From NCBI RefSeq assembly GCF_964355755.1, contig NC_092672.1, positions 34,034,501 through 34,098,500 on the forward strand: 64,000 bases of DNA. The letters run 5' to 3'. The translations under genes were made by a program, and so were the position numbers. How positions within the stretch are numbered: position 1 is the first letter of the stretch; each line of letters begins with the position of its first letter. The DNA comes from Antedon mediterranea. Lineage: Eukaryota; Echinodermata; Crinoidea; Comatulida; Antedonidae. The notes beneath the pieces were generated by a model, which saw only the letters and a program-made list of their open reading frames with translations, made no database searches and was not told where the DNA came from. This document shows positions 1 through 64,000 of the stretch, piece by piece.

Positions 1-172
1 CATTAATTAATTATATTAATTATAATTTGGTGATTATTCGTCACACGAAGAGTCGAATATCGATTCGTCTCGTCATGGGAAGAAAACGTGCATTGCGTAC
101 ACTGTTTACGCGCCTCAACAATAAACGGCGAATATGCGATTCGTCACTTATGGAACGCCGTTTTACACAAGT

Positions 173-1092
173 TTTTGGCGATGATAAAAATTGCGTCGAT
201 GATGAAATTGCGTCGATGAAAATTGCATCGACGCAATGTAGATTGCGTCGATGCAATGTAGATTGCGTCGAGGCAATTTACATTGCGTCGATGAAAATTG
301 CATCGATGAAAATTGCGTCGATGAAAATTGCGTCGATGAAAACTGCATCGATGAAAATTGCGTCGATGAAAACTGCATCGATGAAAATTGATGTGATGAA
401 TTTAATTGATTATGAAAATTCCAAATGGTTTTAATTCAATCAATGATGAAAATGACTACTAGTAAAGTAAATGATGATGTTAATAATGATGTTAATAATG
501 TTATTATGTTGCTAAAAATTGACGGTTTCTGAATATTTTGATATGATAAACATGTTTACCGCTTGCGCTAGCGCGCGTTATAGACAAGCGCACAGTGATC
601 GCGCACTAAAACAATGTTGAAATATATGCACTGATTAACATTTTAGTGATTTATTGTCAACACATTTTAGCAATGGATCCATTATTGTCCTTTCGGACAC
701 ATTATATCTTCTAGCTAATTGCTTCCGTTAATCCACCAGTTCAGTACATAAAATCCAGATGTCCAGCATCCATGACATCATATTCAAATCATACCGGCAG
801 GGAGATCGAAATTTTCATCGATGAAAACTGCATCGATGAAAATTATTTTTTTTTTTCATCGATGCAGTTTTCATCGATGCAGTTTTCATCGACGCAATTT
901 TCATCGACGCAATTTTCATCACATTAACGCAATTTTCATCACATTAACGCAATTTTCATTACATCGACGCAATTTTCATCGACGCAATGTTCATCACATC
1001 ATTACATCAATACTATATTCATCGACGCAATTTTCATCACATCGACGCAATTTTCATTGCATCATCGACGCGATTTTATCATCGCCTAAACT
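173..1092. repeat. Fold-back element with inverted 15-bp minisatellite arms
   Basis: About 13 units of a 15-bp motif (GCGTCGATGAAAATT and variants with GCATCGATG) run from about 190 to 395. The reverse complement (AATTTTCATCGACGC) runs from about 850 to 1080. The symmetry continues outward: GGCGATGATAAAA near 177 faces TTTTATCATCGCC near 1074. The whole is therefore one inverted repeat with a ~420-bp AT-rich spacer. A smaller hairpin of the same motif lies at 817-880. The layout resembles a fold-back transposon or a MITE with subterminal repeats. No coding potential is claimed; the open frames here are by-products of a unit length divisible by three. Confidence 0.75.
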
Positions 1093-1425
1093 GGCATTCC
1101 ATACTAATTGCGTGTGATCTGATTGGTGTATTATAAATAAATTCATCGCGATGAATTTTTCAGTAGATGTAATGAGACAGTTCAGTAGATGTAATGACAG
1201 TTAATTTAATTGTTCTGCTCTTTTTGTACAAATCTATACTACTTTATATTATGGATTTTGTAGTACTGTTAAAATTATTAAATCTCTGGAAGTGTGTTTT
1301 ACGAGTATGTCCGCAAATTTATGCGTTTACGGTTTTAAAATGTGAGTTTTAAATAGCGAACATGATCTTGTTAGGTGCACTACGCACGCAGTATTCCAAA
1401 ATGTCTTACTAATTGGGAGAAAATC

Positions 1426-2735
1426 ATATTGTATCATATCATATTATATCCATTCTTTAAATTCATATTCTTTATCCAAAACTAAATTGGTATAGTAAAA
1501 CACAGTGCTAGCAATTTATCATATTATTAAATGTTTCATATTCTTTATCATTGTGTTTTACTCTAATCAAATTGGTATAGTAAAACACAGTGCTAAATTG
1601 CTATGTGAATGTCATTTATCATATTTTTAAATGTTTCCTATTCTTTATCATTGTGCTTTACCATAACCAAATTGGTTATAGTAAAACACAGTGCTAAATT
1701 GCTATGTAAATGTTATTATCATATTATTAAATTCCTATTCTTTATCATTGTGTTTTACTCTAACCAAATTGGTTATAGTAAAACACAGTGATAAATTGCT
1801 ATGTAAATGTAATTTATCATGTTATTAAATGTTTCCTATTCTTTATCGTTGAGTTTTACTCTAATCAAATTGGTTATAGTAAAACACAGTGCTAAATTGC
1901 TATGTAAATGTTATATATCATATTATTAAATGTTTCCTATTCTTTATCATTGTGTTTTACTCTAATCTGATTGGTTATAGTAAAACAGAGTGCTAAATTG
2001 CTATGTGAATGTCATTTATCATGTTATTAAATGTTTCCTATTCTTTATCATTGTGCTTTACTCTAACCAAATTGGTTATAGTAAAACACAGTGCTAAATT
2101 GCTATGTTTTATCATTGTGTTTTACTCTAACCAAATTGGTTATAGTAAAACACAGTGATAAATTGCTATGTAAATGTAATTTATCATGTTATTAAATGTT
2201 TCCTATTCTTTATCATTGTGTTTTACTCTAATCAAATTGGTTATAGTAAAACACAGTGCTAAATTGCTATGTAAATGTTATATATCATATTATTAAATGT
2301 TTCTTATTCTTTATCATTGTGTTTTACTCTAATCTGATTGGTTATAGTAAAACACAGTGCTAAATTGCTATGTGAATGTCATTTATCATGTTATTAAATG
2401 TTTCCTATTCTTTATCATTGTGCTTTACTCTAACCAAATTGGTTATAGTAAAACACAGTGCTAAATTGCTAAATGTCATTTATCATGTTATTAAATGTTT
2501 CTTATTCTTTATCATTGTGTTTTACTCTAACCAAATTGGTTATAGTAAAACACAGTGCTAAATTGCTATGTAAATGTAATTTATCATATTATTAAATGTT
2601 TCCTATTCTTTATCATTGTGTTTTACTCTAACCAAATTGGTTATAATTTATTTAATTTCATTTCAAAAGACATTTACCTAAATTGCTATTTAATTATAGT
2701 AAAACACTGTGCTAAATTGCTATTGTATTAAGGAC
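1426..2735. repeat. ~100-bp satellite, about 12 units, each with a 39-bp palindrome
   Basis: The unit is AT-rich and recurs at roughly 95-103 bp spacing, with one short ~65-bp unit near 2100-2165. Each unit holds an imperfect palindrome: TGTGTTTTACTCTAACCAA, one base, then TTGGTTATAGTAAAACACA (18 of 19 positions pair). This is followed by GTGCTAAATTGCTATGTAAATG-like spacer sequence. The last unit (2640-2735) is interrupted by about 50 bp of unrelated AT-rich sequence. It lies directly upstream of the BRAP-like gene's promoter region. Confidence 0.85.
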
Positions 2736-3301
2736 GAATTCCGAGAAGATGTATTCAAAGCTACAACCAATCAGAACAGTGTTAATCAATATAGTCCATG
2801 GCTACAGCCAATCAGAAACGTCCAAATCGCAATAACCCCTAGGCTAATAGAAATTATTGGTCCGAGTAGCCTTTTCAACCAGACGTTGCGAGGTTTAAAA
2901 AGTAAAACATGATTTACTCGCCAGTTTGGTTTAGTTTATATACCTGCCAGGCTCCAAAAAACAAAACAAAATCGAAGTACGTGTGCGATGAAAACTATTA
3001 TATGGCATTGGATCAACTTCAGTAACTTTGAAAACTCTGGTAATTGGGTGATACCTTGTCAGTATTGCATTTAATTTATACTCAATAGTTTATGAAATTG
3101 TTGAACTTTAGTAGTATCTTATTTATAGTTTCTCTGTTCCTGTTTTATAACGTTTTAATCGAACGCAAAACCTAGCCTGTTGTTTAAAGGAAGTTGTACT
3201 AGTTGAAAAGGTTGATACAATACCTCGTACACCGCGAAAAATATATCAGTACACCCTATACAAAGCCTAGGCCTGGTACTGCGGGAGAAGTTACTTTAAT
3301 A
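2736..3301 (+). promoter_or_regulatory. Presumed promoter and 5' leader of the BRAP-like gene
   Basis: Two forward CCAAT boxes in near-identical context (ACCAATCAGA near 2767 and GCCAATCAGA near 2807) precede a start codon at 3302. An in-frame open stretch upstream of that ATG (from 3203) has no ATG of its own. No TATA box or transcription start can be fixed from sequence, so this is a promoter by position and CCAAT boxes only. Confidence 0.4.
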
Positions 3302-6300
3302 ATGGTGTTGAACGCCAAGAAGCAAGGTATTGAAAAGAAGCTGTCAAAATTGTACACAAAGTGCAAGGAAAGTGGACTTACAGATGAAGAAATTCTGGCA
3401 GCTTCATCACCTCTGCAAGAGTATATTAAAAAATCTAAACAACTAGAGACTAGCAAGAAACGTATTCGGCTAGTGGTATGCACAGCAATTGCAATATGCG
3501 TTTTAGCAATATTGTTTCAATATGATCCTATATACAGGGTAGTGTGTATCGTTGGACGAATTTTATCTATTAAGGTAAATTAAAGTTTCACATTCTATAA
3601 GTTGCAATTTTAAGTTATAATATTAATAATATTATTTTTTCATTTTAAATTTATTTTATTTATAATTTTACATTCATGTAATATCAATAAATCACAAAAG
3701 AAGGCCAAACGGGACTTTTTCAGTCAAATTTTCCTAATAAATTTTTTATTGAAAAAAAAATTATATCTTTGGAAGAGAATTTTTTTTAATCATTCCATTT
3801 TCAGTCTGCCTTTCTGGAGATCCCTTTTCATCTTTTCTTTTAATAATACTTTTTTTTTCATTATGTGATGAATAAATGTGTTCGTAATTTGCAGACTCTA
3901 CCATTTTATGATTGGAGTGAATTCTATTATATGGATTGTGTACTTTATAACCCATATTATTTAAGAGATGGACTTACTGAAGAAGATTGTGAGGTTGGTA
4001 ATAATTACCTTGTTACTATATGTTATGTTTAGTTTTAATAACATTTTACTCTTTAGCTGATGTAAAGTTGTTATATTATTATTTAATTGCACTGATGATG
4101 TTGGTCGGTGCAACAACGAAACATGTTTGAAAACAATTTGGTCATAAAACTTAAGTTAAAATATCTTAATTTTTACGGCAACAATACACACGACATCACC
4201 TTAAACACGGGTGTCAATCAAAGACTTCTAAAAGTTGGGAAAGCTCTTGAAAAAATCCATAAAAGCAGCAGCTGATATAATATAAACTACTTAAATTATA
4301 TTTTTTATTTAAAAAATAACTTAAATGACAGTTGGTTACTTATTATAGATTATTTCAAAGTTTTTCCTCTTTTAAAAAAAAGCATTTATTGTATGACACT
4401 TAAACGGGTACTTATTAAATGAAGATCAATTTTAATTATTTTTACTACTTACTTACTTACTTACTTTTTACTTATATATCATCAAAAAATACTTTTTGAA
4501 TTCTATTTTCTAAGACATTCTTCTGTATTTTTTTTAGATGTGTGAAGATTTATTGTATGTTGAAACTTTTGAACATCTTGACCCAAAAAATACAACTTAT
4601 TTTTTATTTGACAACATTCCTATAGTTGTGACAGACGCATTAGACAGCTGGAAGGCAACAAAGGAGTTTAATCTAGAGTATATTAAAAAGGTAATAATTA
4701 AACTGATTTTATTTATTGCAATGAAAATAGAAAGAAAATCGTGAACCGAATAAATGAAGGAATCATGAAATTGTTCTACTGCAGTTACTGCAGCAATAAC
4801 ATGATTTTAGTTTCTTTAATAAAGATAATAGTTAGGGTTAAACTTCAGTAAACAATATTTATGATTACCAAAAAAGACTTTCTAAATAATTCCATTAACG
4901 GATGGACTAAACAAAATGTAGTAGAAGAGCACTAAAACTTGTAAAAGAGGCAATTTCAGATTCCTTAAAATATAAAAGAAGAACAGGGAACTAATCCTGT
5001 TACACTATAGACCATACTGGACGTTACAACCTTTTTTTTCCATCCGTCACAAACCAGGAGGTCACTTCCTCAGAGGCCACTCCCTCAGAGGCCACTCCAA
5101 AACACTATCAAAATCCAGGCACAACACCAAAACAATAGACAATTATTTGACACAAGGATCACAGACAAATGGAACACACTACATCAACATGTTATTTCAA
5201 ATAATCATATGACAAGCATATTAACACATCCAAGAGAGGAGGCAGTCAATATGAGTATTAACTCACTTGCCTCCTGATTCACTTAAAGCTAAGAGCACTT
5301 AATGGTAAGGTAAGAGCTGTAAAGCTTGGTTCCCACTAGAACGTAACGCAAGGACGTAAACGCAACGCAAGCGTTTTAACCAACGACAAGCGAAGTTATA
5401 GACAGTTAGCAATCACAAGCGAATAAGCCATCTCTTGTGATTGGTCAATTCACTTGCGTTGTGTTACGTCCTTGTGTTGCGTCGCTAGTGGGAATCACGC
5501 TTTAAAGGTAAGGTAAGAGTACTTGCCATATTGTAGATAATAGTAATGTTGATACTGCTGGTGATATTGTGAAAGCTGGGGCCTCATATGTGCCGAGGGT
5601 TCCTTCTTTGAAAATGTATCTTCCTACTATCAATTAGAGCATTTTGTAATGTTTACTCATGGTGGAAAACCTATTTTGATAAAGAAAAGTAACATGAAAA
5701 AATAATTTATTTAAAAATGTACAGGTATTATATACATTTTTTGTTAAGTGATAATTGACAGTCCATAACAAAATAACTACCTTTACTAAGCCTGGGTTCA
5801 TTTTCTAAAAAATTATCTCCCAACAATCCATTGGAGAATATTGCAACTGTATACTCATGGCAAACCTAATTTGAGAAAGAAACTATGAAACAAAATTCAA
5901 TTACAATTTAGAGGTTCACCTAATATTAATTTTTCATTAGGCTAAAATAAAAAAATAGCTTCTTGTTTCCGGTTGAGCGCCTAGGTGGATTTTTTTCTCC
6001 AGAAAATAATAGCTGATAATTGACAGTGCATAACATAATAACTTTCTTTACTAACAATTAAACACACCTTCTATGCAGCAATACAATTATTACATTGATT
6101 TGTATCATCAACAGGAAGTTTTTATCATTATTAATAGTACTTAGACTATTACCAGGTACTTTTACTGATCACCACACCTTTTAACAGATGTGTTACTATT
6201 ATTATGATAACAATAAGCCACAATAAATGCTGTTCCTTCATAAGGAAAATTGTATGATTTATTTAGCCTGACAAACAATAAGCCACAATACATGCTGTGT

Positions 6301-9300
6301 TATTTGTACAATACATGCATTCATTCATGGGACTTATAAACACACTATCTGAGATTATAACATTGGGCCTGTTTCTGCTGCAACTGCTCAAAATACGGTA
6401 TAAAAATACGGTATAAAATACGGTATAAAGGAAGTTTTACGTCTCACTTTCAACAGCCTAGCCCTAGTGATAGAGATGTTGTGAGAGCACAGAAAACATC
6501 GTAATTTATTTAGTAAAACTGTGACGTCTTCGCTCCACATTTTCGCCGAATATCTATACACGTGTGTAAAGCAGCTGACAGCGACAGAAAATAAAAACAC
6601 GAATGTTGACCTTTTGTCATGTAAAAAAAAAATACGGTATTTTTTATTGGCAGCAGAAACGGGTACAAAAAATACGGTATAAATTTGTAAATACCGTATT
6701 TTATCCACAAATTTTTTGGGGAAAATACGGTATACAAAATACGGTATATTTTTTATGAGCGCAGTTTCTGCTGCCAAAAATATACCGTATATATACGGTA
6801 TTCAAAAAATACCGTATAATATACGGTATTTAGTTGGCAGCAGAAACAGGGCCATTGTATGATTTTTTTAGCATAAACAAACAATAAGCCAACATAAATG
6901 CTGTGTTATTTGTACAATACTGTAAATGCATTCATTCATGGGACTTATGAACACACTATCTGATTATAACATTGTATGATTTTTTTAGCATAAACAAACA
7001 ATAGGCCAAAATAAATGCTGTGTTATTTGTACAATAAATGCATTCATTCATGGGACTTATAAACACACTATCTGATTATAACATTGTATGATTTTTTTAG
7101 CATAAACAAACAATAAGCCACAATACATGCTGTATTTTTTTAACAGCAATACATGCATTCATTCATGGGACTTATAAACACACAATCTGATTATAACATT
7201 GTATGATTTTTTTAGCATAAACAAACAATAAGCCACAATAAATACTGTGTTATTTGTACAATAAATGCATTACCTTCATGGGACTTATATAAACACACTA
7301 TCTGCTTTATATAAAATTGTATGATTTATTTAGCATAACAAACAATAAGCCACAATAAATACTGTGTTATTTGTACAATAAATGCATTACCTTCATAGGA
7401 CTTATATAAACACACTATCTGCTTTATATAAAATTATATGATTTATTTAGCATAACAAACAATAAGCCACTGTAGTATTTGTACAATAACATTACCTTCA
7501 TGGGAGTTATAAGCACTCTGCATCTGCTTTCTATAAAATTGTATTTTTTATTTATTTACCATAACACACAATATAGCTCATAAATAATGTTTAATAACAG
7601 AAAATAATTTTATTATTTTTATTTTTATTTTATTTTATTTCATCATCACCCTACAGTGACCAAACGTCACCATTAACAGGGTTGAAAGTCATAAAATACA
7701 ACATATTATATACAAGCAAATATCAACAGATAACAAGACAACATTTAAATATTACTGACATTAGACAAAACCTTCTGACGGAAACAAGCATGGGAATCAA
7801 AAAAAATATCAACAGATCCATCAATTTTACATAGTGAGTGGTATAACTTAGGCAAACGATTAACAAAACCATTTTTAGTAATATTTACCCTCCCTCTTGA
7901 TATAGAAAATAAAGCAGGATTAAGCAATTGATATTGTGGAACAGAAATAGGAAAGTACACTTCAAAATTACCATGGAAAATTGAGTTCACAGCCTTAAAA
8001 AGAAAAATTAAATAAAATAACTTACGCCTACCCGCTAAATTAATAAGAACGTCTTTGCTAATAGAACCAAATTTACGCACATAAAATCGACAAAACTTGT
8101 TCTGTACACTTTGTAATCTAGAAGACTGGGCAAGAGAAATAGAGTTAAAAATAACACTGCAGAATTCAAGATTCGACCTAACTAAAGATTTGTATAAAAT
8201 AACTAATGCCTTTTTATCGTTAATATGTCTGCAATGTCTGCAATGTCTCCAAAGAAAACCCAAAAGTCTATTGCATTTAGAGACTATAAAATCAATATGT
8301 TTACAGAAGGTTAATGAACTATCTAAAAAAATACCAAGGTCTTTGTGAACAGAGACTCTTTCAAGTATAATATTCTTAATATAAAAGTCAAAATAGATGG
8401 GTTTTTTCTTAAGAGTAAAAGACATTGATTTGCATTTGGAGGCATTGACTGACATATTCCAAGTGTCGCACCAGTGAATGAGTCTGTCAACATCTTCTTG
8501 TAACAACAACATATCATTTAAAGTTTGTATAGACTTAAATAATTTAATATCATCAGCAAACATAAGAACATTAGAATGACGAGGAACAAAGGAAAAATCG
8601 TTGAAAAACATAATGAAAAAAAGAGGCCCCAAAATAGACCCCTGAGGCACGCCAGATAAAACTGGAAGCCATTCAGACGTGTTACCATCAAAAGTGACTC
8701 TCTGAAACCTGTCCGATAAATAACTTGTAAAAAATAAAATTAAATCGTGATTTAGACCAAATTGTTGAAGTTTGAACAAGAACAACTTATGGGAAACCCT
8801 GTCAAAGGCTTTAGCCATGTCTGTATATACAACTTCGCATTGCCCTTTTGCATTTATTGCGTCATACGCATGTGACAACAGAACAGACAAATTTGTTTCA
8901 CAAGACCTCCCTGGGTAAAATCCGTGTTGATGGTCACTAATAACTGGTGATATATGTTTAAAAATTTGGTCGTGAACAATTTTTTCAAATACTTTAGAAA
9001 TAGTTGGCAACAATGAAACCGGTCTATAATTGCGTACATCAGATTTAGAACCAGCTTTAAAGATAGGGCACATGTTAGCTTGCTTCCATTTTATCGGAAA
9101 ACGTTTCTCAGAAATGCATCTTTCAAATAAAATTTTACAAGGGAAAGAAAGAGGTTTGGCAGCTAAAGACAAAACAATCATCATTACCTGAAGCCTTATG
9201 AGAATCAATTTCATTAATGTGCTTTTCTATAACCTCCTGATTAAACTCAAGTTTAGATAAGCAATCAATGGGATATTCAGGAAGATTAGGAATATCCAAA

Positions 9301-12300
9301 TCGTTGTTAACAGGACTAAAAACAGAATAAAAAAATTGATTAAGTAAGTTTGCTTTGTCTTTTACAGTGTAAGCTAACTGATTATTAAAATGAAGTTCTG
9401 AAGGGATGTTATTATTTTTTCTTGAGGATTTTATCCAAGACCAAAAACGTTTCGGATTACAACTTAAATTACAACATAATGAATTAACATAGGTTCGATA
9501 CTTAAATCTACAAAGTCGTTTAAAATTTGACCTAGCAAATCGAAAATTTTCAATATTTAACCTATTTGGATTACGTTTTTTTTCTCTAAAATATGATTCT
9601 TTAGATTTCAGAGCAGTGTAGACCTCATTATCAAACCATGGTGGGAGTTTTCTCTTAGGTCTAAAAACAGGGACGAGATCTTTGATAGTAGCAAAAATAA
9701 AATCATAAAATAAATTAACTGCCTCATCAATGTCAACGGCAAGATCAAGTAAATTATATAATTATTATTTACTTTCCATAAACAAAACACATATGGAAAG
9801 GGTTTTTTTCACTTCACAATATTGTCATTCTTACTCACTTTAGTTATATAGTGAAGATGAAGTTTTAGCAACATCTACTGTGTGTTCATTTGTTAGTCAA
9901 TCAGAAGATGATTTTCCAACTTTTTTACAAACTTTAGGAGAAACAAGTCCAACATGGAATATACGCTGGTGAGTATGCAAACATTTTCTCTTAAGAAACA
10001 TTTTGATTCTGTCTGAGTTGAATCTCGACAAGACGAGATATCGTAGGGCATAGTTTTTAGGTGGTCTGAAAGACATTAAACATGTTTAACTTTCTCCTAA
10101 CTGAGTTGGCGTTACGAAACCAACCAAAACCAGACATTGTTCATACAATCTTTTAGAATTTGCATTTTTTTTATAGTTTTAAAAAGCCATAAACACAATA
10201 ATAATATATAATAAATTAAATTCTCATAGTAGTAGCGTGTTCAACAGTTAAAAATTCACAAAGAACAAAAGGTGACAGATAGCTGTACAAATTACATATA
10301 TTGACCAGTTTTAATTGTTGTAAAGGTCATTTTGAATAGTCAGTATATTAAACAGGGAAGAGTGAAAATAACTCTTCCCTAGTATAAAGCAATAATTATA
10401 TGTATTATAACATAACAAATATTAGTGATAATTTTCACTTTCTACTTAGTTTCTACACAAAAAGGCCAAAAATTCCAGAATATATTAATTTTTCTTTTGG
10501 ATGATCCAAAGAGAATAAAACATATGTTTTTGCTCTAGCTTTCGCTGGTTCAACGACTCAGCTTAATCATGAGTGAGTCTATGTGACTTGAAATTGTTAC
10601 CATGCGTCATTGAACTAACGAAAGCTAGAGTAAAAACATAAGTTTTACGGTGTTATTCCCTTTGGATCATCCAAAAGAAAAATGATTTGAATACTATACA
10701 GAGATCCAGATAAACCTTTCTACTAATGTTGATGAATTGTAAGGACATTTATAGAATTTCATTTCATTTCATTATTTATTTGGTCTATTTGAGTATATAC
10801 ATTACAAAAAAAAACTTAAATTGGGGCCACCAGGGTCAACCTAAGTGAACTGAATCATTGTAGCTGAGCCGGTTGACCCAACCCCAAAGTCAGTTTACAC
10901 ATAAAAGACGAAAGACAAAATACAGTTACAGCGAATCAAAATGAATGTGAACTTTTCTAATGAAGGCTGATGGGCTTTCTATGACTGCAGCATGCAGCAT
11001 GCTTGATTTAATCAACCTAATTAAATACTAACAGATTAGGTACTTAATTTTGACAATTTTCTAGCTTAACCAGTACTCTAAACAAAATTGATGATGCGAT
11101 TTACATTTGTCTAAGACAGATTATGGTTTTAAATTTGATCTATATCTTGTGATGTTACACCATATAATTATCTTTTGTGTATTTAGTTCATGATGTATTG
11201 TTTTTTATGTCATTTTTCTAACTTTATTTGTAAATTATTATAGTGTTAACTTTGGAGCAGAATATGCCTGACGAGTAGGGGGTTACCCCGGTGTATTAGT
11301 ACATCACAGCCACTGATCACCAACTGTGCCCTCTGGGAGACCAGTCTTTGACTGAAGAGGTTACCCAGTATAAATATATATTTCAATCAATCGATTCAAT
11401 GTCTGTATAGTGTATTGCATAATTTTCCTGAAACCAGAAAGGAAAAATATATTTACTGTATATAATTGATCTTTTACTAAACTTAAAACTCACCCTAATT
11501 AAATTTTGTTTAGAGAATCAGAGAACTAAGAAATCCCATAAATAATAAAAATAATACATTATTACTATCAATATCATTAAGCACTTTGAATGTTAAGGCT
11601 ACAGAGTGGGATTAAAATATTATAACACACACATTATATACATCTAATATTAATACCGCGTTTCCACATTTCTGTATAATAAACCATTTAATTAAAATAG
11701 TGGATTATAATCATTATTAATAATGAAATTTGCTTTATCAGCAACTTCTCTTACCGTAAATCAATATTCACTGACTAATAGCGTAAATCACTCACACATC
11801 CCGTAATTACCCATTTAATTTGTACAATTGTTAAGTAGATACTAAAAATGGAGTGGTTAATTTAAAACGTAATAGGTCAGTGAACTTATGAGACTCGTTG
11901 AAGTGCATGTTTCCGTTTACAATGCGAATAGTAATTACTTTTAGGACTTGTTTGCAGCAGACGTCAATATAAAAACACCAAATTGAACAAACTGCGTACA
12001 AAAAAAACTTTTTTCTGAAGGCAATGTAACTTGTTTGAACTCCTCAATGCATCAAAATGTAAAATATTTAATTGAAAGTATCATTTGCATACAAATTTGC
12101 ACAATTACAACTTGCGTTTGACGTCATGTAGCAATTTGCCTTTTAAATTCATTTTCATTTCTTCTAACATAAATTGTTCTCTCGCTAAACATGTCTTTAT
12201 TTCCTGTTTAAAAGGTCAGCTGCGGGTAAAAGTAATTAATTGTTCATACAGTATGTTGTAGTTTTTTAATACATATTTTGTACAGATGCTATTGCGTTGA

Positions 12301-15300
12301 TATGAGACCAATTTAAAAGGTGAAAAGAGGAAGAGGATGAAGGGTAAAGCCTGTAGCCAGGCAGGCTTCATGTGGTCTTTTTTTTTTAAAAGAGGCCATT
12401 ACATAAAAAAGTAAAAGTATCACTTTCGAAGATATCTGTAGTTCGAAAGGACATAGGAATAATGGGTTTGAACACTACAGCCCTTCTCAATAAACTCCTA
12501 CTTTATAAGGGCCTGTTCAGACCTACAGAGTTATGCTTTCGTATTGTGCGTGGCATACAACTCCAAAGGTCTGAACCAGGAAAAGAACAGTGGAATCCAC
12601 CACGTACGACACTACTCTTTTGTTCGTTACGAAAGCTCAAGGTACATGATTAGTGAATGCCGCTTACGATATGAAAGTCATGCATCAACGATTTTGACCT
12701 CCAACCAATCAATCGCCCAAATCGAATCGGTGACACTTTAGTTTGAAATGAAGGCTTAGTTAAGCAAATCTGAACACTTTTCTGTTACAACACTCATTAT
12801 AATATGACATTGCTTGCGATACGAAAACAACTCCATAGATCTGAACATACCCTAATATTAGTAAGATATCTTCGCACACATTTAAAATATCACCTACTCT
12901 TTAACACTTCTGCTAATTTGTAACTTTTGTGTTGTAATAATTTATTAGTTAAATCACCTACGGTACTAGCCAAATGAAATATATACACTGAAGCCTAAAG
13001 ATACTGTTCAATTATCATCAACCAGATCAATGGTAATTGAAGATAAACATATGGTTTACCATGTTGTAAAGTGATTTGTTACATGTTAAATTGATAATGA
13101 ATAATAGACATTTACTATTACGTATTTAATGTTGAAAAATTTGAAAGGTAATTACATTAACACAATATACTGTATGAATATAGTTGTGTAAACAAAGATG
13201 TTGAAGTTGTTACATCAACATTTTCACACTTGCGCTAAACATCGCATAGAGACTATTTGTATTTTGCGCTATATAAATTAAAAACCTTTAAATGTTGTAC
13301 ACTTATATTTTTTTCTAATTTAATCAATTTCCAATTTGATAAATCAGTAATCATTTTATTTTCCACACACTTGTAAAATACATGAATTATGGAGGGAAAA
13401 AAAAAATTATATGCATTGTATGGAAGGAGACTGTTTAAGTTAAGAAAATAACTTTAAGTCATAGCCACCTTAAACTGAGTTGAAAAAATGTTATGAAGCA
13501 CGACTTAATAAGTGCTGCAGCAAAATCAGAGCATTATTATTATAATAATATGGCGAGGGGTTAAATCTTGCCCTGTATGTACATCATATTCTTTAATTTG
13601 AGATAAATTACAATTTCGGCCTCATTTCCCAGAAATATCTAAATATTTTTTTTTATTTCGGTATAGAACATGAATGCTGAAAACGTTGAACTTATAAAAA
13701 TAATATTTTAATAGGAGCAATTGTGATATCCAAGCCAACAAGATTTTACGGCAATACTTCCAGCGTCCGTACTTCCTACCGGATATGGTGCAGGTAGTAG
13801 GATCCTGGGTATTTATGGCATCCGGAACCAAACGTGACCCGGAGAGGGCGAGGTTGGAGAAAGTAGAAAAGGAACAAGGAGATAGTTTTTTCAATCCTGA
13901 AGGGTGGCAGGTAAGACTAATACAATGAACCTCTATTAAGGGGACACCTTTGGGACCTAACATTCAAAGAGCGGTAATGGTAAAAAAAATATAAAATCTA
14001 TGTTAATTGTTATTCCTTATGACCATTTACACAAAGTACGGAGCTAGAGATTCTAACTGGGACAAGCTATGCGGTTTCATCTGTGTAAATTGGCATTTAT
14101 AGGGTGTCCCTTTTGGAGTTGGTCATAGTATTAAAACATTTCCTCTTACTTTTTTTCATGAGTGTGCCCTGAAAAAAAGGGGTATTCCTGTGAACAGGGG
14201 TGTCCCTGTGAATAGGAGTGTGCCCTGTGAATAGGGGTGTGCCCTGTGAATAGGGGTGTCCCCTGTGAATAGGGGTGTCCCTGTGAATAGGAGTGTGCCC
14301 TGTGAATAGGAGTGTGCCCTGAAAAAAAGGGGTATTCCTGTGAACAGGGGTGTGCCCTGTGAATAGGGGTGTGCCCTGTGAATAGGAGTGTGCCCTGTGA
14401 ATAGGAGTGTGCCCTGTGAATAGGAGTGTGCCCTGTGAATAGGAGTGTGCCCTGTGAATAGGAGTGTGCCCTGTGAATAGGAGTGTGCCCTGTGAATAGG
14501 AGTGTGCCCTGTGAATAGGAGTGTGCCCTGTGAATAGGAGTGTGCCCTGTGAATAGGAGTGTGCCCTGTGAATAGGAGTGTGCCCTGTGAATAGGAGTGT
14601 GCCCTGTGAATAGGAGTGTGCCCTGTGAATAGGAGTGTGCCCTGTGAATAGGAGTGTGCCCTGTGAATAGGAGTGTGCCCTGTGAATAGGAGTGTGCCCT
14701 GTGAATAGGAGTGTGCCCTGTGAATAGGAGTGTGCCCTGTGAATAGGAGTGTGCCCTGTGAATAGGAGTGTGCCCTGTGAATAGGAGTGTGCCCTGTGAA
14801 TAGGAGTGTGCCCTGTGAATAGGAGTGTGCCCTGTGAATAGGAGTGTGCCCTGTGAATAGGAGTGTGCCCTGTGAATAGGAGTGTGCCCTGTGAATAGGA
14901 GTGTGCCCTGTGAATAGGAGTGTGCCCTGTGAATAGGAGTGTGCCCTGTGAATAGGAGTGTGCCCTGTGAATAGGAGTGTGCCCTGTGAATAGGAGTGTG
15001 CCCTGTGAATAGGAGTGTGCCCTGTGAATAGGAGTGTGCCCTGTGAATAGGAGTGTGCCCTGTGAATAGGAGTGTGCCCTGAAAAAAAGGGGTATTCCTG
15101 TGAACAGAGGTGTGCCCTGTGAATAGGGGTGTTCCTGTGAATAGGGGTGTTCCTGTGAATTGGGGTGTTCCTGTGAATTGGGGTGTCCCTGTGAATAGGG
15201 GTGTTCCTGTGAATAGGGGTGTTCCTGTGAATAGGGGTGTTCCTGTGAATAGGGGTGTCCCTGTGAATAGGGGTGTCCCTGTGAATAGGGGTGTCCCTGT

Positions 15301-18072
15301 GAATAGGGGTGTCCCTGTGAATAGGGGTGTTCCTGTGAATAGGGGTGTTCCTGTGAATAGGGGTGTTCCTGTGAATAGGGGTGTTCCTGTGAATAGGGGT
15401 GTTCCTGTGAATAGGGGTGTTCCTGTGAATAGGGGTGTCCCTGTGAATAGGGGTGTCCCTGTGAATAGGGGTGTTCCTGTGAATAGGGGTGTTCCTGTGA
15501 ATAGGGGTGTTCCTGTGAATAGGGGTGTTCCTGTGAATAGGGGTGTTCCTGTGAATAAGGGTGTCTCAAAGGAAGGGTTCTACTGCATGTTTACATGCAC
15601 ATATTATTTATATTCTATTGGAATCCTAAAAAAAACATTATTTCTAACAAAAAGTAGAATAAAATAGAATAAATTGCAAGATTGTTTTATTCTACTTTAT
15701 ATTACTAGCTACTTGCTTCAAATAAAAAGCTTAACAATCATGGTTTCAATTTCAACATTCATATTAGTGTCATAAAACCAGATAGTACTGTATACTCAGA
15801 TATAAATGATTTATGATTAACTTGACATTTAATATAATAATCCTGCTTGTCAGCTACATTATTTTAAACATCAATACTGTATGTATGGCAAGAACTGTTT
15901 ATTGTTTTAATTTTCTGTCATGTTTGATTACAAAATACTTGTACAGGATATTTATTTTAGATACGTTAACATTTACTGATCTTTATTGAATTACTGTATG
16001 ATTTTCATAAAGTTTCCAATACAAAATTGATGATGGTACAGATGTTAGTACTACTAAATTGCCTTTCTGGGTGAATATAGGAAATTGCGATTGTAAAATT
16101 AGACTTGGCCCCAAGTCTTTTTTATGTACTAAAGTACTAAATATCTTTCAAATTGCGCCTAATAATATATTAAATGCTCTAAGAAGATTGTGCTTATATT
16201 GTAAGGTGGCTATTGATTAATTAGCATGATATAGTACTAGTAATGTATGGATTTCGTAATGTATACTGTACTAACTAGTAATTTTACAGTGATTTCTTTT
16301 CATTACACAAATATCTATCTACAGTATCTTAAGCATAGTGATTGTTAGATTTATGTTAATGCTAAAAATCAGGGGATATAATTTGGCACTGGCTATAATT
16401 ATATAACTTTTGGTTTGGGCACAAAGCTTAAAATGTTGAATATATTACTTGTATACTAGTTATTCCTTTTCATTACAAAAAAAATCCTATCTATCTCAAT
16501 CATAGTTAGTTAGATTTTTTGTGAATGCTAAAAGCAGGTGATTTGGCACTGGCTATTATATAACTTGTGGTCTGGGCAATAAGCTTAAAATGTTGAATAT
16601 CATGGACATTTTATTTTATTAAAATATTTCAAAATTGTAAAATCTACAATTCATTCTTTTATATTTGAATATATAAACTTTTGTGAATAAATATTGATTC
16701 AGTCACGTACAATATTAGTGATTAAATATTATTAATTTGAATACTTAATTATAATAATTCTTCCCTTAGGAATTTATCAGAGACGATAACATGCAATGGA
16801 TGGCTCAGATCAAGGGACAATATGCGATATCATTGACCCCAGTCGAGCCATGCAACAGGACATGTCAACCTTTAAACTTTGAACTAAATCCTGGAGAAAT
16901 TTGTAAGTACTATCAAAGAATATATATCACAAGAATGAGTATTCCGCGATTTTTGCATGAGAAATTTGTAACAGTGAGCTCCAGAGAGTAATGCCCGCCC
17001 TCATAAGGGCGGATGTATACATACTAAATAAGACTTGATTTAATAGATATTATACATGTCACATTAAATAGAATTATGATGATAGTTTTTGCAATTGTAA
17101 ACTATTTTATAATACATATTTATTAAAAAACTAGTGTTTATTCACTTTTACAGACAATTATTTACTAACATGCTAAGTTAGTTCACAAAAAAGGCCTAAC
17201 ACAGCCACACCAAAAATCAACGAATATTACTCAGCACGGCCTATTCTTTACCATTGCCGTGTACTACTCTACGCCCGGTAAATTAAGTATTTTTTTTATG
17301 ATATAAATTAGTATAAAATACATGTTATTAATAGGACAAAATGTTAAATATCATTAACATTTATTTGTTTTACCAGAAACAAGTTAAATATAGGAATATT
17401 ATTAAACTATCGTTCGTGAAAACGCGTAAACACCAACACGCCCGGTCACGCTATCGTAGCGCCCGGTTGATAAAGCAAACTGTTTATACGGCAGCTTTTA
17501 CTAAATAAATTGCATAAAACGAACAATTAAATATCCAAATAGTATTTAACATGATGTTGGCATGTAGTTTATAACATTTTTTATCATGAAAATACTACCG
17601 GTGGTCCAGCCTTTGATTAGTGAAACCGTCACAAAAAGTTGTATACATCCCAGATACATCCACACTTATGGCAGCGCCCTACCACATGGACAATATTACT
17701 GTTACAGGGAAAATCGCGGATTACTCATTCTTGTGATATATATTCTTTGGTACTATGTTCAATTAATTTTGTTGTTAAAACATTATTGTCTACTCGCCAT
17801 TTAAATTTATGTTGATTTTAATTTATGCTAATTTCATTAAATTTATATTAAAAATTACACTGTAAATCTATCCAGCATTGTTATTCATGAAGTATTAATT
17901 TATCAAAATAACATTGGCACTAATAGTAATATGCTAGTTTGGGTGATTGTAATTTTAAACAATTTCTTGTTATTTTCCAGTAATTTTCACACCTAAGATG
18001 TGGTTTTTTGAGTACATGCCGTATGGAGAAGAAGACTCGATTGCTCTAGCCTCTATGGGAGATTGGGAATAG
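3302..18072 (+). CDS. BRAP/C6orf89-like type II membrane protein, seven exons, 356 aa
   Basis: Exons 3302-3574, 3895-3993, 4538-4690, 9844-9968, 13715-13910, 16770-16902 and 17981-18072 join in phase to an uninterrupted 356-codon frame ending in TAG. The N-terminus is a charged helix of ~50 residues followed by one hydrophobic span (about 55-73), so a signal-anchor topology is likely. The lumenal part has an early DCxxC-type cysteine pair (residues about 122-126), the phrase FFNPEGWQ (to residue 282), a CNRTC cysteine pair and a closing PGEI...TPKMWFFEY strand pattern. Length and order match human C6orf89 (bombesin receptor-activated protein, about 350 aa, Golgi/cytoplasmic, function poorly defined). 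The C-terminal half looks cupin-like, which is inference. I took the ATG at 3302 because it starts the conserved helix. Introns 3 to 6 are large and repeat-filled. The exons are solid; the family name is somewhat less certain. Confidence 0.78.
5060..5280 (+). mobile_element. Degenerate LINE ORF2 C-terminal remnant
   Basis: Across two frames the translation reads RGHS.KTLSKSRHNTKTIDN and then TRITDKWNTLHQHVIS, ending at a TGA near 5277. This is the pattern of the extreme C-terminus of CR1/L2-like LINE ORF2 proteins (RGHS-x-KL ... R-x-x-x-WN-x-LP). A frame change is needed in the middle and nothing else of the element is visible, so it is a dead fragment in intron 3 of the BRAP-like gene. Confidence 0.45.
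5320..5505. mobile_element. MITE family A (GTTCCCACTAG termini), full length
   Basis: Terminal inverted repeats AAAGCTTGGTTCCCACTAG and CTAGTGGGAATCACGCTTTA bound a ~185-bp element with internal CGCAACGCAAG motifs on both arms. The flanks repeat AAGGTAAGAG-like sequence on both sides, so the exact target duplication is unclear. Further members are at 19033-19217, 34923-35005 and 35662-35993. Confidence 0.8.
5590..6060. repeat. Diverged direct duplication of ~200-250 bp
   Basis: The phrases GTTTACTCATGG...AAACCTATTTTGATAAAG and GATAATTGACAGTCCATAAC at 5650-5775 recur in order at 5850-6035, with a ~60-bp insertion in the second copy. It leads into the tandem array that follows. No gene is seen here. 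Confidence 0.5.
6190..7560 (+). repeat. ~120-bp tandem array, about eight units
   Basis: The landmark CAATAAGCCACAATA recurs near 6210, 6278, 6880, 7001 (variant), 7111, 7228, 7339 and 7460. Downstream units are spaced about 110-121 bp. Units share GCATTCATTCATGGGACTTA and ACACACTATCTGA. The array is split at 6364-6853 by an inserted DNA element. It lies in intron 3 of the BRAP-like gene. Confidence 0.8.
6364..6853. mobile_element. Harbinger-like MITE inserted in the tandem array
   Basis: The ends read GGGCCTGTTTCTGCTGC and GCAGCAGAAACAGGGCC, flanked by ATT on both sides, and the array sequence resumes exactly across the insertion (ACATT/GTATG). A 3-bp duplication with GGSCC termini suits the PIF/Harbinger group, though ATT is not the usual TAA/TTA target. 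Inside are more than ten copies of ATACGGTAT or its complement and two further TGGCAGCAGAAAC-type termini (near 6648 and 6762). Related elements may therefore be nested. It has no transposase. Confidence 0.7.
7600..9760 (-). mobile_element. Jockey/CR1-type LINE, 5'-truncated, ORF2 broken by frameshift
   Basis: Read on the minus strand, an ORF2 part starts near 9755 (no endonuclease domain). It runs through a pre-RT region with LPPWFDNEVYTALKSKESYF, shifts frame near 9170-9200, then continues from 9214 to 7745 as a 489-codon reverse transcriptase frame. RT motifs are clear: YRPVSLLPTISKVFEK, the HGFYPGRSCETN region, a D-M-A-K-A-F-D block, SGVPQGSILGPLFF and the catalytic FADD. The C-terminal domain follows. 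The 3' end trails into an AAATA-rich tail near 7600-7640. The RT half is intact enough to be a fairly recent insertion, but the copy is truncated and frameshifted. It sits antisense in intron 3 of the BRAP-like gene. Confidence 0.9.
10487..10684. mobile_element. ~200-bp MITE with ~70-bp inverted repeats
   Basis: The left arm begins TTTTTCTTTTGGATGATCCA and runs through CTCTAGCTTTCGCTGGTTCA. The right arm is its reverse complement with few mismatches, ending TGGATCATCCAAAAGAAAAA. The loop is only about 50 bp. It lies in intron 4 of the BRAP-like gene. Confidence 0.8.
11255..11395 (+). mobile_element. SINE body fragment, tail type I, no tRNA head
   Basis: GACGAGTAGGGGGTTACCCC is followed by CCACTGATCACCAACTG and the tail GACCAGTCTTTGACTGAAGA...CCCAGTATAAATA. 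The same body and tail occur in the fuller copy at 31285-31575. The body alone is shared with 60440-60630 and 61448-61836, which carry a different tail. Confidence 0.6.
12507..12857. mobile_element. ~350-bp MITE (GGGCCTGTTCAGACCT termini)
   Basis: The left end AGGGCCTGTTCAGACCTACA...GCTTTCGTATTG faces TGCGATACGAAAACAACTCC...GATCTGAACATACCCTA at the right. An internal copy of the terminus (CTCCAAAGGTCTGAACC near 12560) suggests an internal duplication or nested element. The two short overlapping open frames inside are not supported as genes. Confidence 0.65.
14150..15570. repeat. Two-phase 18/19-bp minisatellite in intron 5
   Basis: About 14375-15080 is a nearly pure array of a 19-bp unit (GTGTGCCCTGTGAATAGGA, roughly 37 copies). 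From about 15110 to 15560 the unit is 18 bp (GGGGTGTTCCTGTGAATA, roughly 25 copies). A marker segment containing GAAAAAAAGGGGTATTCCTG recurs near 14170, 14330 and 15080, so a higher-order structure exists. Flanks read CCTCTATTAAGGGGACACC (13931) and GGGTGTCTCAAAGGAAGGGT (15560). The array therefore appears to have grown from the termini of a small DNA element. The long open frames in it are an artefact of the unit length. Confidence 0.85.
16262..16604 (+). repeat. Diverged tandem duplication, two units of ~150-180 bp
   Basis: Both copies run through CTTTTCATTAC, TCTATCT, a TTAGATTT...GTTAATGCTAAAA block, ATTTGGCACTGGCTAT, TATATAACTT and AAGCTTAAAATGTTGAATA. The first copy ends near 16443 and the second near 16604. 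It lies at the end of intron 5 of the BRAP-like gene. Confidence 0.65.
16903..17980 (+). other. Intron 6 of the BRAP-like gene; no gene seen
   Basis: 1.08 kb, AT-rich. Short GC-richer islands repeat ACGCCCGGT (17270, 17447) and GCGCCCGGTTGATAAAG, perhaps the remains of an old repeat. No RNA gene or coding frame is supported. Confidence 0.5.
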
Positions 18073-18270
18073 TATAAATACATGATACCATTGACATTTT
18101 AGTATTCCATTATTTGTTTATGTGGAAAAAAAAGAACCATATATTCACAGAAGAATTTGTCATTTGAAATGACATGCTTATTTTTTTTTAACAAATTAGA
18201 CTTTCAAGAAGCACTTCACATAATTATGCACATTGTATTTTGTCTTTTATATTTTAATATTTTTAAATAA

Positions 18271-18460
18271 GGTAGTGGAGCTGTAGGTTGGTGCTTGCCT
18301 TCCAATCCCAAAATCCAGGGTTCAATCCCAACCTAGTTCTAGTAACTCACAACTCTTTCAACTCCACTCCCTAAGCCCCAAATGAGACTTAGTTCATAAG
18401 CGCGATAAATGATAAAAAATAGTTTGTCCATCCCTTAATTGACGAGTTTGTATGAAAAAA
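18271..18460 (+). mobile_element. tRNA-derived SINE
   Basis: A polymerase III type-2 promoter is visible: an A-box-like GCTGTAGGTTGGTGCTTGCC near 18280, then a near-canonical B box GGGTTCAATCCC near 18320. The tail is unrelated to the other SINEs here and ends in a poly-A run near 18455. It lies just 3' of the BRAP-like gene. Confidence 0.7.
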
Positions 18461-18948
18461 AAATAATATAATATTATATTTTAATATAATCTCACAGTCA
18501 CACCCATTAAAAAAATATCTGCCTCTATATAAGTACAGCATTAAACAGACAAAGGCTATTATATTGGAAACGGAAAAAACAGATATGAAACAGTTTTACC
18601 TGTATTTCAATTGAAAATAATCATGGTCTAGACATATTAAAATATGCCAAAACAAATTAACATTTAATTCTAAAAAGGTCTTCCATGTAAAATGCTAATT
18701 TTAAATCAGGTTTTATATTTGTAATTACTAAATATAAACACATTTTGTTTATACAGTATTGTTTGTAAAATGTGTGTAAAATATTTATACAGTACAACTA
18801 TTGATTTTCTCATCTTCACTGCTTATAAATTAATGAATTAATAGTCAGTATATTTCTGGGCAGTTTGGAATTTCTATATATATGTCAAAATTTATATCTA
18901 TAAATTTTTGTTGAAAAAAAAAATTGTTTTCAATATCCAAAGCTCTGT

Positions 18949-19036
18949 CTACACTATCAAACTAGTTTGACAAAAAAAGTGCCCAAATATTTCCATATGG
19001 ACATAAACTTTGATAGTAGGTGTAGACAGAGCTTAA
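18949..19036. mobile_element. MITE family B (CTGTCTACACTATCAAACTAG), short copy
   Basis: AAGCTCTGTCTACACTATCA and its complement TAGACAGAGCTT bound an 88-bp copy with a much shortened centre (GTGCCCAAATAT...CATATGGACAT). It abuts a family A MITE, so one probably inserted next to the other. Confidence 0.75.
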
Positions 19037-19219
19037 AGCGTGGTTCCCACTAGCGACGCAACACAAGGACGTAACGCAACGCAAGTGAATTGACCAATCA
19101 CAAGCGATGGCTTATTTGCTTGTGATTGCTAACTCTCTATAACTTCACTTGTCATTGGTTAAAACGCTTGTGTTGCGTTTACGTCCTTGCGTTACGTTCT
19201 AGTAGGAACCAAGCTTTAG
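19033..19219. mobile_element. MITE family A, full length, inverted relative to 5320
   Basis: AAAGCGTGGTTCCCACTAGC and TTCTAGTAGGAACCAAGCTT bound ~185 bp. It is the reverse complement of the copy at 5320-5505 with scattered changes. Both contain the internal ATTGACCAATCACAAGCG motif. Confidence 0.8.
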
Positions 19220-19785
19220 AGAGCTTGATAGACATGTTTAATCACCTTTTCTTGCCTTTCTGGTGCTTTTCTAATGTGTGTGTGCGTTTTGTAACCAGTG
19301 AATGTTTATAGAATAACATGGTTATATGCAACCAATAAATAAAGGGATGAATAAGGGTCGAGTCTGCAGAGTATCATAAGGAGGGGGAGGGGATGTGGTC
19401 ATGTGAGTGAGTTGTCAAAACAATATAGACTATCTGTATACTATTATTCGATGTAAACTACTAGAAAGTTCTTTAAAAAGCCTTTTGCCATTTTTCCTCC
19501 GACTGTGTATTCATTAAATGTAAATATGGAAAACTAAACCTTAAAATTGTATTAAAATATTCATATAATGTACAATGTCACCAGATTTATATAATACTGT
19601 TAATTAATATACTGTATTACAAAAGTATACTGTATTTATATAAAAGAATTATTTATTACTAAAATTTATGGAGGGCAGCATTGTACAGTACAGTATTTGC
19701 AAATCATGAACGTGTCTTAATATGTTGCTTTGACATTTATAAAAAAATAAATAAAACTAGAATTTAATTCGTCACTTTGACGAAT

Positions 19786-21358
19786 TATAGGTGATCATTT
19801 TTATCATTTTAATGAAATTAACATTTTTTTAAACATGCACGTACGATCGTAAAAAGTTGATGTACGCCATCCTATGACATGATGCATATACACTCATAGT
19901 GCTGAGTTGTACCTATTATGTGTCATATACAATATGTACAGTATATACTGTATATCTATATACAGTGTAGCATAGGTGAAATTACGGGACCCACATCGTG
20001 TTCTAAATTTTTGGTATGATGGAATTATCAAAATAAACTCGAAGATGACAATTTCGAAAGATAATGAATTGAGCAAAAAAATATAAGAATTGGAAGAAAA
20101 TTTGACACGTAGAAGGGCAATGCGCGCTCTTTGAAATTTGTATAACTTCGACTAAAGAAATTTAAAAACTACTTTTTAACTTCAACTGGCCATGTGATAA
20201 CGTCACAACATCCGATAGGCTTAATTTTTATATGAATTCATATCTACATTTCATCAGCTTTCATAATAAGTTATAATCTTCAAGGTCACCTTTAATTCTG
20301 AAGAGCTATAAGATATTCAAATGTATGGTTTAGCCGAAATTACACGACCTAGGTTATTCAAGGTTTTACGCGTGATGACGTCATCAAAATGAAAATGTTG
20401 ACAACTCATTAGAAGAATAATTAATTGAGCAAGCACATACTAAAAGTTGTGCGAAAATCGGGCACAAATAACGGAGATGCGCTCTATTGAATGTGATAAC
20501 CCACACAAAAAGAAAAAAATTCCTAATTTTTAAATTCAAGTGGCCATTTGATGACGTCATACCATTTTGTACGTCTAATGTGTATATACATTTGTATCTA
20601 CAACTTATTGGCTTCTATAATAAGTTAAAAAAATTGGGGGTCATCTGCCATTCTGAAGAGTTATATTCATTTTAAAAAGTCCTTATTTTTTACCATTTTT
20701 AGCACTTTTGTACAATTAGTGTGCGCATTTTGTCATTTTTAACGTGCTCGTATAACGTTATTTTAAGTCGGAATGGACTCAAAATTGGTGAATGTACTAA
20801 GGATTGTGAGTAGAATGTGATTTATACATCAAATTTTATTTTTTACGCATTTTAAGAATCGTGCGCACAAAAACGCATTTTTGCGCAGTAATTTTTTGAA
20901 ACGCGCAAATGGCCATTGGCCAAATTCATGCTCTAAATTCATCAAAACCTAATTTTGCGCGTTTTAAATTTTTAACGCACGATTTCACGTGCATGACCTT
21001 GAAACGCGCAACTTTTTATTTGCTAATATTTTTACCCTTGACCTGAAGTTTACCTGTAGTGAATTTCATTAATATGTCATAATGAATTATGGAGATATGA
21101 TTGATAATGTGATTTCACAAAATGGCGTATAAATGACGTCACGGATGAGTGATCACGCTGGAAAGCTCATTAGGATTAAGTTATATTATTTGAAAGATAT
21201 TCTGAAATTTTGGTAATCATTGATATTAAACTTTTTGAGATAATTGTTACACAAAATAGTGTACAGAAACAATAAAAAGAAGAAAAAAAAAAAAAATAAT
21301 AATAAAGATTTCATACAATAACAATAGGTGATCATTTTATTCTAAATGATCACCTAAT
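19786..21358. mobile_element. 1.57-kb non-autonomous DNA element with TAGGTGATCATTT termini
   Basis: TAGGTGATCATTTTTATCAT at the left faces AAATGATCACCTAATGA at the right. Inside are two diverged copies of a ~340-bp segment (near 19975-20160 and 20335-20520). They share AAATTACGGGACC/AATTACACGACC, a GATGACGTCATCAAAATGAA-type block, ATTGAGCAA and a GCGCTCT motif. A GTGATAACGTCACA/GATGACGTCATACC motif also recurs. The left end starts with a perfect hairpin, AATTCGTCA...TGACGAATT (19767-19787). No transposase frame is seen. Confidence 0.55.
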
Positions 21359-21560
21359 GAAACACAGCAGTTAAATTTAGTCTAATTTATTTGTGTAATG
21401 CCTTTATATTGAATTATGGTGGTGTATTAAACTATATTGTAACCCTATGAATAGAGATCACTCTCCAGAGAGAGACCTTGTGTGTTAAGAGGAGAGATTC
21501 GTGTTGAAGAGTCAAGTTGTGAAATAATACAGCTGTATTTATAACTTTACATGTCAAATC

Positions 21561-21640
21561 ACTTCTGATATCGCGGCAGCTTCATAAACTGCCTCTTTGC
21601 ATGCCTCCAGCATGATACTAGCTATATGGGCAAGTTTGAC
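21561..21640 (-). repeat. Partial duplication of the MRM3 terminal coding end in its 3' region
   Basis: TCACTTCTGATATCG, GCAGCTTCATAAACTGCCTC and GCATGATACTAGCTATATGG here repeat, in the same order, the last ~25 codons of MRM3 at 21654-21735. The copies are about 90 bp apart. The duplicate lies just 3' of the stop codon on the coding strand. Confidence 0.85.
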
Positions 21641-21653
21641 AGGCATAGCTATT

Positions 21654-24399
21654 TCACTTCTGATATCCCAGCAGCTTCATAAACTGCCTCCTTGCTTCAT
21701 ACAGCATGATACTAGCTGTATGGGCAGAGTTTAAACTATTCATACCATTGGCCATTGGGATGAAAACTTTACTGCCATCCCGTTCCTCACAAAGTTCAAC
21801 AGCACACAAACTTAATCCATGACTTTCACCGCCAATAACGAGAGCACATGGGATCGTCCAGTCCAAAGAAAAGTAGGGTTCAATCGCAATAATCGGTAAA
21901 ACTGAAGCTATAATATCTCCAAACCCTTCCGCTGATTTCTTCATAATGGTGTTTTTTTTTGGCTGTTCATTTGCAAATTCTGTTCTCTCTCTTGTTGTAT
22001 AGTTCCCGTCAGCTACATGTACTGTTATGTCCGGGCTGAGATATGAATTTAATTGATTCCAATTTATATCTGTTTTGATTGGCATTCGGAAGTGCGCACC
22101 GCATCCTGCACGGAGCACCTTTGGTTGCCAGATGTCGACGCAACCTGTAACAAATAAAAATTACTTTTCACTAAAAATAGGTCATAATATGCTATTTATT
22201 GTTATAAATATTTAAACCATAGATTACACAAACCTATAGTAACAATGACGCTCTCACAGTTCACAGCTGCTGCAGATCGTAACAGCGCTCCCAAGTTACC
22301 TGGTTCTCGTATGTTATCGCAAATTAATGTTACTGGTAAAGCGGGCTCTTCCTGCAGTAAGGACAACTGTTCCATATTTGGTCTTTTACACACAGCTTTT
22401 AGAATAAAAAATATGAAACATAAACATTTAAGCTCTGTCTACACTATCAAACTTTATGTGACAAAAAAATGTGATGTTCCCATATTTTGGTATATCACTA
22501 CCATATTTGGGCACATCACACTTTTTTTATCAAACTAGTTTGATACTGTAGATAGAGTTTTAGAACTTTTTTAAAATATCGGGTTTGTCCCGGACTAAGT
22601 AAGTAATATATCCTCTGGGAAGAGTAAGATTCCCTTGATATATATCATATATTACAACTAGAAAGTCACTCCGAGAGTGCATACCTCCGCCTACTGTAAA
22701 ATTCTCCTACATAAGATTTCTCTGGGGAAAAAAAATATATATATATTTGTGTGTTTCTTAATGCTGTTTGTGATTTAGGCTAATTTCACTACAAGCATGT
22801 TTAAGCGAGTTTGGTGTAATGGTTATGTAACAAGCCTTTCAATTAACAATAGCTTCAGTTGACTAACAATAGAACAGCAACGCGAGAAATCAAACGAGTG
22901 AATTTGAAAGAAATAGGTTTTTTAAACTACTCGCATCAAAAAAGGTGCACATTAAATAAAATTATGTTTTAAAATTACAAATCACAAGTTATAACTCTTG
23001 CCTCTTGTACAAAAATGAAATTTTAATGGAATGGTCCTTGACCACATATCTATCTGTATATTCATGTTAAAGATCTTGTAATTACTTTTTTAGTAATCCT
23101 GCTAACAAACAAACACACGCGACCGATTACATATACCTTCTTGGCGGAGGTAAATAATTTGTTCTTAACTGAGCAAATTATGCTTAAATCCCTATTGCAC
23201 ATTAATAAGTAAACTAAATGTAAGAGGTTAATTTTTTAAGGTGTTGATGAAACCTTCCACAATTTTAAAGGCCATAGATGACAAACTAAATAAAATAAGC
23301 AAACCTAAAATGCCCTGTGGTGTAGCAACATCCGTCCAAAGGTCAATATCTCTTTGTGAAACCTTCGCAAATTTTGCATTCAACGAATCAACTGGTATAT
23401 CGTCAAGGGCTTCGTGACGACTGAAGTAAATTGTTTCTATATCTGCTCCTGATAAGATAGCATCTGTCAGTAATCTTTTCCCTTCTAATAACACTTTGCC
23501 TGTTCGATCTCTCTCATGTTTTGATTTTACTAACGTCATCATTTTACTTTATAAAATAAAAAAAAAGATTAAACGGTTAAATGGAAGAATAAAATATAAT
23601 ATATTAAATATAATATATAAAATACAAATTATTATATTTTTGGATAATTGAAAATAAAATCGTAAAACTAGTGTTACATATTTATTATATTAGCATTTAA
23701 ATGCTAATAGTTTTGTTTTAAAATTAAAAAATTATATTTATAAGATTGTTGTAACATACCCTAACTGTTTATCGTCAGCTTTCACCTTCTCAAAAATATA
23801 TCTATGTGAGTGTTTCTTTTGCTGTTCTGCAAAATCATTGTTGTAATCAAAGGGATGATGCCCTATCTTGTTGTTTGTTTGGTGGTCTATATCATTAGGC
23901 CAAGAAGTTGAAGTGGTAACATCTTCACTTACTAATTTACTCCCTGTATGTTTACTTTGACCTAAAAATAGAATCGTTTAAATATTATTAATATGTAACA
24001 ATAAGAATAAAAGGTCAAACTAAAGAAATTTATTAAAAATATATATTTTTAATTTTTTCAAAAACACATGCATTCTAGAGTAGGTAGGCCAGAGCTAGAG
24101 AGAGGCGCGCCTACTACTACTACTAGACCTATACTAGAGTTACTAACTAAAACACTCGGCCTATCCTGCATTAGGAGCAGCGGTAGGGCTATCTATTCTA
24201 GGCCTGACTGACGGACTACGGCGAGGCCTAGCTAGCTATAATATATAATATTACGCAACTTACAAGGTCTCTTTCTTAACTTAGATTTAATCACTCCTCT
24301 TCGCATTACTTTATTGCTAATATGAATTAATCTAGCATGTTGAATGACCACTATATTATTGACTTTGATAAAAGCATTTTTAATCATGGGCGCAGCCAT
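21654..24399 (-). CDS. MRM3: MRM3, mitochondrial rRNA 2'-O-methyltransferase, five exons, 410 aa
   Basis: Exons, in coding order: 24399-24264, 23961-23760, 23546-23305, 22395-22234 and 22144-21654, all phase-consistent and ending in TGA. The protein follows human MRM3 (420 aa), which methylates a ribose in the peptidyl-transferase loop of mitochondrial large-subunit rRNA. A basic, acid-poor N-terminus (first ~45 residues) suits mitochondrial import. Next come the substrate-binding segment MMTLVKSKHERDRTGKVLLE, then the three SPOUT/SpoU motifs: NIREPGNLGALLRSAA, LVIGGESHGLSL, and IPMANGMNSLNSAHTAS with the trefoil-knot asparagine. The phrase CVDIWQPKVLRAGCGAHFRM is diagnostic. The start is the ATG at 24399, the first in the signal-like exon. 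One donor is the weaker GTTTGC type. The gene shares a 112-bp head-to-head spacer with IFT22. Confidence 0.95.
22430..22561. mobile_element. MITE family B copy in MRM3 intron 3
   Basis: AAGCTCTGTCTACACTATCA, the core ACCATATTTGGGCACATCAC and the terminus ACTAGTTTGATACTGTAGAT are all present. It lies about 35 bp upstream of the exon 4 acceptor, between exons 3 and 4. Confidence 0.8.
22660..23152. mobile_element. Dispersed repeat with ACCTCCGCC/GGCGGAGGT ends
   Basis: CATACCTCCGCCTAC near 22681 faces CTTGGCGGAGGTAA near 23140 across ~480 bp, preceded on the inner right side by ACAAACAAACACACGCGACC. It fills most of MRM3 intron 3. The class is not established. Confidence 0.45.
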
Positions 24400-24511
24400 C
24401 TTAAATTTAATCGAAGAGAGCCCTCTATAGGCGGAATGTATGTTGCGAGGGACGCTCTGTGTGAATTGCTAATAAGTTTTGTTATTTTGTGTTTCAGGAC
24501 TATTTTCTAGT
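24400..24511. promoter_or_regulatory. Compact bidirectional promoter, MRM3/IFT22
   Basis: Only 112 bp separate the MRM3 ATG (minus) from the IFT22 ATG (plus), so any promoter here must serve both. The spacer is GC-richer than its surroundings in the middle (GGCGGAATG, GCGAGGGACGC). A TTTGTGTTTCAG acceptor-like string at 24486-24497, just before IFT22, could mean a non-coding first exon. Confidence 0.55.
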
Positions 24512-26801
24512 ATGTTGAAAGCAAAAATTCTAGTTCTTGGACCTTGCAAGGTAATTTCATTAACTATACTATTGATTTCATCTTAGCAGATTGTCATGCT
24601 TATATAAAATCTTCATAAATTTCCATTTCTAATATTGACCATAAATGCAAGCCTGTTTGTATCTTTGTTCAAGCATTGTTTACCCTACTACTAAAGCAGC
24701 TAGTTTGTTTTCCCATCCCAGTGCGAGTCGTTTCGGCCCTAATCGTACAGTGTATCATGAAAACTCCTTCACACTTTAAATTAAAACTTTGTAAAAATAA
24801 TATACAGGTACAACTGGATAATATTTCTTATCTATTAATATTATTTATTTCTCAATCTTGTCTGTAATTTCAGACAATAAATATTTATTTAGGCGCTGCC
24901 TATTAGGCCTATATATCGATAACCTTTTTGCTTTTTTTTATTTCAATTTCAGAGTGGTAAATCAGTACTGTCAAATTTCTTTGCCCAAGCAACAGATTTA
25001 GCAGGATCAGAATACAGACCAACTCAAGGTGTTCGGTAGGGTGCAACTCAATATTAATACTGTACTTGTATGAAAAATGGTGGAGGGCTTAAATACAGTA
25101 CATAAAGTATTCATCAACTAATCATCAATCAAAGTAACAACATTATTTTTTATAATCACAGAACTGTTATTTTGTCATTTAGTATTCTAGAATTTGAAAG
25201 TACTAGTCTTCAGAAGGACGGCAAATCATCAACGCTAGATGTTGAATTATGGGATTGCAGTGGTGACACAAAGTAAGTACTGTAAATACAATTTACTTCA
25301 TCATGACATACCAAATAAATACAATACACCTCATTACACCAAGTTATAAAACTATTTTCTAATTTATATCATTGTTATTTAAAAGGTTTGATGAGTGTTG
25401 GCCTTCGATTATGTCAGATGTGAATGGTATAATTCTTGTTTATAATCATGATCAACCAAACCATGCTCAAGAATTAGAAATGTGGTGAGTCATTTATAAT
25501 GTTTATAATGACCTTATAAATGTGGTGAGTGGTTTATAATAATTATAACGATCTTACAGATTAGTTCTGGTATACTACAACTTTTACTAAATCTTTTACT
25601 CAAAATCTTTTCACTCCAATCATCTTTAAATTTAAAAATATAGGGTTAAATTACTGGCTGTCCCTACAAATGTAGATTGATTGGTCAACTTAAAATAGAT
25701 TGCAAACTCTAAATCTGTCACTATCAATAATTTATCATTTCAAATTAACGAACAAGCACCGTTTGGTGGCAGCACTCGACACGAAGGTGTGGTATGTGTG
25801 CAATTCAGCCCAGTAGACTGCAATTCACAGGTTATTCCCCCATTTTACATTTACCATTGGTTGGAGGCTCACTCCCATTCCCCTTTACAGTAAATGTTGA
25901 TTTTAGACTACAACAACAACAATATAATAACTACAGCAGTAGTAATGACTATAATTTTTATGTGTTTAAATTTTAAATGTAAATATGTATAATTATGTTT
26001 ATATGATGTAGTATGTTTAAGTGGATATTAGCCCTTGATGGCATTGCAGCAATTAAGAAATTGAATTGAATAGACATCTTCTACTTTTATCTGTGACTGA
26101 CAAGGACAAAAGATGACCAGAGGAAGTTCTAAGTTGCTAATATTACTGTCTTCTTATCTTTGATAGGTTTACAACGTTTGTAGCACAGCAAGGACTGAAA
26201 GAATCTCAATGCCTTGTTATAAGCAACACCAAACCAACAACCAGTGAAAGGTCTAAAACACAACTATGTAAGGCAGACTGTATACATTCACACCTAACTA
26301 CAGTATATAGCATTTCTTATTTACACCTTGTTGTACACAACTTTATGAACAGATAATGGACTTTTGGATTTATCAACAGATAACAAACTAATTAAAATTT
26401 GCCGCTTTAAATTAATACTAAATATTGAAATGATTATTTGTCCATAATAAAATAACAATAGAAATTCATCTTAAAGATTGGCAAATATTAGTACGATAAA
26501 AAACAGATAATATAAAATATAAAACAAAAATTCATATACAGAGTACACACACAATATTGCACAAAACTTAAGTTTTAAAATGCGGTTACAATTTAGAAGT
26601 AAAATCTGATAAAAATGCTTAATTGAAGAATTTCTATTTTATTATTTTACAGCGTCCGTTATTTCACAGCTTAATCGGGTGACTGTGAATATAGAAGAGA
26701 ACTCAGAGGGCGCCAAGAAGGAGTTTCAATTGTTTGTTGGCCGACTAAGAGGCTACCTTAGCGCCAAAAGAGACCAAGAAGAGCTTAGCATTATACAATG
26801 A
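24512..26801 (+). CDS. IFT22: IFT22/RABL5, intraflagellar transport small-GTPase-like subunit, six exons, 186 aa
   Basis: Exons 24512-24550, 24953-25035, 25183-25272, 25386-25484, 26167-26267 and 26653-26801 join in phase, ending in TGA. The protein starts MLKAKILVLGPCKSGKS, where the P-loop GxxxxGKS is intact (residues 10-17). It continues PTQGVRILEFE and LWDCSGDTKFDECWPSIM (switch II region), then ILVYN and LEMWFTTFVAQQ. The canonical NKxD of Ras-like GTPases is replaced by NTKP, as is usual for this atypical GTPase. Length matches human IFT22 (185 aa). In the family it is a peripheral subunit of IFT-B, acting in cilium assembly. The stop lies ten bases before a family B MITE, so the 3' UTR probably carries that hairpin. 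Confidence 0.96.
25640..26070 (+). repeat. Possible retroelement 3'-end remnant in IFT22 intron 4
   Basis: A moderately GC-rich stretch (25755-25900) passes into an AT-rich tail ending GCCCTTGATGGCATTGCAGC...AATTGAATTGAAT, a layout typical of LINE 3' UTRs. No coding motif supports it. Confidence 0.3.
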
Positions 26802-26810
26802 ACAGTGACT

Positions 26811-26935
26811 GAAGCCATGTCTACACTATCAAAAAGTGTGATGTGCCCAAATATGGTAGTGATATACCCAAAAATGGTCGTGGTATGACATCATCATGTC
26901 TATATATGGGCACATCACATTTCTTTGTCACAGAT
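26811..26935. mobile_element. MITE family B, right end lost
   Basis: CATGTCTACACTATCAAAAA through CATGTCTATATATGGGCACA and ATTTCTTTGTCACA. The right terminus is replaced by a GATACAGATAACTTTTATTG repeat. It starts ten bases after the IFT22 stop. Confidence 0.75.
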
Positions 26936-27340
26936 ACAGATACAGATAACTTTTATTGTCCAAATAAACTGGAAATTGCATTTGCTCACTTATCACATAA
27001 AAATATCGTATAAAAATATCGTATAAAAATAAAGTATAAAATGCAGAATAACAATATAAAAATACACAATGATTAAAAAAGTACATCATAAAATTACAGC
27101 TCAAAAATATTTAAGTTAAAAATACAGATCATTACAAAACGGTTTAAAGTATAGACTGTGACTTAAGAGATATGTGAAGTGCTTAGCCTCATCTGAAATA
27201 CAAAATGTATTATTTATTTAGTTTTTATATCACTGGACACTGTTTAGAGTGTCTATATTGTATGAGATATGTTACTGGATACAGTACGTGGTATAAACTG
27301 TCTGAACCAATCAGGTTACAGTTTAAGACTCTAAAGCTAT
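26936..27340. repeat. AT-rich dispersed repeat between two MITE copies
   Basis: It begins ATACAGATACAGATAACTTT, followed by ATTGTCCAAATAAACTGG, a phrase reminiscent of non-LTR element 3' ends read backwards. A short ATATCGTATAAAA tandem follows (27003-27030). It separates two family B MITEs and may have inserted into one of them. Confidence 0.35.
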
Positions 27341-27504
27341 GTCTACACCATCAAACTAGTTTGAAAAAAAAACGTGTGACGTATCCAAATATAGTAGTGA
27401 TATGCTTAAATATGGTAGTGATATGACATCATCATGTCCATACTGTATATGGGCACTTTTTTTTGTCACATAAAGTGTGATAGTGTGGACAGAGCTTTAG
27501 AGAT
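27341..27504. mobile_element. MITE family B, full length
   Basis: AAGCTATGTCTACACCATCA and ATAGTGTGGACAGAGCTTTA termini enclose ~160 bp with two copies of the AAATATRGTAGTGATATG core and the usual TGACATCATCATGTCCATAC segment. Confidence 0.85.
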
Positions 27505-28914
27505 GCTATCTTATAACAAAGAGATATTCTAACCTTGTTTTACATAGCATAGTCAATTTCAAAAAGGCTGTACTTGGCTAGTAAATATATTTTTTTAATT
27601 TAATTAATTTTGCAATGCAGAAGCTGATATATAATGACATTAAATATTAAACCCAAGAATAAATAATACCAATAATTGACAAACTCTATCGTAATACTGG
27701 TAAAGTTAATTTTGTATACACAACTGGAAGAGTAACCAATCACAAACATTAATTTATATGCTGTTTGGTACTTTGGTTATTAATTCAATTTTTAACAACA
27801 TTGTATATTGTATTGTTTGGTTGTTGGAAATAGTGCAATTGGTATAAAATAATATTCTATTATTGTATTCTTAGGTCTTATTGGTTGTATTCCACTCTAT
27901 ATAGGTTAGTTGACTTAAGTTTTAACATACGTTTTACTTATGATTTATGTAAACAATGTTTTGAAAGATAGCTTTTCAAAATAAATATATTTAACTGTAT
28001 AAATAGTGTAAAATATTTTCTGAAATGTATACCATCAAAATGGTATAGATGTGGAATAAAGTAAAATTGCAAAAGCACGTCCAATTTTCTTTCAATTTTT
28101 GTCTTTATAAAATATAAACCCACAATTATATTATTAAACCCCTTTATCATAATGGTTGTGACCACTATGGGAGGTACCCTGGACATTCAATGAACATGTG
28201 CACGTTGTACGTCACATGATAGTGAGGTATTATTCTAGTTTGCACTTATGCCTTATGACAATATATAAAAAAAGCTTTTAATAACAAATTATAATACCAT
28301 ATTTATAAATAACCATACGTTTGTCTAAAAAGATATATTTTGTATACAAATTTCTCCCAAATTAATACTTATTGTTTGTGGTTTCTTTATATATCAGACA
28401 TTCCAAAATAGAAAGAATGGGGTACGTACGAAAGATCAATCAGTTGTAAGCCGAAACGACATCATACGCCCACAAAAGGTAGTAAATAGATTACGTCATG
28501 GTGTTTAGACTTACATGATTGGCTCTTATCAGGCAAGTCAACTATTGACAAAGGGGTGGTATCAATTTATTTAGTAATCTTTTCAATATTTTAAAGTGTA
28601 CAAACATTAGTTTTATAAACTAATATGGTGAATATAATACAGATATTTTTTTGATCTGAAATATGATTTTAATCACCATTTTCTTTAAAAGAAGTTTAAC
28701 TTGATTCACGTGGTTTGATTATAATTGGTATCGCCTGTCACAATATGCAAATTACAAGCGTCCTGTAGGAAGGTAAACTTTGACGTGATTGAAGGCGCGC
28801 CATGGCGATTTAAGGGTGAAAATATCTGTTTTGAATTGAATTTTGTGTATTTTGGTCATCCTACATAAAATAGAAACAAAATACAACCACACTAAGCGAA
28901 AAGCTACGGAAGAT
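27505..28914 (+). other. Upstream region of MNT; no gene seen
   Basis: 1.4 kb of AT-rich sequence. Near the coding start there are possible promoter elements: TTACGTCATGG (CRE-like, 28492), ATTGGC (inverted CCAAT, 28519) and the GC-rich GGCGCGCCATGGCG (28793). A transcription start cannot be fixed. Confidence 0.45.
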
Positions 28915-31900
28915 ATGAGTATTGAGACGTTACTGGAAGCCGCCAAGTTCGTTGAGCTCAACCCGTATTCGCAACATACACGTGGAGATGTTGAAGTAGG
29001 TGAGTAATGATATTTTTCAAAGCACATGTAATGCGTGACAAGCTTATTTACATCGTCACTCTCTGCATGCTCACGTTTCTCCTTGGTATATCGTCCTAAC
29101 GTTTCCGTGAGACAGTTTATCATTTTAATTTAAACAAATTAATCGTCACTCATATTATGAATCTGTTCTTTCTTAATGTATTACTGTTTTAATGGTTTAT
29201 GTTTTTTATCATAATCTACTTGGTCACGTTTTCTGACCTTGCACATCAAACGACAATTACCGGCTATTGGAATGTTCCATTTTCTTTAAAGGGGTTATTA
29301 CGAAAACACTTCCGTCTAATACTGTGGGATTGAAAACAAAAGAAAAAAATATATCACCAAGTTATTTAACACAAGTCAAGAGTTCAGGTAAACATCTAAA
29401 ACCACAGCAAGTTAGCCAAAAGGGAAAACCAGATTCACACCGTGATGATGCTGATTTTGATGATGAGACAGAATTGTCATCATCTGGTAATTTGAGTAAT
29501 TCAGATGTCTCTGGCTATATGTCTGATAAACGACGACAAGGAGGGTAAGGATGATTTATTTTTATGAAGAAAAACAATTTAAAAAATGGCACATTTTTTT
29601 TTGCACATGTTTGTGGTACACATTATTTTAAATGTGTAATTTTTAACAAATTAAAAAGCATTAAATTATTTTTTACAAATAATATATAAAAAACAAGTTC
29701 GCTTAAAAAGAATTCCTTGTTCATAAAAAACAATTGCTGCGTATCTATATAACATAATAGGCATTTAGTAGTCCACACTGCCATTTGGTAAATACAATCT
29801 AAAGATCTTAGAAACAACTATTATTATTTATACTTCAATTTAAATATTGGACTTTCAGGGCTGGAACCAGAGAAGTTCATAACATCCTTGAGAAAAATAG
29901 GTATGTTATTATTATGTTACATCACAATGGACTTAATGATGATTTGTTCAAACTGATCATGTTACTTGAGATTAAGGCCGTGTTTCCGCAGCCATAACAA
30001 AATTATCGGTTAATTTTTAACCAATCAGATAATTAAAGATGTATTGTCCCCTAAAACATGAAAAATAAAGATTAATAAATCAAACTTTGAATAAATTATT
30101 TTGTAATTTTTAATCAAGTTAATCACTTCCGTAGAAAAAAAACTGAATGTTTTCATGTTTTCACTTATGAAATGACAAAATAAATGGTTAAATTCAACCA
30201 AAAACCCATTGGCTGGCAGCCAATTTGACTATTTGTTGCTTTAAATTACAGTTTTTTAGGTTATTACATTTTTTTGGATCTAATTTTTGCTCAAAGTGGA
30301 TAACTATGAGGTGATATAAAATTGCGTATTAAAAAAATGTTTAAGAATTATTTTTTCAGGGCGACAATATATCTTTTAATACAAAAAATAAAGTGCGCAT
30401 GGTCAGACATTACCGAACAACCAAAATCCCAATGACAATGCAACGATTTGTCCTTCAGGTCAAAGGTTAGAAATTATCGTATTTATCCGATAATTATCCG
30501 ATTTGAATGGGATAATTATCGGTTAATTTTTCTCGAGTGGAATCGGTTAAACCCCGTTTCCAGTTTGTCGGTTAATTTTTGCCTGCCTATATTTAAACAG
30601 TACACATCTTTAAGACTTCAATGCAATTATCATTTCATATAAAATAATTTGTTATAGCAGAATTTTCCAAACTATGCCACCCTCATTTGTCTTTCTGTAA
30701 TGATTATCTTGAGGTATCTCAAATTATGACATTTTCCTGATAAGAAATTCATAACATAAATTTATTGGATTGGATCAATACATTGTAAATGTAATCGGCA
30801 TACATTGAAAATGTAATCAGCATACATTTGCATAAACTTACCACAACTGTAGGTACTCATTTATATACAGGTATAACAATTGTATTATATCATAAAATAA
30901 TCACTAATATTTTTAAAGTAAGACATTGTAATAATTAAAACATGAATATTGTTTTTAACTTTTATCAATTATGATAGACGGGCCCATCTGAAAGAATGTT
31001 TTGAAGGTTTACGTTGTCAGATTCCAAATATGCAAGACCACAAGGTTTCCAACCTGAGCATACTACGAGGTGCTTTTAGATTTGTGCAGGTAATGTCAAC
31101 ATTATTCTACTGCAGTTATTGCAGGAGAATTCTTTTTTACAGTCTGTTAAATTTGTAAATAATAATACGAGCGGTTAATTGCTAATCAAACTGATTTTTA
31201 AGTCGAGAAACATAGTTTTGTATTGTATTTTTTGCTTAACAATTTTAGAAATGTGTAGCAATAAGGTTGTTTTGTATAGCTTTTTGCTATGCTACACTGG
31301 TGAAAATGTTCCCTGGTTAAGACAGTGAAACCGTAATTACGTAGCCATAACATCGGCTCCATGGTTTGGATAAGGACTATAAACCGTAGATCCAGTGTAA
31401 ATATCTAGCACATGTGCACTTTAAAGAACCTATTACATCTTTTTGGATCTTACCCCGGTGTACAAGCTCATTCACAGCCACTATCACTCACAGCCACTGA
31501 TCATAACTGGGCCCTGTGGGAGACCAATCTTTGACTGAAGAGGTCACCCAGTATAAATAAATAATACATTTTTTTTTTTAATTAAATAAAGCTACTGTCA
31601 TATAAAAATTATTGTTTCTAGATTCTAAAGAGAAAAGAGAAGGAACTAGAACATGAGTTGGATCGTCTTGCCCGTCACAAGATAGAGATGCAGGGACGTC
31701 TGGTTGAGTTGAGTTTAGATAACAAAGACAAAAGTAATAAAAAGTTTAAAACTACCAAAAAACCTGCTAGAAAAAAGAGAGTGAAGAAAGCGGAAAGAAA
31801 AAAGAAAGTGATTGTAGTGCCTAAACAGGAGGAGGAGGATGACGGGGCTTCAACATCAACAGCTTCAGGTAGGTCATATCTTTAAAGATATGGACATGAT

Positions 31901-33778
31901 ATTATTACCATGTTTGGGAATATCACTACCATGTTTGGGAATATCACTACCATGTTTGGGAATATCACTACCTTGTTTGGGCATATCACTACCATGTTTG
32001 GGCATATCACTATCATATTTGGGCACATCACACTTTATTTGTCAAACTAGTTTGATAGTGTAGATAGAGCTTAATTGTATGTTTTGAAAGTATGTTGTTG
32101 ACATTTGGCGACCTTTAATTTTCATGACAAGCTACACTAGAAGTTTAATATCATTTATCTCTAATGAGTGTAATGAACATATGAGTTTAAACTGCATCAA
32201 TTATGACCTGTCTTAATATGTCTTCAATGTATAAACACGACTAATAATTGAAACCGCATTCTCTCTTTTGGAAAAGGATTTTGTATCAATGTTGTATTTT
32301 ATATTATTGTACTTGTCAGTGGCCTACATACTGTTGAATGAATAAATAAACTGACCCAAACTGTTGTTGAATATATTTTAATTTATTGACAAAGATGAAG
32401 AACATTGTTTTTTTTTACTTTAGAAGCAGAAGAGGAGGAGAGGAAGTCTCGAGCTCAGTCGCCAATTTCTGGCACGCTACCACTAAGAGAACCAAAGCCA
32501 GGAACGCAGCTGCAGGTAATGTTGACTACCAGTAACCAATCACCACGCTCAATGGCACATGCTAGTGTGATACACAGCACTGGACAACCAAAACAACCGC
32601 TAAAAGTTGTTCCTCGCTCGGCTCCGGTTCCTCCATGTCTGCCGACAGCGGTCGTTGCCGGTAATGGTCACAGTGCCAGTAACAATAATGGAACACTGTT
32701 AGCGACCGATAACGTGACTGGTTTGCGGCCAACTGTTAGCCAGCTGTTGAATAATAATCCAAGTGTTGGGAAAATCCCGCAAATGAATGTGCCTAGTGTT
32801 GTGCCAAAGTTACATATCATTCATACAGGCAACCAGGTAGGGCATAAACAGCAACCATCTATAGTGGTAACACAGCCAACAGCAGGCACTATGTTGACAA
32901 TGACTGTTAATCAATCGCCTAGCAATGTGTCAAATTCTGGGACCAGTCGCAATGGCTGTCCAACTATGCTAGCTTCTGCACTGACTGGTCACATTGTACA
33001 TGCCACAGGTAACCAGGGAGCAAAAGCTAAAGTTTCAGGGACACAATCAAAATTAACTAGCTCTCTGATTACCACAGCTGTTGGCCAGTCAGTCATGGCC
33101 TCATTGACCGCACCAAGCATTTTCAGTGCAACTACTGCTCGGCCTGGAGTTGGCGCTGCAACCCTGCAAGCTCCTTACACACAGATACCATTTAACCCTG
33201 CGATGACGCAGGTGTTGTTGACGCAGCAGCCTTCGATCGCAGCGTACACACTTTCTAGACAAACGGCATTTAGTCCTACCATTATACGACAGACACTGAC
33301 ACCGGTGACTTCAAAGTATGCATCAAATTCAACACCAGCGGTCACGATAATGACCACGTCACAAAAGACGGTAGTGTCACCAAAGAGCATGTCAACAACA
33401 GCATCTACAGTTACAAAAGATGTTCGTATGAACCAACCGACGACAGCAGTCATAGTACCAGCGTCGCAAACCATTAACGTTCCCCACGTTTTTCCAACAA
33501 CATACCTACAAACCATACAACCTGGAGTTCAAAGGTTACCGATTCAACAGCCCACCATTCAAACTACTACCAGCAATGGAACACCTGTTTTAAAAGCCTA
33601 TCATTCAATGTACATACCAAGGTTCCGAACAATAGGATCGGTTATCAATAACCAAAGACCGATAATCTCCGGTAACGGAGTCGGTCCAAAGATGGTCACC
33701 CAGGCAGGTAACGGGAATACAGCAACATTTATTGTGCAACCAACACTCGTGAACACGGTTGAAAAACAAAAACATTAA
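28915..33778 (+). CDS. MNT: MNT, MAX-network bHLH-leucine-zipper repressor, six exons, 697 aa
   Basis: Exons 28915-28999, 29292-29544, 29859-29900, 30978-31089, 31622-31868 and 32424-33778 join in phase and end in TAA. It starts MSIETLLEAAKFVE, the Sin3-interacting (SID) helix found at the N-terminus of MNT and MXD proteins. The bHLH (residues about 115-164) reads REVHNILEKNRRAHLKECFE. Its His-Glu-Arg triad (HxxxExxxR) is the one that reads CACGTG E-boxes. Helix 2 and the zipper follow, with LKRKEKELEHELDRL. After a lysine-rich stretch (about 200-230), the last exon encodes ~450 residues rich in Thr, Val, Pro, Gln and Asn. This is low-complexity and probably disordered, as in other MNTs but longer (human 582 aa). 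The family partner is MAX; the complex represses MYC targets through SIN3. Confidence 0.95.
29975..30600. repeat. Possible degenerate DNA element in MNT intron 3
   Basis: TTATCGGTTAATTTTTAACC near 30002 recurs as TTATCGGTTAATTTTTCTCG near 30513 and TCGGTTAATTTTTGCC near 30569. CGTGTTTCCGCAGC and CCCGTTTCCAGT lie outside them. The symmetry is imperfect. Confidence 0.35.
31285..31578 (+). mobile_element. tRNA-derived SINE, diverged, tail type I
   Basis: A decayed tRNA-like head (GGTTAAGACAGTGAAACCGT, then ACATCGGCTCCATGG) leads into GGACTATAAACCGTAGATCC, ACCCCGGTGTACAAGC and the tail GACCAATCTTTGACTGAAGA...CCCAGTATAAATAAATAA. The head matches, in reverse, the SINE at 61448-61836; the tail matches 11255-11395. 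It lies in MNT intron 4. Confidence 0.7.
31884..32075. mobile_element. MITE family B with internal 21-bp tandem expansion
   Basis: About six copies of ATCACTACCATGTTTGGGAAT (variants end GCAT) are followed by the normal right end, ACTAGTTTGATAGTGTAGAT. The left terminus is missing or replaced. It begins about 15 bp after the MNT exon 5 donor. Its apparent reading frame (repeated GISLPCL) is a repeat artefact. Confidence 0.8.
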
Positions 33779-34922
33779 ACAGTTTACTTTATAAGAAAAA
33801 TTATACGAATCGTGTGAAAAAATAAAAAAAAGTATATAAAAAAAAAGTATGTCTAATCATGGAGGAAAAAATAAATTATTTTTTCCTTATGGCCTAATCA
33901 CATGCCCTATTATTTGTTTGCAGCATCATGTTAATTCATTGTGTGGAAGTTGGTACATGCTTCCCAACTATTCCCCGACACAGTGGTGGTTTCTAGGTTA
34001 ACGACCGGCGAAGCATCACTGAGTGGGTTGTGGGTCATAGCATATCAAAATCCCCATATTAAGTTGAGAGGTAAAATCTACACATGCTTATTAATATTTG
34101 AAAACATACTGACTGTAATAAGTTTCAATGTCATTTAAATCAGGCTAAAAATTATGAAACTGTTTTGGCTTATAATTGCAATTCCAAATTATTCCAATAA
34201 ATCTTTTGCAGTGGTTGATGCAACCGAGACCCACTGACGAAATATGGGAAAAAATATTTAGCAGACAATAACATTGCTATATATTCATTTATTATAGGAT
34301 TACAGTATCAATTAAAGTAAATTAGTATTGGTGCTTTATGACGAGGTGGTGAATAAATTTTAGAAAACCTACAGAGTATATTATTTGTAGTACATCGCCC
34401 TCTGTAGTTTTTTGATAAAATTACAGGCTACTCTAGAAGTTTTTAAGTTGCTAAATGTCGCCCTCTTCACTAAAAGAATATTAATATTTGTTACATAAAT
34501 ATCTAGAAGTTGTTTATTTTATGTTTAGTGAATATAATATTAGGAATCGTAGTTCTCTGTAACATTTAAGAATACAATGACGGTAAACAAAATACAGTAA
34601 TATACCAATTATGTTTTATATTTACTCATAGTATTTTTTACGGAAGTATGTATTATAAAATGGTGTTTTTTTATCCTAAATTACAGCCATACTAATTTAT
34701 GGAAAGTTAAATTAATAATGTGTATTTAATATTATAGTGATCACCCATATAAAACAAGTTTGTAAAATATACCTCCAACTTTGAAGAATTATGTAAAGAA
34801 ATGATATTAGTGTGAAGTATATACAGTAAAGAACGCATATATTATAGTTTGTGTCATTGTAATATTGTTTTATAAAGATTGATGTTTATAGTATATTAAC
34901 AGTTTTAAGTCATATCAGCTTA

Positions 34923-35005
34923 AACCTTGGTTCCCGTTAGATGATTTATCGTGTCATGATTGGTCAAATTACTTGCATTTTGTTCTAGTGTGTACTAAGC
35001 TTAAA
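34923..35005. mobile_element. MITE family A, short diverged copy
   Basis: TTAAACCTTGGTTCCCGTTA at the left and TTCTAGTGTGTACTAAGCTT at the right, with the TGATTGGTCAAATTACTTGC core, give an ~83-bp internally deleted member. Confidence 0.55.
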
Positions 35006-35661
35006 CTATCTATAATATTTACATCTTCAAACAATTGCTGAAAGCCCATCTCATTTCGAATAGCATATGAAATGACGCAATTTCAACCTTGTTTCGAGCC
35101 TTGTGGACGTAGCGTAGCGTAGTGTTATTTCGGTTAAGCGCTATACAAAAATTATTTTGAGGATTGTATTTCATCTGCAGTCGGACCATTGTTCTTTTCA
35201 AGAGAGGTATGGGTTCGAGAACCGTCTGTTGTTCCATATTATTGTAGGCAAGATACTTTAGTCTTATTGCAATGCATGATAAAGAATGTTGTAGACTATT
35301 CAAAATGATCTTTGCTTTTCTTCCTTATATCTTATTCTTATTAACTCAAAATTATTTTTACTAACAAACATTACTATTTATATGCCTACTAGGCTAGTGT
35401 GTAAACATTATTGACATAATTTCATTATACATCCACATACAGTACAACTCTTCTTAACAATTTTTTCAATCTTCTATCAACTAAAAGTCGTAGTTAGTCA
35501 TGTCTCGGGTCACATTCTATGGTCACCGTACAGGTAGGCTACTACATCAGTACTTCTATGAATGGATGACTAGTTGGTGACAAGAACGCTAGTTGGTCAT
35601 ACCCAGTACCGTTTTTGATTTTACGATCATTCGGGAAACCACCTCACGACAATACATCCAT

Positions 35662-35993
35662 TAAGCTTGGTTCCCACTAGCGACGCAACATAACTGACGC
35701 AACATAAGAAAATTCTCTTCCAATAATTGTTTTTTCCCCCGCCTGCGTGAAATTAAACCTGCTTGTTGCGCGTCAACGCTAGCATGCCGTAGACTTTGAC
35801 CTGGTTTACTCCGCGTGCCTTTGAGTATGCGCGGTTATGTTTTCCAGTTGCATGAAATCAAACTGATTTGATTTCCCATAGCGATGTTTTGCAGCACTGT
35901 TGCGTCATCGATCCCCACTTGTCATTACGCAATTACAGCAATTTGCGTCGATTCCTCACTGATTTGCGTTGCGTTCTAGTGGGAACCACACTG
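35662..35993. mobile_element. MITE family A termini around a different ~290-bp core
   Basis: TTAAGCTTGGTTCCCACTAG and TTCTAGTGGGAACCACACTG bound ~330 bp. The centre (GCCTGCGTGAAATTAAACC, ACGCTAGCATGCCGTAGAC) is not shared with the 185-bp members, so the same ends have mobilised or captured another core. Confidence 0.7.
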
Positions 35994-36683
35994 TGCATGG
36001 CCTTATATTTGACATATATGGATTCAATATTGCATGCAGTAATTATACTTTTTAATGTGTATGGCTTCTTCCCAGAAATATAAATATATTTATGTTATTT
36101 ATATTATTCTACATGGTCGCCTAATAATGCCCAAGTATAATACATTTATTAAATGCCACTGGCATACCACCTGCATTGCTCCAGGCTTCAATTTATGATT
36201 TCGTACTGACTGATTGATGAGGATGGATTATAAGATGGGGTAAGCATGATTGATGATGAAAAGTAAGAAATAGATGACATAAATTTATTCATTCTTAATT
36301 GGTCTAATTATTCCAAATGAGAATCAGCCCACGTTAAAATCAAACTTGTTGAACTCGGAAGGATGCTTATAATTTACAATAAATAAACTATAACTATCGA
36401 TATCATATTTATGTTAAATAATAAAACGGTATTCTAGTACTGTAATAATAAAATTAAAAAATTAAAAAAGCATAAATACACTGATGTAATTGAAAATATT
36501 CAGTATTATTTATTAAGAAGGAGCTCTCAACCACAAACATTAATTTCACACAAATGAAAATATCTCTTGCTAATTTTTACAGTATTCTGTTCTTGCTACT
36601 TGATTAAAAAATGTATTTGAGCAACGTTGTTGGATTAAAATTGTTAATGCAAATATTATATGCATGTAAATAATGCCATTTTA

Positions 36684-39600
36684 TCAAGTATCATCATCTA
36701 AGCCCATCTCATCTTCATATTCCTTATTGGAAATCTGAAAAAAACAAATCAAAAACTGATGTATACCAGTATTTACCAATCAGTACAAATGTTGCAAACT
36801 AAAGTTACAAAATAAGTTACCTTTCCTCTCTTGAGCTTTTTCACCAGCATGGCATCTTTAGCGAGTTCTGCTAAATCATCTTCATCAAACTAATAATAAA
36901 AAGAACAATCAATTGTCAACTGCAAAATAGATTCAAACAGAATAATTGAAGTAAATGATAAAAAACGTGCCCATATCATTTCTGGGAATCCTTTATTGAA
37001 TTACAGTTTAAGCAAAAGTAGAAAGCTAATAAAATATTTATCATACTTGTTCTCGTTTCCTTTTCTTTGACATCTCTTTTCGTTGTCTTCTGTCTTGTCG
37101 TTTATTTTTCTTTTCTTTATGCAAAGACCATGCAGTTTGTTTCTTCTAAAAAAACAATGTAATGGTTATAGAATTTGTAAAATTTGCCACTATTCCCAGC
37201 TAAACCTAAATTTTCCTGCAACTTTTACCCTGCATACCAATTTTGACTTGAATGTAAAGTTTTAAAATGAATCAAAAACCCATACTTGAAATTCTTTCTT
37301 TATCTTCACTTGCTTTCCGTCCTGTTGTAACCTTAGTTTCTCTTTCCTGTGTTTTTCTCTTGACTTTTCCCTGAAATGAGTTGAATTTCATAAATGCAAA
37401 CTGCATAAAGTCTAGTACACCTTGAGGAACCTTCCCCTTTGACAAGAAAAGGTTTTCAAAGTTTGCTAGTGTAAACCAGTTGACAAACTTCAGTACAAAT
37501 TTTTCTTGGCTAACTTTACTTTGGAAAATACAGTAAACCCCAAGTTTGCAAAACAAAACTAGACTTGACTCATTGATAATCAAAGAACTATAAACATGGG
37601 TTAAAATATAAACAACTACCTGAAAGGTATAGCTTGAATATCAACATTTGAAGCTTGAAATTCTGGGAATTTCCGTCCCTTTGTTTCAGGCATCTTGGGC
37701 ATCTGCAACAGGCCAAAGCCATTTGCTAGTTTTCCAAGCTCTAAATCTAAACATAAGAAAGAAACATGTAAAGGTATCTATTTAGTAAGCTTAAGCTTAG
37801 ATAACATCCTACTAATTAACAAGAATTAAGTTTACAACTACAAAGGTAAAATTGGCATTATATAATTAATCTCACCTTTTGCTCTAAAAATGAGACTGCA
37901 TTCATGTTTAACATACGCCTGGTAGAAAGACACAAATGCTTGCATTCCTTTCTCATATATTGCACTGAAAAATACAAAAGGATATCTTTGGTCATTATTA
38001 AGTAACACTCCAATTCTTCGATTAGGATCAGCCAATTGGTAAACTATATAATAGTTAACTACTGTATCCCAATAATTCCTTCGATGTTTGAATAGTTCCA
38101 AATGCTTTAATTTAGCGAAAACCTAATTTTGCACAATATCAGAATGTGAACACTTCCTTTAGAATTTCCAGAGTGTTAACTAATACTATATTGTACAGTT
38201 TGTCTTAGGACAACTTTAAAATGAAAATGGGAGAGGGTCGAGCTTTTAAATTTTACAGATAAGTGTGATTCAATTACGAAAGCTGGTAGTCTTATTACCT
38301 GATCTTGCTTGCATTTGCATCAGTCACACACTTTTGTGAGGTTGCATCAAAAATAAACACAAAAGTTGAATAATTCCAAATATAGAAAATCTCCAAATAT
38401 AGAAAATCTCCAAATAGAAAATCTCCTAATATAGAAAATCTCCAAATGTTCATCAGAAACAAAATTGCTTCCTTTAATTATAGTAATACTATTATAAGTA
38501 ACAAAGTGCATTTATCTTTCTTTTTAAGCTCTACTTCTAAGCTTCAATGTAAAATCATTCCAAATATGGAAAAACTCCAAATATAGAAAATTTCCAAATA
38601 GAAAATCTCCAAATATAGAAAATCTCCAAACGTTCATCAGAAACACAAATTGTTTCCTTTAAACAGTACGCTATTATAAATGACAAAGTGCATTTATATT
38701 TCTTTTTAAGCTCTACTTCTAAGCTTTAATGTTGAATCATTCCAAATATGGAAAATCTCAAAATATGGAAATCTCCAAATATAGAAAATCTCCAAATATA
38801 GAAAATCTCCAAACGTTCATCAGAAACACAAATCGATTCCTTTAAACAGTACGCTATTATAAATGACAAAGTGTATTTTTTTTTTTTAAGCTTCTAAAAT
38901 TCAATAATTCTTCTATATATAAAATTGTTTCTTTTTTTTCTAAATAGTCATCAATATAAAAGGCACAAATTGTCGATGACTGAACACGTTCCAATTGGCT
39001 ACATGCACCATTTTCCATGGAGTTTAAAATCTTCAAACAACCATTTGCTTTTGTTCACATTATTATTATTTCCTTTGCAAACTATTTGTTGGGCAAAACA
39101 GTTGAGCAGGCAATTTTAGCAAATCTCGATTTTTTCTTAACAATTCTTTATAGTTATTTGTCCAAAAGCAACCAACGTCATGATGAATTGTGACTCACAA
39201 TTTGACAAAAAATTTTCCACATTTTACAAATTTCCTACTACTTACTAATATTACAACTGTACAACTGTTATGCCTTAGTTATTAACCAGTATTTGTATTT
39301 TCAACTTGATTTAGTGATTTACAGAAAACAAGTGATTTTAATCGTTTTCTGTAAGTTGGTACACGAATCCAATACAAGATAGGAAAACACCATGTTAACA
39401 AAATACCAAAGGTTCTTGAATATGATGTAATAGTCATTAAATTGGGACAGTCCAAACAAAAGAATGCATACACATTAACCATAGAATAAGGTAACTGAAA
39501 AACAAAATGGACTGTTGTCATAATAAGCAGTGTTACTGCTAACTGTTTAGACTTTATCCATTCAGTTTTCTTACTACGTTGCTGAGTTGTCAACTTCTCT

Positions 39601-42600
39601 GAACTTTTTACCATTTTATACAATAAAATATTTAATATAGTAACAAACCCCAGAATTATTAAACTACAAAAGTTTGATATTACCATTATATAAAGCATAA
39701 TGTTAAGATACAAAAAATACAAATCAATATATAATAAAGTAGAAAGGCTTAAAAAAAATAAAATACTAAATGACCACAAAATACACAAAAATATTTTATA
39801 CCATTTTAACTTAATGCATTTATACCATACTGGTCTTGCAACCGCAAAATACCGGTCAATCGATAGAATTGCAAAGTGAACAATACCAAAACAAAATTCT
39901 ATTATAACTAAGGAAAGGGACAAAAAAGTTAATTTTATTGAAATATTCAACACGGCAACCACCCAAGATACACTTAAAATGCAAAAGGACAATGCAGTGC
40001 TTCCTATGATGAACATTGCCTTTGTCATTATCTGAGGGTATCTGAATATGGACAGGAAAAAAATGAAATTTAAAGTGAAACTTATCAAAGAAAAAGATAA
40101 ATCAATTTCATAATTGGTCCATCGCATTATATTTCCATTGAAATAATCCATGATGAAGTGATCCAAAAATGTATTATACAATTTCTCAGTTAATACTACA
40201 GTACTACTCATACATTAAATAATGTATATTGTCACATATTAGCAATAATGAACAAGTCCTAATATAGACACAAAATGATCAAACAAATTCAAGTATATAC
40301 TGTAATATATATGGCAGTTATATAAAACTGACCATATTTGGCACAGAAATCCTGCTTGCAATCAAATCAATTTGCAATCAACAATGTATGCAATATAACG
40401 AATATATGCATGATGAAAAATAATTAAGAAACATTTTTCAAAGGCCAGAAGCGAGTTATCTGAAGACTAAATCAACTTTATGTAGAGACGTGTAGGCCTA
40501 TTTCATCACAAATGATGATGTGAACGAAATTTAAATAAATCATTCAGCACAAAATTGAATTTCAGTAAATCATATTAGTCAATGAAAAGATTCTTCATTT
40601 TTTTTATGAAACTTAATATCAATAATTTAATTGATGAACAAAGAAAGTACATTACATACATCAACGACAACTAGTTTGACAATAAACGTCTTCAATTATA
40701 CCAATTCTTCACACATGTCAAAGAATACAATTGATTATTCAAACATACAACCACAATACATTATTTAAATTAAGTAATATGATGACAGTAACGATGCTGT
40801 TGAGACAAAATCTAATAAACTAAGCTCTATAGAAAAATTTCTTTGTTTTTCCACTTTTCCATTTTTAAAAACTTTACATGTAACAGATTTAAAGACTTAA
40901 AAGCTATATCTAACATCCTCCAAAAATATCCTTTGCTCAATTTTCAAAAAGCACAAAATCATTGGCTGTATTTGCCAATAATTGCAGTGGTTTTTTTCCA
41001 AGCACCCTTTGATTAAAAAAACCAAATCAATCAACCATTTAAAAAATCAAATAAATTTGGATTTTCCAGAAGCAGGTTTAGCCAGCAAGTTAAGAATTAT
41101 ATTTTAAAATATCTGGTTTGTAATCAAATTGATTCATCAAGTGATTGAATTTCCAACTTGATTTGGAGTTTTACATGACACAACTGCTTTTACATGTTTT
41201 CGATGAGTTGCTGAACGAAGCAAATATACAACAGGAAAGTAACTAATGGTAAGATGGATAGAAGCATTAAAAATGGTAATCAAGAAATTTAAGGGGCAGT
41301 AAAGACAAAAATAGAAATAAAGATTAACTAATGCATAAGGCAAGGAAAATATCAAATTACCAAACGATAACATCATTAATGTCACTGCCAAATGGCGCGT
41401 TTTCTTCATTCTCCGTTTTCTAGTTTCTTGTGATGTCAGTAATTGTTTGGTCTGATTTAACACTTTTCTGTACAATAATATGTTCAGTAAAGACGTTATT
41501 TTAATGATAACCACACTTATGCAACTTGAAACAAGTATTAACATATCCCATGCATTCAGTAACCAATAAAAACTGATTGAAATTAATAAATAAATACAGA
41601 CTGAAAATACAATAGAAAATATCCACAAAATAATACAAACAGTTGTATAACGCTTGACCGTGAGGCTCCTGTAATATATTGGCTTTGAAACAGCAAGATA
41701 ACGATCAATTGTTATCAATCCAATGTTAACAAAGTAGAAAAGAATCTTGACATATATTAGTGTATACAAAAAGTACAGTAAACTTTCATAACTTGGTATT
41801 ACTATAATAAACATGCAAAAAGCTGTTACGCTATTTGACAAACTGGTACTTGCAATCAGAACATCAGTTTTTGGTAAACTCTTCTTACGATATCTTATGA
41901 TAGATAAAAAAAGGATGAAATTGAATAAAAATCCAATGACGCAAAAAGTGATATATAGCACATAAAAGAAAATATATATGATTGATTCCTGTTCAGAAAA
42001 GTCGGTTACATTGTTTTGAGTTGTGTAATCCATTATTCAAATATCTATAATTCAAATGCAAAGTCAAATGGTCACTCAAAAGTAAAAACATATGCACAGT
42101 ATAATTGAAAGGTTGCTAGTGTTTAGTGAAACAAAACACAACTCCGTGACTGTCCTAATATAGAAATGAAAGTTTTAAGACGTTTGGAGCAAGTGACTTT
42201 CATAAAATAAACATAACAATGTCCCAACATCAATCAAACATAGCTACCTATAAGTCAATATACTGGTTTAACAGTGTCATAGCAAAACACCAACTGCTCT
42301 GTCACAAGCTATTTCCTAATAAAGAAATAAAGTCTTTGGCGTTTTGAGTACGTTTCATTCAATCAACCACAACTGTCCAATAAAGACCCACAGTAACTAC
42401 AGTTTTGTATCTTGATGTATGCTTTAATTGCCTTTTTGATAATGATTATTAATATTTTGCCAATAAAAATAAATTATTAACACGCATCAAATACTTAAGA
42501 GACATGTAAGTTTATTCATCATATTGATTCCTACATTCACTTGTCATTTAACAAGCTATTTTTAGTTCGAATCACATTTGTTTTTTCACAATTACTAATC

Positions 42601-45600
42601 TTACAATAAAATCAATAACTTTCAACCAGGGAGTTAATTTCAACAATAATTACTAATGACAATGTACATAAACTAAACTTTGATGGCAGTAGTCACGACA
42701 AAATGTCAATTTAAAGACCTCAAAATGACATATTTAACCTGCTCATATTTGGGCACCATCACACTTTTTTTAGTTTGATAGAAGTGTAAACATAGTTTAA
42801 AGCTCTGTTTACATTATCAAACCAGTGGACTCAATGATGACATATGACTACCATATTTGAGCATATCACTACCATATTTGGGCACATCACACTTTTTTGT
42901 CACATAAAGTTTGACAGTGTAGTCAGAGCTTAAGAAACCCTTAAATTCTGTACAAGTCGTGTCCCGTATAGCAAAAGGATTGTATAAACACATTTAGCAA
43001 ATTTCAGCTACTCTAAAAAAATTGTATAATAGATGAGAAAACTCAAATGTTTGGATGTATAATAAATATTGACCATCATATTATATGTCCTGTTTGAAAA
43101 TATTTTTGTAGGCCTATCTCTTATTTTTTGGGCTGATCGATGAATCAACTTAAGACAAAACATTAATTTGCATTTCCAACTTGATTTGGAGTTTTACATA
43201 TCAAAACTGCTTTTACCAGTTTCCGATGAGTTGCTGAACGAAGCAAATATAAAGCAGGGAAGTAAATTATAACAAGGTAACCTAAAATATACAGAATAAG
43301 TACCAACATATCCATGAAATGACAATCAAAGCAATGACGGAAATACAAGTATATTATCGTTAACACCGCATACGGCAAAGAGAAAATCATATTACCAAAT
43401 GATAACATTAACAATGTCACTGCCAAGTGCCGTGATTTCCTCAATCTGTTTTTCAAAGTTTCTTTGTGATGTCAGTAAATGTTTAGTCCGATTTACTTTT
43501 CTGTACAACAGTATGTTTAGTAAATGTATTACTGTGATAATAACCACACTTATGCAACTTGTAATGAATAGTAACATACGCAATGCCGTCATTAACAAAT
43601 TAAAATTGTTGTATATGACAGCATACAAACAAACAGAAAATATAATGGAGAATGTCCACAAAATAAGACAAGCTGTTGTATAACGCTTGACCGTGATGTT
43701 CCTGTAATAAATTGGTTTTGAAACCGCAAGATATCGGTCAATTGATATCAATCCACTGTTAACAAAGTAAAATAGAATATTCACACATATTAATATATAC
43801 AAAAAGTAAGAAAGATATTCATTACTTTGCAGTTGTATAACAAATAATGATGAAGTATTTACACTGTTTGACAAGGTGGTGCTCGCAATCAAAATGTTAG
43901 TTTTTGTTATCATTTTAGTATATCTTATGATAGATATAAAAAACATAAAATTGATTGAAAATCCAATGGAAGAAAAGAACATTAAATACACTTTAAACAA
44001 GACATATCCTTGCAAGTCCAGTGCAAACAATTCTGTTGCGTTGCCTTGATTTGTGGAATCCATTATGAATCAAACAACAACTTATCTATTTCACGTTTTC
44101 CAAGACAGACTATAGTAAAGAAGAACTTTGACAAAAATAAATTTGAGTCGCGCAAAAACAGGCAGTAAAAAACTATGCTGAAGAAAGAGTAAAACATGCA
44201 CTGAAAATTGATGTTACAGTATATATACACTAACACAAGTTTACCACGTATTTAGTGAAATGTTGTCTGTGAAAGAGTATATCCTAATAAAAAATAAAGT
44301 CATAAGACAAGAATTTTGAGGTTTCGATCACGCTATAACAATCTTCTGGAAAATGTGTCAATCAAAAAAAAAACATTTTATTCCACAACAAAACCAAATC
44401 AATCAGATACTTGAGAGATAGGCATATTGGATCTGTCATATTCATACCATACCATTATGAAGTTAATAAGCAATTTTAGTTTCACTTCTATGTAGTTTGT
44501 TTAATCCTAAGCTACTCGTCTTACAATAAAATCAATACGTACGTATGATATATCTAGATAATTTCAATCTAATTATAAATAACCAAGTGAAGCAGTATGT
44601 TTACATTAATTTCAACTGTCATAACATTCTAGTCATGTCATTAAAAAATTGATATTAAATGTGTTTTATTTTAGCCTACATAAAGCAACAAACTTAATTG
44701 AGATTACAAGACTACACTAATTCTTATGCATCTTGTTATGTTCAAGCATGGAGAAGTTCTCCATGCTTGAAGTAAAGGTGCCAATTAGAGCTTAAAACAT
44801 TGTTCACACTTGACTTTAAATGGTAAATTTATTATTTATTATTATAGGAGTTGGATAGCCGAGTGGTTAGGACACTTGAATGTCGTACAGATAGACCCAG
44901 GTTCAATGCCCGACAACTCCCAGTTCACTCAGCTGTAAAATGAGTACCTGGTTGAAAATACTAGGGAGAAAAAAGGCGGCGTGGAAAGGAACTGGCCACC
45001 TACCACATAATGCCGAGGCTTAGTACAATGAGCTCATAACAGCTCATTCCCCTACGTTCAGAGAACACGGGACTCACCACGCACCTTCAGACAGTTTCAT
45101 TTTTTTTAAACAAATCTGAAAATCACAGGGTTGTGGTAGCAACTGCATTTGGTCGTTGAGAACAAAACATTGTTATCAACGAACGTCTGTAATTAGGAAG
45201 TCGTACCCAGTGCAGCACAGGAAAAAGTATTATATAAAAGCATAAGCATATTTCAACTACTGCAAAGAATGTTGTTTCATGTTTTTTATAATAAAAACAT
45301 GAAATACAAAAAAGATGACAAAATACATACGTTTGGAGAAATATTAAATATGGAATCATAAATATTACAAACAACATGCTCCAAAATATCAATGTTCTGG
45401 CTACTTGTCTTGATTTTCTTAAACTGTTTCTCTTGCTCTGAATATGATTTTGAATCTTTTTTTTTCGGATAAGTCGGTAAAGCAAAGCACTCAATATAAT
45501 TGAACAAACTATCAAAAAAAAACCTAAACTACTAACAATAAAAGCAGGAATAACAGGGAGTGGATTTACTAGCATGTCATCCATCCGTGAAAATTTTAAA

Positions 45601-48600
45601 TGCACTATGACTGGAAATAAAATACCGAAAACCCACATTACACCACAAATTACTTTGTAGACATTTGCTTTCATATTTTGATATGCAACAGGAATTAATA
45701 TTGCAATGTAACGATCAAGCGATATCAATAGTATATCAACAATTGTCATCAAAGTTTGTACGCTGTGAAAGGTCGCAATAAAATACCATAATGCAATAGG
45801 AATTCCGACGGTAACTGCCAAGGAATAAAAAATAACTCCCACGATCGAAAGTACAATGTTCGTAAAGCAAGCACTCATGAAAAAAATGCTTGTCTTAATT
45901 TTGTTTTTGTAAAACCTTACAATAGAAAGTATGAATAATATATTGAGTAGAAGTCCACAAGAATAGAGTGTTTCAAGAAACACAATTCTTCCTATAGCCC
46001 TGGGTTCGTCAAACTTTTGATACGATAAATTGATGTACATGAAAAATTCACATTCTTCCATTGTCGTTATTTTCACCACAAAAAAGATGTTCACTACTAT
46101 TTTGATTACAGTCAACTCTCCAAATACCAGATTCTCTGAAAACTGGAAACTCTCCCAAAACCGAAACTTTTCTTGAGGTACAAAAAGTCCAAAATTTATT
46201 TTTACAATTAAAAACACATTCTGTATACCAGACTTTCCAGAAAACCAGATATATTAAGTCAGCCTAAATGTGCCCGGTTTATTGTATTATTTATTTGAAA
46301 ATGTTATGTCCAATCCAATAACTTATTTCTGCCAAATACTTGTCAGCAGGAAGTTCAGACCCTTCTGTTGTTATGTCTTGTAAATTGTGTTTGGGTTTAC
46401 AAACTGTCATCAGATAACAACAACAAAATTACTTGTATCAAACTCTATAGTCTGATTGACAGAATTTAATAAAGATTGAATAGTTAGTACTGAAGGGGAG
46501 AAATATGAGCAAATTTACTTATCAAAATGATGTTTTCCATTTATTACATTTCCAAGATCAACAAAATTGTTAGATCACTCATGTTACAAACACTACAATG
46601 CTAAATTGTAATAACCTATTTATGTCTTTAATGATGTAAATCTTGAACAAAAAAAAATGAACATGACACTAGAGATAGTTTTAAACAATTGTTTATTTAC
46701 TTTCTGATGATTTTCATTGGTTCATTGGTTAATTTTGATTGGTCAAATAATGAGTAGGGGTCGTCAAACACACGGCCAGCCTGTGGTTCTTTTATGGCCA
46801 GCCTGTGGTCCGAGGGCGCTAGACATTTAGACAGAGAGATGTAATAAGAACACTAGAGGGCGTACTCCAGACTGAAAAGTGATTCCAACAGGAGGAGGAA
46901 CCAACAAGATGGCGGCCGTAAATGTGTCCAAAAACATTATTTAATATAACAAATAATAATCTAATATAATACATTAAGACCCATGAATTACAACACATAT
47001 TCTTGTCAAAGCACAGTGAAGTTTTTATAAAATGAAAACAGCTGTAGAGGGCTCACTTTAGAAAAGCATGGAAAAGTTATGTCTAGCGCCCTTGGGACCA
47101 CAGGCTGGCCAGTATGTCTAGCGTCCTCGGACCACAGGCTGGCCAAAAAAGAATCACAGAGCCGAGACGGGCTGTTTGTGTGTTTTCATGCTAGCGCCCT
47201 CGGGACCACAGGCTGGCCAAATGTCTAGCGCCCTCGGACCACAGGCTGGCCAAAAAAGAGAACCACAGGCTGACCGTGTGTTTGACGACCCCTTTAGCAA
47301 ATAATTGTCCATCCAACACACTGTAAAGAAAGTTTGAAATATTGAATCAATAGGCTTGCCTCACTTTCTTTAGATTTTGTCTTATATTATCTTTATTCAT
47401 TTCATTTTCATATAGAATTTCATTAAACATGTATCTCTAAAACATATTAGTCTACATTTCATTATCTTATGACATTTATTTATCAATTTATACAGTATAA
47501 TAGAGATACAGTACAGATGGATAAGACATAAACAAACAATACATAACTAGAAGATTTGACACCTTGTTACATTTATTCTCCAGAACTAACAAACAAATAA
47601 AGTTCAATACAAGACCAAACAACCTTTTTTTTAAAGTGTTATAATGTCCTCCTAAAAAAAATTTTTTTTTTCAATTTGTTTTGTTGAATATGCCATTTTA
47701 AATTATTGTCATATAACAGTTATTTACTTTGACCAAAAACTGGATTGGAAAAAAAAAATTATTTTTCTAAAAAAAATATAATTTTTGAATAGCCAAAAAA
47801 TACCTGTTTTTTTGTTAAAATATGTGAAATAATTATTTGTAGTGATTTTTTTTCTACAGAAGTGAATAACTTTTTTTTTTTAATTAACTCTATTAATCTT
47901 TATTTTGGATGTTTTTGGGGGACAAAACATCTTTAACTAATTGAAGTAGGTAATTTATTCGCACCAAGATTCAACAATTGATACAATTACACTGTGAAAG
48001 ATATAGAGTTCTGCGGTGTGACGTCACAATAGATGCCGCTGCATGGTTTCTAGCCAACCAAAAAATGCGTTCAACCCTACTATGTTGATAATCTGTATAG
48101 ATCTGTATTTCTATCAAATTATGTATCTTAGCTTGATTTTTTAACCTAAAAAACAAATATTTTGTGATCTTTTGAAATTTTATTGAAAATTATTAAGTTT
48201 ACTCCTTCAATAAGCCTATTCCAAACCATTGGTGACCTTGGAGTAACTACGGCAGGTTAAATGCATTTTTTGGTTGGCTAGCAACCATGCAGCGCCACCT
48301 ACCGTCGTGACGTCAGCACCGCAGAACTCTATAATCTTACAATGCAGAAACTGCATTATTTGCTTTTGACAACACTAGCAGGACATTGTTACGATAGGAA
48401 GGAATACGAACCCAGTAAAGAATTGGAAAGAAGATGTAGTATAAACCGTTAGATAACAAAGCCATGATAACAAAATTTGGGTAGTCCTCAGGACCAATAG
48501 ATTCATGAACAATTGATACAAAAACAACAAATGTAATAATCTCAAGAATCATTATCGGCAGAAACAGGAGAAAGTTCATAAGAACTGTCAAGAACAAAGT

Positions 48601-51600
48601 CACAGCAAGACGGTGAGATTTTCTTAAATTTGTTTTCGTATTTTGGTCTGTAACTTGTTTCTCCTGTTTAGATACTTTTCGCATGATAAACGCATACAAA
48701 CTAGTTGTAATCAAAACCATCATCACGCCAAGTACAGACGTTGAAAACATTAAAAGTAAAACAAGCATTGAGAATGAGACTTTTACCAGGATAAGAATTG
48801 TACAAACACCAAGTGTTGAAAAGCCCAGACAGATGGCTATATAATGCCTGCTCTGGATTTTTTTATAGAGATGTGGATGCGAGACTGCAAACAGGCGGTC
48901 AACAGCAAGAAGAAGCATAATTAGCATCGAGAAAGATAATGAAAAGTAATAAAGAGAAGAAACAACAGTCTCATCTATTCCAGTTCTTGTAAAGTAACAA
49001 TTAATTTGGTAGCAAACATTAAGGATATCTATAAATGTATATAGAATAGCCAAACCTGATATTAACGTAGCTGTTTTAGTTCTTGTCTGTCTTGGAACGA
49101 CAATGGTAATAAAGAAAAACAAATTTATAAATAGCCCAATTACATATATCATCAATATTATAATTGCAATTGAATGGGGAAATCCATGACAAAATTCCTC
49201 TGTTGCATCAAGATACCGAGATGCGTTAGTGTATGAATCGTTGATTGACATTGTTAGCCTATTATTATAATAAACAAAAAAAACAGATAACTATATGGTA
49301 AACTTTAATCCAAATATGTTGTAAATTTGTAATTATACTGATATGCAAAACATGCAAAATAATAATATGATAAATTATTTGTGTAAAATTGATATGAAAA
49401 ATAGATTATGTACACAGTTTTTTAGAGTTCCACGTTGCGTGCTTTCTCACAACCTTTTTCTTCTTAATAAATTGTATGCATGCGTCAGTTTTCAGGAAAA
49501 AATGTTGACACTTGATCTTGATGAAACAAAGTCAGCAAAAATGTTCACCTCGAACAAGAAATAAAGTGCCAAGCACTCTGAATGTCTTTGGAACTTTATG
49601 ACATTTGTTGACAGTAAAATGTGCTCAGTGGTGACAAACCTCAATTAATTTTCTATGCAATAAATTGTTTTTTAGAATGTCTACATTGGCCCAAGAACAA
49701 ATAAAACAGCAGAAGTATACAGATGTACAACAATTCTAAGCCAAAATCTATCTTTGAATGCAAAATGTGTCAAAACAACTTAAAGTTCTTCCAAAAATCT
49801 ATCTTTTCACACAGAATGTCTAATAACAACTTTGAAGTTCTTCCAAAAATCTCTCTTTGAATACAGAATGTCTCAAAACAACTTTGAAGTTCTTTCAAAA
49901 ATCTCTCTTTACAGTACAGTTTTGTTCCTCCCACTGATGCCAGTCGCATCCAAGAAGCAGTCTTCTCTAGCATCCAAATATATGCTGGGTCCGACAATAC
50001 AGAATGTCTCAAAACAACTTTGAAGTTCTTCCAAAAATCTCTCTTTGATTACAGAATGTCTCAAAATAACTTGAAGTTCCTCCAAAAATTTATCTTTGAA
50101 TACAGAATTTCCCGAAACAATTTGATGTTCTTCCAAATAATTTGTCTATGTAACAAATTATACAACTATATTTTTTACAAGCAAAACACACGTTTGAAAA
50201 GCTGAATTCTCTATGATGTATTTGTTGACAACGCAAACATTGACAGTGTGACTCTAAATTGAAGCGTTTTACTTAAATACATTAAGAAATAAACACAATC
50301 ATTTTAAACCAATTTATTTGTAGGACAAAATAATTGATATTAAATTGTCAAATTGAATTAACCTTGCTTTTTTTTTATCAAACAAAATATGAACAATAAG
50401 CAATACAGCTATAACCAAAGTATTTCAATCAAATTGACTTACTAAATGATGGCAACACATTGTACAGTAGTTACTAACATCGAAAAGGAATTAGTACACT
50501 AATTTCTTTCTCTTAAAGGTAAAGTTCATTGAAGAAAAACTCAAAACAAAATTAAAACACCAAAGCCATCATAATTCAAGGTAGAACATTGAATAATATT
50601 TTAATGCACTTATTTGTAAATCATAATAAATTGGCCTTAGAGATTCTGAGTACTCTCCTTTCATTCATGTTATAATTACTTTTTATGAGAATTGAAAAAA
50701 AACCATAAACTACTGTATAAAGCAATACTTTTTCTTATCTTCTCAAATTTCATGTCAATTTTAATAAATTTAAAATTCAGACAAATTTTTCTTTTTCAAG
50801 CCTATTATGTTATGACAAAGTTCTTCATTAACTAAAAGGTATATAAAATCGTCTTTCTTGTAAACGTACATGTTTGAATATTCTACCATACATTTATTAA
50901 AAGGTATTGATATCAAAAACTCTACTGGATGATGATTTACCAGTTATAGATGCAAACGTTACTGCAATGCCGCTATCCTACATTACTAATTTATCGTTAG
51001 TCAACTGAGAGCAGTAAATGTTAAAACCTGCCCTCTATACTTTTGGAACATGCTGTACTCGATAATTGATTTAATCGGTCATAACAAATTAGAGAACTTG
51101 TAAGACATGAATGCCATGTCAAACAAATACATTTTTAATTAGTAAACAAATGGTATATTGGCTTAATTATTAAACTGTCATTATTGACGTGAATACACAG
51201 TTGTTTAATATGTTAACCTTTGAACCCAACAATATTCTATCTATCCATAGAGATATTATATATCTCTATGATCAATCATATGATTGACATACTGATGATA
51301 GTTCATGAGTATAAGAATAAACAAAATGAGGCAAAACTCTCCCTTAGCAGAAATGGTCCACAGGCCTGTCAAGAGTGTCAGCCCATAAAACACACAATTG
51401 TAATTTTATTATATTAACTGCCCATCAAATACAACCCAAGGGTACTATTAGGTCATTTACAACAAGGTCACACTCCAGCTCGCCTCTCATGTGTGTTAAG
51501 ATAAACAATCAGAACTGGTAAATTGTTTAAAACAGACCAAGATTTATTACCCGGATTTTTTAAAAAACCCGGGTGAAATGGACTGATTCTGCTAAGGGAG

Positions 51601-54600
51601 AGAAATGCCTAATGGACCTGCCTGTAAGTGTGTCCCATATTGGGAAAGTTGATTAAATTATAAACAATACATTCCTATTACGGTATTTCAATTCTATTAT
51701 AATAATTAAATTATCCTAATATTATTGAAATTCGATAAAGCAAAGTAACCTAAGTTGAGACTGTAAAACTAGTAGGCTTAATTCGCATGTGAAAACAACT
51801 TTTACAGTAAAACGCATCACTCATGGTTTTTTTGTATACGGGTAAGTTGCGCCACATGTAAATTGGGTTAGTAACAGCTCGAAGCAAACACAGATGCATT
51901 ATAGCAAATTCAATGTGAGTAATATACGATTTACCTACCGATGCTGGTCCTGTTAATAAAGTAAAAATAAAATAAGGGAAAAAACATATATAATAAATAG
52001 TGAGACTAAACACAAAAGTCTTCGCAAGTTTCTTACTCAACAAAATACGCATCCGATTACAATGCTCAGAAAATCGTTTTTCTTGTAAACGTACACGTTT
52101 AAAGATTCTAACATACATTACAGTCACAATGATCAGTAAAATTGTAGCGACAAACGTAAAGATATCCACAAACAAATTATTTGCATTTATATCTACAAAG
52201 ACATTCATCCTCTCTAGAGTAACTATTGTAACAACAAACGTGACTGATATAGCTAATGTTGCCAAACATACACGTCCATATATTCTGCAGGTGAGAGTGG
52301 CATAGGTCATTGGGCAAATAACAGCTACGTAGCGATCTATAGTCATATACAGAAGACTCATCAGGCTTAGAAACTGTGCAGAACTGAAGATGATTGGAAT
52401 GCTATACAAAAAGCAAAATTCTCTACCATATAAATGTATAAGGGTACAGATAACAAGGATCAACACACCAGTTAGAAGTTCAACACCAAGAACATTAATA
52501 ACTAAAATATCCGTCTTTGTTTTCTTCTTTTTCGCTACGAAAATTCCATACAGTATGACTGAGTTGAGCACGATTGCAGATATGGTAAGAAAAAAAGATA
52601 CAAACATTCCATAAATGTGAATGGCATGCAAATCAGATGTTCCATTTTCACTGGAGTTGTTTGCAACCATTTTAAATATGAAAAAATCCTGCCGAAACCG
52701 TTTGATAGATACAGTACCAAATATCTGCATAAAAGTTTTACAGTAGATTTACAGTTTCAGTTCAAAGCAGATAAGCAGTTTATCGCCAATGAATAATTTA
52801 TAAACAATCAGCATTTTAAATAAAAAAATACGGTTCACCAATTTATTAATCAGAACAAAAAAACATCCAAAATAATTTTCTGGTCAAAACAGACAAGTTG
52901 TTACAAAGAATAACAGTTTTAATTATCAGCATTTCAAATTCAAGGCTAAAAATAATTAACTTACTGAAACTAGTCTACTGTTGAATCCAATTTATAAAAG
53001 ATTATAATTTCAAATTTATAATCAGGTCAACCAATTAGCAAAACATCCAAAATAATTTTCTAGTGAAATCACAATAGTAGTTCCTTCATTTGATCACAGT
53101 TCAGTTTAATTGAAAGAAATTGTAGTGCTTGTCAAATAAGCTTCAGAAAATGTTAGAAAATGTATCTATAAACTGGTAAACTGCCATTTTTATAGACAAA
53201 CAACAAAGGCACATCTTATTCTGCGACGATATTCTGCATCTCATCAAAATTACTAAATTAGAATGCTCTGATGATCTATATCAAGTATTATAGTGGATAT
53301 TAGATTTCAAAAGGTACCGTACATCCCGTTATTACTTGTACATCAGCTAGATACTTAATGTGTATAACTAGCTGTTATAAATGTCTCGGTTACAACAATC
53401 TATATCAGTAAAATTACAATTTGAGTATTTCATGTCAATATGTTGGTTGATAATATTGATTACTGCTGGTAATAATGTTCTGATATACTTCAATAATCAT
53501 TGTTGTAACTTTAAAAAAATACATCCACTTAAAACAGAATGTTCAAATTAGCCAACTGGCTTTATTCAAACAAATCAGTAACTATACACTTTATTATGTC
53601 AACTAAAAAACTGTCATCATATTTCAAAATTAATTATTGAGCAAAGTAGTTTAATAAGTGCTACAGTTGAATGAGTTCTAAAGTTGAAAAGTTCTGCAGT
53701 TAAATAAGTTCAGCAGTTGAATACATTCTGCAGGTGAGTAAGTTCTGCAGTTAAATAGGTTCTGCAGGTGAATAAGTTCTGCAGTTAAATAAGTTCAGCA
53801 GTTGAATACATTCTGCAGGTGAATAAGTTCTGCAGTTGAATAGGTTCTGCAGGTGAATAAGTTCTGCCATCAAAATTATGCAGGTAAAGAAGTTCTGCAG
53901 TTGAATAAGTGCTAAAGTTGAATAAGTCTTGCAGTTAAAAAAGTTCTGCAGTTGAATAAGTTCTAAAGTTGAATAAGTGTTGAAGTTGAATAAGTTCTGA
54001 AGTTGAGTAAGTTCTGCAGTTGAGTAAGTGCTGCAGGTGAATAAGTGCTGAAGTTGAATAAATGCTAAAGTTGAATAAGTTCTGCAGTTTTCAGCATAGG
54101 TTGTGCAAAACTATTCAAAATAATCACTGTTCTATTTACAATTGAATTTGTTATAAAATAATAAAAAATAATTTAAAACATACAATTTTTATCAAGTGAC
54201 TGTGTCATGACCGACTCTTGAGCTTTTAAGGTATAAAACTGACTTCATAGCCACACGATACTTAATGTGTCTAGTCCAGTAAATCCATGGATTGATAGTG
54301 CCGTCAACAATCAACCAAATCGCAGTAAGCGATACCTCACAAGGAATAATGTCACAGATAATATCTTCACTTACATCACTGTTGAATAGATCCTTGTTAC
54401 GAAATAACTTAATAGATTTACCAATTAAAAAAGGCAGCCAAAGTAAATATGTAATCACAAGGCGTATTGTAAATGAAACAACAAGTTTGAAGTTTCTCTT
54501 CTTACTCCATCTGCCACTCTCTCCAGATTTATTCTTTGTAATTTGTGATTTATGTCTAATGAGAGTTTTAAAAATCCTGCTGTATAAAACCGCAACAGCG

Positions 54601-57600
54601 AATAAACTGATTGCGCCAACAGCAACAAAAATTGCCATTATAATAAAAATGGCCTTATAGACTGCTCCGTTACCCAATTGTCCAGCAACAATTGAACCAC
54701 ATACCAAGATAAGTGTAAATGTCCACATAGCAGTAACCACAAGTACATATTTCCAGGGTCTTGGATATTGTTTATATGTCAAGGGCGAATGAACAACAGC
54801 CAAAAATCTGTCTACTGCGATTACAAGAATTGTAAAAGGAGATAAATTCAAAATACACAACCATATCATTGAAACTTGAGTTGAGACAATAAACGGTTGA
54901 TAGTAGTATAAAATACTGCTCAGAATGACCAAGAAACTGGTGACAATGTCCACAACTGCTAAGTTACCAACTAAAATATTGGTCTTGACTTGTAATGACT
55001 TGGTCTTTAGGAGCGCTGCTAGGAAGATGGAGTTCCCGATAAACGTTACCATTGCTGTCATTACCGATGCACAATAATAGACAGTGGTTCCAAGGTCACT
55101 CGGATCAGTTGTATTTACATCCATCTCAAAACGTAATTCTGTATTTTAACCTCCGATGTTTTTTAGATGTCAAGACACAGATGTACCATAGTAAGAGCAA
55201 TAATCATCATATATAAAGAAAACTAGAGCACAACATTGTACTTTGGTTATACTTATTATATCATTTAATCAATAACTTTCAAATTGGTATAACCTACTCT
55301 ATTCACCTATATATACTAAAAAAAAATTGTATTGTACTTAATATTGTATTGGTTTTAAACAACTTCGTGTAAGTAATAATAATTGTTCTTGCTCATGACA
55401 GATTGCAGTATTGATTATAAATTAAACTATTAGTACCTGCATGGTGGTATAACATAGTCAAATAACAATAGTTTCTTGATGTGTGGTAAATATGTATCAT
55501 CATAGGGAGTCTTTGATTTACGATGACCTTGGAACTATAGTTACGTCATCATGTTAATTCATTGTGCCCTTGAGAGGGGTGGGGGGGGGGGATATTGAGA
55601 TGTGCTTCCTGTTTCCATTCCTTAACACAGTTTTGGTGGGTCTAGACGACAACTAAAGTCGAGCGTAGCGCAACGCAAAGCAAAAGCTTATTAAGGCCAA
55701 TTTACACAGACGAGCAGTAAATGGAAAGTGGAAAACCACGTAGGTTGTCCCACATAGAATCTGATACTGGGCAGAAACCGCCTGTCTGCTAGGCGTTGTG
55801 TGTAAATGGTCATAGATTCTATATTTTTATTACCGTTACCGCTCGTCTGTGTAACTTATATCAGTAATTATGAAATCAATATAGGAAATAAAATCAATGC
55901 AAACACTTGATGGAAAAAATTTCACAGAAACATGCATTATATAATACAGTAATATATTTATGACAATGTTACATTTCTATTTTTCAGAGAGGATGTCCTT
56001 AAGGTATAATTCACATTGTTCCATTTCACAAAGCGAAAGACAGTTCTACTTTGTTCAATGATGGAAAGTCATATAAGAAACTGAACGGTGCAATCCTGAA
56101 AATGTAAGTAAGTGTGAAAGAAGTTTATGTTTTTTTTCTTCAATCATACGCCTACAAGAGTTATTCCATCCACAAAAACATATACTAAGGCTACTTTCAG
56201 ACTAAAAAAATTAGATATATTTATCTAACACAAGTTGTATGGTGATCCGTGGCGTTAAAATGGAAAGGGTTCAAAGATAACCTTCTAAATGTCTAGTATT
56301 TCAAATGAAAGTTTTGTCGTATCACCAATCACGGTCATGTCTCTACATTAGTTGATGTAAAAATCTGTGATGCATCAAGACGCAGTGGCATTCACAAACC
56401 TGGCTTCTATAAACGATTTGTTGTAAATGTAGAACGCGAGGTGTTACCAGCTGTATAATATTGATCCAGGGTTCAGTTTAGACATTTTTTCATTACTGTG
56501 TTTACCGTTTTTCTGTTGAAGATGATACGTCATTAATAGTTGATGGTTTCTTTCTGAAAAGCAAGACAGACTTCATAGCCACACGATACTTAACGTGTCT
56601 AGTCCAGTAAATCCATGGATTGATAGTGCCGTCAACAATCAACCAAATCGCAGTAAGCGATATCCCACAAGGAATAATGTCACAGATAATATCTTCACTT
56701 ATGTCACTGTCATTAAAAAATAAATCTTTCTTTAGAAATAACTTCACTGATTTGCCGATTAAAAAAGGCAGCCAAAGTAAATATGTAATTACAAGCCGTA
56801 TTGTAAATGAAACGACAAGTTTTAACTTTCTTTTTTCACTACATCTGCCCCCTTCTGAAACCTGACTAGTCGTTGTCTGTGTCTTATTTCTAATGAGAGC
56901 TTTAAAAATCTTCCTGTATAAATATGCAACAGTGGATAAACTGATTGCGCCAATAACAACAAAAATTGTCATTATAATAAAAATGCCCTTATAGACTGCT
57001 CCGTTACCCAATTGTCCAGCAACAATTGAACCACATACCAAGATAAGTGTAAATGTCCACATAGCAGTAACCACAAGTACATATTTCCAAGGTCTTGGAT
57101 ATTGTTTATATGTCAAGGGCGAATGAACAACAGCCAAAAATCTGTCTACTGCGATTACAAGAATTGTAAAAGGAGATAAATTCAAAATACACAACCATAT
57201 CATTGAAACTTGAATTGAGACAATAAACGATTGATAGTAGTATAAAATACTGCTGAGAATGACCAAGAAACTGGTGACAATGTCCACAACTGCTAAGTTA
57301 CCAACTAAAATATTGGTCTTGACTTGTAATGACTTGGTCTTTAGGAGCGCCGCTAGGAAGATGGAGTTCCCGATGAACGTTACCGTTCCAATTGTTCCAG
57401 AAAAAAAGTAGTAAGCATGTGTACCAAATTTATTTGAATCTGGGATTGTGTCATTAAGTTCCGTGCCATTTTCATCCATTTTGATCTTCAATAGTATCAA
57501 TTAATGTTGAACCTTGGCCACAATAAAAGCAGGTATGATAACCTTCACTTTATCAGTTATGTAGTCACAAGGAAAAAAGTTGTGTGGTTGTCGCAAGAAA

Positions 57601-60600
57601 TGGGAATAATCTCTGTTCAAGCCACTGGGTTGTCAACGTCCTCTGTGAAAAAGTGGTCAGGTTGAAACCTTACAACCCTCCTTATACGCTATAAATCAAA
57701 TTTCTCAAAACTGCTGGCCAAATGATACCATTAAATCAAGTTTCTCCTACAACACTTTTGTACATTTGGTATTAGCAAAACATGTTCTCTTGAAGCATTC
57801 AATTATCTTGGCTTACCCTTTATGAAATTCTGCTACAACCTGTAGAAGTTAATAAGCTTGATAAAGTAGCTTTCCAAATTCAGAAATCCTTAATTTGTGT
57901 TGAACATCTCACAGCTACCATTAATGAGTATTTAAATATCTTAGACGATGACATTCACATTAGCACTACAAAATATCCTCAACACCAGTATAGGTACTCA
58001 ACAACTATTATACAATGGCTACAAACCATAGCAATCTTGTTTATACATAAAACAGACTTTAAAGTATGGTTTCAAGGCATATAATGTTAATTACAGATGA
58101 ATATGTGAAAAGCGTCACTTATCCAGAAGGCATCCAAGCTAATTATACTTGTACTGCACAAAAAATATATGAACTGTGACACATTTACTACACAGAAGGA
58201 AATCGAACAATATTCTGTTAATCAATTTAGATAAACGATATCAAGTCCTTGAATGTTACTATTCACATTGAAATAGTTTTAAATAAATGCTAGTGGCAAG
58301 TCAGCCCACACTTATAATCCAATAGCACTGCATTATTCATTGTTACTTAATCCTTGAATTATCATTATGATTTTCTTTAAAAAAATTAATTTTTCATTGA
58401 AATTGGTAGAAATAGAATGGAATATGTATTGTACACACCCTTCGGATAATAATAAATGACAAAGAGGGGGTTTTGTGTAAAATTACATTATCCATAATTG
58501 AAATGTATACTTTAGGTTTATACTATAGGAAACAGACAATGAAATTATTTTGATGATGATTGTATTCAATTTTACAGTAGTGTTGTTTTATTAGAATATA
58601 TTTGTCTATAAAAACACATTTTACCAATCTCAATCATCAGGGGAGAATCCATAATTTTGTTTTCTGTTAGGGTGGCGACCATCGCTAAACAAGGATTGAA
58701 GTGTTTGACTTTTTTTTTTGTGGGCTACTAAGAGCAAAATTGCCTACACCTGGACCTTCCAAAGGCTATGGCTAAATTTTGAATTTTAGGACAAAAATTC
58801 ATTTTATATTGTTTGGTTTTCAGATGCAATATAATCAATCCCATTTTAGATATATATGAGATATTAAAACAGTGACGTAGGTGAGAGTAAGCTGATTAGA
58901 AAAACTTATAGAATATTTGATCTACATAAAACATGAAATAAACATTTAACACTGTCTATCTTAAGGTCATTTAGAAAAGCTTTTAAAAGGATTTTTACTT
59001 CTTACATGAGATAAAGGTTAGAACGAAAATTTTCAATTTTTTTTTAAATTTTCAAATTTTTCTTATTTTCTTCTCTATAATAAATATTAAAAAAACAAAA
59101 AACATCTCGTGTTCAAGGGATCACAATCCTTACCCAAACAATGCAACGAACAAATTTATTCAACTATATTGTATATATTTTAGAAAATTAGAGAATGAGT
59201 AGTAGTAGTATATTTTCTTAGGGAAAATGTGCATCAGAGAGAAATATTCCCCACTACTAAGGTTGTGTTCAGACTTTAAACTCACTTATGTGTAACCTAA
59301 ATTACTCTTAGGAATAACCAGACGAACTGTTCAGACTACAACAAATTTACACATGTAAACTATCAAGCATATTTAATGCATCTTTTTACATTAGTACGGT
59401 AGGTTGCGGTTTAAGGTGTATTTGAAAAATTGGGTTTTTGATACAGCTAGTTTAACTCAACATTTACAGCACATGCAACCATTGCATGTGTAAATTGTAA
59501 AGTCCGACCAGGCTCTAATTCAGATTCACACAAGGACTGAGAGAGTTTATGAAAATAGTACAGGAAACAATGTTGGTAGTATTATCTCAAAAAAGAGCAA
59601 TTAGTATTTCTCATGAAAATCAAAAGCATGCAAGCATTAAACCTTTTGCTATTTGTAAAATTTCCATGCAAGTTGAGCACGCTTTAGAACACCACCCCCT
59701 GTCAAACTGCCCACCTGACACTGTCTCAGGATTGTGTTGCTTAACACTAAAAACATTGGACCTGGTGACCCAATTCCCGCATAACCCGATAAATAAAAAA
59801 ACTGACTGTGAGAAGATTTTGCAATTTTGCAATTTTGCAATGCTGACTGTAGTTCAATTTTGATAATTACAATACCATTTCACGTATTGATTACAATATT
59901 AATAATTAATATTAACTTCTAAGATCAGGAATTGTGAAAGTACCAGGTAATTTCCCGGTACTTGATTTGGTCTACTAGTGTTGTCCCTTCTAACCCACTA
60001 GTCATCTAAAAGATACATTTGAAAACTGGATGTTTTCTGAAAATGCAATATAGGCCTACGCACCGTTTTTCACAAGACATTAATTATTGAGTACAAGACA
60101 TTATTTATGTAATACCAGACATGAATTATGGAGTACAAAACATTATTCAGGATCTTGCGTAAACACTGATTGCGATTGGTGTGACGTACAAAAGTAATTT
60201 TCAAATTAAAAATAGAAACTGATTAAAAAAAGAGGGCCTGACAATTCTCAACAGTCTGTATACAGTGGAAAGTGATTTATACGCTCTAGTTAATATGCTC
60301 AACATGCTACAACGCAGACATAGTGATGTGTGTGTGACTGAGTAGGGGGTGTGGCTTCAAACTGGCATATATGATTGGTCAATTAACAGAGCCATGGTGG
60401 TAGTCTTTTCAGCCTAATAAGTTGTGATTGCAATTTTTTTTTCGAGACAAGTAGGGGGTTACCCGGTGTACGAGTTCACAAACTGAACCACTGTCGTAGA
60501 CAGATGTATTGGCGCCGTAGTTGGCTGCCGGTGACACGATGTGACCCTTAGGGGAGAAGAACATTGTTGAAAAGGTATAACATCGCTCTGATCTTCACGA

Positions 60601-63600
60601 AATAGCGCTATATAAATGTCGCATTTTATATAGTATTTTTATAATAGAAAGTTGATATTTCAACCCAAAAAAACCGTTTCAAAAGCCTTTAGGAAATAAA
60701 GTTTCTGCGAACAGAATATTATAGTATGATTCAATATTCAAAATTACATAAAAGGATTTAGAAATATGTTTCTATTAGAGAACTTACCGATCCTGCTCTG
60801 CCATCTTGCGTAACTTTGGAAGAATATCAATCATTTCTATATCAGAAGCATCATGATATTCTTGAAGAGGAACCTGAAAAAAATAATCTTAATTAATATT
60901 CCAAAGATTTAGAGAAAAAATTGTTTTGCAATAAATTATGAATGAAATAAAAATAATCTTTTCTAAAATTCTGGATCACGTACCTTCTGATTAATTTGAA
61001 TAAACTCCACATACGTGTCTTCTGTTGGTAATAGAAAGAGCAACGCATTACCTGTGTTTCCTATCCTAGCTGTCCTTCCACAACGATGAACAAAAGCACT
61101 TAAAAATCAAAGAAAAATATTTAAAATTAACTAAAAAAGCCAATCTATTTACCAATCGTAAGTATGAATTTTCGGGAAAAAATTTGGGATGGGATTATAC
61201 TTAAGTGTTCCAAAATTTTTATAAATTAAAGAGTGGGATTATACCCGAGCATGGGATTATATTCAGATTGCAACATTTGTGTCCAAATTTAGCTTAAATT
61301 ATGATGTGGGCTTATTCCTGAGCATGGGATTATACTTTGTCATATACAGTATACATTTTCTAACTTTTGAATTTTATGTGACAAAAAAATGCGATGTGTC
61401 CAAATATGGACATGATGATGTCATATCACTACCATATTTGGGTACATAATAATATTATACGAATTTGTAAAGCGCCAATTCCAGCAACAATTAGTGATCA
61501 AAGGCGCTGTGGACTTAGATGTTTCATCTTGTCAACAACATTCTTCTCCCCTAAGGGTCACATCGTGTCATCGGCAGCCAACTACGGCACCATTAAGTCT
61601 GTCCACGACAGTGTGTATGTATGAACTAGTACACCGGGGTAACCCCCTACTCGTCTCGAAAGATGTATTTTAAAGTGCACATGAGCCAGATGTACACTGG
61701 ACCTACGGTTTATAGTCCTTATCCGAAAAGACTTGTTCTACCACCAGAACCATGGAGCGAGTGAGCCTCGAACCCTTGCCGATGTTTTGGCTATGGATTA
61801 CGGTTCCACTGTCTTAACCGCTCGGCCACACTCACATCACAATTTTGTTGTCAAACTAGTTTAATAGTGTAGGACTGACCTACCAACAGATTGCATACAT
61901 TGTTTGACAACAGCAAAATAGAAGATAATCACAATGAATCATTCAGTCTTTACCTGGCATTGTTAGGTGGATCAAACTGTAAAACCCAATTGACTTCTGG
62001 GATATCAACACCACGGGCCATCACATCTGTGCATACCAAAATACCACTGAAATTAAACCAATTAATTCATTACATAATATGGTGTCAGAATCCTCATGAT
62101 ATAATTTATATCATATAGTGTGTATATTATAATTAAAATCTGTTTGAAGGTACTGACTAAACTTGCTCGGTAGCTCTTTTTTTAGAGAAGATCAACAAAT
62201 AACTATAAAATAATGTGTTTTTGTAAAATAGGCTTGTTTAAGGACATGTGAAACGTATGAGAACAGACAGTGTGTGAACAGATTCAAGATGACCATAGAG
62301 TTTGTTCAAAGGTCTGTCTACACGATCAAACTAGTTTGGCAAAGAAAGTGTGATGTGCCCAAATATGGTAGTGATATCATGACATCATGTCCATATATGG
62401 GCACATCACCTTTTTTGTTACATAAATTTGATAGTGTAGAGAAAGCATAAGAATATGTGTTTAATTAACAAACCGTAGCATGTGTATAGCTCTTACAGTA
62501 CTTGGAATAGTAATGGATTATTGAAGATGAAGAAATAAAAAGAAACCTGTGGTATATACCTTTCCAGCTTTCTAAACTCTGAAAATACTGTAGCTCTTTT
62601 TCCTTTCATCTTACCGTGTAAAGATAATACGCTTGTGTTTTTGACTAAAACACCTAAAGCTCGTCCAAAATACTCCACCTCTGCACATGTACTAAAGAAT
62701 ACCATGTGTTTTAAATGCTGAAAATCAAATACATATTTCTTTAATAATCTCGGTTGGGATGACTTTTTCTCTATTTCAAATTTCTTCAATATATTGATAT
62801 TTACTTAATAATTAATTTAAATGTGATTTGTCTAGTAAGACTTTTGTAATCTAGGCCTAGTCCCTTTTTCCCATTCTATACTTTTGTTGCACATTTTATA
62901 AGAGGGTCCCTGACTATTAGCTGCCATTGTTTTGTTCATCTGGACGGTTATTCTCTATTATAAGAAAGGTAAAATAAAAAATAAATATTATGTTATCTAA
63001 AATGCATATAGTAAGAACAGACATTTCAGCCAATGTTACCTTAAATTTTCTTAGAAAACCAACAAGAAAGTTGACTTTCTGATCACATTCACAAATCTAA
63101 AAAGTAAAGTTGGTTTTTTTTTAAAGGGTACATTAGTTTCTATACACAAGAAAAAAGTTGACAAGATTATTAATATAATGCCAACTTTGATATTAAAGCA
63201 TAATAATTAATATCCTTTTTAATGAAATTAAATTTCAAATACTACCATTTGAAATGGTAAAGATTATAAACACTTACGGTATAATAATTTGTTAAGGTTG
63301 ACGGAGTTCTTTGCTCCTTCTAAAATAAAAACAAATAAATTCATTTTTTAACAAGTACAGACATCGCATAAAGTAAGTGCTAAATAATACAGTAAAAGTG
63401 GGATGCCTCAGGACATTGCCCCTTAATAGGGGTGTTACAAAGGAGGTGTTCTACTTTTGACCTACACTTAATGTTTGATGGAATTAGTTCAGGCTAGTGC
63501 CTATTTGCTTTCATATCTAGTCTTAAAAATTTGTCAAGTCTCGACTTAAATGTGTTGACTGAGGGGAATTGAAATGCTTAATTATTCTGATTGAAAAAAA

Positions 63601-64000
63601 AAGTTATTTCTGCTCAAGGAAGGGATTTGCTTTAAGTTTAGGACGATAGAACTTCAGACTGTGACCACGAGTTCTGTTGTTATGAGAGATGGTGAAGAAG
63701 ACGTCTGTGTTTATATGCAGCTGTACATACATACTGTACATACATATATAGTTGTTTCATTGTGTTTGTATACAAACTCAAGATGGTTATTACTTATTAT
63801 AGGCTATTAACTTGGCAGATAACTAAAATAACAATCAATATAATAAGATGGTTTTTTTTTTTTTTTTAAAGTCTCGAAAAATAATTACTTACAGCTAATG
63901 AATTTGCTTTCTGTTTAACAGTAATACGGACTGGATTCCGTAAACCTGCCCTGATCAGAGACTCAACCTGATCAGTTTGTGTCGCAGAAAACAAACCAGT
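36684..64000 (-). CDS. DDX55: DDX55 (SPB4-type) DEAD-box RNA helicase, 3' part, thirteen exons, 392 aa visible
   Basis: Exons in coding order: 64000-63893 (edge), 63319-63278, 63096-63040, 62717-62560, 62046-61954, 61098-60984, 60873-60788, 37964-37876, 37746-37620, 37370-37286, 37145-37047, 36889-36821 and 36734-36684 (TGA). All phases agree. Visible helicase motifs: SAT (motif III, in [15 protein letters not shown]), [18 protein letters not shown] (IV), [18 protein letters not shown] (V) and [10 protein letters not shown] (VI). The C-terminal extension has [33 protein letters not shown]-type and AWSLHKEKK segments and ends [20 protein letters not shown], all as in DDX55. The family acts in 60S ribosome biogenesis in the nucleolus. 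The N-terminal third, with the Q motif, Walker A and DEAD, lies beyond the window. One intron (37965-60787) is 22.8 kb; the other eleven are between about 100 and 880 bp. Confidence 0.95.
38345..38910. repeat. ~180-bp tandem repeat, three units, with AATATAGAAAATCTCCA sub-repeats
   Basis: Each unit starts with two to four copies of AATATAGAAAATCTCCA, then CGTTCATCAGAAACA, a TTTCCTTTAA block, ATTATAAATGACAAAGTGCA and TAAGCTCTACTTCTAAGCTT. Landmarks recur near 38450, 38632 and 38815. Confidence 0.85.
39282..40211 (-). CDS. Atypical class A GPCR, intronless (array member 1), 309 aa
   Basis: Seven hydrophobic spans and a DRY motif ([15 protein letters not shown]) at the end of TM3 make this a rhodopsin-class receptor. 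ATG at 40211, single exon. The TM2 position normally Asp (LAxxD) is Phe (STALSF). TM6 has QLPY in place of CWxP, and TM7 reads FPILYWIR in place of NPxxY. The last residues (CKSLNQVEN) match members 2 and 3. The ligand is unknown. Most closely related to members 2 and 3, less so to 4 and 5. The open frame is intact, so it may be functional, possibly with unusual activation or signalling. Confidence 0.88.
   Translation of the reverse strand: MSSTVVLTEKLYNTFLDHFIMDYFNGNIMRWTNYEIDLSFSLISFTLNFIFFLSIFRYPQIMTKAMFIIGSTALSFCILSVSWVVAVLNISIKLTFLSLSLVIIEFCFGIVHFAILSIDRYFAVARPVWYKCIKLKWYKIFLCILWSFSILFFLSLSTLLYIDLYFLYLNIMLYIMVISNFCSLIILGFVTILNILLYKMVKSSEKLTTQQRSKKTEWIKSKQLAVTLLIMTTVHFVFQLPYSMVNVYAFFCLDCPNLMTITSYSRTFGILLTWCFPILYWIRVPTYRKRLKSLVFCKSLNQVENTNTG
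41137..42033 (-). CDS. Atypical class A GPCR, intronless (array member 2), 298 aa
   Basis: ATG at 42033; seven hydrophobic spans. TM1 carries a single Asn ([10 protein letters not shown]), TM2 has Asn for the conserved Asp (STSLSN), and TM3 ends [14 protein letters not shown]. The third intracellular loop is short and basic ([15 protein letters not shown]). TM6 is SLPYALVN and TM7 FPVVYLLR. An N-glycosylation sequon (NVT) lies in the short N-terminus. It is a close paralogue of member 3 (same loop phrases and same tail, CKTPNQVGN). The ligand is unknown. Confidence 0.9.
   Translation of the reverse strand: MDYTTQNNVTDFSEQESIIYIFFYVLYITFCVIGFLFNFILFLSIIRYRKKSLPKTDVLIASTSLSNSVTAFCMFIIVIPSYESLLYFLYTLIYVKILFYFVNIGLITIDRYLAVSKPIYYRSLTVKRYTTVCIILWIFSIVFSVCIYLLISISFYWLLNAWDMLILVSSCISVVIIKITSLLNILLYRKVLNQTKQLLTSQETRKRRMKKTRHLAVTLMMLSFGNLIFSLPYALVNLYFYFCLYCPLNFLITIFNASIHLTISYFPVVYLLRSATHRKHVKAVVSCKTPNQVGNSIT
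42747..42932. mobile_element. MITE family B, one full copy preceded by a partial copy
   Basis: A right-half fragment (ATATTTGGGCACCATCACAC...TAGTTTGATAGAAGTGTA) at 42747-42800 abuts a copy running from AAGCTCTGTTTACATTATCA (42801) to GTGTAGTCAGAGCTTA (42931). It lies between GPCR members 2 and 3. Confidence 0.75.
43163..44063 (-). pseudogene. Atypical class A GPCR (array member 3) with single-base frameshift
   Basis: Frame one runs from the ATG at 44063 through TM1-TM5 ([15 protein letters not shown] intact; TM2 STTLSN). It leaves frame in the third intracellular loop. A second frame encodes [18 protein letters not shown]6 (SLPYAV), TM7 (FPALYLLR) and the tail CKTPNQVGN to 43163. Alignment with member 2 shows one extra base in an A-run (plus-strand CTTT at 43462-43465). 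No other damage is seen. It is either a very young pseudogene, a polymorphic null or an assembly error in a homopolymer. Confidence 0.85.
44741..44771. repeat. Perfect 31-bp palindrome
   Basis: TTCAAGCATGGAGAA, one G, then its exact reverse complement TTCTCCATGCTTGAA. It lies in the spacer between GPCR members 3 and 4, 75 bp before a SINE. Confidence 0.9.
44847..45110 (+). mobile_element. tRNA-derived SINE with well-preserved tRNA head
   Basis: The head (44847-44920) opens GGAGTTG and closes CAACTCC, a complete 7-bp acceptor stem. It has an A box (TAGCCGAGTGGTTAGGA) and a B box (AGGTTCAATGCC). The body follows (GAGTACCTGGTTGAAAATAC, GGAACTGGCCACCTACC, AATGCCGAGGCTTAGTA) with a T-rich end. 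The frame for a functional tRNA is spoiled in the anticodon arm, and the body marks it as a SINE. It is antisense to the GPCR genes and ends about 13 bp before the member 4 stop. Confidence 0.85.
45123..46061 (-). CDS. Atypical class A GPCR, intronless (array member 4), 312 aa
   Basis: Seven hydrophobic spans, TM1 [11 protein letters not shown]2 with Asn for Asp (SACFTN), TM3 ending [17 protein letters not shown]6 MIPYLIF and TM7 FPVLHWVR. The cysteine-rich segment [12 protein letters not shown] lies in the third extracellular loop. The tail is [13 protein letters not shown]. The frame extends upstream to 46217, but those ~52 codons match a repeat-like ACTCTCC...CCAGA stretch rather than a receptor N-terminus. 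I therefore start at the ATG at 46061 (MEECEFF...). The ligand is unknown. Confidence 0.87.
   Translation of the reverse strand: MEECEFFMYINLSYQKFDEPRAIGRIVFLETLYSCGLLLNILFILSIVRFYKNKIKTSIFFMSACFTNIVLSIVGVIFYSLAVTVGIPIALWYFIATFHSVQTLMTIVDILLISLDRYIAILIPVAYQNMKANVYKVICGVMWVFGILFPVIVHLKFSRMDDMLVNPLPVIPAFIVSSLGFFLIVCSIILSALLYRLIRKKKIQNHIQSKRNSLRKSRQVARTLIFWSMLFVIFMIPYLIFLQTYVFCHLFCISCFYYKKHETTFFAVVEICLCFYIILFPVLHWVRLPNYRRSLITMFCSQRPNAVATTTL
46754..47293. mobile_element. 540-bp DNA element with ~70-bp compound inverted ends
   Basis: AGGGGTCGTCAAACACACGG opens and CGTGTGTTTGACGACCCCT closes. Next to the ends, GGCCAGCCTGTGGTCC and GAGGGCGCTAGACAT repeat: twice on the left and at least four times in inverse orientation on the right (47095-47270). 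The right end therefore has a tandem expansion of the subterminal motif. No coding frame is seen. Confidence 0.75.
47960..48336. mobile_element. ~335-bp MITE with ~85-bp inverted repeats, abutting GPCR member 5
   Basis: ATATAGAGTTCTGCGGTGTG...CAATAGATGCCGCTGCATGG at the left (from ~48000) faces GCAGCGCCACCTACCGTCGT...ACCGCAGAACTCTATAA at the right (to ~48333). Both arms include GTGACGTCA, a CRE-type palindrome, and TTGGTTGGCTAG. The right end lies only a few bases past the member 5 stop codon, so any transcript of that gene must read into it. Confidence 0.85.
48337..49251 (-). CDS. Atypical class A GPCR, intronless (array member 5), 304 aa
   Basis: ATG at 49251, TAA at 48337. N-terminal sequons (NDS, NAS). 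TM3 ends [16 protein letters not shown], so DRY is DRL here. The TM2 Asp position is Tyr (GLAILY), TM6 is FLPIMILE and TM7 FPILYWVR. The short tail is [10 protein letters not shown]. It is more diverged than members 1-3 but shares the Phe-for-Asn change in TM7. The ligand is unknown. A MITE sits directly downstream. Confidence 0.88.
   Translation of the reverse strand: MSINDSYTNASRYLDATEEFCHGFPHSIAIIILMIYVIGLFINLFFFITIVVPRQTRTKTATLISGLAILYTFIDILNVCYQINCYFTRTGIDETVVSSLYYFSLSFSMLIMLLLAVDRLFAVSHPHLYKKIQSRHYIAICLGFSTLGVCTILILVKVSFSMLVLLLMFSTSVLGVMMVLITTSLYAFIMRKVSKQEKQVTDQNTKTNLRKSHRLAVTLFLTVLMNFLLFLPIMILEIITFVVFVSIVHESIGPEDYPNFVIMALLSNGLYYIFFPILYWVRIPSYRNNVLLVLSKANNAVSAL
49765..50140. repeat. 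~53-bp tandem repeat, about six units, one interrupted
   Basis: Units read ACAGAATGTCTCAAAACAAC, TTTGAAGTTCTTCC and AAAAATCTCTCTTTGA. A unique ~85-bp segment (49910-49995, with TTGTTCCTCCCACTGATGCC) interrupts the array. Short open frames on both strands here are repeat artefacts. Confidence 0.8.
51338..51604. mobile_element. ~270-bp MITE with CTCTCCCTTAGCAGAA ends
   Basis: AAACTCTCCCTTAGCAGAAA at the left faces TTCTGCTAAGGGAGAGAAAT at the right. A near-perfect palindrome, ACCCGGATTTTTTAAAAAAC followed by CCGGGT, lies inside at 51549-51574. Confidence 0.7.
51750..52730 (-). CDS. Class A GPCR, intronless (array member 6), 326 aa (306 from second ATG)
   Basis: The frame opens at an ATG at 52730. 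The ATG at 52670 ([13 protein letters not shown], with two sequons) is the likelier receptor start. TM3 ends [17 protein letters not shown]2 carries Glu in the usual Asp position (NVLGVE), TM6 is FFPYFIF, and TM7 keeps Asn-Pro (TNPIYMWRN) but lacks Tyr at the NPxxY end. It is thus intermediate between members 1-5 and 7-8. A cluster of cysteines in the tail (YCKSC) may be lipidated. The ligand is unknown. Confidence 0.87.
   Translation of the reverse strand: MQIFGTVSIKRFRQDFFIFKMVANNSSENGTSDLHAIHIYGMFVSFFLTISAIVLNSVILYGIFVAKKKKTKTDILVINVLGVELLTGVLILVICTLIHLYGREFCFLYSIPIIFSSAQFLSLMSLLYMTIDRYVAVICPMTYATLTCRIYGRVCLATLAISVTFVVTIVTLERMNVFVDINANNLFVDIFTFVATILLIIVTVMYVRIFKRVRLQEKRFSEHCNRMRILLSKKLAKTFVFSLTIYYICFFPYFIFTLLTGPASVGKSYITHIEFAIMHLCLLRAVTNPIYMWRNLPVYKKTMSDAFYCKSCFHMRIKPTSFTVST
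53655..54090. repeat. 17-bp minisatellite, about 25 units
   Basis: The unit is roughly GTTGAATAAGTTCTGCA with variants GTGAATAAGTTCTGCAG and GTTAAATAAG. Many units contain a PstI site (CTGCAG). It ends about 100 bp before the 3' end of GPCR member 7. Confidence 0.85.
54192..55124 (-). CDS. Class A GPCR, intronless (array member 7), 310 aa
   Basis: It has the classical rhodopsin-family signatures: GNSIFL in TM1, NLAVVD in TM2 (Asp present), [15 protein letters not shown] (DRF) at TM3 and [10 protein letters not shown] in TM7 (NPxxY present). TM6 has LWLPF. The N-terminus has a sequon (NTT). ATG at 55124. It is a recent duplicate of member 8, with near-identical nucleotide blocks at 54661-55050 and 54230-54365. 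Between them the loop 3/TM5 part and both termini differ. The ligand is unknown. Confidence 0.92.
   Translation of the reverse strand: MDVNTTDPSDLGTTVYYCASVMTAMVTFIGNSIFLAALLKTKSLQVKTNILVGNLAVVDIVTSFLVILSSILYYYQPFIVSTQVSMIWLCILNLSPFTILVIAVDRFLAVVHSPLTYKQYPRPWKYVLVVTAMWTFTLILVCGSIVAGQLGNGAVYKAIFIIMAIFVAVGAISLFAVAVLYSRIFKTLIRHKSQITKNKSGESGRWSKKRNFKLVVSFTIRLVITYLLWLPFLIGKSIKLFRNKDLFNSDVSEDIICDIIPCEVSLTAIWLIVDGTINPWIYWTRHIKYRVAMKSVLYLKSSRVGHDTVT
55690..55858. mobile_element. ~170-bp MITE (TTTACACAGACGAGC termini)
   Basis: AATTTACACAGACGAGCAGT and TACCGCTCGTCTGTGTAACT form the ends. A second inner pair is TAGATTCTATG-like: CACATAGAATCTGATA and GGTCATAGATTCTATA. It lies between GPCR members 7 and 8. 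Confidence 0.75.
56502..57479 (-). CDS. Class A GPCR, intronless (array member 8), 325 aa
   Basis: The start is the ATG at 57479 ([11 protein letters not shown], with sequons). The frame is open seven codons further up but without an ATG. TM1 GNSIFL, TM2 NLAVVD, TM3 [17 protein letters not shown]6 LWLPF and TM7 [10 protein letters not shown] follow. The tail ([18 protein letters not shown]) is longer than in member 7 and has Ser/Thr suited to phosphorylation. It is the first gene of the array in the transcription direction of the host. The ligand is unknown. Confidence 0.92.
   Translation of the reverse strand: MDENGTELNDTIPDSNKFGTHAYYFFSGTIGTVTFIGNSIFLAALLKTKSLQVKTNILVGNLAVVDIVTSFLVILSSILYYYQSFIVSIQVSMIWLCILNLSPFTILVIAVDRFLAVVHSPLTYKQYPRPWKYVLVVTAMWTFTLILVCGSIVAGQLGNGAVYKGIFIIMTIFVVIGAISLSTVAYLYRKIFKALIRNKTQTTTSQVSEGGRCSEKRKLKLVVSFTIRLVITYLLWLPFLIGKSVKLFLKKDLFFNDSDISEDIICDIIPCGISLTAIWLIVDGTINPWIYWTRHVKYRVAMKSVLLFRKKPSTINDVSSSTEKR
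57480..59258. other. Spacer upstream of GPCR member 8; no gene seen
   Basis: 1.8 kb, AT-rich, with T- and A-runs near 58710 and 59035. No reading frame, RNA gene or repeat with clear ends is recognised. Any promoter of member 8 should lie in its proximal part (57480-58000). Confidence 0.5.
59259..59520. mobile_element. ~260-bp MITE-like element
   Basis: TAAGGTTGTGTTCAGACTTT at the left faces TAAAGTCCGACCAGGCTCTA at the right, and inner ACACATGTAAACT faces GCATGTGTAAATTG. The ends resemble those of the 12507-12857 element (TGTTCAGAC), so they may be related. Confidence 0.55.
60440..60632 (+). mobile_element. SINE body fragment, tail type II, no tRNA head
   Basis: TTCGAGACAAGTAGGGGGTT, ACTGTCGTAGACAGATGTAT, CCGTAGTTGGCTGCCGGTGA and CCCTTAGGGGAGAAGAAC match, in the opposite orientation, the body of the SINE at 61448-61836. 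The end is AGCGCTATATAAATGTCGCA. Confidence 0.75.
61366..61885. mobile_element. MITE family B split by a nested SINE
   Basis: The left part (TTTATGTGACAAAAAAATGC to CACTACCATATTTGGGTACA) ends at ~61447. The right part (CACATCACAATTTTGTTGTC to TTTAATAGTGTAGGACTG) resumes at ~61832. Together they make one family B element with a 390-bp SINE inside. It lies in the DDX55 intron between 60984-61098 and 61954-62046. Confidence 0.8.
61448..61836 (-). mobile_element. tRNA-derived SINE, full length, tail type II
   Basis: On the minus strand it starts TGTGAGTGTGGCCGAGCGGT (A box TGGCCGAGCGGTTAAGAC). The B box GGGTTCGAGGC follows, and the head resembles a Leu/Ser-type tRNA. The body (GGACTATAAACCGTAGGTCC, GACGAGTAGGGGGTTACCCC) and the tail GGCGCTTTACAAATTCGTAT-AATATTATT end inside a family B MITE. 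It is the best-preserved member of the modular SINE family in this window. Confidence 0.85.
62309..62452. mobile_element. MITE family B, full length
   Basis: AGGTCTGTCTACACGATCAA and TTGATAGTGTAGAGAAAGCA termini, with the GTGATGTGCCCAAATATGGT and CATATATGGGCACATCACCT arms. It lies in a DDX55 intron, about 110 bp 3' of exon 62560-62717. Confidence 0.85.
63400..63730. repeat. DNA-element terminus plus dispersed repeat in a DDX55 intron
   Basis: GCCCCTTAATAGGGGTGTTA...GGAGGTGTTCTAC (63417-63453) resembles the flank of the 14.15-15.57 kb minisatellite (CCTCTATTAAGGGGACACC). The next ~270 bp (AAGTCTCGACTTAAATGTGT, GGACGATAGAACTTCAGACT) looks like a dispersed repeat of unknown class. Confidence 0.4.

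Follow-up and report, generated by a model that had tools for sequence, protein, structure and literature searches.

Sea urchin surreal-GPCRs are clustered rhodopsin-type receptors that have undergone lineage expansion, and the coding regions of the TAS2R genes are single-exon. The ApORs of the crown-of-thorns starfish are also clustered, lineage-expanded receptors of the rhodopsin type (PMC5442662). The human TAS2R bitter-receptor genes lie within introns of PRH1-PRR4, and the authors of one report warn that intronic reads from the host can be mistaken for TAS2R expression (PMC4466559). Nested intronic genes account for ∼12% of exonic bases in a ctenophore, a share similar to that in primates, and many of them run parallel to the host (PMC8527503). 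Human 'nested parallel' gene pairs have been catalogued, and in a survey of five genomes overlaps on the same strand were under-represented (PMC2330155). Nesting on the same strand can disturb the host through exonisation and early polyadenylation (PMC3192792), and in ant receptor arrays readthrough gates the choice of receptor (PMC12393541).

The locus described here lies in a 64 kb stretch of DNA (hereafter the window; C3:34,034,501-34,098,500 of a 354 Mb assembly in 18 contigs), in which a family of receptor genes occupies one intron of a DDX55/SPB4 DEAD-box helicase gene. It resembles the human arrangement (PMC4466559) in that several GPCR genes (chemosensory in the case of the TAS2Rs) are found inside introns of a host gene. 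It differs in that the human host is a salivary-protein readthrough transcript, whereas the host here is a housekeeping helicase; moreover, the TAS2Rs belong to another GPCR family and more than one intron is involved in human. In other animals, too, complete genes lie nested inside one intron, in many cases parallel to the host, and several per host are known; the present intron differs in being filled by a family of eight related loci. Clustering and lineage expansion of class A receptors are shared with the ApORs, which, however, are not described as nested and whose illustrated cluster has both orientations (PMC5442662). The present receptors resemble the surreal-GPCRs and ApORs in clustering and class A type, and a sensory role is a candidate role only.

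The preliminary description of this DNA regarded the nesting as unusual. This applies to its degree, an eight-locus family in one intron being striking, but not to its kind, which is known both from animal nested genes (PMC8527503) and from the human TAS2R genes (PMC4466559). Judged by these comparisons, a large nested family in one short-introned housekeeping gene is notable without being categorically new. What the sequence analysis adds is that the close relatives of the receptors lie in the same intron and form about three lineages, that two members (G and H) bear the marks of conversion and that dN/dS is below 1. We consider it likely that these are ordinary parallel nested genes, that is, an intron-resident receptor array that arose by tandem duplication, is held under purifying selection, uses its own promoters and is spliced out whole. 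The locus would be a clean natural case in which to study how a gene that is needed widely copes with a same-strand family, presumably of cell-specific genes, inside a single intron, and also a case for asking whether host transcription affects receptor choice, for which the ant readthrough may be the most interesting parallel (PMC12393541). It also offers a view of receptor-family evolution (duplication, decay and conversion) inside an intron while the splice sites and frame of the host are kept; the remaining biology is as known nested genes would predict.

The host gene

SPB4 is a ribosome-assembly helicase and DDX55 is the animal SPB4. The gene was modelled as 13 minus-strand exons joined by hand, and its parts relevant here are as follows.

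36681-63998, minus strand: in-window part of the DDX55/SPB4 host gene; 13 exons, 5' end outside the window
60788-60873, minus strand: DDX55 exon upstream of the large intron; ends ...MAEQDR, donor gtaagt
37965-60787, minus strand: DDX55 intron with the receptor array; 22,823 bp, phase 2
37876-37964, minus strand: DDX55 exon downstream of the large intron; acceptor tatttttcag, CTE_SPB4 domain starts here

All 12 in-window introns have GT-AG ends, and the spliced reading frame is unbroken through to the stop at 36,681. The large intron, which splits an Arg codon (cg/t) in phase 2, is at least 26 times as long as any other intron in the window; the remaining 11 measure 86–855 bp, so that the shortness reported for them previously stands and the range of about 100–880 bp is to be corrected. 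Over almost its full length the spliced protein aligns with two helicases of solved structure, of which one is named SPB4, and there is no alignment gap at the join of the exons at 60788 and 37964, where the best-matching helicase reads IREQAKKDREVFQLAQRAFVS. Matches to the domains Helicase_C, CTE_SPB4 and CTT_SPB4 were obtained, the CTE_SPB4 match beginning at this join. The protein combines a DEAD core with the CTE_SPB4 C-terminal extension and differs in nothing from DDX55/SPB4 DEAD-box helicases; the sole oddity is the one intron. Further 5' exons lie beyond the window on the same strand, with the ATG at C3:34,102,222 and a Q-motif exon near positions 2290-2345 of the upstream segment L001 (by eye, from the printed opposite-strand frame).

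In a search of the whole 354 Mb genome, each in-window DDX55 exon was found once, at this locus; no second copy of any of them was detected, and the other matches were to paralogous helicases of 28–51% identity. Because the splice ends are canonical, the phase is consistent, the alignment to SPB4 is gapless and both halves are single-copy, exons 60788-60873 and 37876-37964 are assigned to a single DDX55/SPB4 gene as firmly as sequence alone allows, in agreement with the junction originally proposed from phase and protein identity. The same observations bear on a possible misjoin in the assembly, by which an array from elsewhere would have been placed between two DDX55 halves. The disproportionate length of the intron is what such an error might produce, but each of its ends is an exact, canonical splice site and splicing there gives an unbroken SPB4-like protein, the N content of the window is zero and the two single-copy halves lie on one strand of a 39 Mb contig. 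Furthermore, intron sequence reaches the splice sites with no receptor at either edge, receptors H and A lying 3.3 and 1.3 kb, respectively, from them. A misjoin is accordingly regarded as extremely unlikely.

On its 5' side the host gene forms a divergent pair with a plus-strand gene that starts ∼630 bp from the DDX55 ATG and contains TIR-like and HEAT-repeat-like segments (by eye; L001:4549-10000, C3:34,102,849-34,108,300). Adjoining the 3' side, a plus-strand open frame of 459 codons (32399-33778) is rich in Ser/Thr/Gln and gave no Pfam match.

The receptor array

Eight open reading frames in the intron match Pfam 7tm_1. All are on the minus strand, like DDX55, and all lie wholly within the one intron, together with a short relic.

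39285-40211, minus strand: receptor A; intact, 309 aa
41140-42033, minus strand: receptor B; intact, 298 aa, modelled with seven helices and helix 8
43166-44063, minus strand: receptor C; frameshifted near 43465, pseudogene or base error
45126-46061, minus strand: receptor D; intact, 312 aa
48340-49251, minus strand: receptor E; intact, 304 aa
50846-50893, minus strand: relic of an F-related receptor; 48 bp, 16 codons, 81% identical
51753-52730, minus strand: receptor F; intact, 306 or 326 aa depending on the ATG chosen
54195-55124, minus strand: receptor G; intact, 310 aa
56505-57479, minus strand: receptor H; intact, 325 aa

The seven complete receptors comprise 298–326 codons counted from the first in-frame ATG and score above the 7tm_1 cut-off. 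Receptor C falls below it (27.6 versus 30.5 bits) because its frame is split, a 223-codon open frame giving way to another frame from ∼43,465. The earlier count of eight class A GPCR loci, all minus, thus holds for loci and strand but overstates the genes, of which we count seven intact, with C as a pseudogene or an assembly or base error. That these seven, the frameshifted copy and the relic stand head to tail on the host strand is strongly supported by the sequence. Neither the rest of the window nor the 10 kb upstream yielded a convincing receptor.

The core residues of class A (the TM1 Asn, the Asp-Arg of DRY and the Pro residues of TM6 and TM7) are kept in the aligned members, receptor C having been left out of this alignment. 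By eye, A, B, D and E share a departure in the NPxxY motif, which is FPxxY or similar in these four. With uninterrupted coding frames, 7tm_1 matches and conserved core residues, the reading of the receptors as single-exon class A members is supported. An AlphaFold model of receptor B, built on a five-sequence alignment, contains seven helices and helix 8 with a mean pLDDT of 68, and its best matches among solved structures are adrenergic receptors (TM-score about 0.6–0.7). The model indicates the general class A fold, the seven-helix arrangement being seen here for B only. A 183 bp tandem repeat of 2.9 copies (38365-38892) separates receptor A from the 3' end of the intron.

A first look at the whole genome gave 977 candidate class A receptors, 147 of which were scored; many of those elsewhere are also single-exon. 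Several further same-strand arrays were found outside this locus, among them those at C3:4.81-4.89 Mb and C3:31.56-31.65 Mb. Given the hundreds of receptors that this genome contains, it is not improbable that an array should lie inside some intron. The shared orientation, which the preliminary description had pointed out, is weak evidence because tandem copies keep their strand and other arrays here are also one-stranded; the probability that all members share the host orientation by chance is 1/2 if there was one founder and 1/8 if there were three lineages. To see whether other arrays are nested too, the flanks of six receptor clusters were inspected; the one at C5:24.93 Mb lies between dissimilar genes, Laminin_G_3-like and apextrin ApeC.

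Selection and gene conversion

The dN/dS ratio is 0.44 for G/H and 0.49 and 0.37 for two parts of B/C; deeper receptor pairs give about 0.26–0.40 with dS near saturation. These ratios, all below 1, point to purifying selection on the receptors overall. Receptors G and H share two tracts of high identity.

54636-55040, minus strand: conversion tract 1 in G; 405 bp, six mismatches to H 56970-57374
54241-54373, minus strand: conversion tract 2 in G; 133 bp, three mismatches to H 56569-56701

Between the tracts, around the third inner loop, the two sequences are clearly diverged, and a permutation test of the mosaic gave 0/5000. Outside the coding region the two genes are unalignable. As the overall dS of G/H is 0.26, flanks copied simultaneously would still be roughly 75–80% identical; the likeness of G and H is therefore local and recent. 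The tracts, with their sharp ends and high identity, are best read as recent gene conversion, which left both frames intact. No mosaic of this type was seen in B/C.

These results also weigh on the idea that the receptors are dead passengers, a family no longer expressed and merely excised with the DDX55 intron. Such a fate would account for the frameshift in C and for the relic, and the receptors share no promoter motif (see below), but it is hard to reconcile with seven open frames of ∼300 codons each in AT-rich DNA, with dN/dS values of 0.26–0.49, with the retention of the core receptor residues or with frames that remain intact after conversion. We consider it very unlikely. There is strong support, from the sequences compared, for a long diversification of the receptors as an intron-resident group through tandem duplication (A–E; G/H), purifying selection, decay and the recent conversion between G and H.

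Relatives and origin of the array

Genome searches with receptors B, D, E, F and H as queries placed the close relatives of the intron receptors inside the same intron, the best matches elsewhere being only about 25–33% identical. The first outside relative of A–E is L002 (C3:2.90 Mb, 31 Mb away), with 27–30% identity. Receptors A, B and D match other intron members first, or about level with L002, D being about equally near to L002 and to B, whereas E matches L002 best and intron members next. Between G and H the identity is 82%, and neither exceeds about 33% to anything else; the relatives of F found in the genome search reach only 22–26%. Around L002 (L022:100-5366), a relic of this receptor (3485-3580, 69%) and a minus-strand receptor piece (100-480) were noticed; C3:2.90 Mb therefore has a small receptor cluster of its own.

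In a tree that took in 20 outside receptors and has long branches, A–E and L002 form one clade (100/99), G/H form another and F stands alone. The AU test does not reject a clade of A–E (p = 0.51); the value for A–F is p = 0.0099. One origin for all eight receptors was considered and is weakly rejected (p = 0.026 for all eight as one clade). The comparisons suggest two or three, and probably about three, founding lineages: A–E (with L002), F and G/H. Their number is uncertain, given the long branches and a sample of only 20 receptors from outside the intron.

Under the nested-gene interpretation, the founders would have been a single receptor gene or a few, possibly a small cluster that included the ancestors of A–E, F and G/H. 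They would have entered an ordinary short DDX55 intron and multiplied there, and the intron would have grown because the array multiplied inside it.

Transcription and splicing signals

Each receptor would have a promoter of its own, used in a small number of cells that are probably sensory. DDX55 would be transcribed widely, its polymerase reading through the array, and the 22.8 kb would be removed from the host transcript as a single intron. In cells with an active receptor, part of the host message might be terminated early, and host polymerase using a receptor poly(A) site would yield a helicase that lacks the CTE_SPB4 extension.

It has also been asked whether exonised receptor–host chimeras exist. 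In this reading, the receptors would be alternative last exons of DDX55 or parts of chimeras made from the host promoter, for which their position on the host strand and the documented exonisation upstream of nested genes in humans (PMC3192792) could be cited. When the intron was scanned with an acceptor matrix built from 12 DDX55 sites, however, the 600 bp ahead of each receptor ATG lacked any DDX55-like 3' splice site, and just two occurred on its entire sense strand. A housekeeping promoter, moreover, would not yield receptor-specific expression. Chimeras are thus not favoured by the sequence, and we hold them to be very improbable. Donor-like sites number 11 sense and 24 antisense in the intron, raw counts that do not allow for composition and were not used.

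The possibility that the host strand is depleted of poly(A) signals was considered and rejected. The raw counts of AATAAA in the intron are 29 sense versus 65 antisense, but outside coding sequence and repeats the sense strand has 26, compared with 20–22 expected from composition. For receptors A and B, no AATAAA is found closer than 700 bp to the stop codon. The 400 bp upstream of the receptors contain no shared promoter motif beyond those in Markov simulations. Both of these negative results speak against the nested-gene interpretation with separate receptor transcription. A 12-mer, CTATATTAGGAC, occurs exactly at 40256-40267 and 42152-42163, upstream of A and B only.

Host transcription through the array could in principle be a regulatory device that silences the receptors or aids the choice of one per cell by transcriptional interference. 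The same-strand layout and the gating of receptor choice by readthrough in ant arrays (PMC12393541) would fit such a role, but the intron carries no sequence sign of one, and shared orientation is expected from tandem duplication; we regard it as highly unlikely. Equally doubtful is a specific version in which ubiquitous DDX55 transcription silences the array by interference and a winning receptor promoter lowers or truncates DDX55, with loss of CTE_SPB4. Overall, the sequence signals favour neither receptor–host chimeras nor a special transcription mechanism.

Other features of the window

Tandem repeats of ∼101 bp at 1513-2645 have a unit that holds an imperfect inverted repeat, and a minisatellite at 14187-15557 consists of ∼73 copies of 19 bp units with a 96% match and is open in several frames. 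Reverse-transcriptase-like ORFs in two overlapping frames (7745-9761, minus strand) appear by eye to be a frameshifted copy of a non-LTR retrotransposon. A minus-strand ORF at 21559-22160 resembles an rRNA 2'-O-methyltransferase (MRM3-like, by eye), and its 3' end overlaps a 95 bp tandem duplication that is 88% matched.
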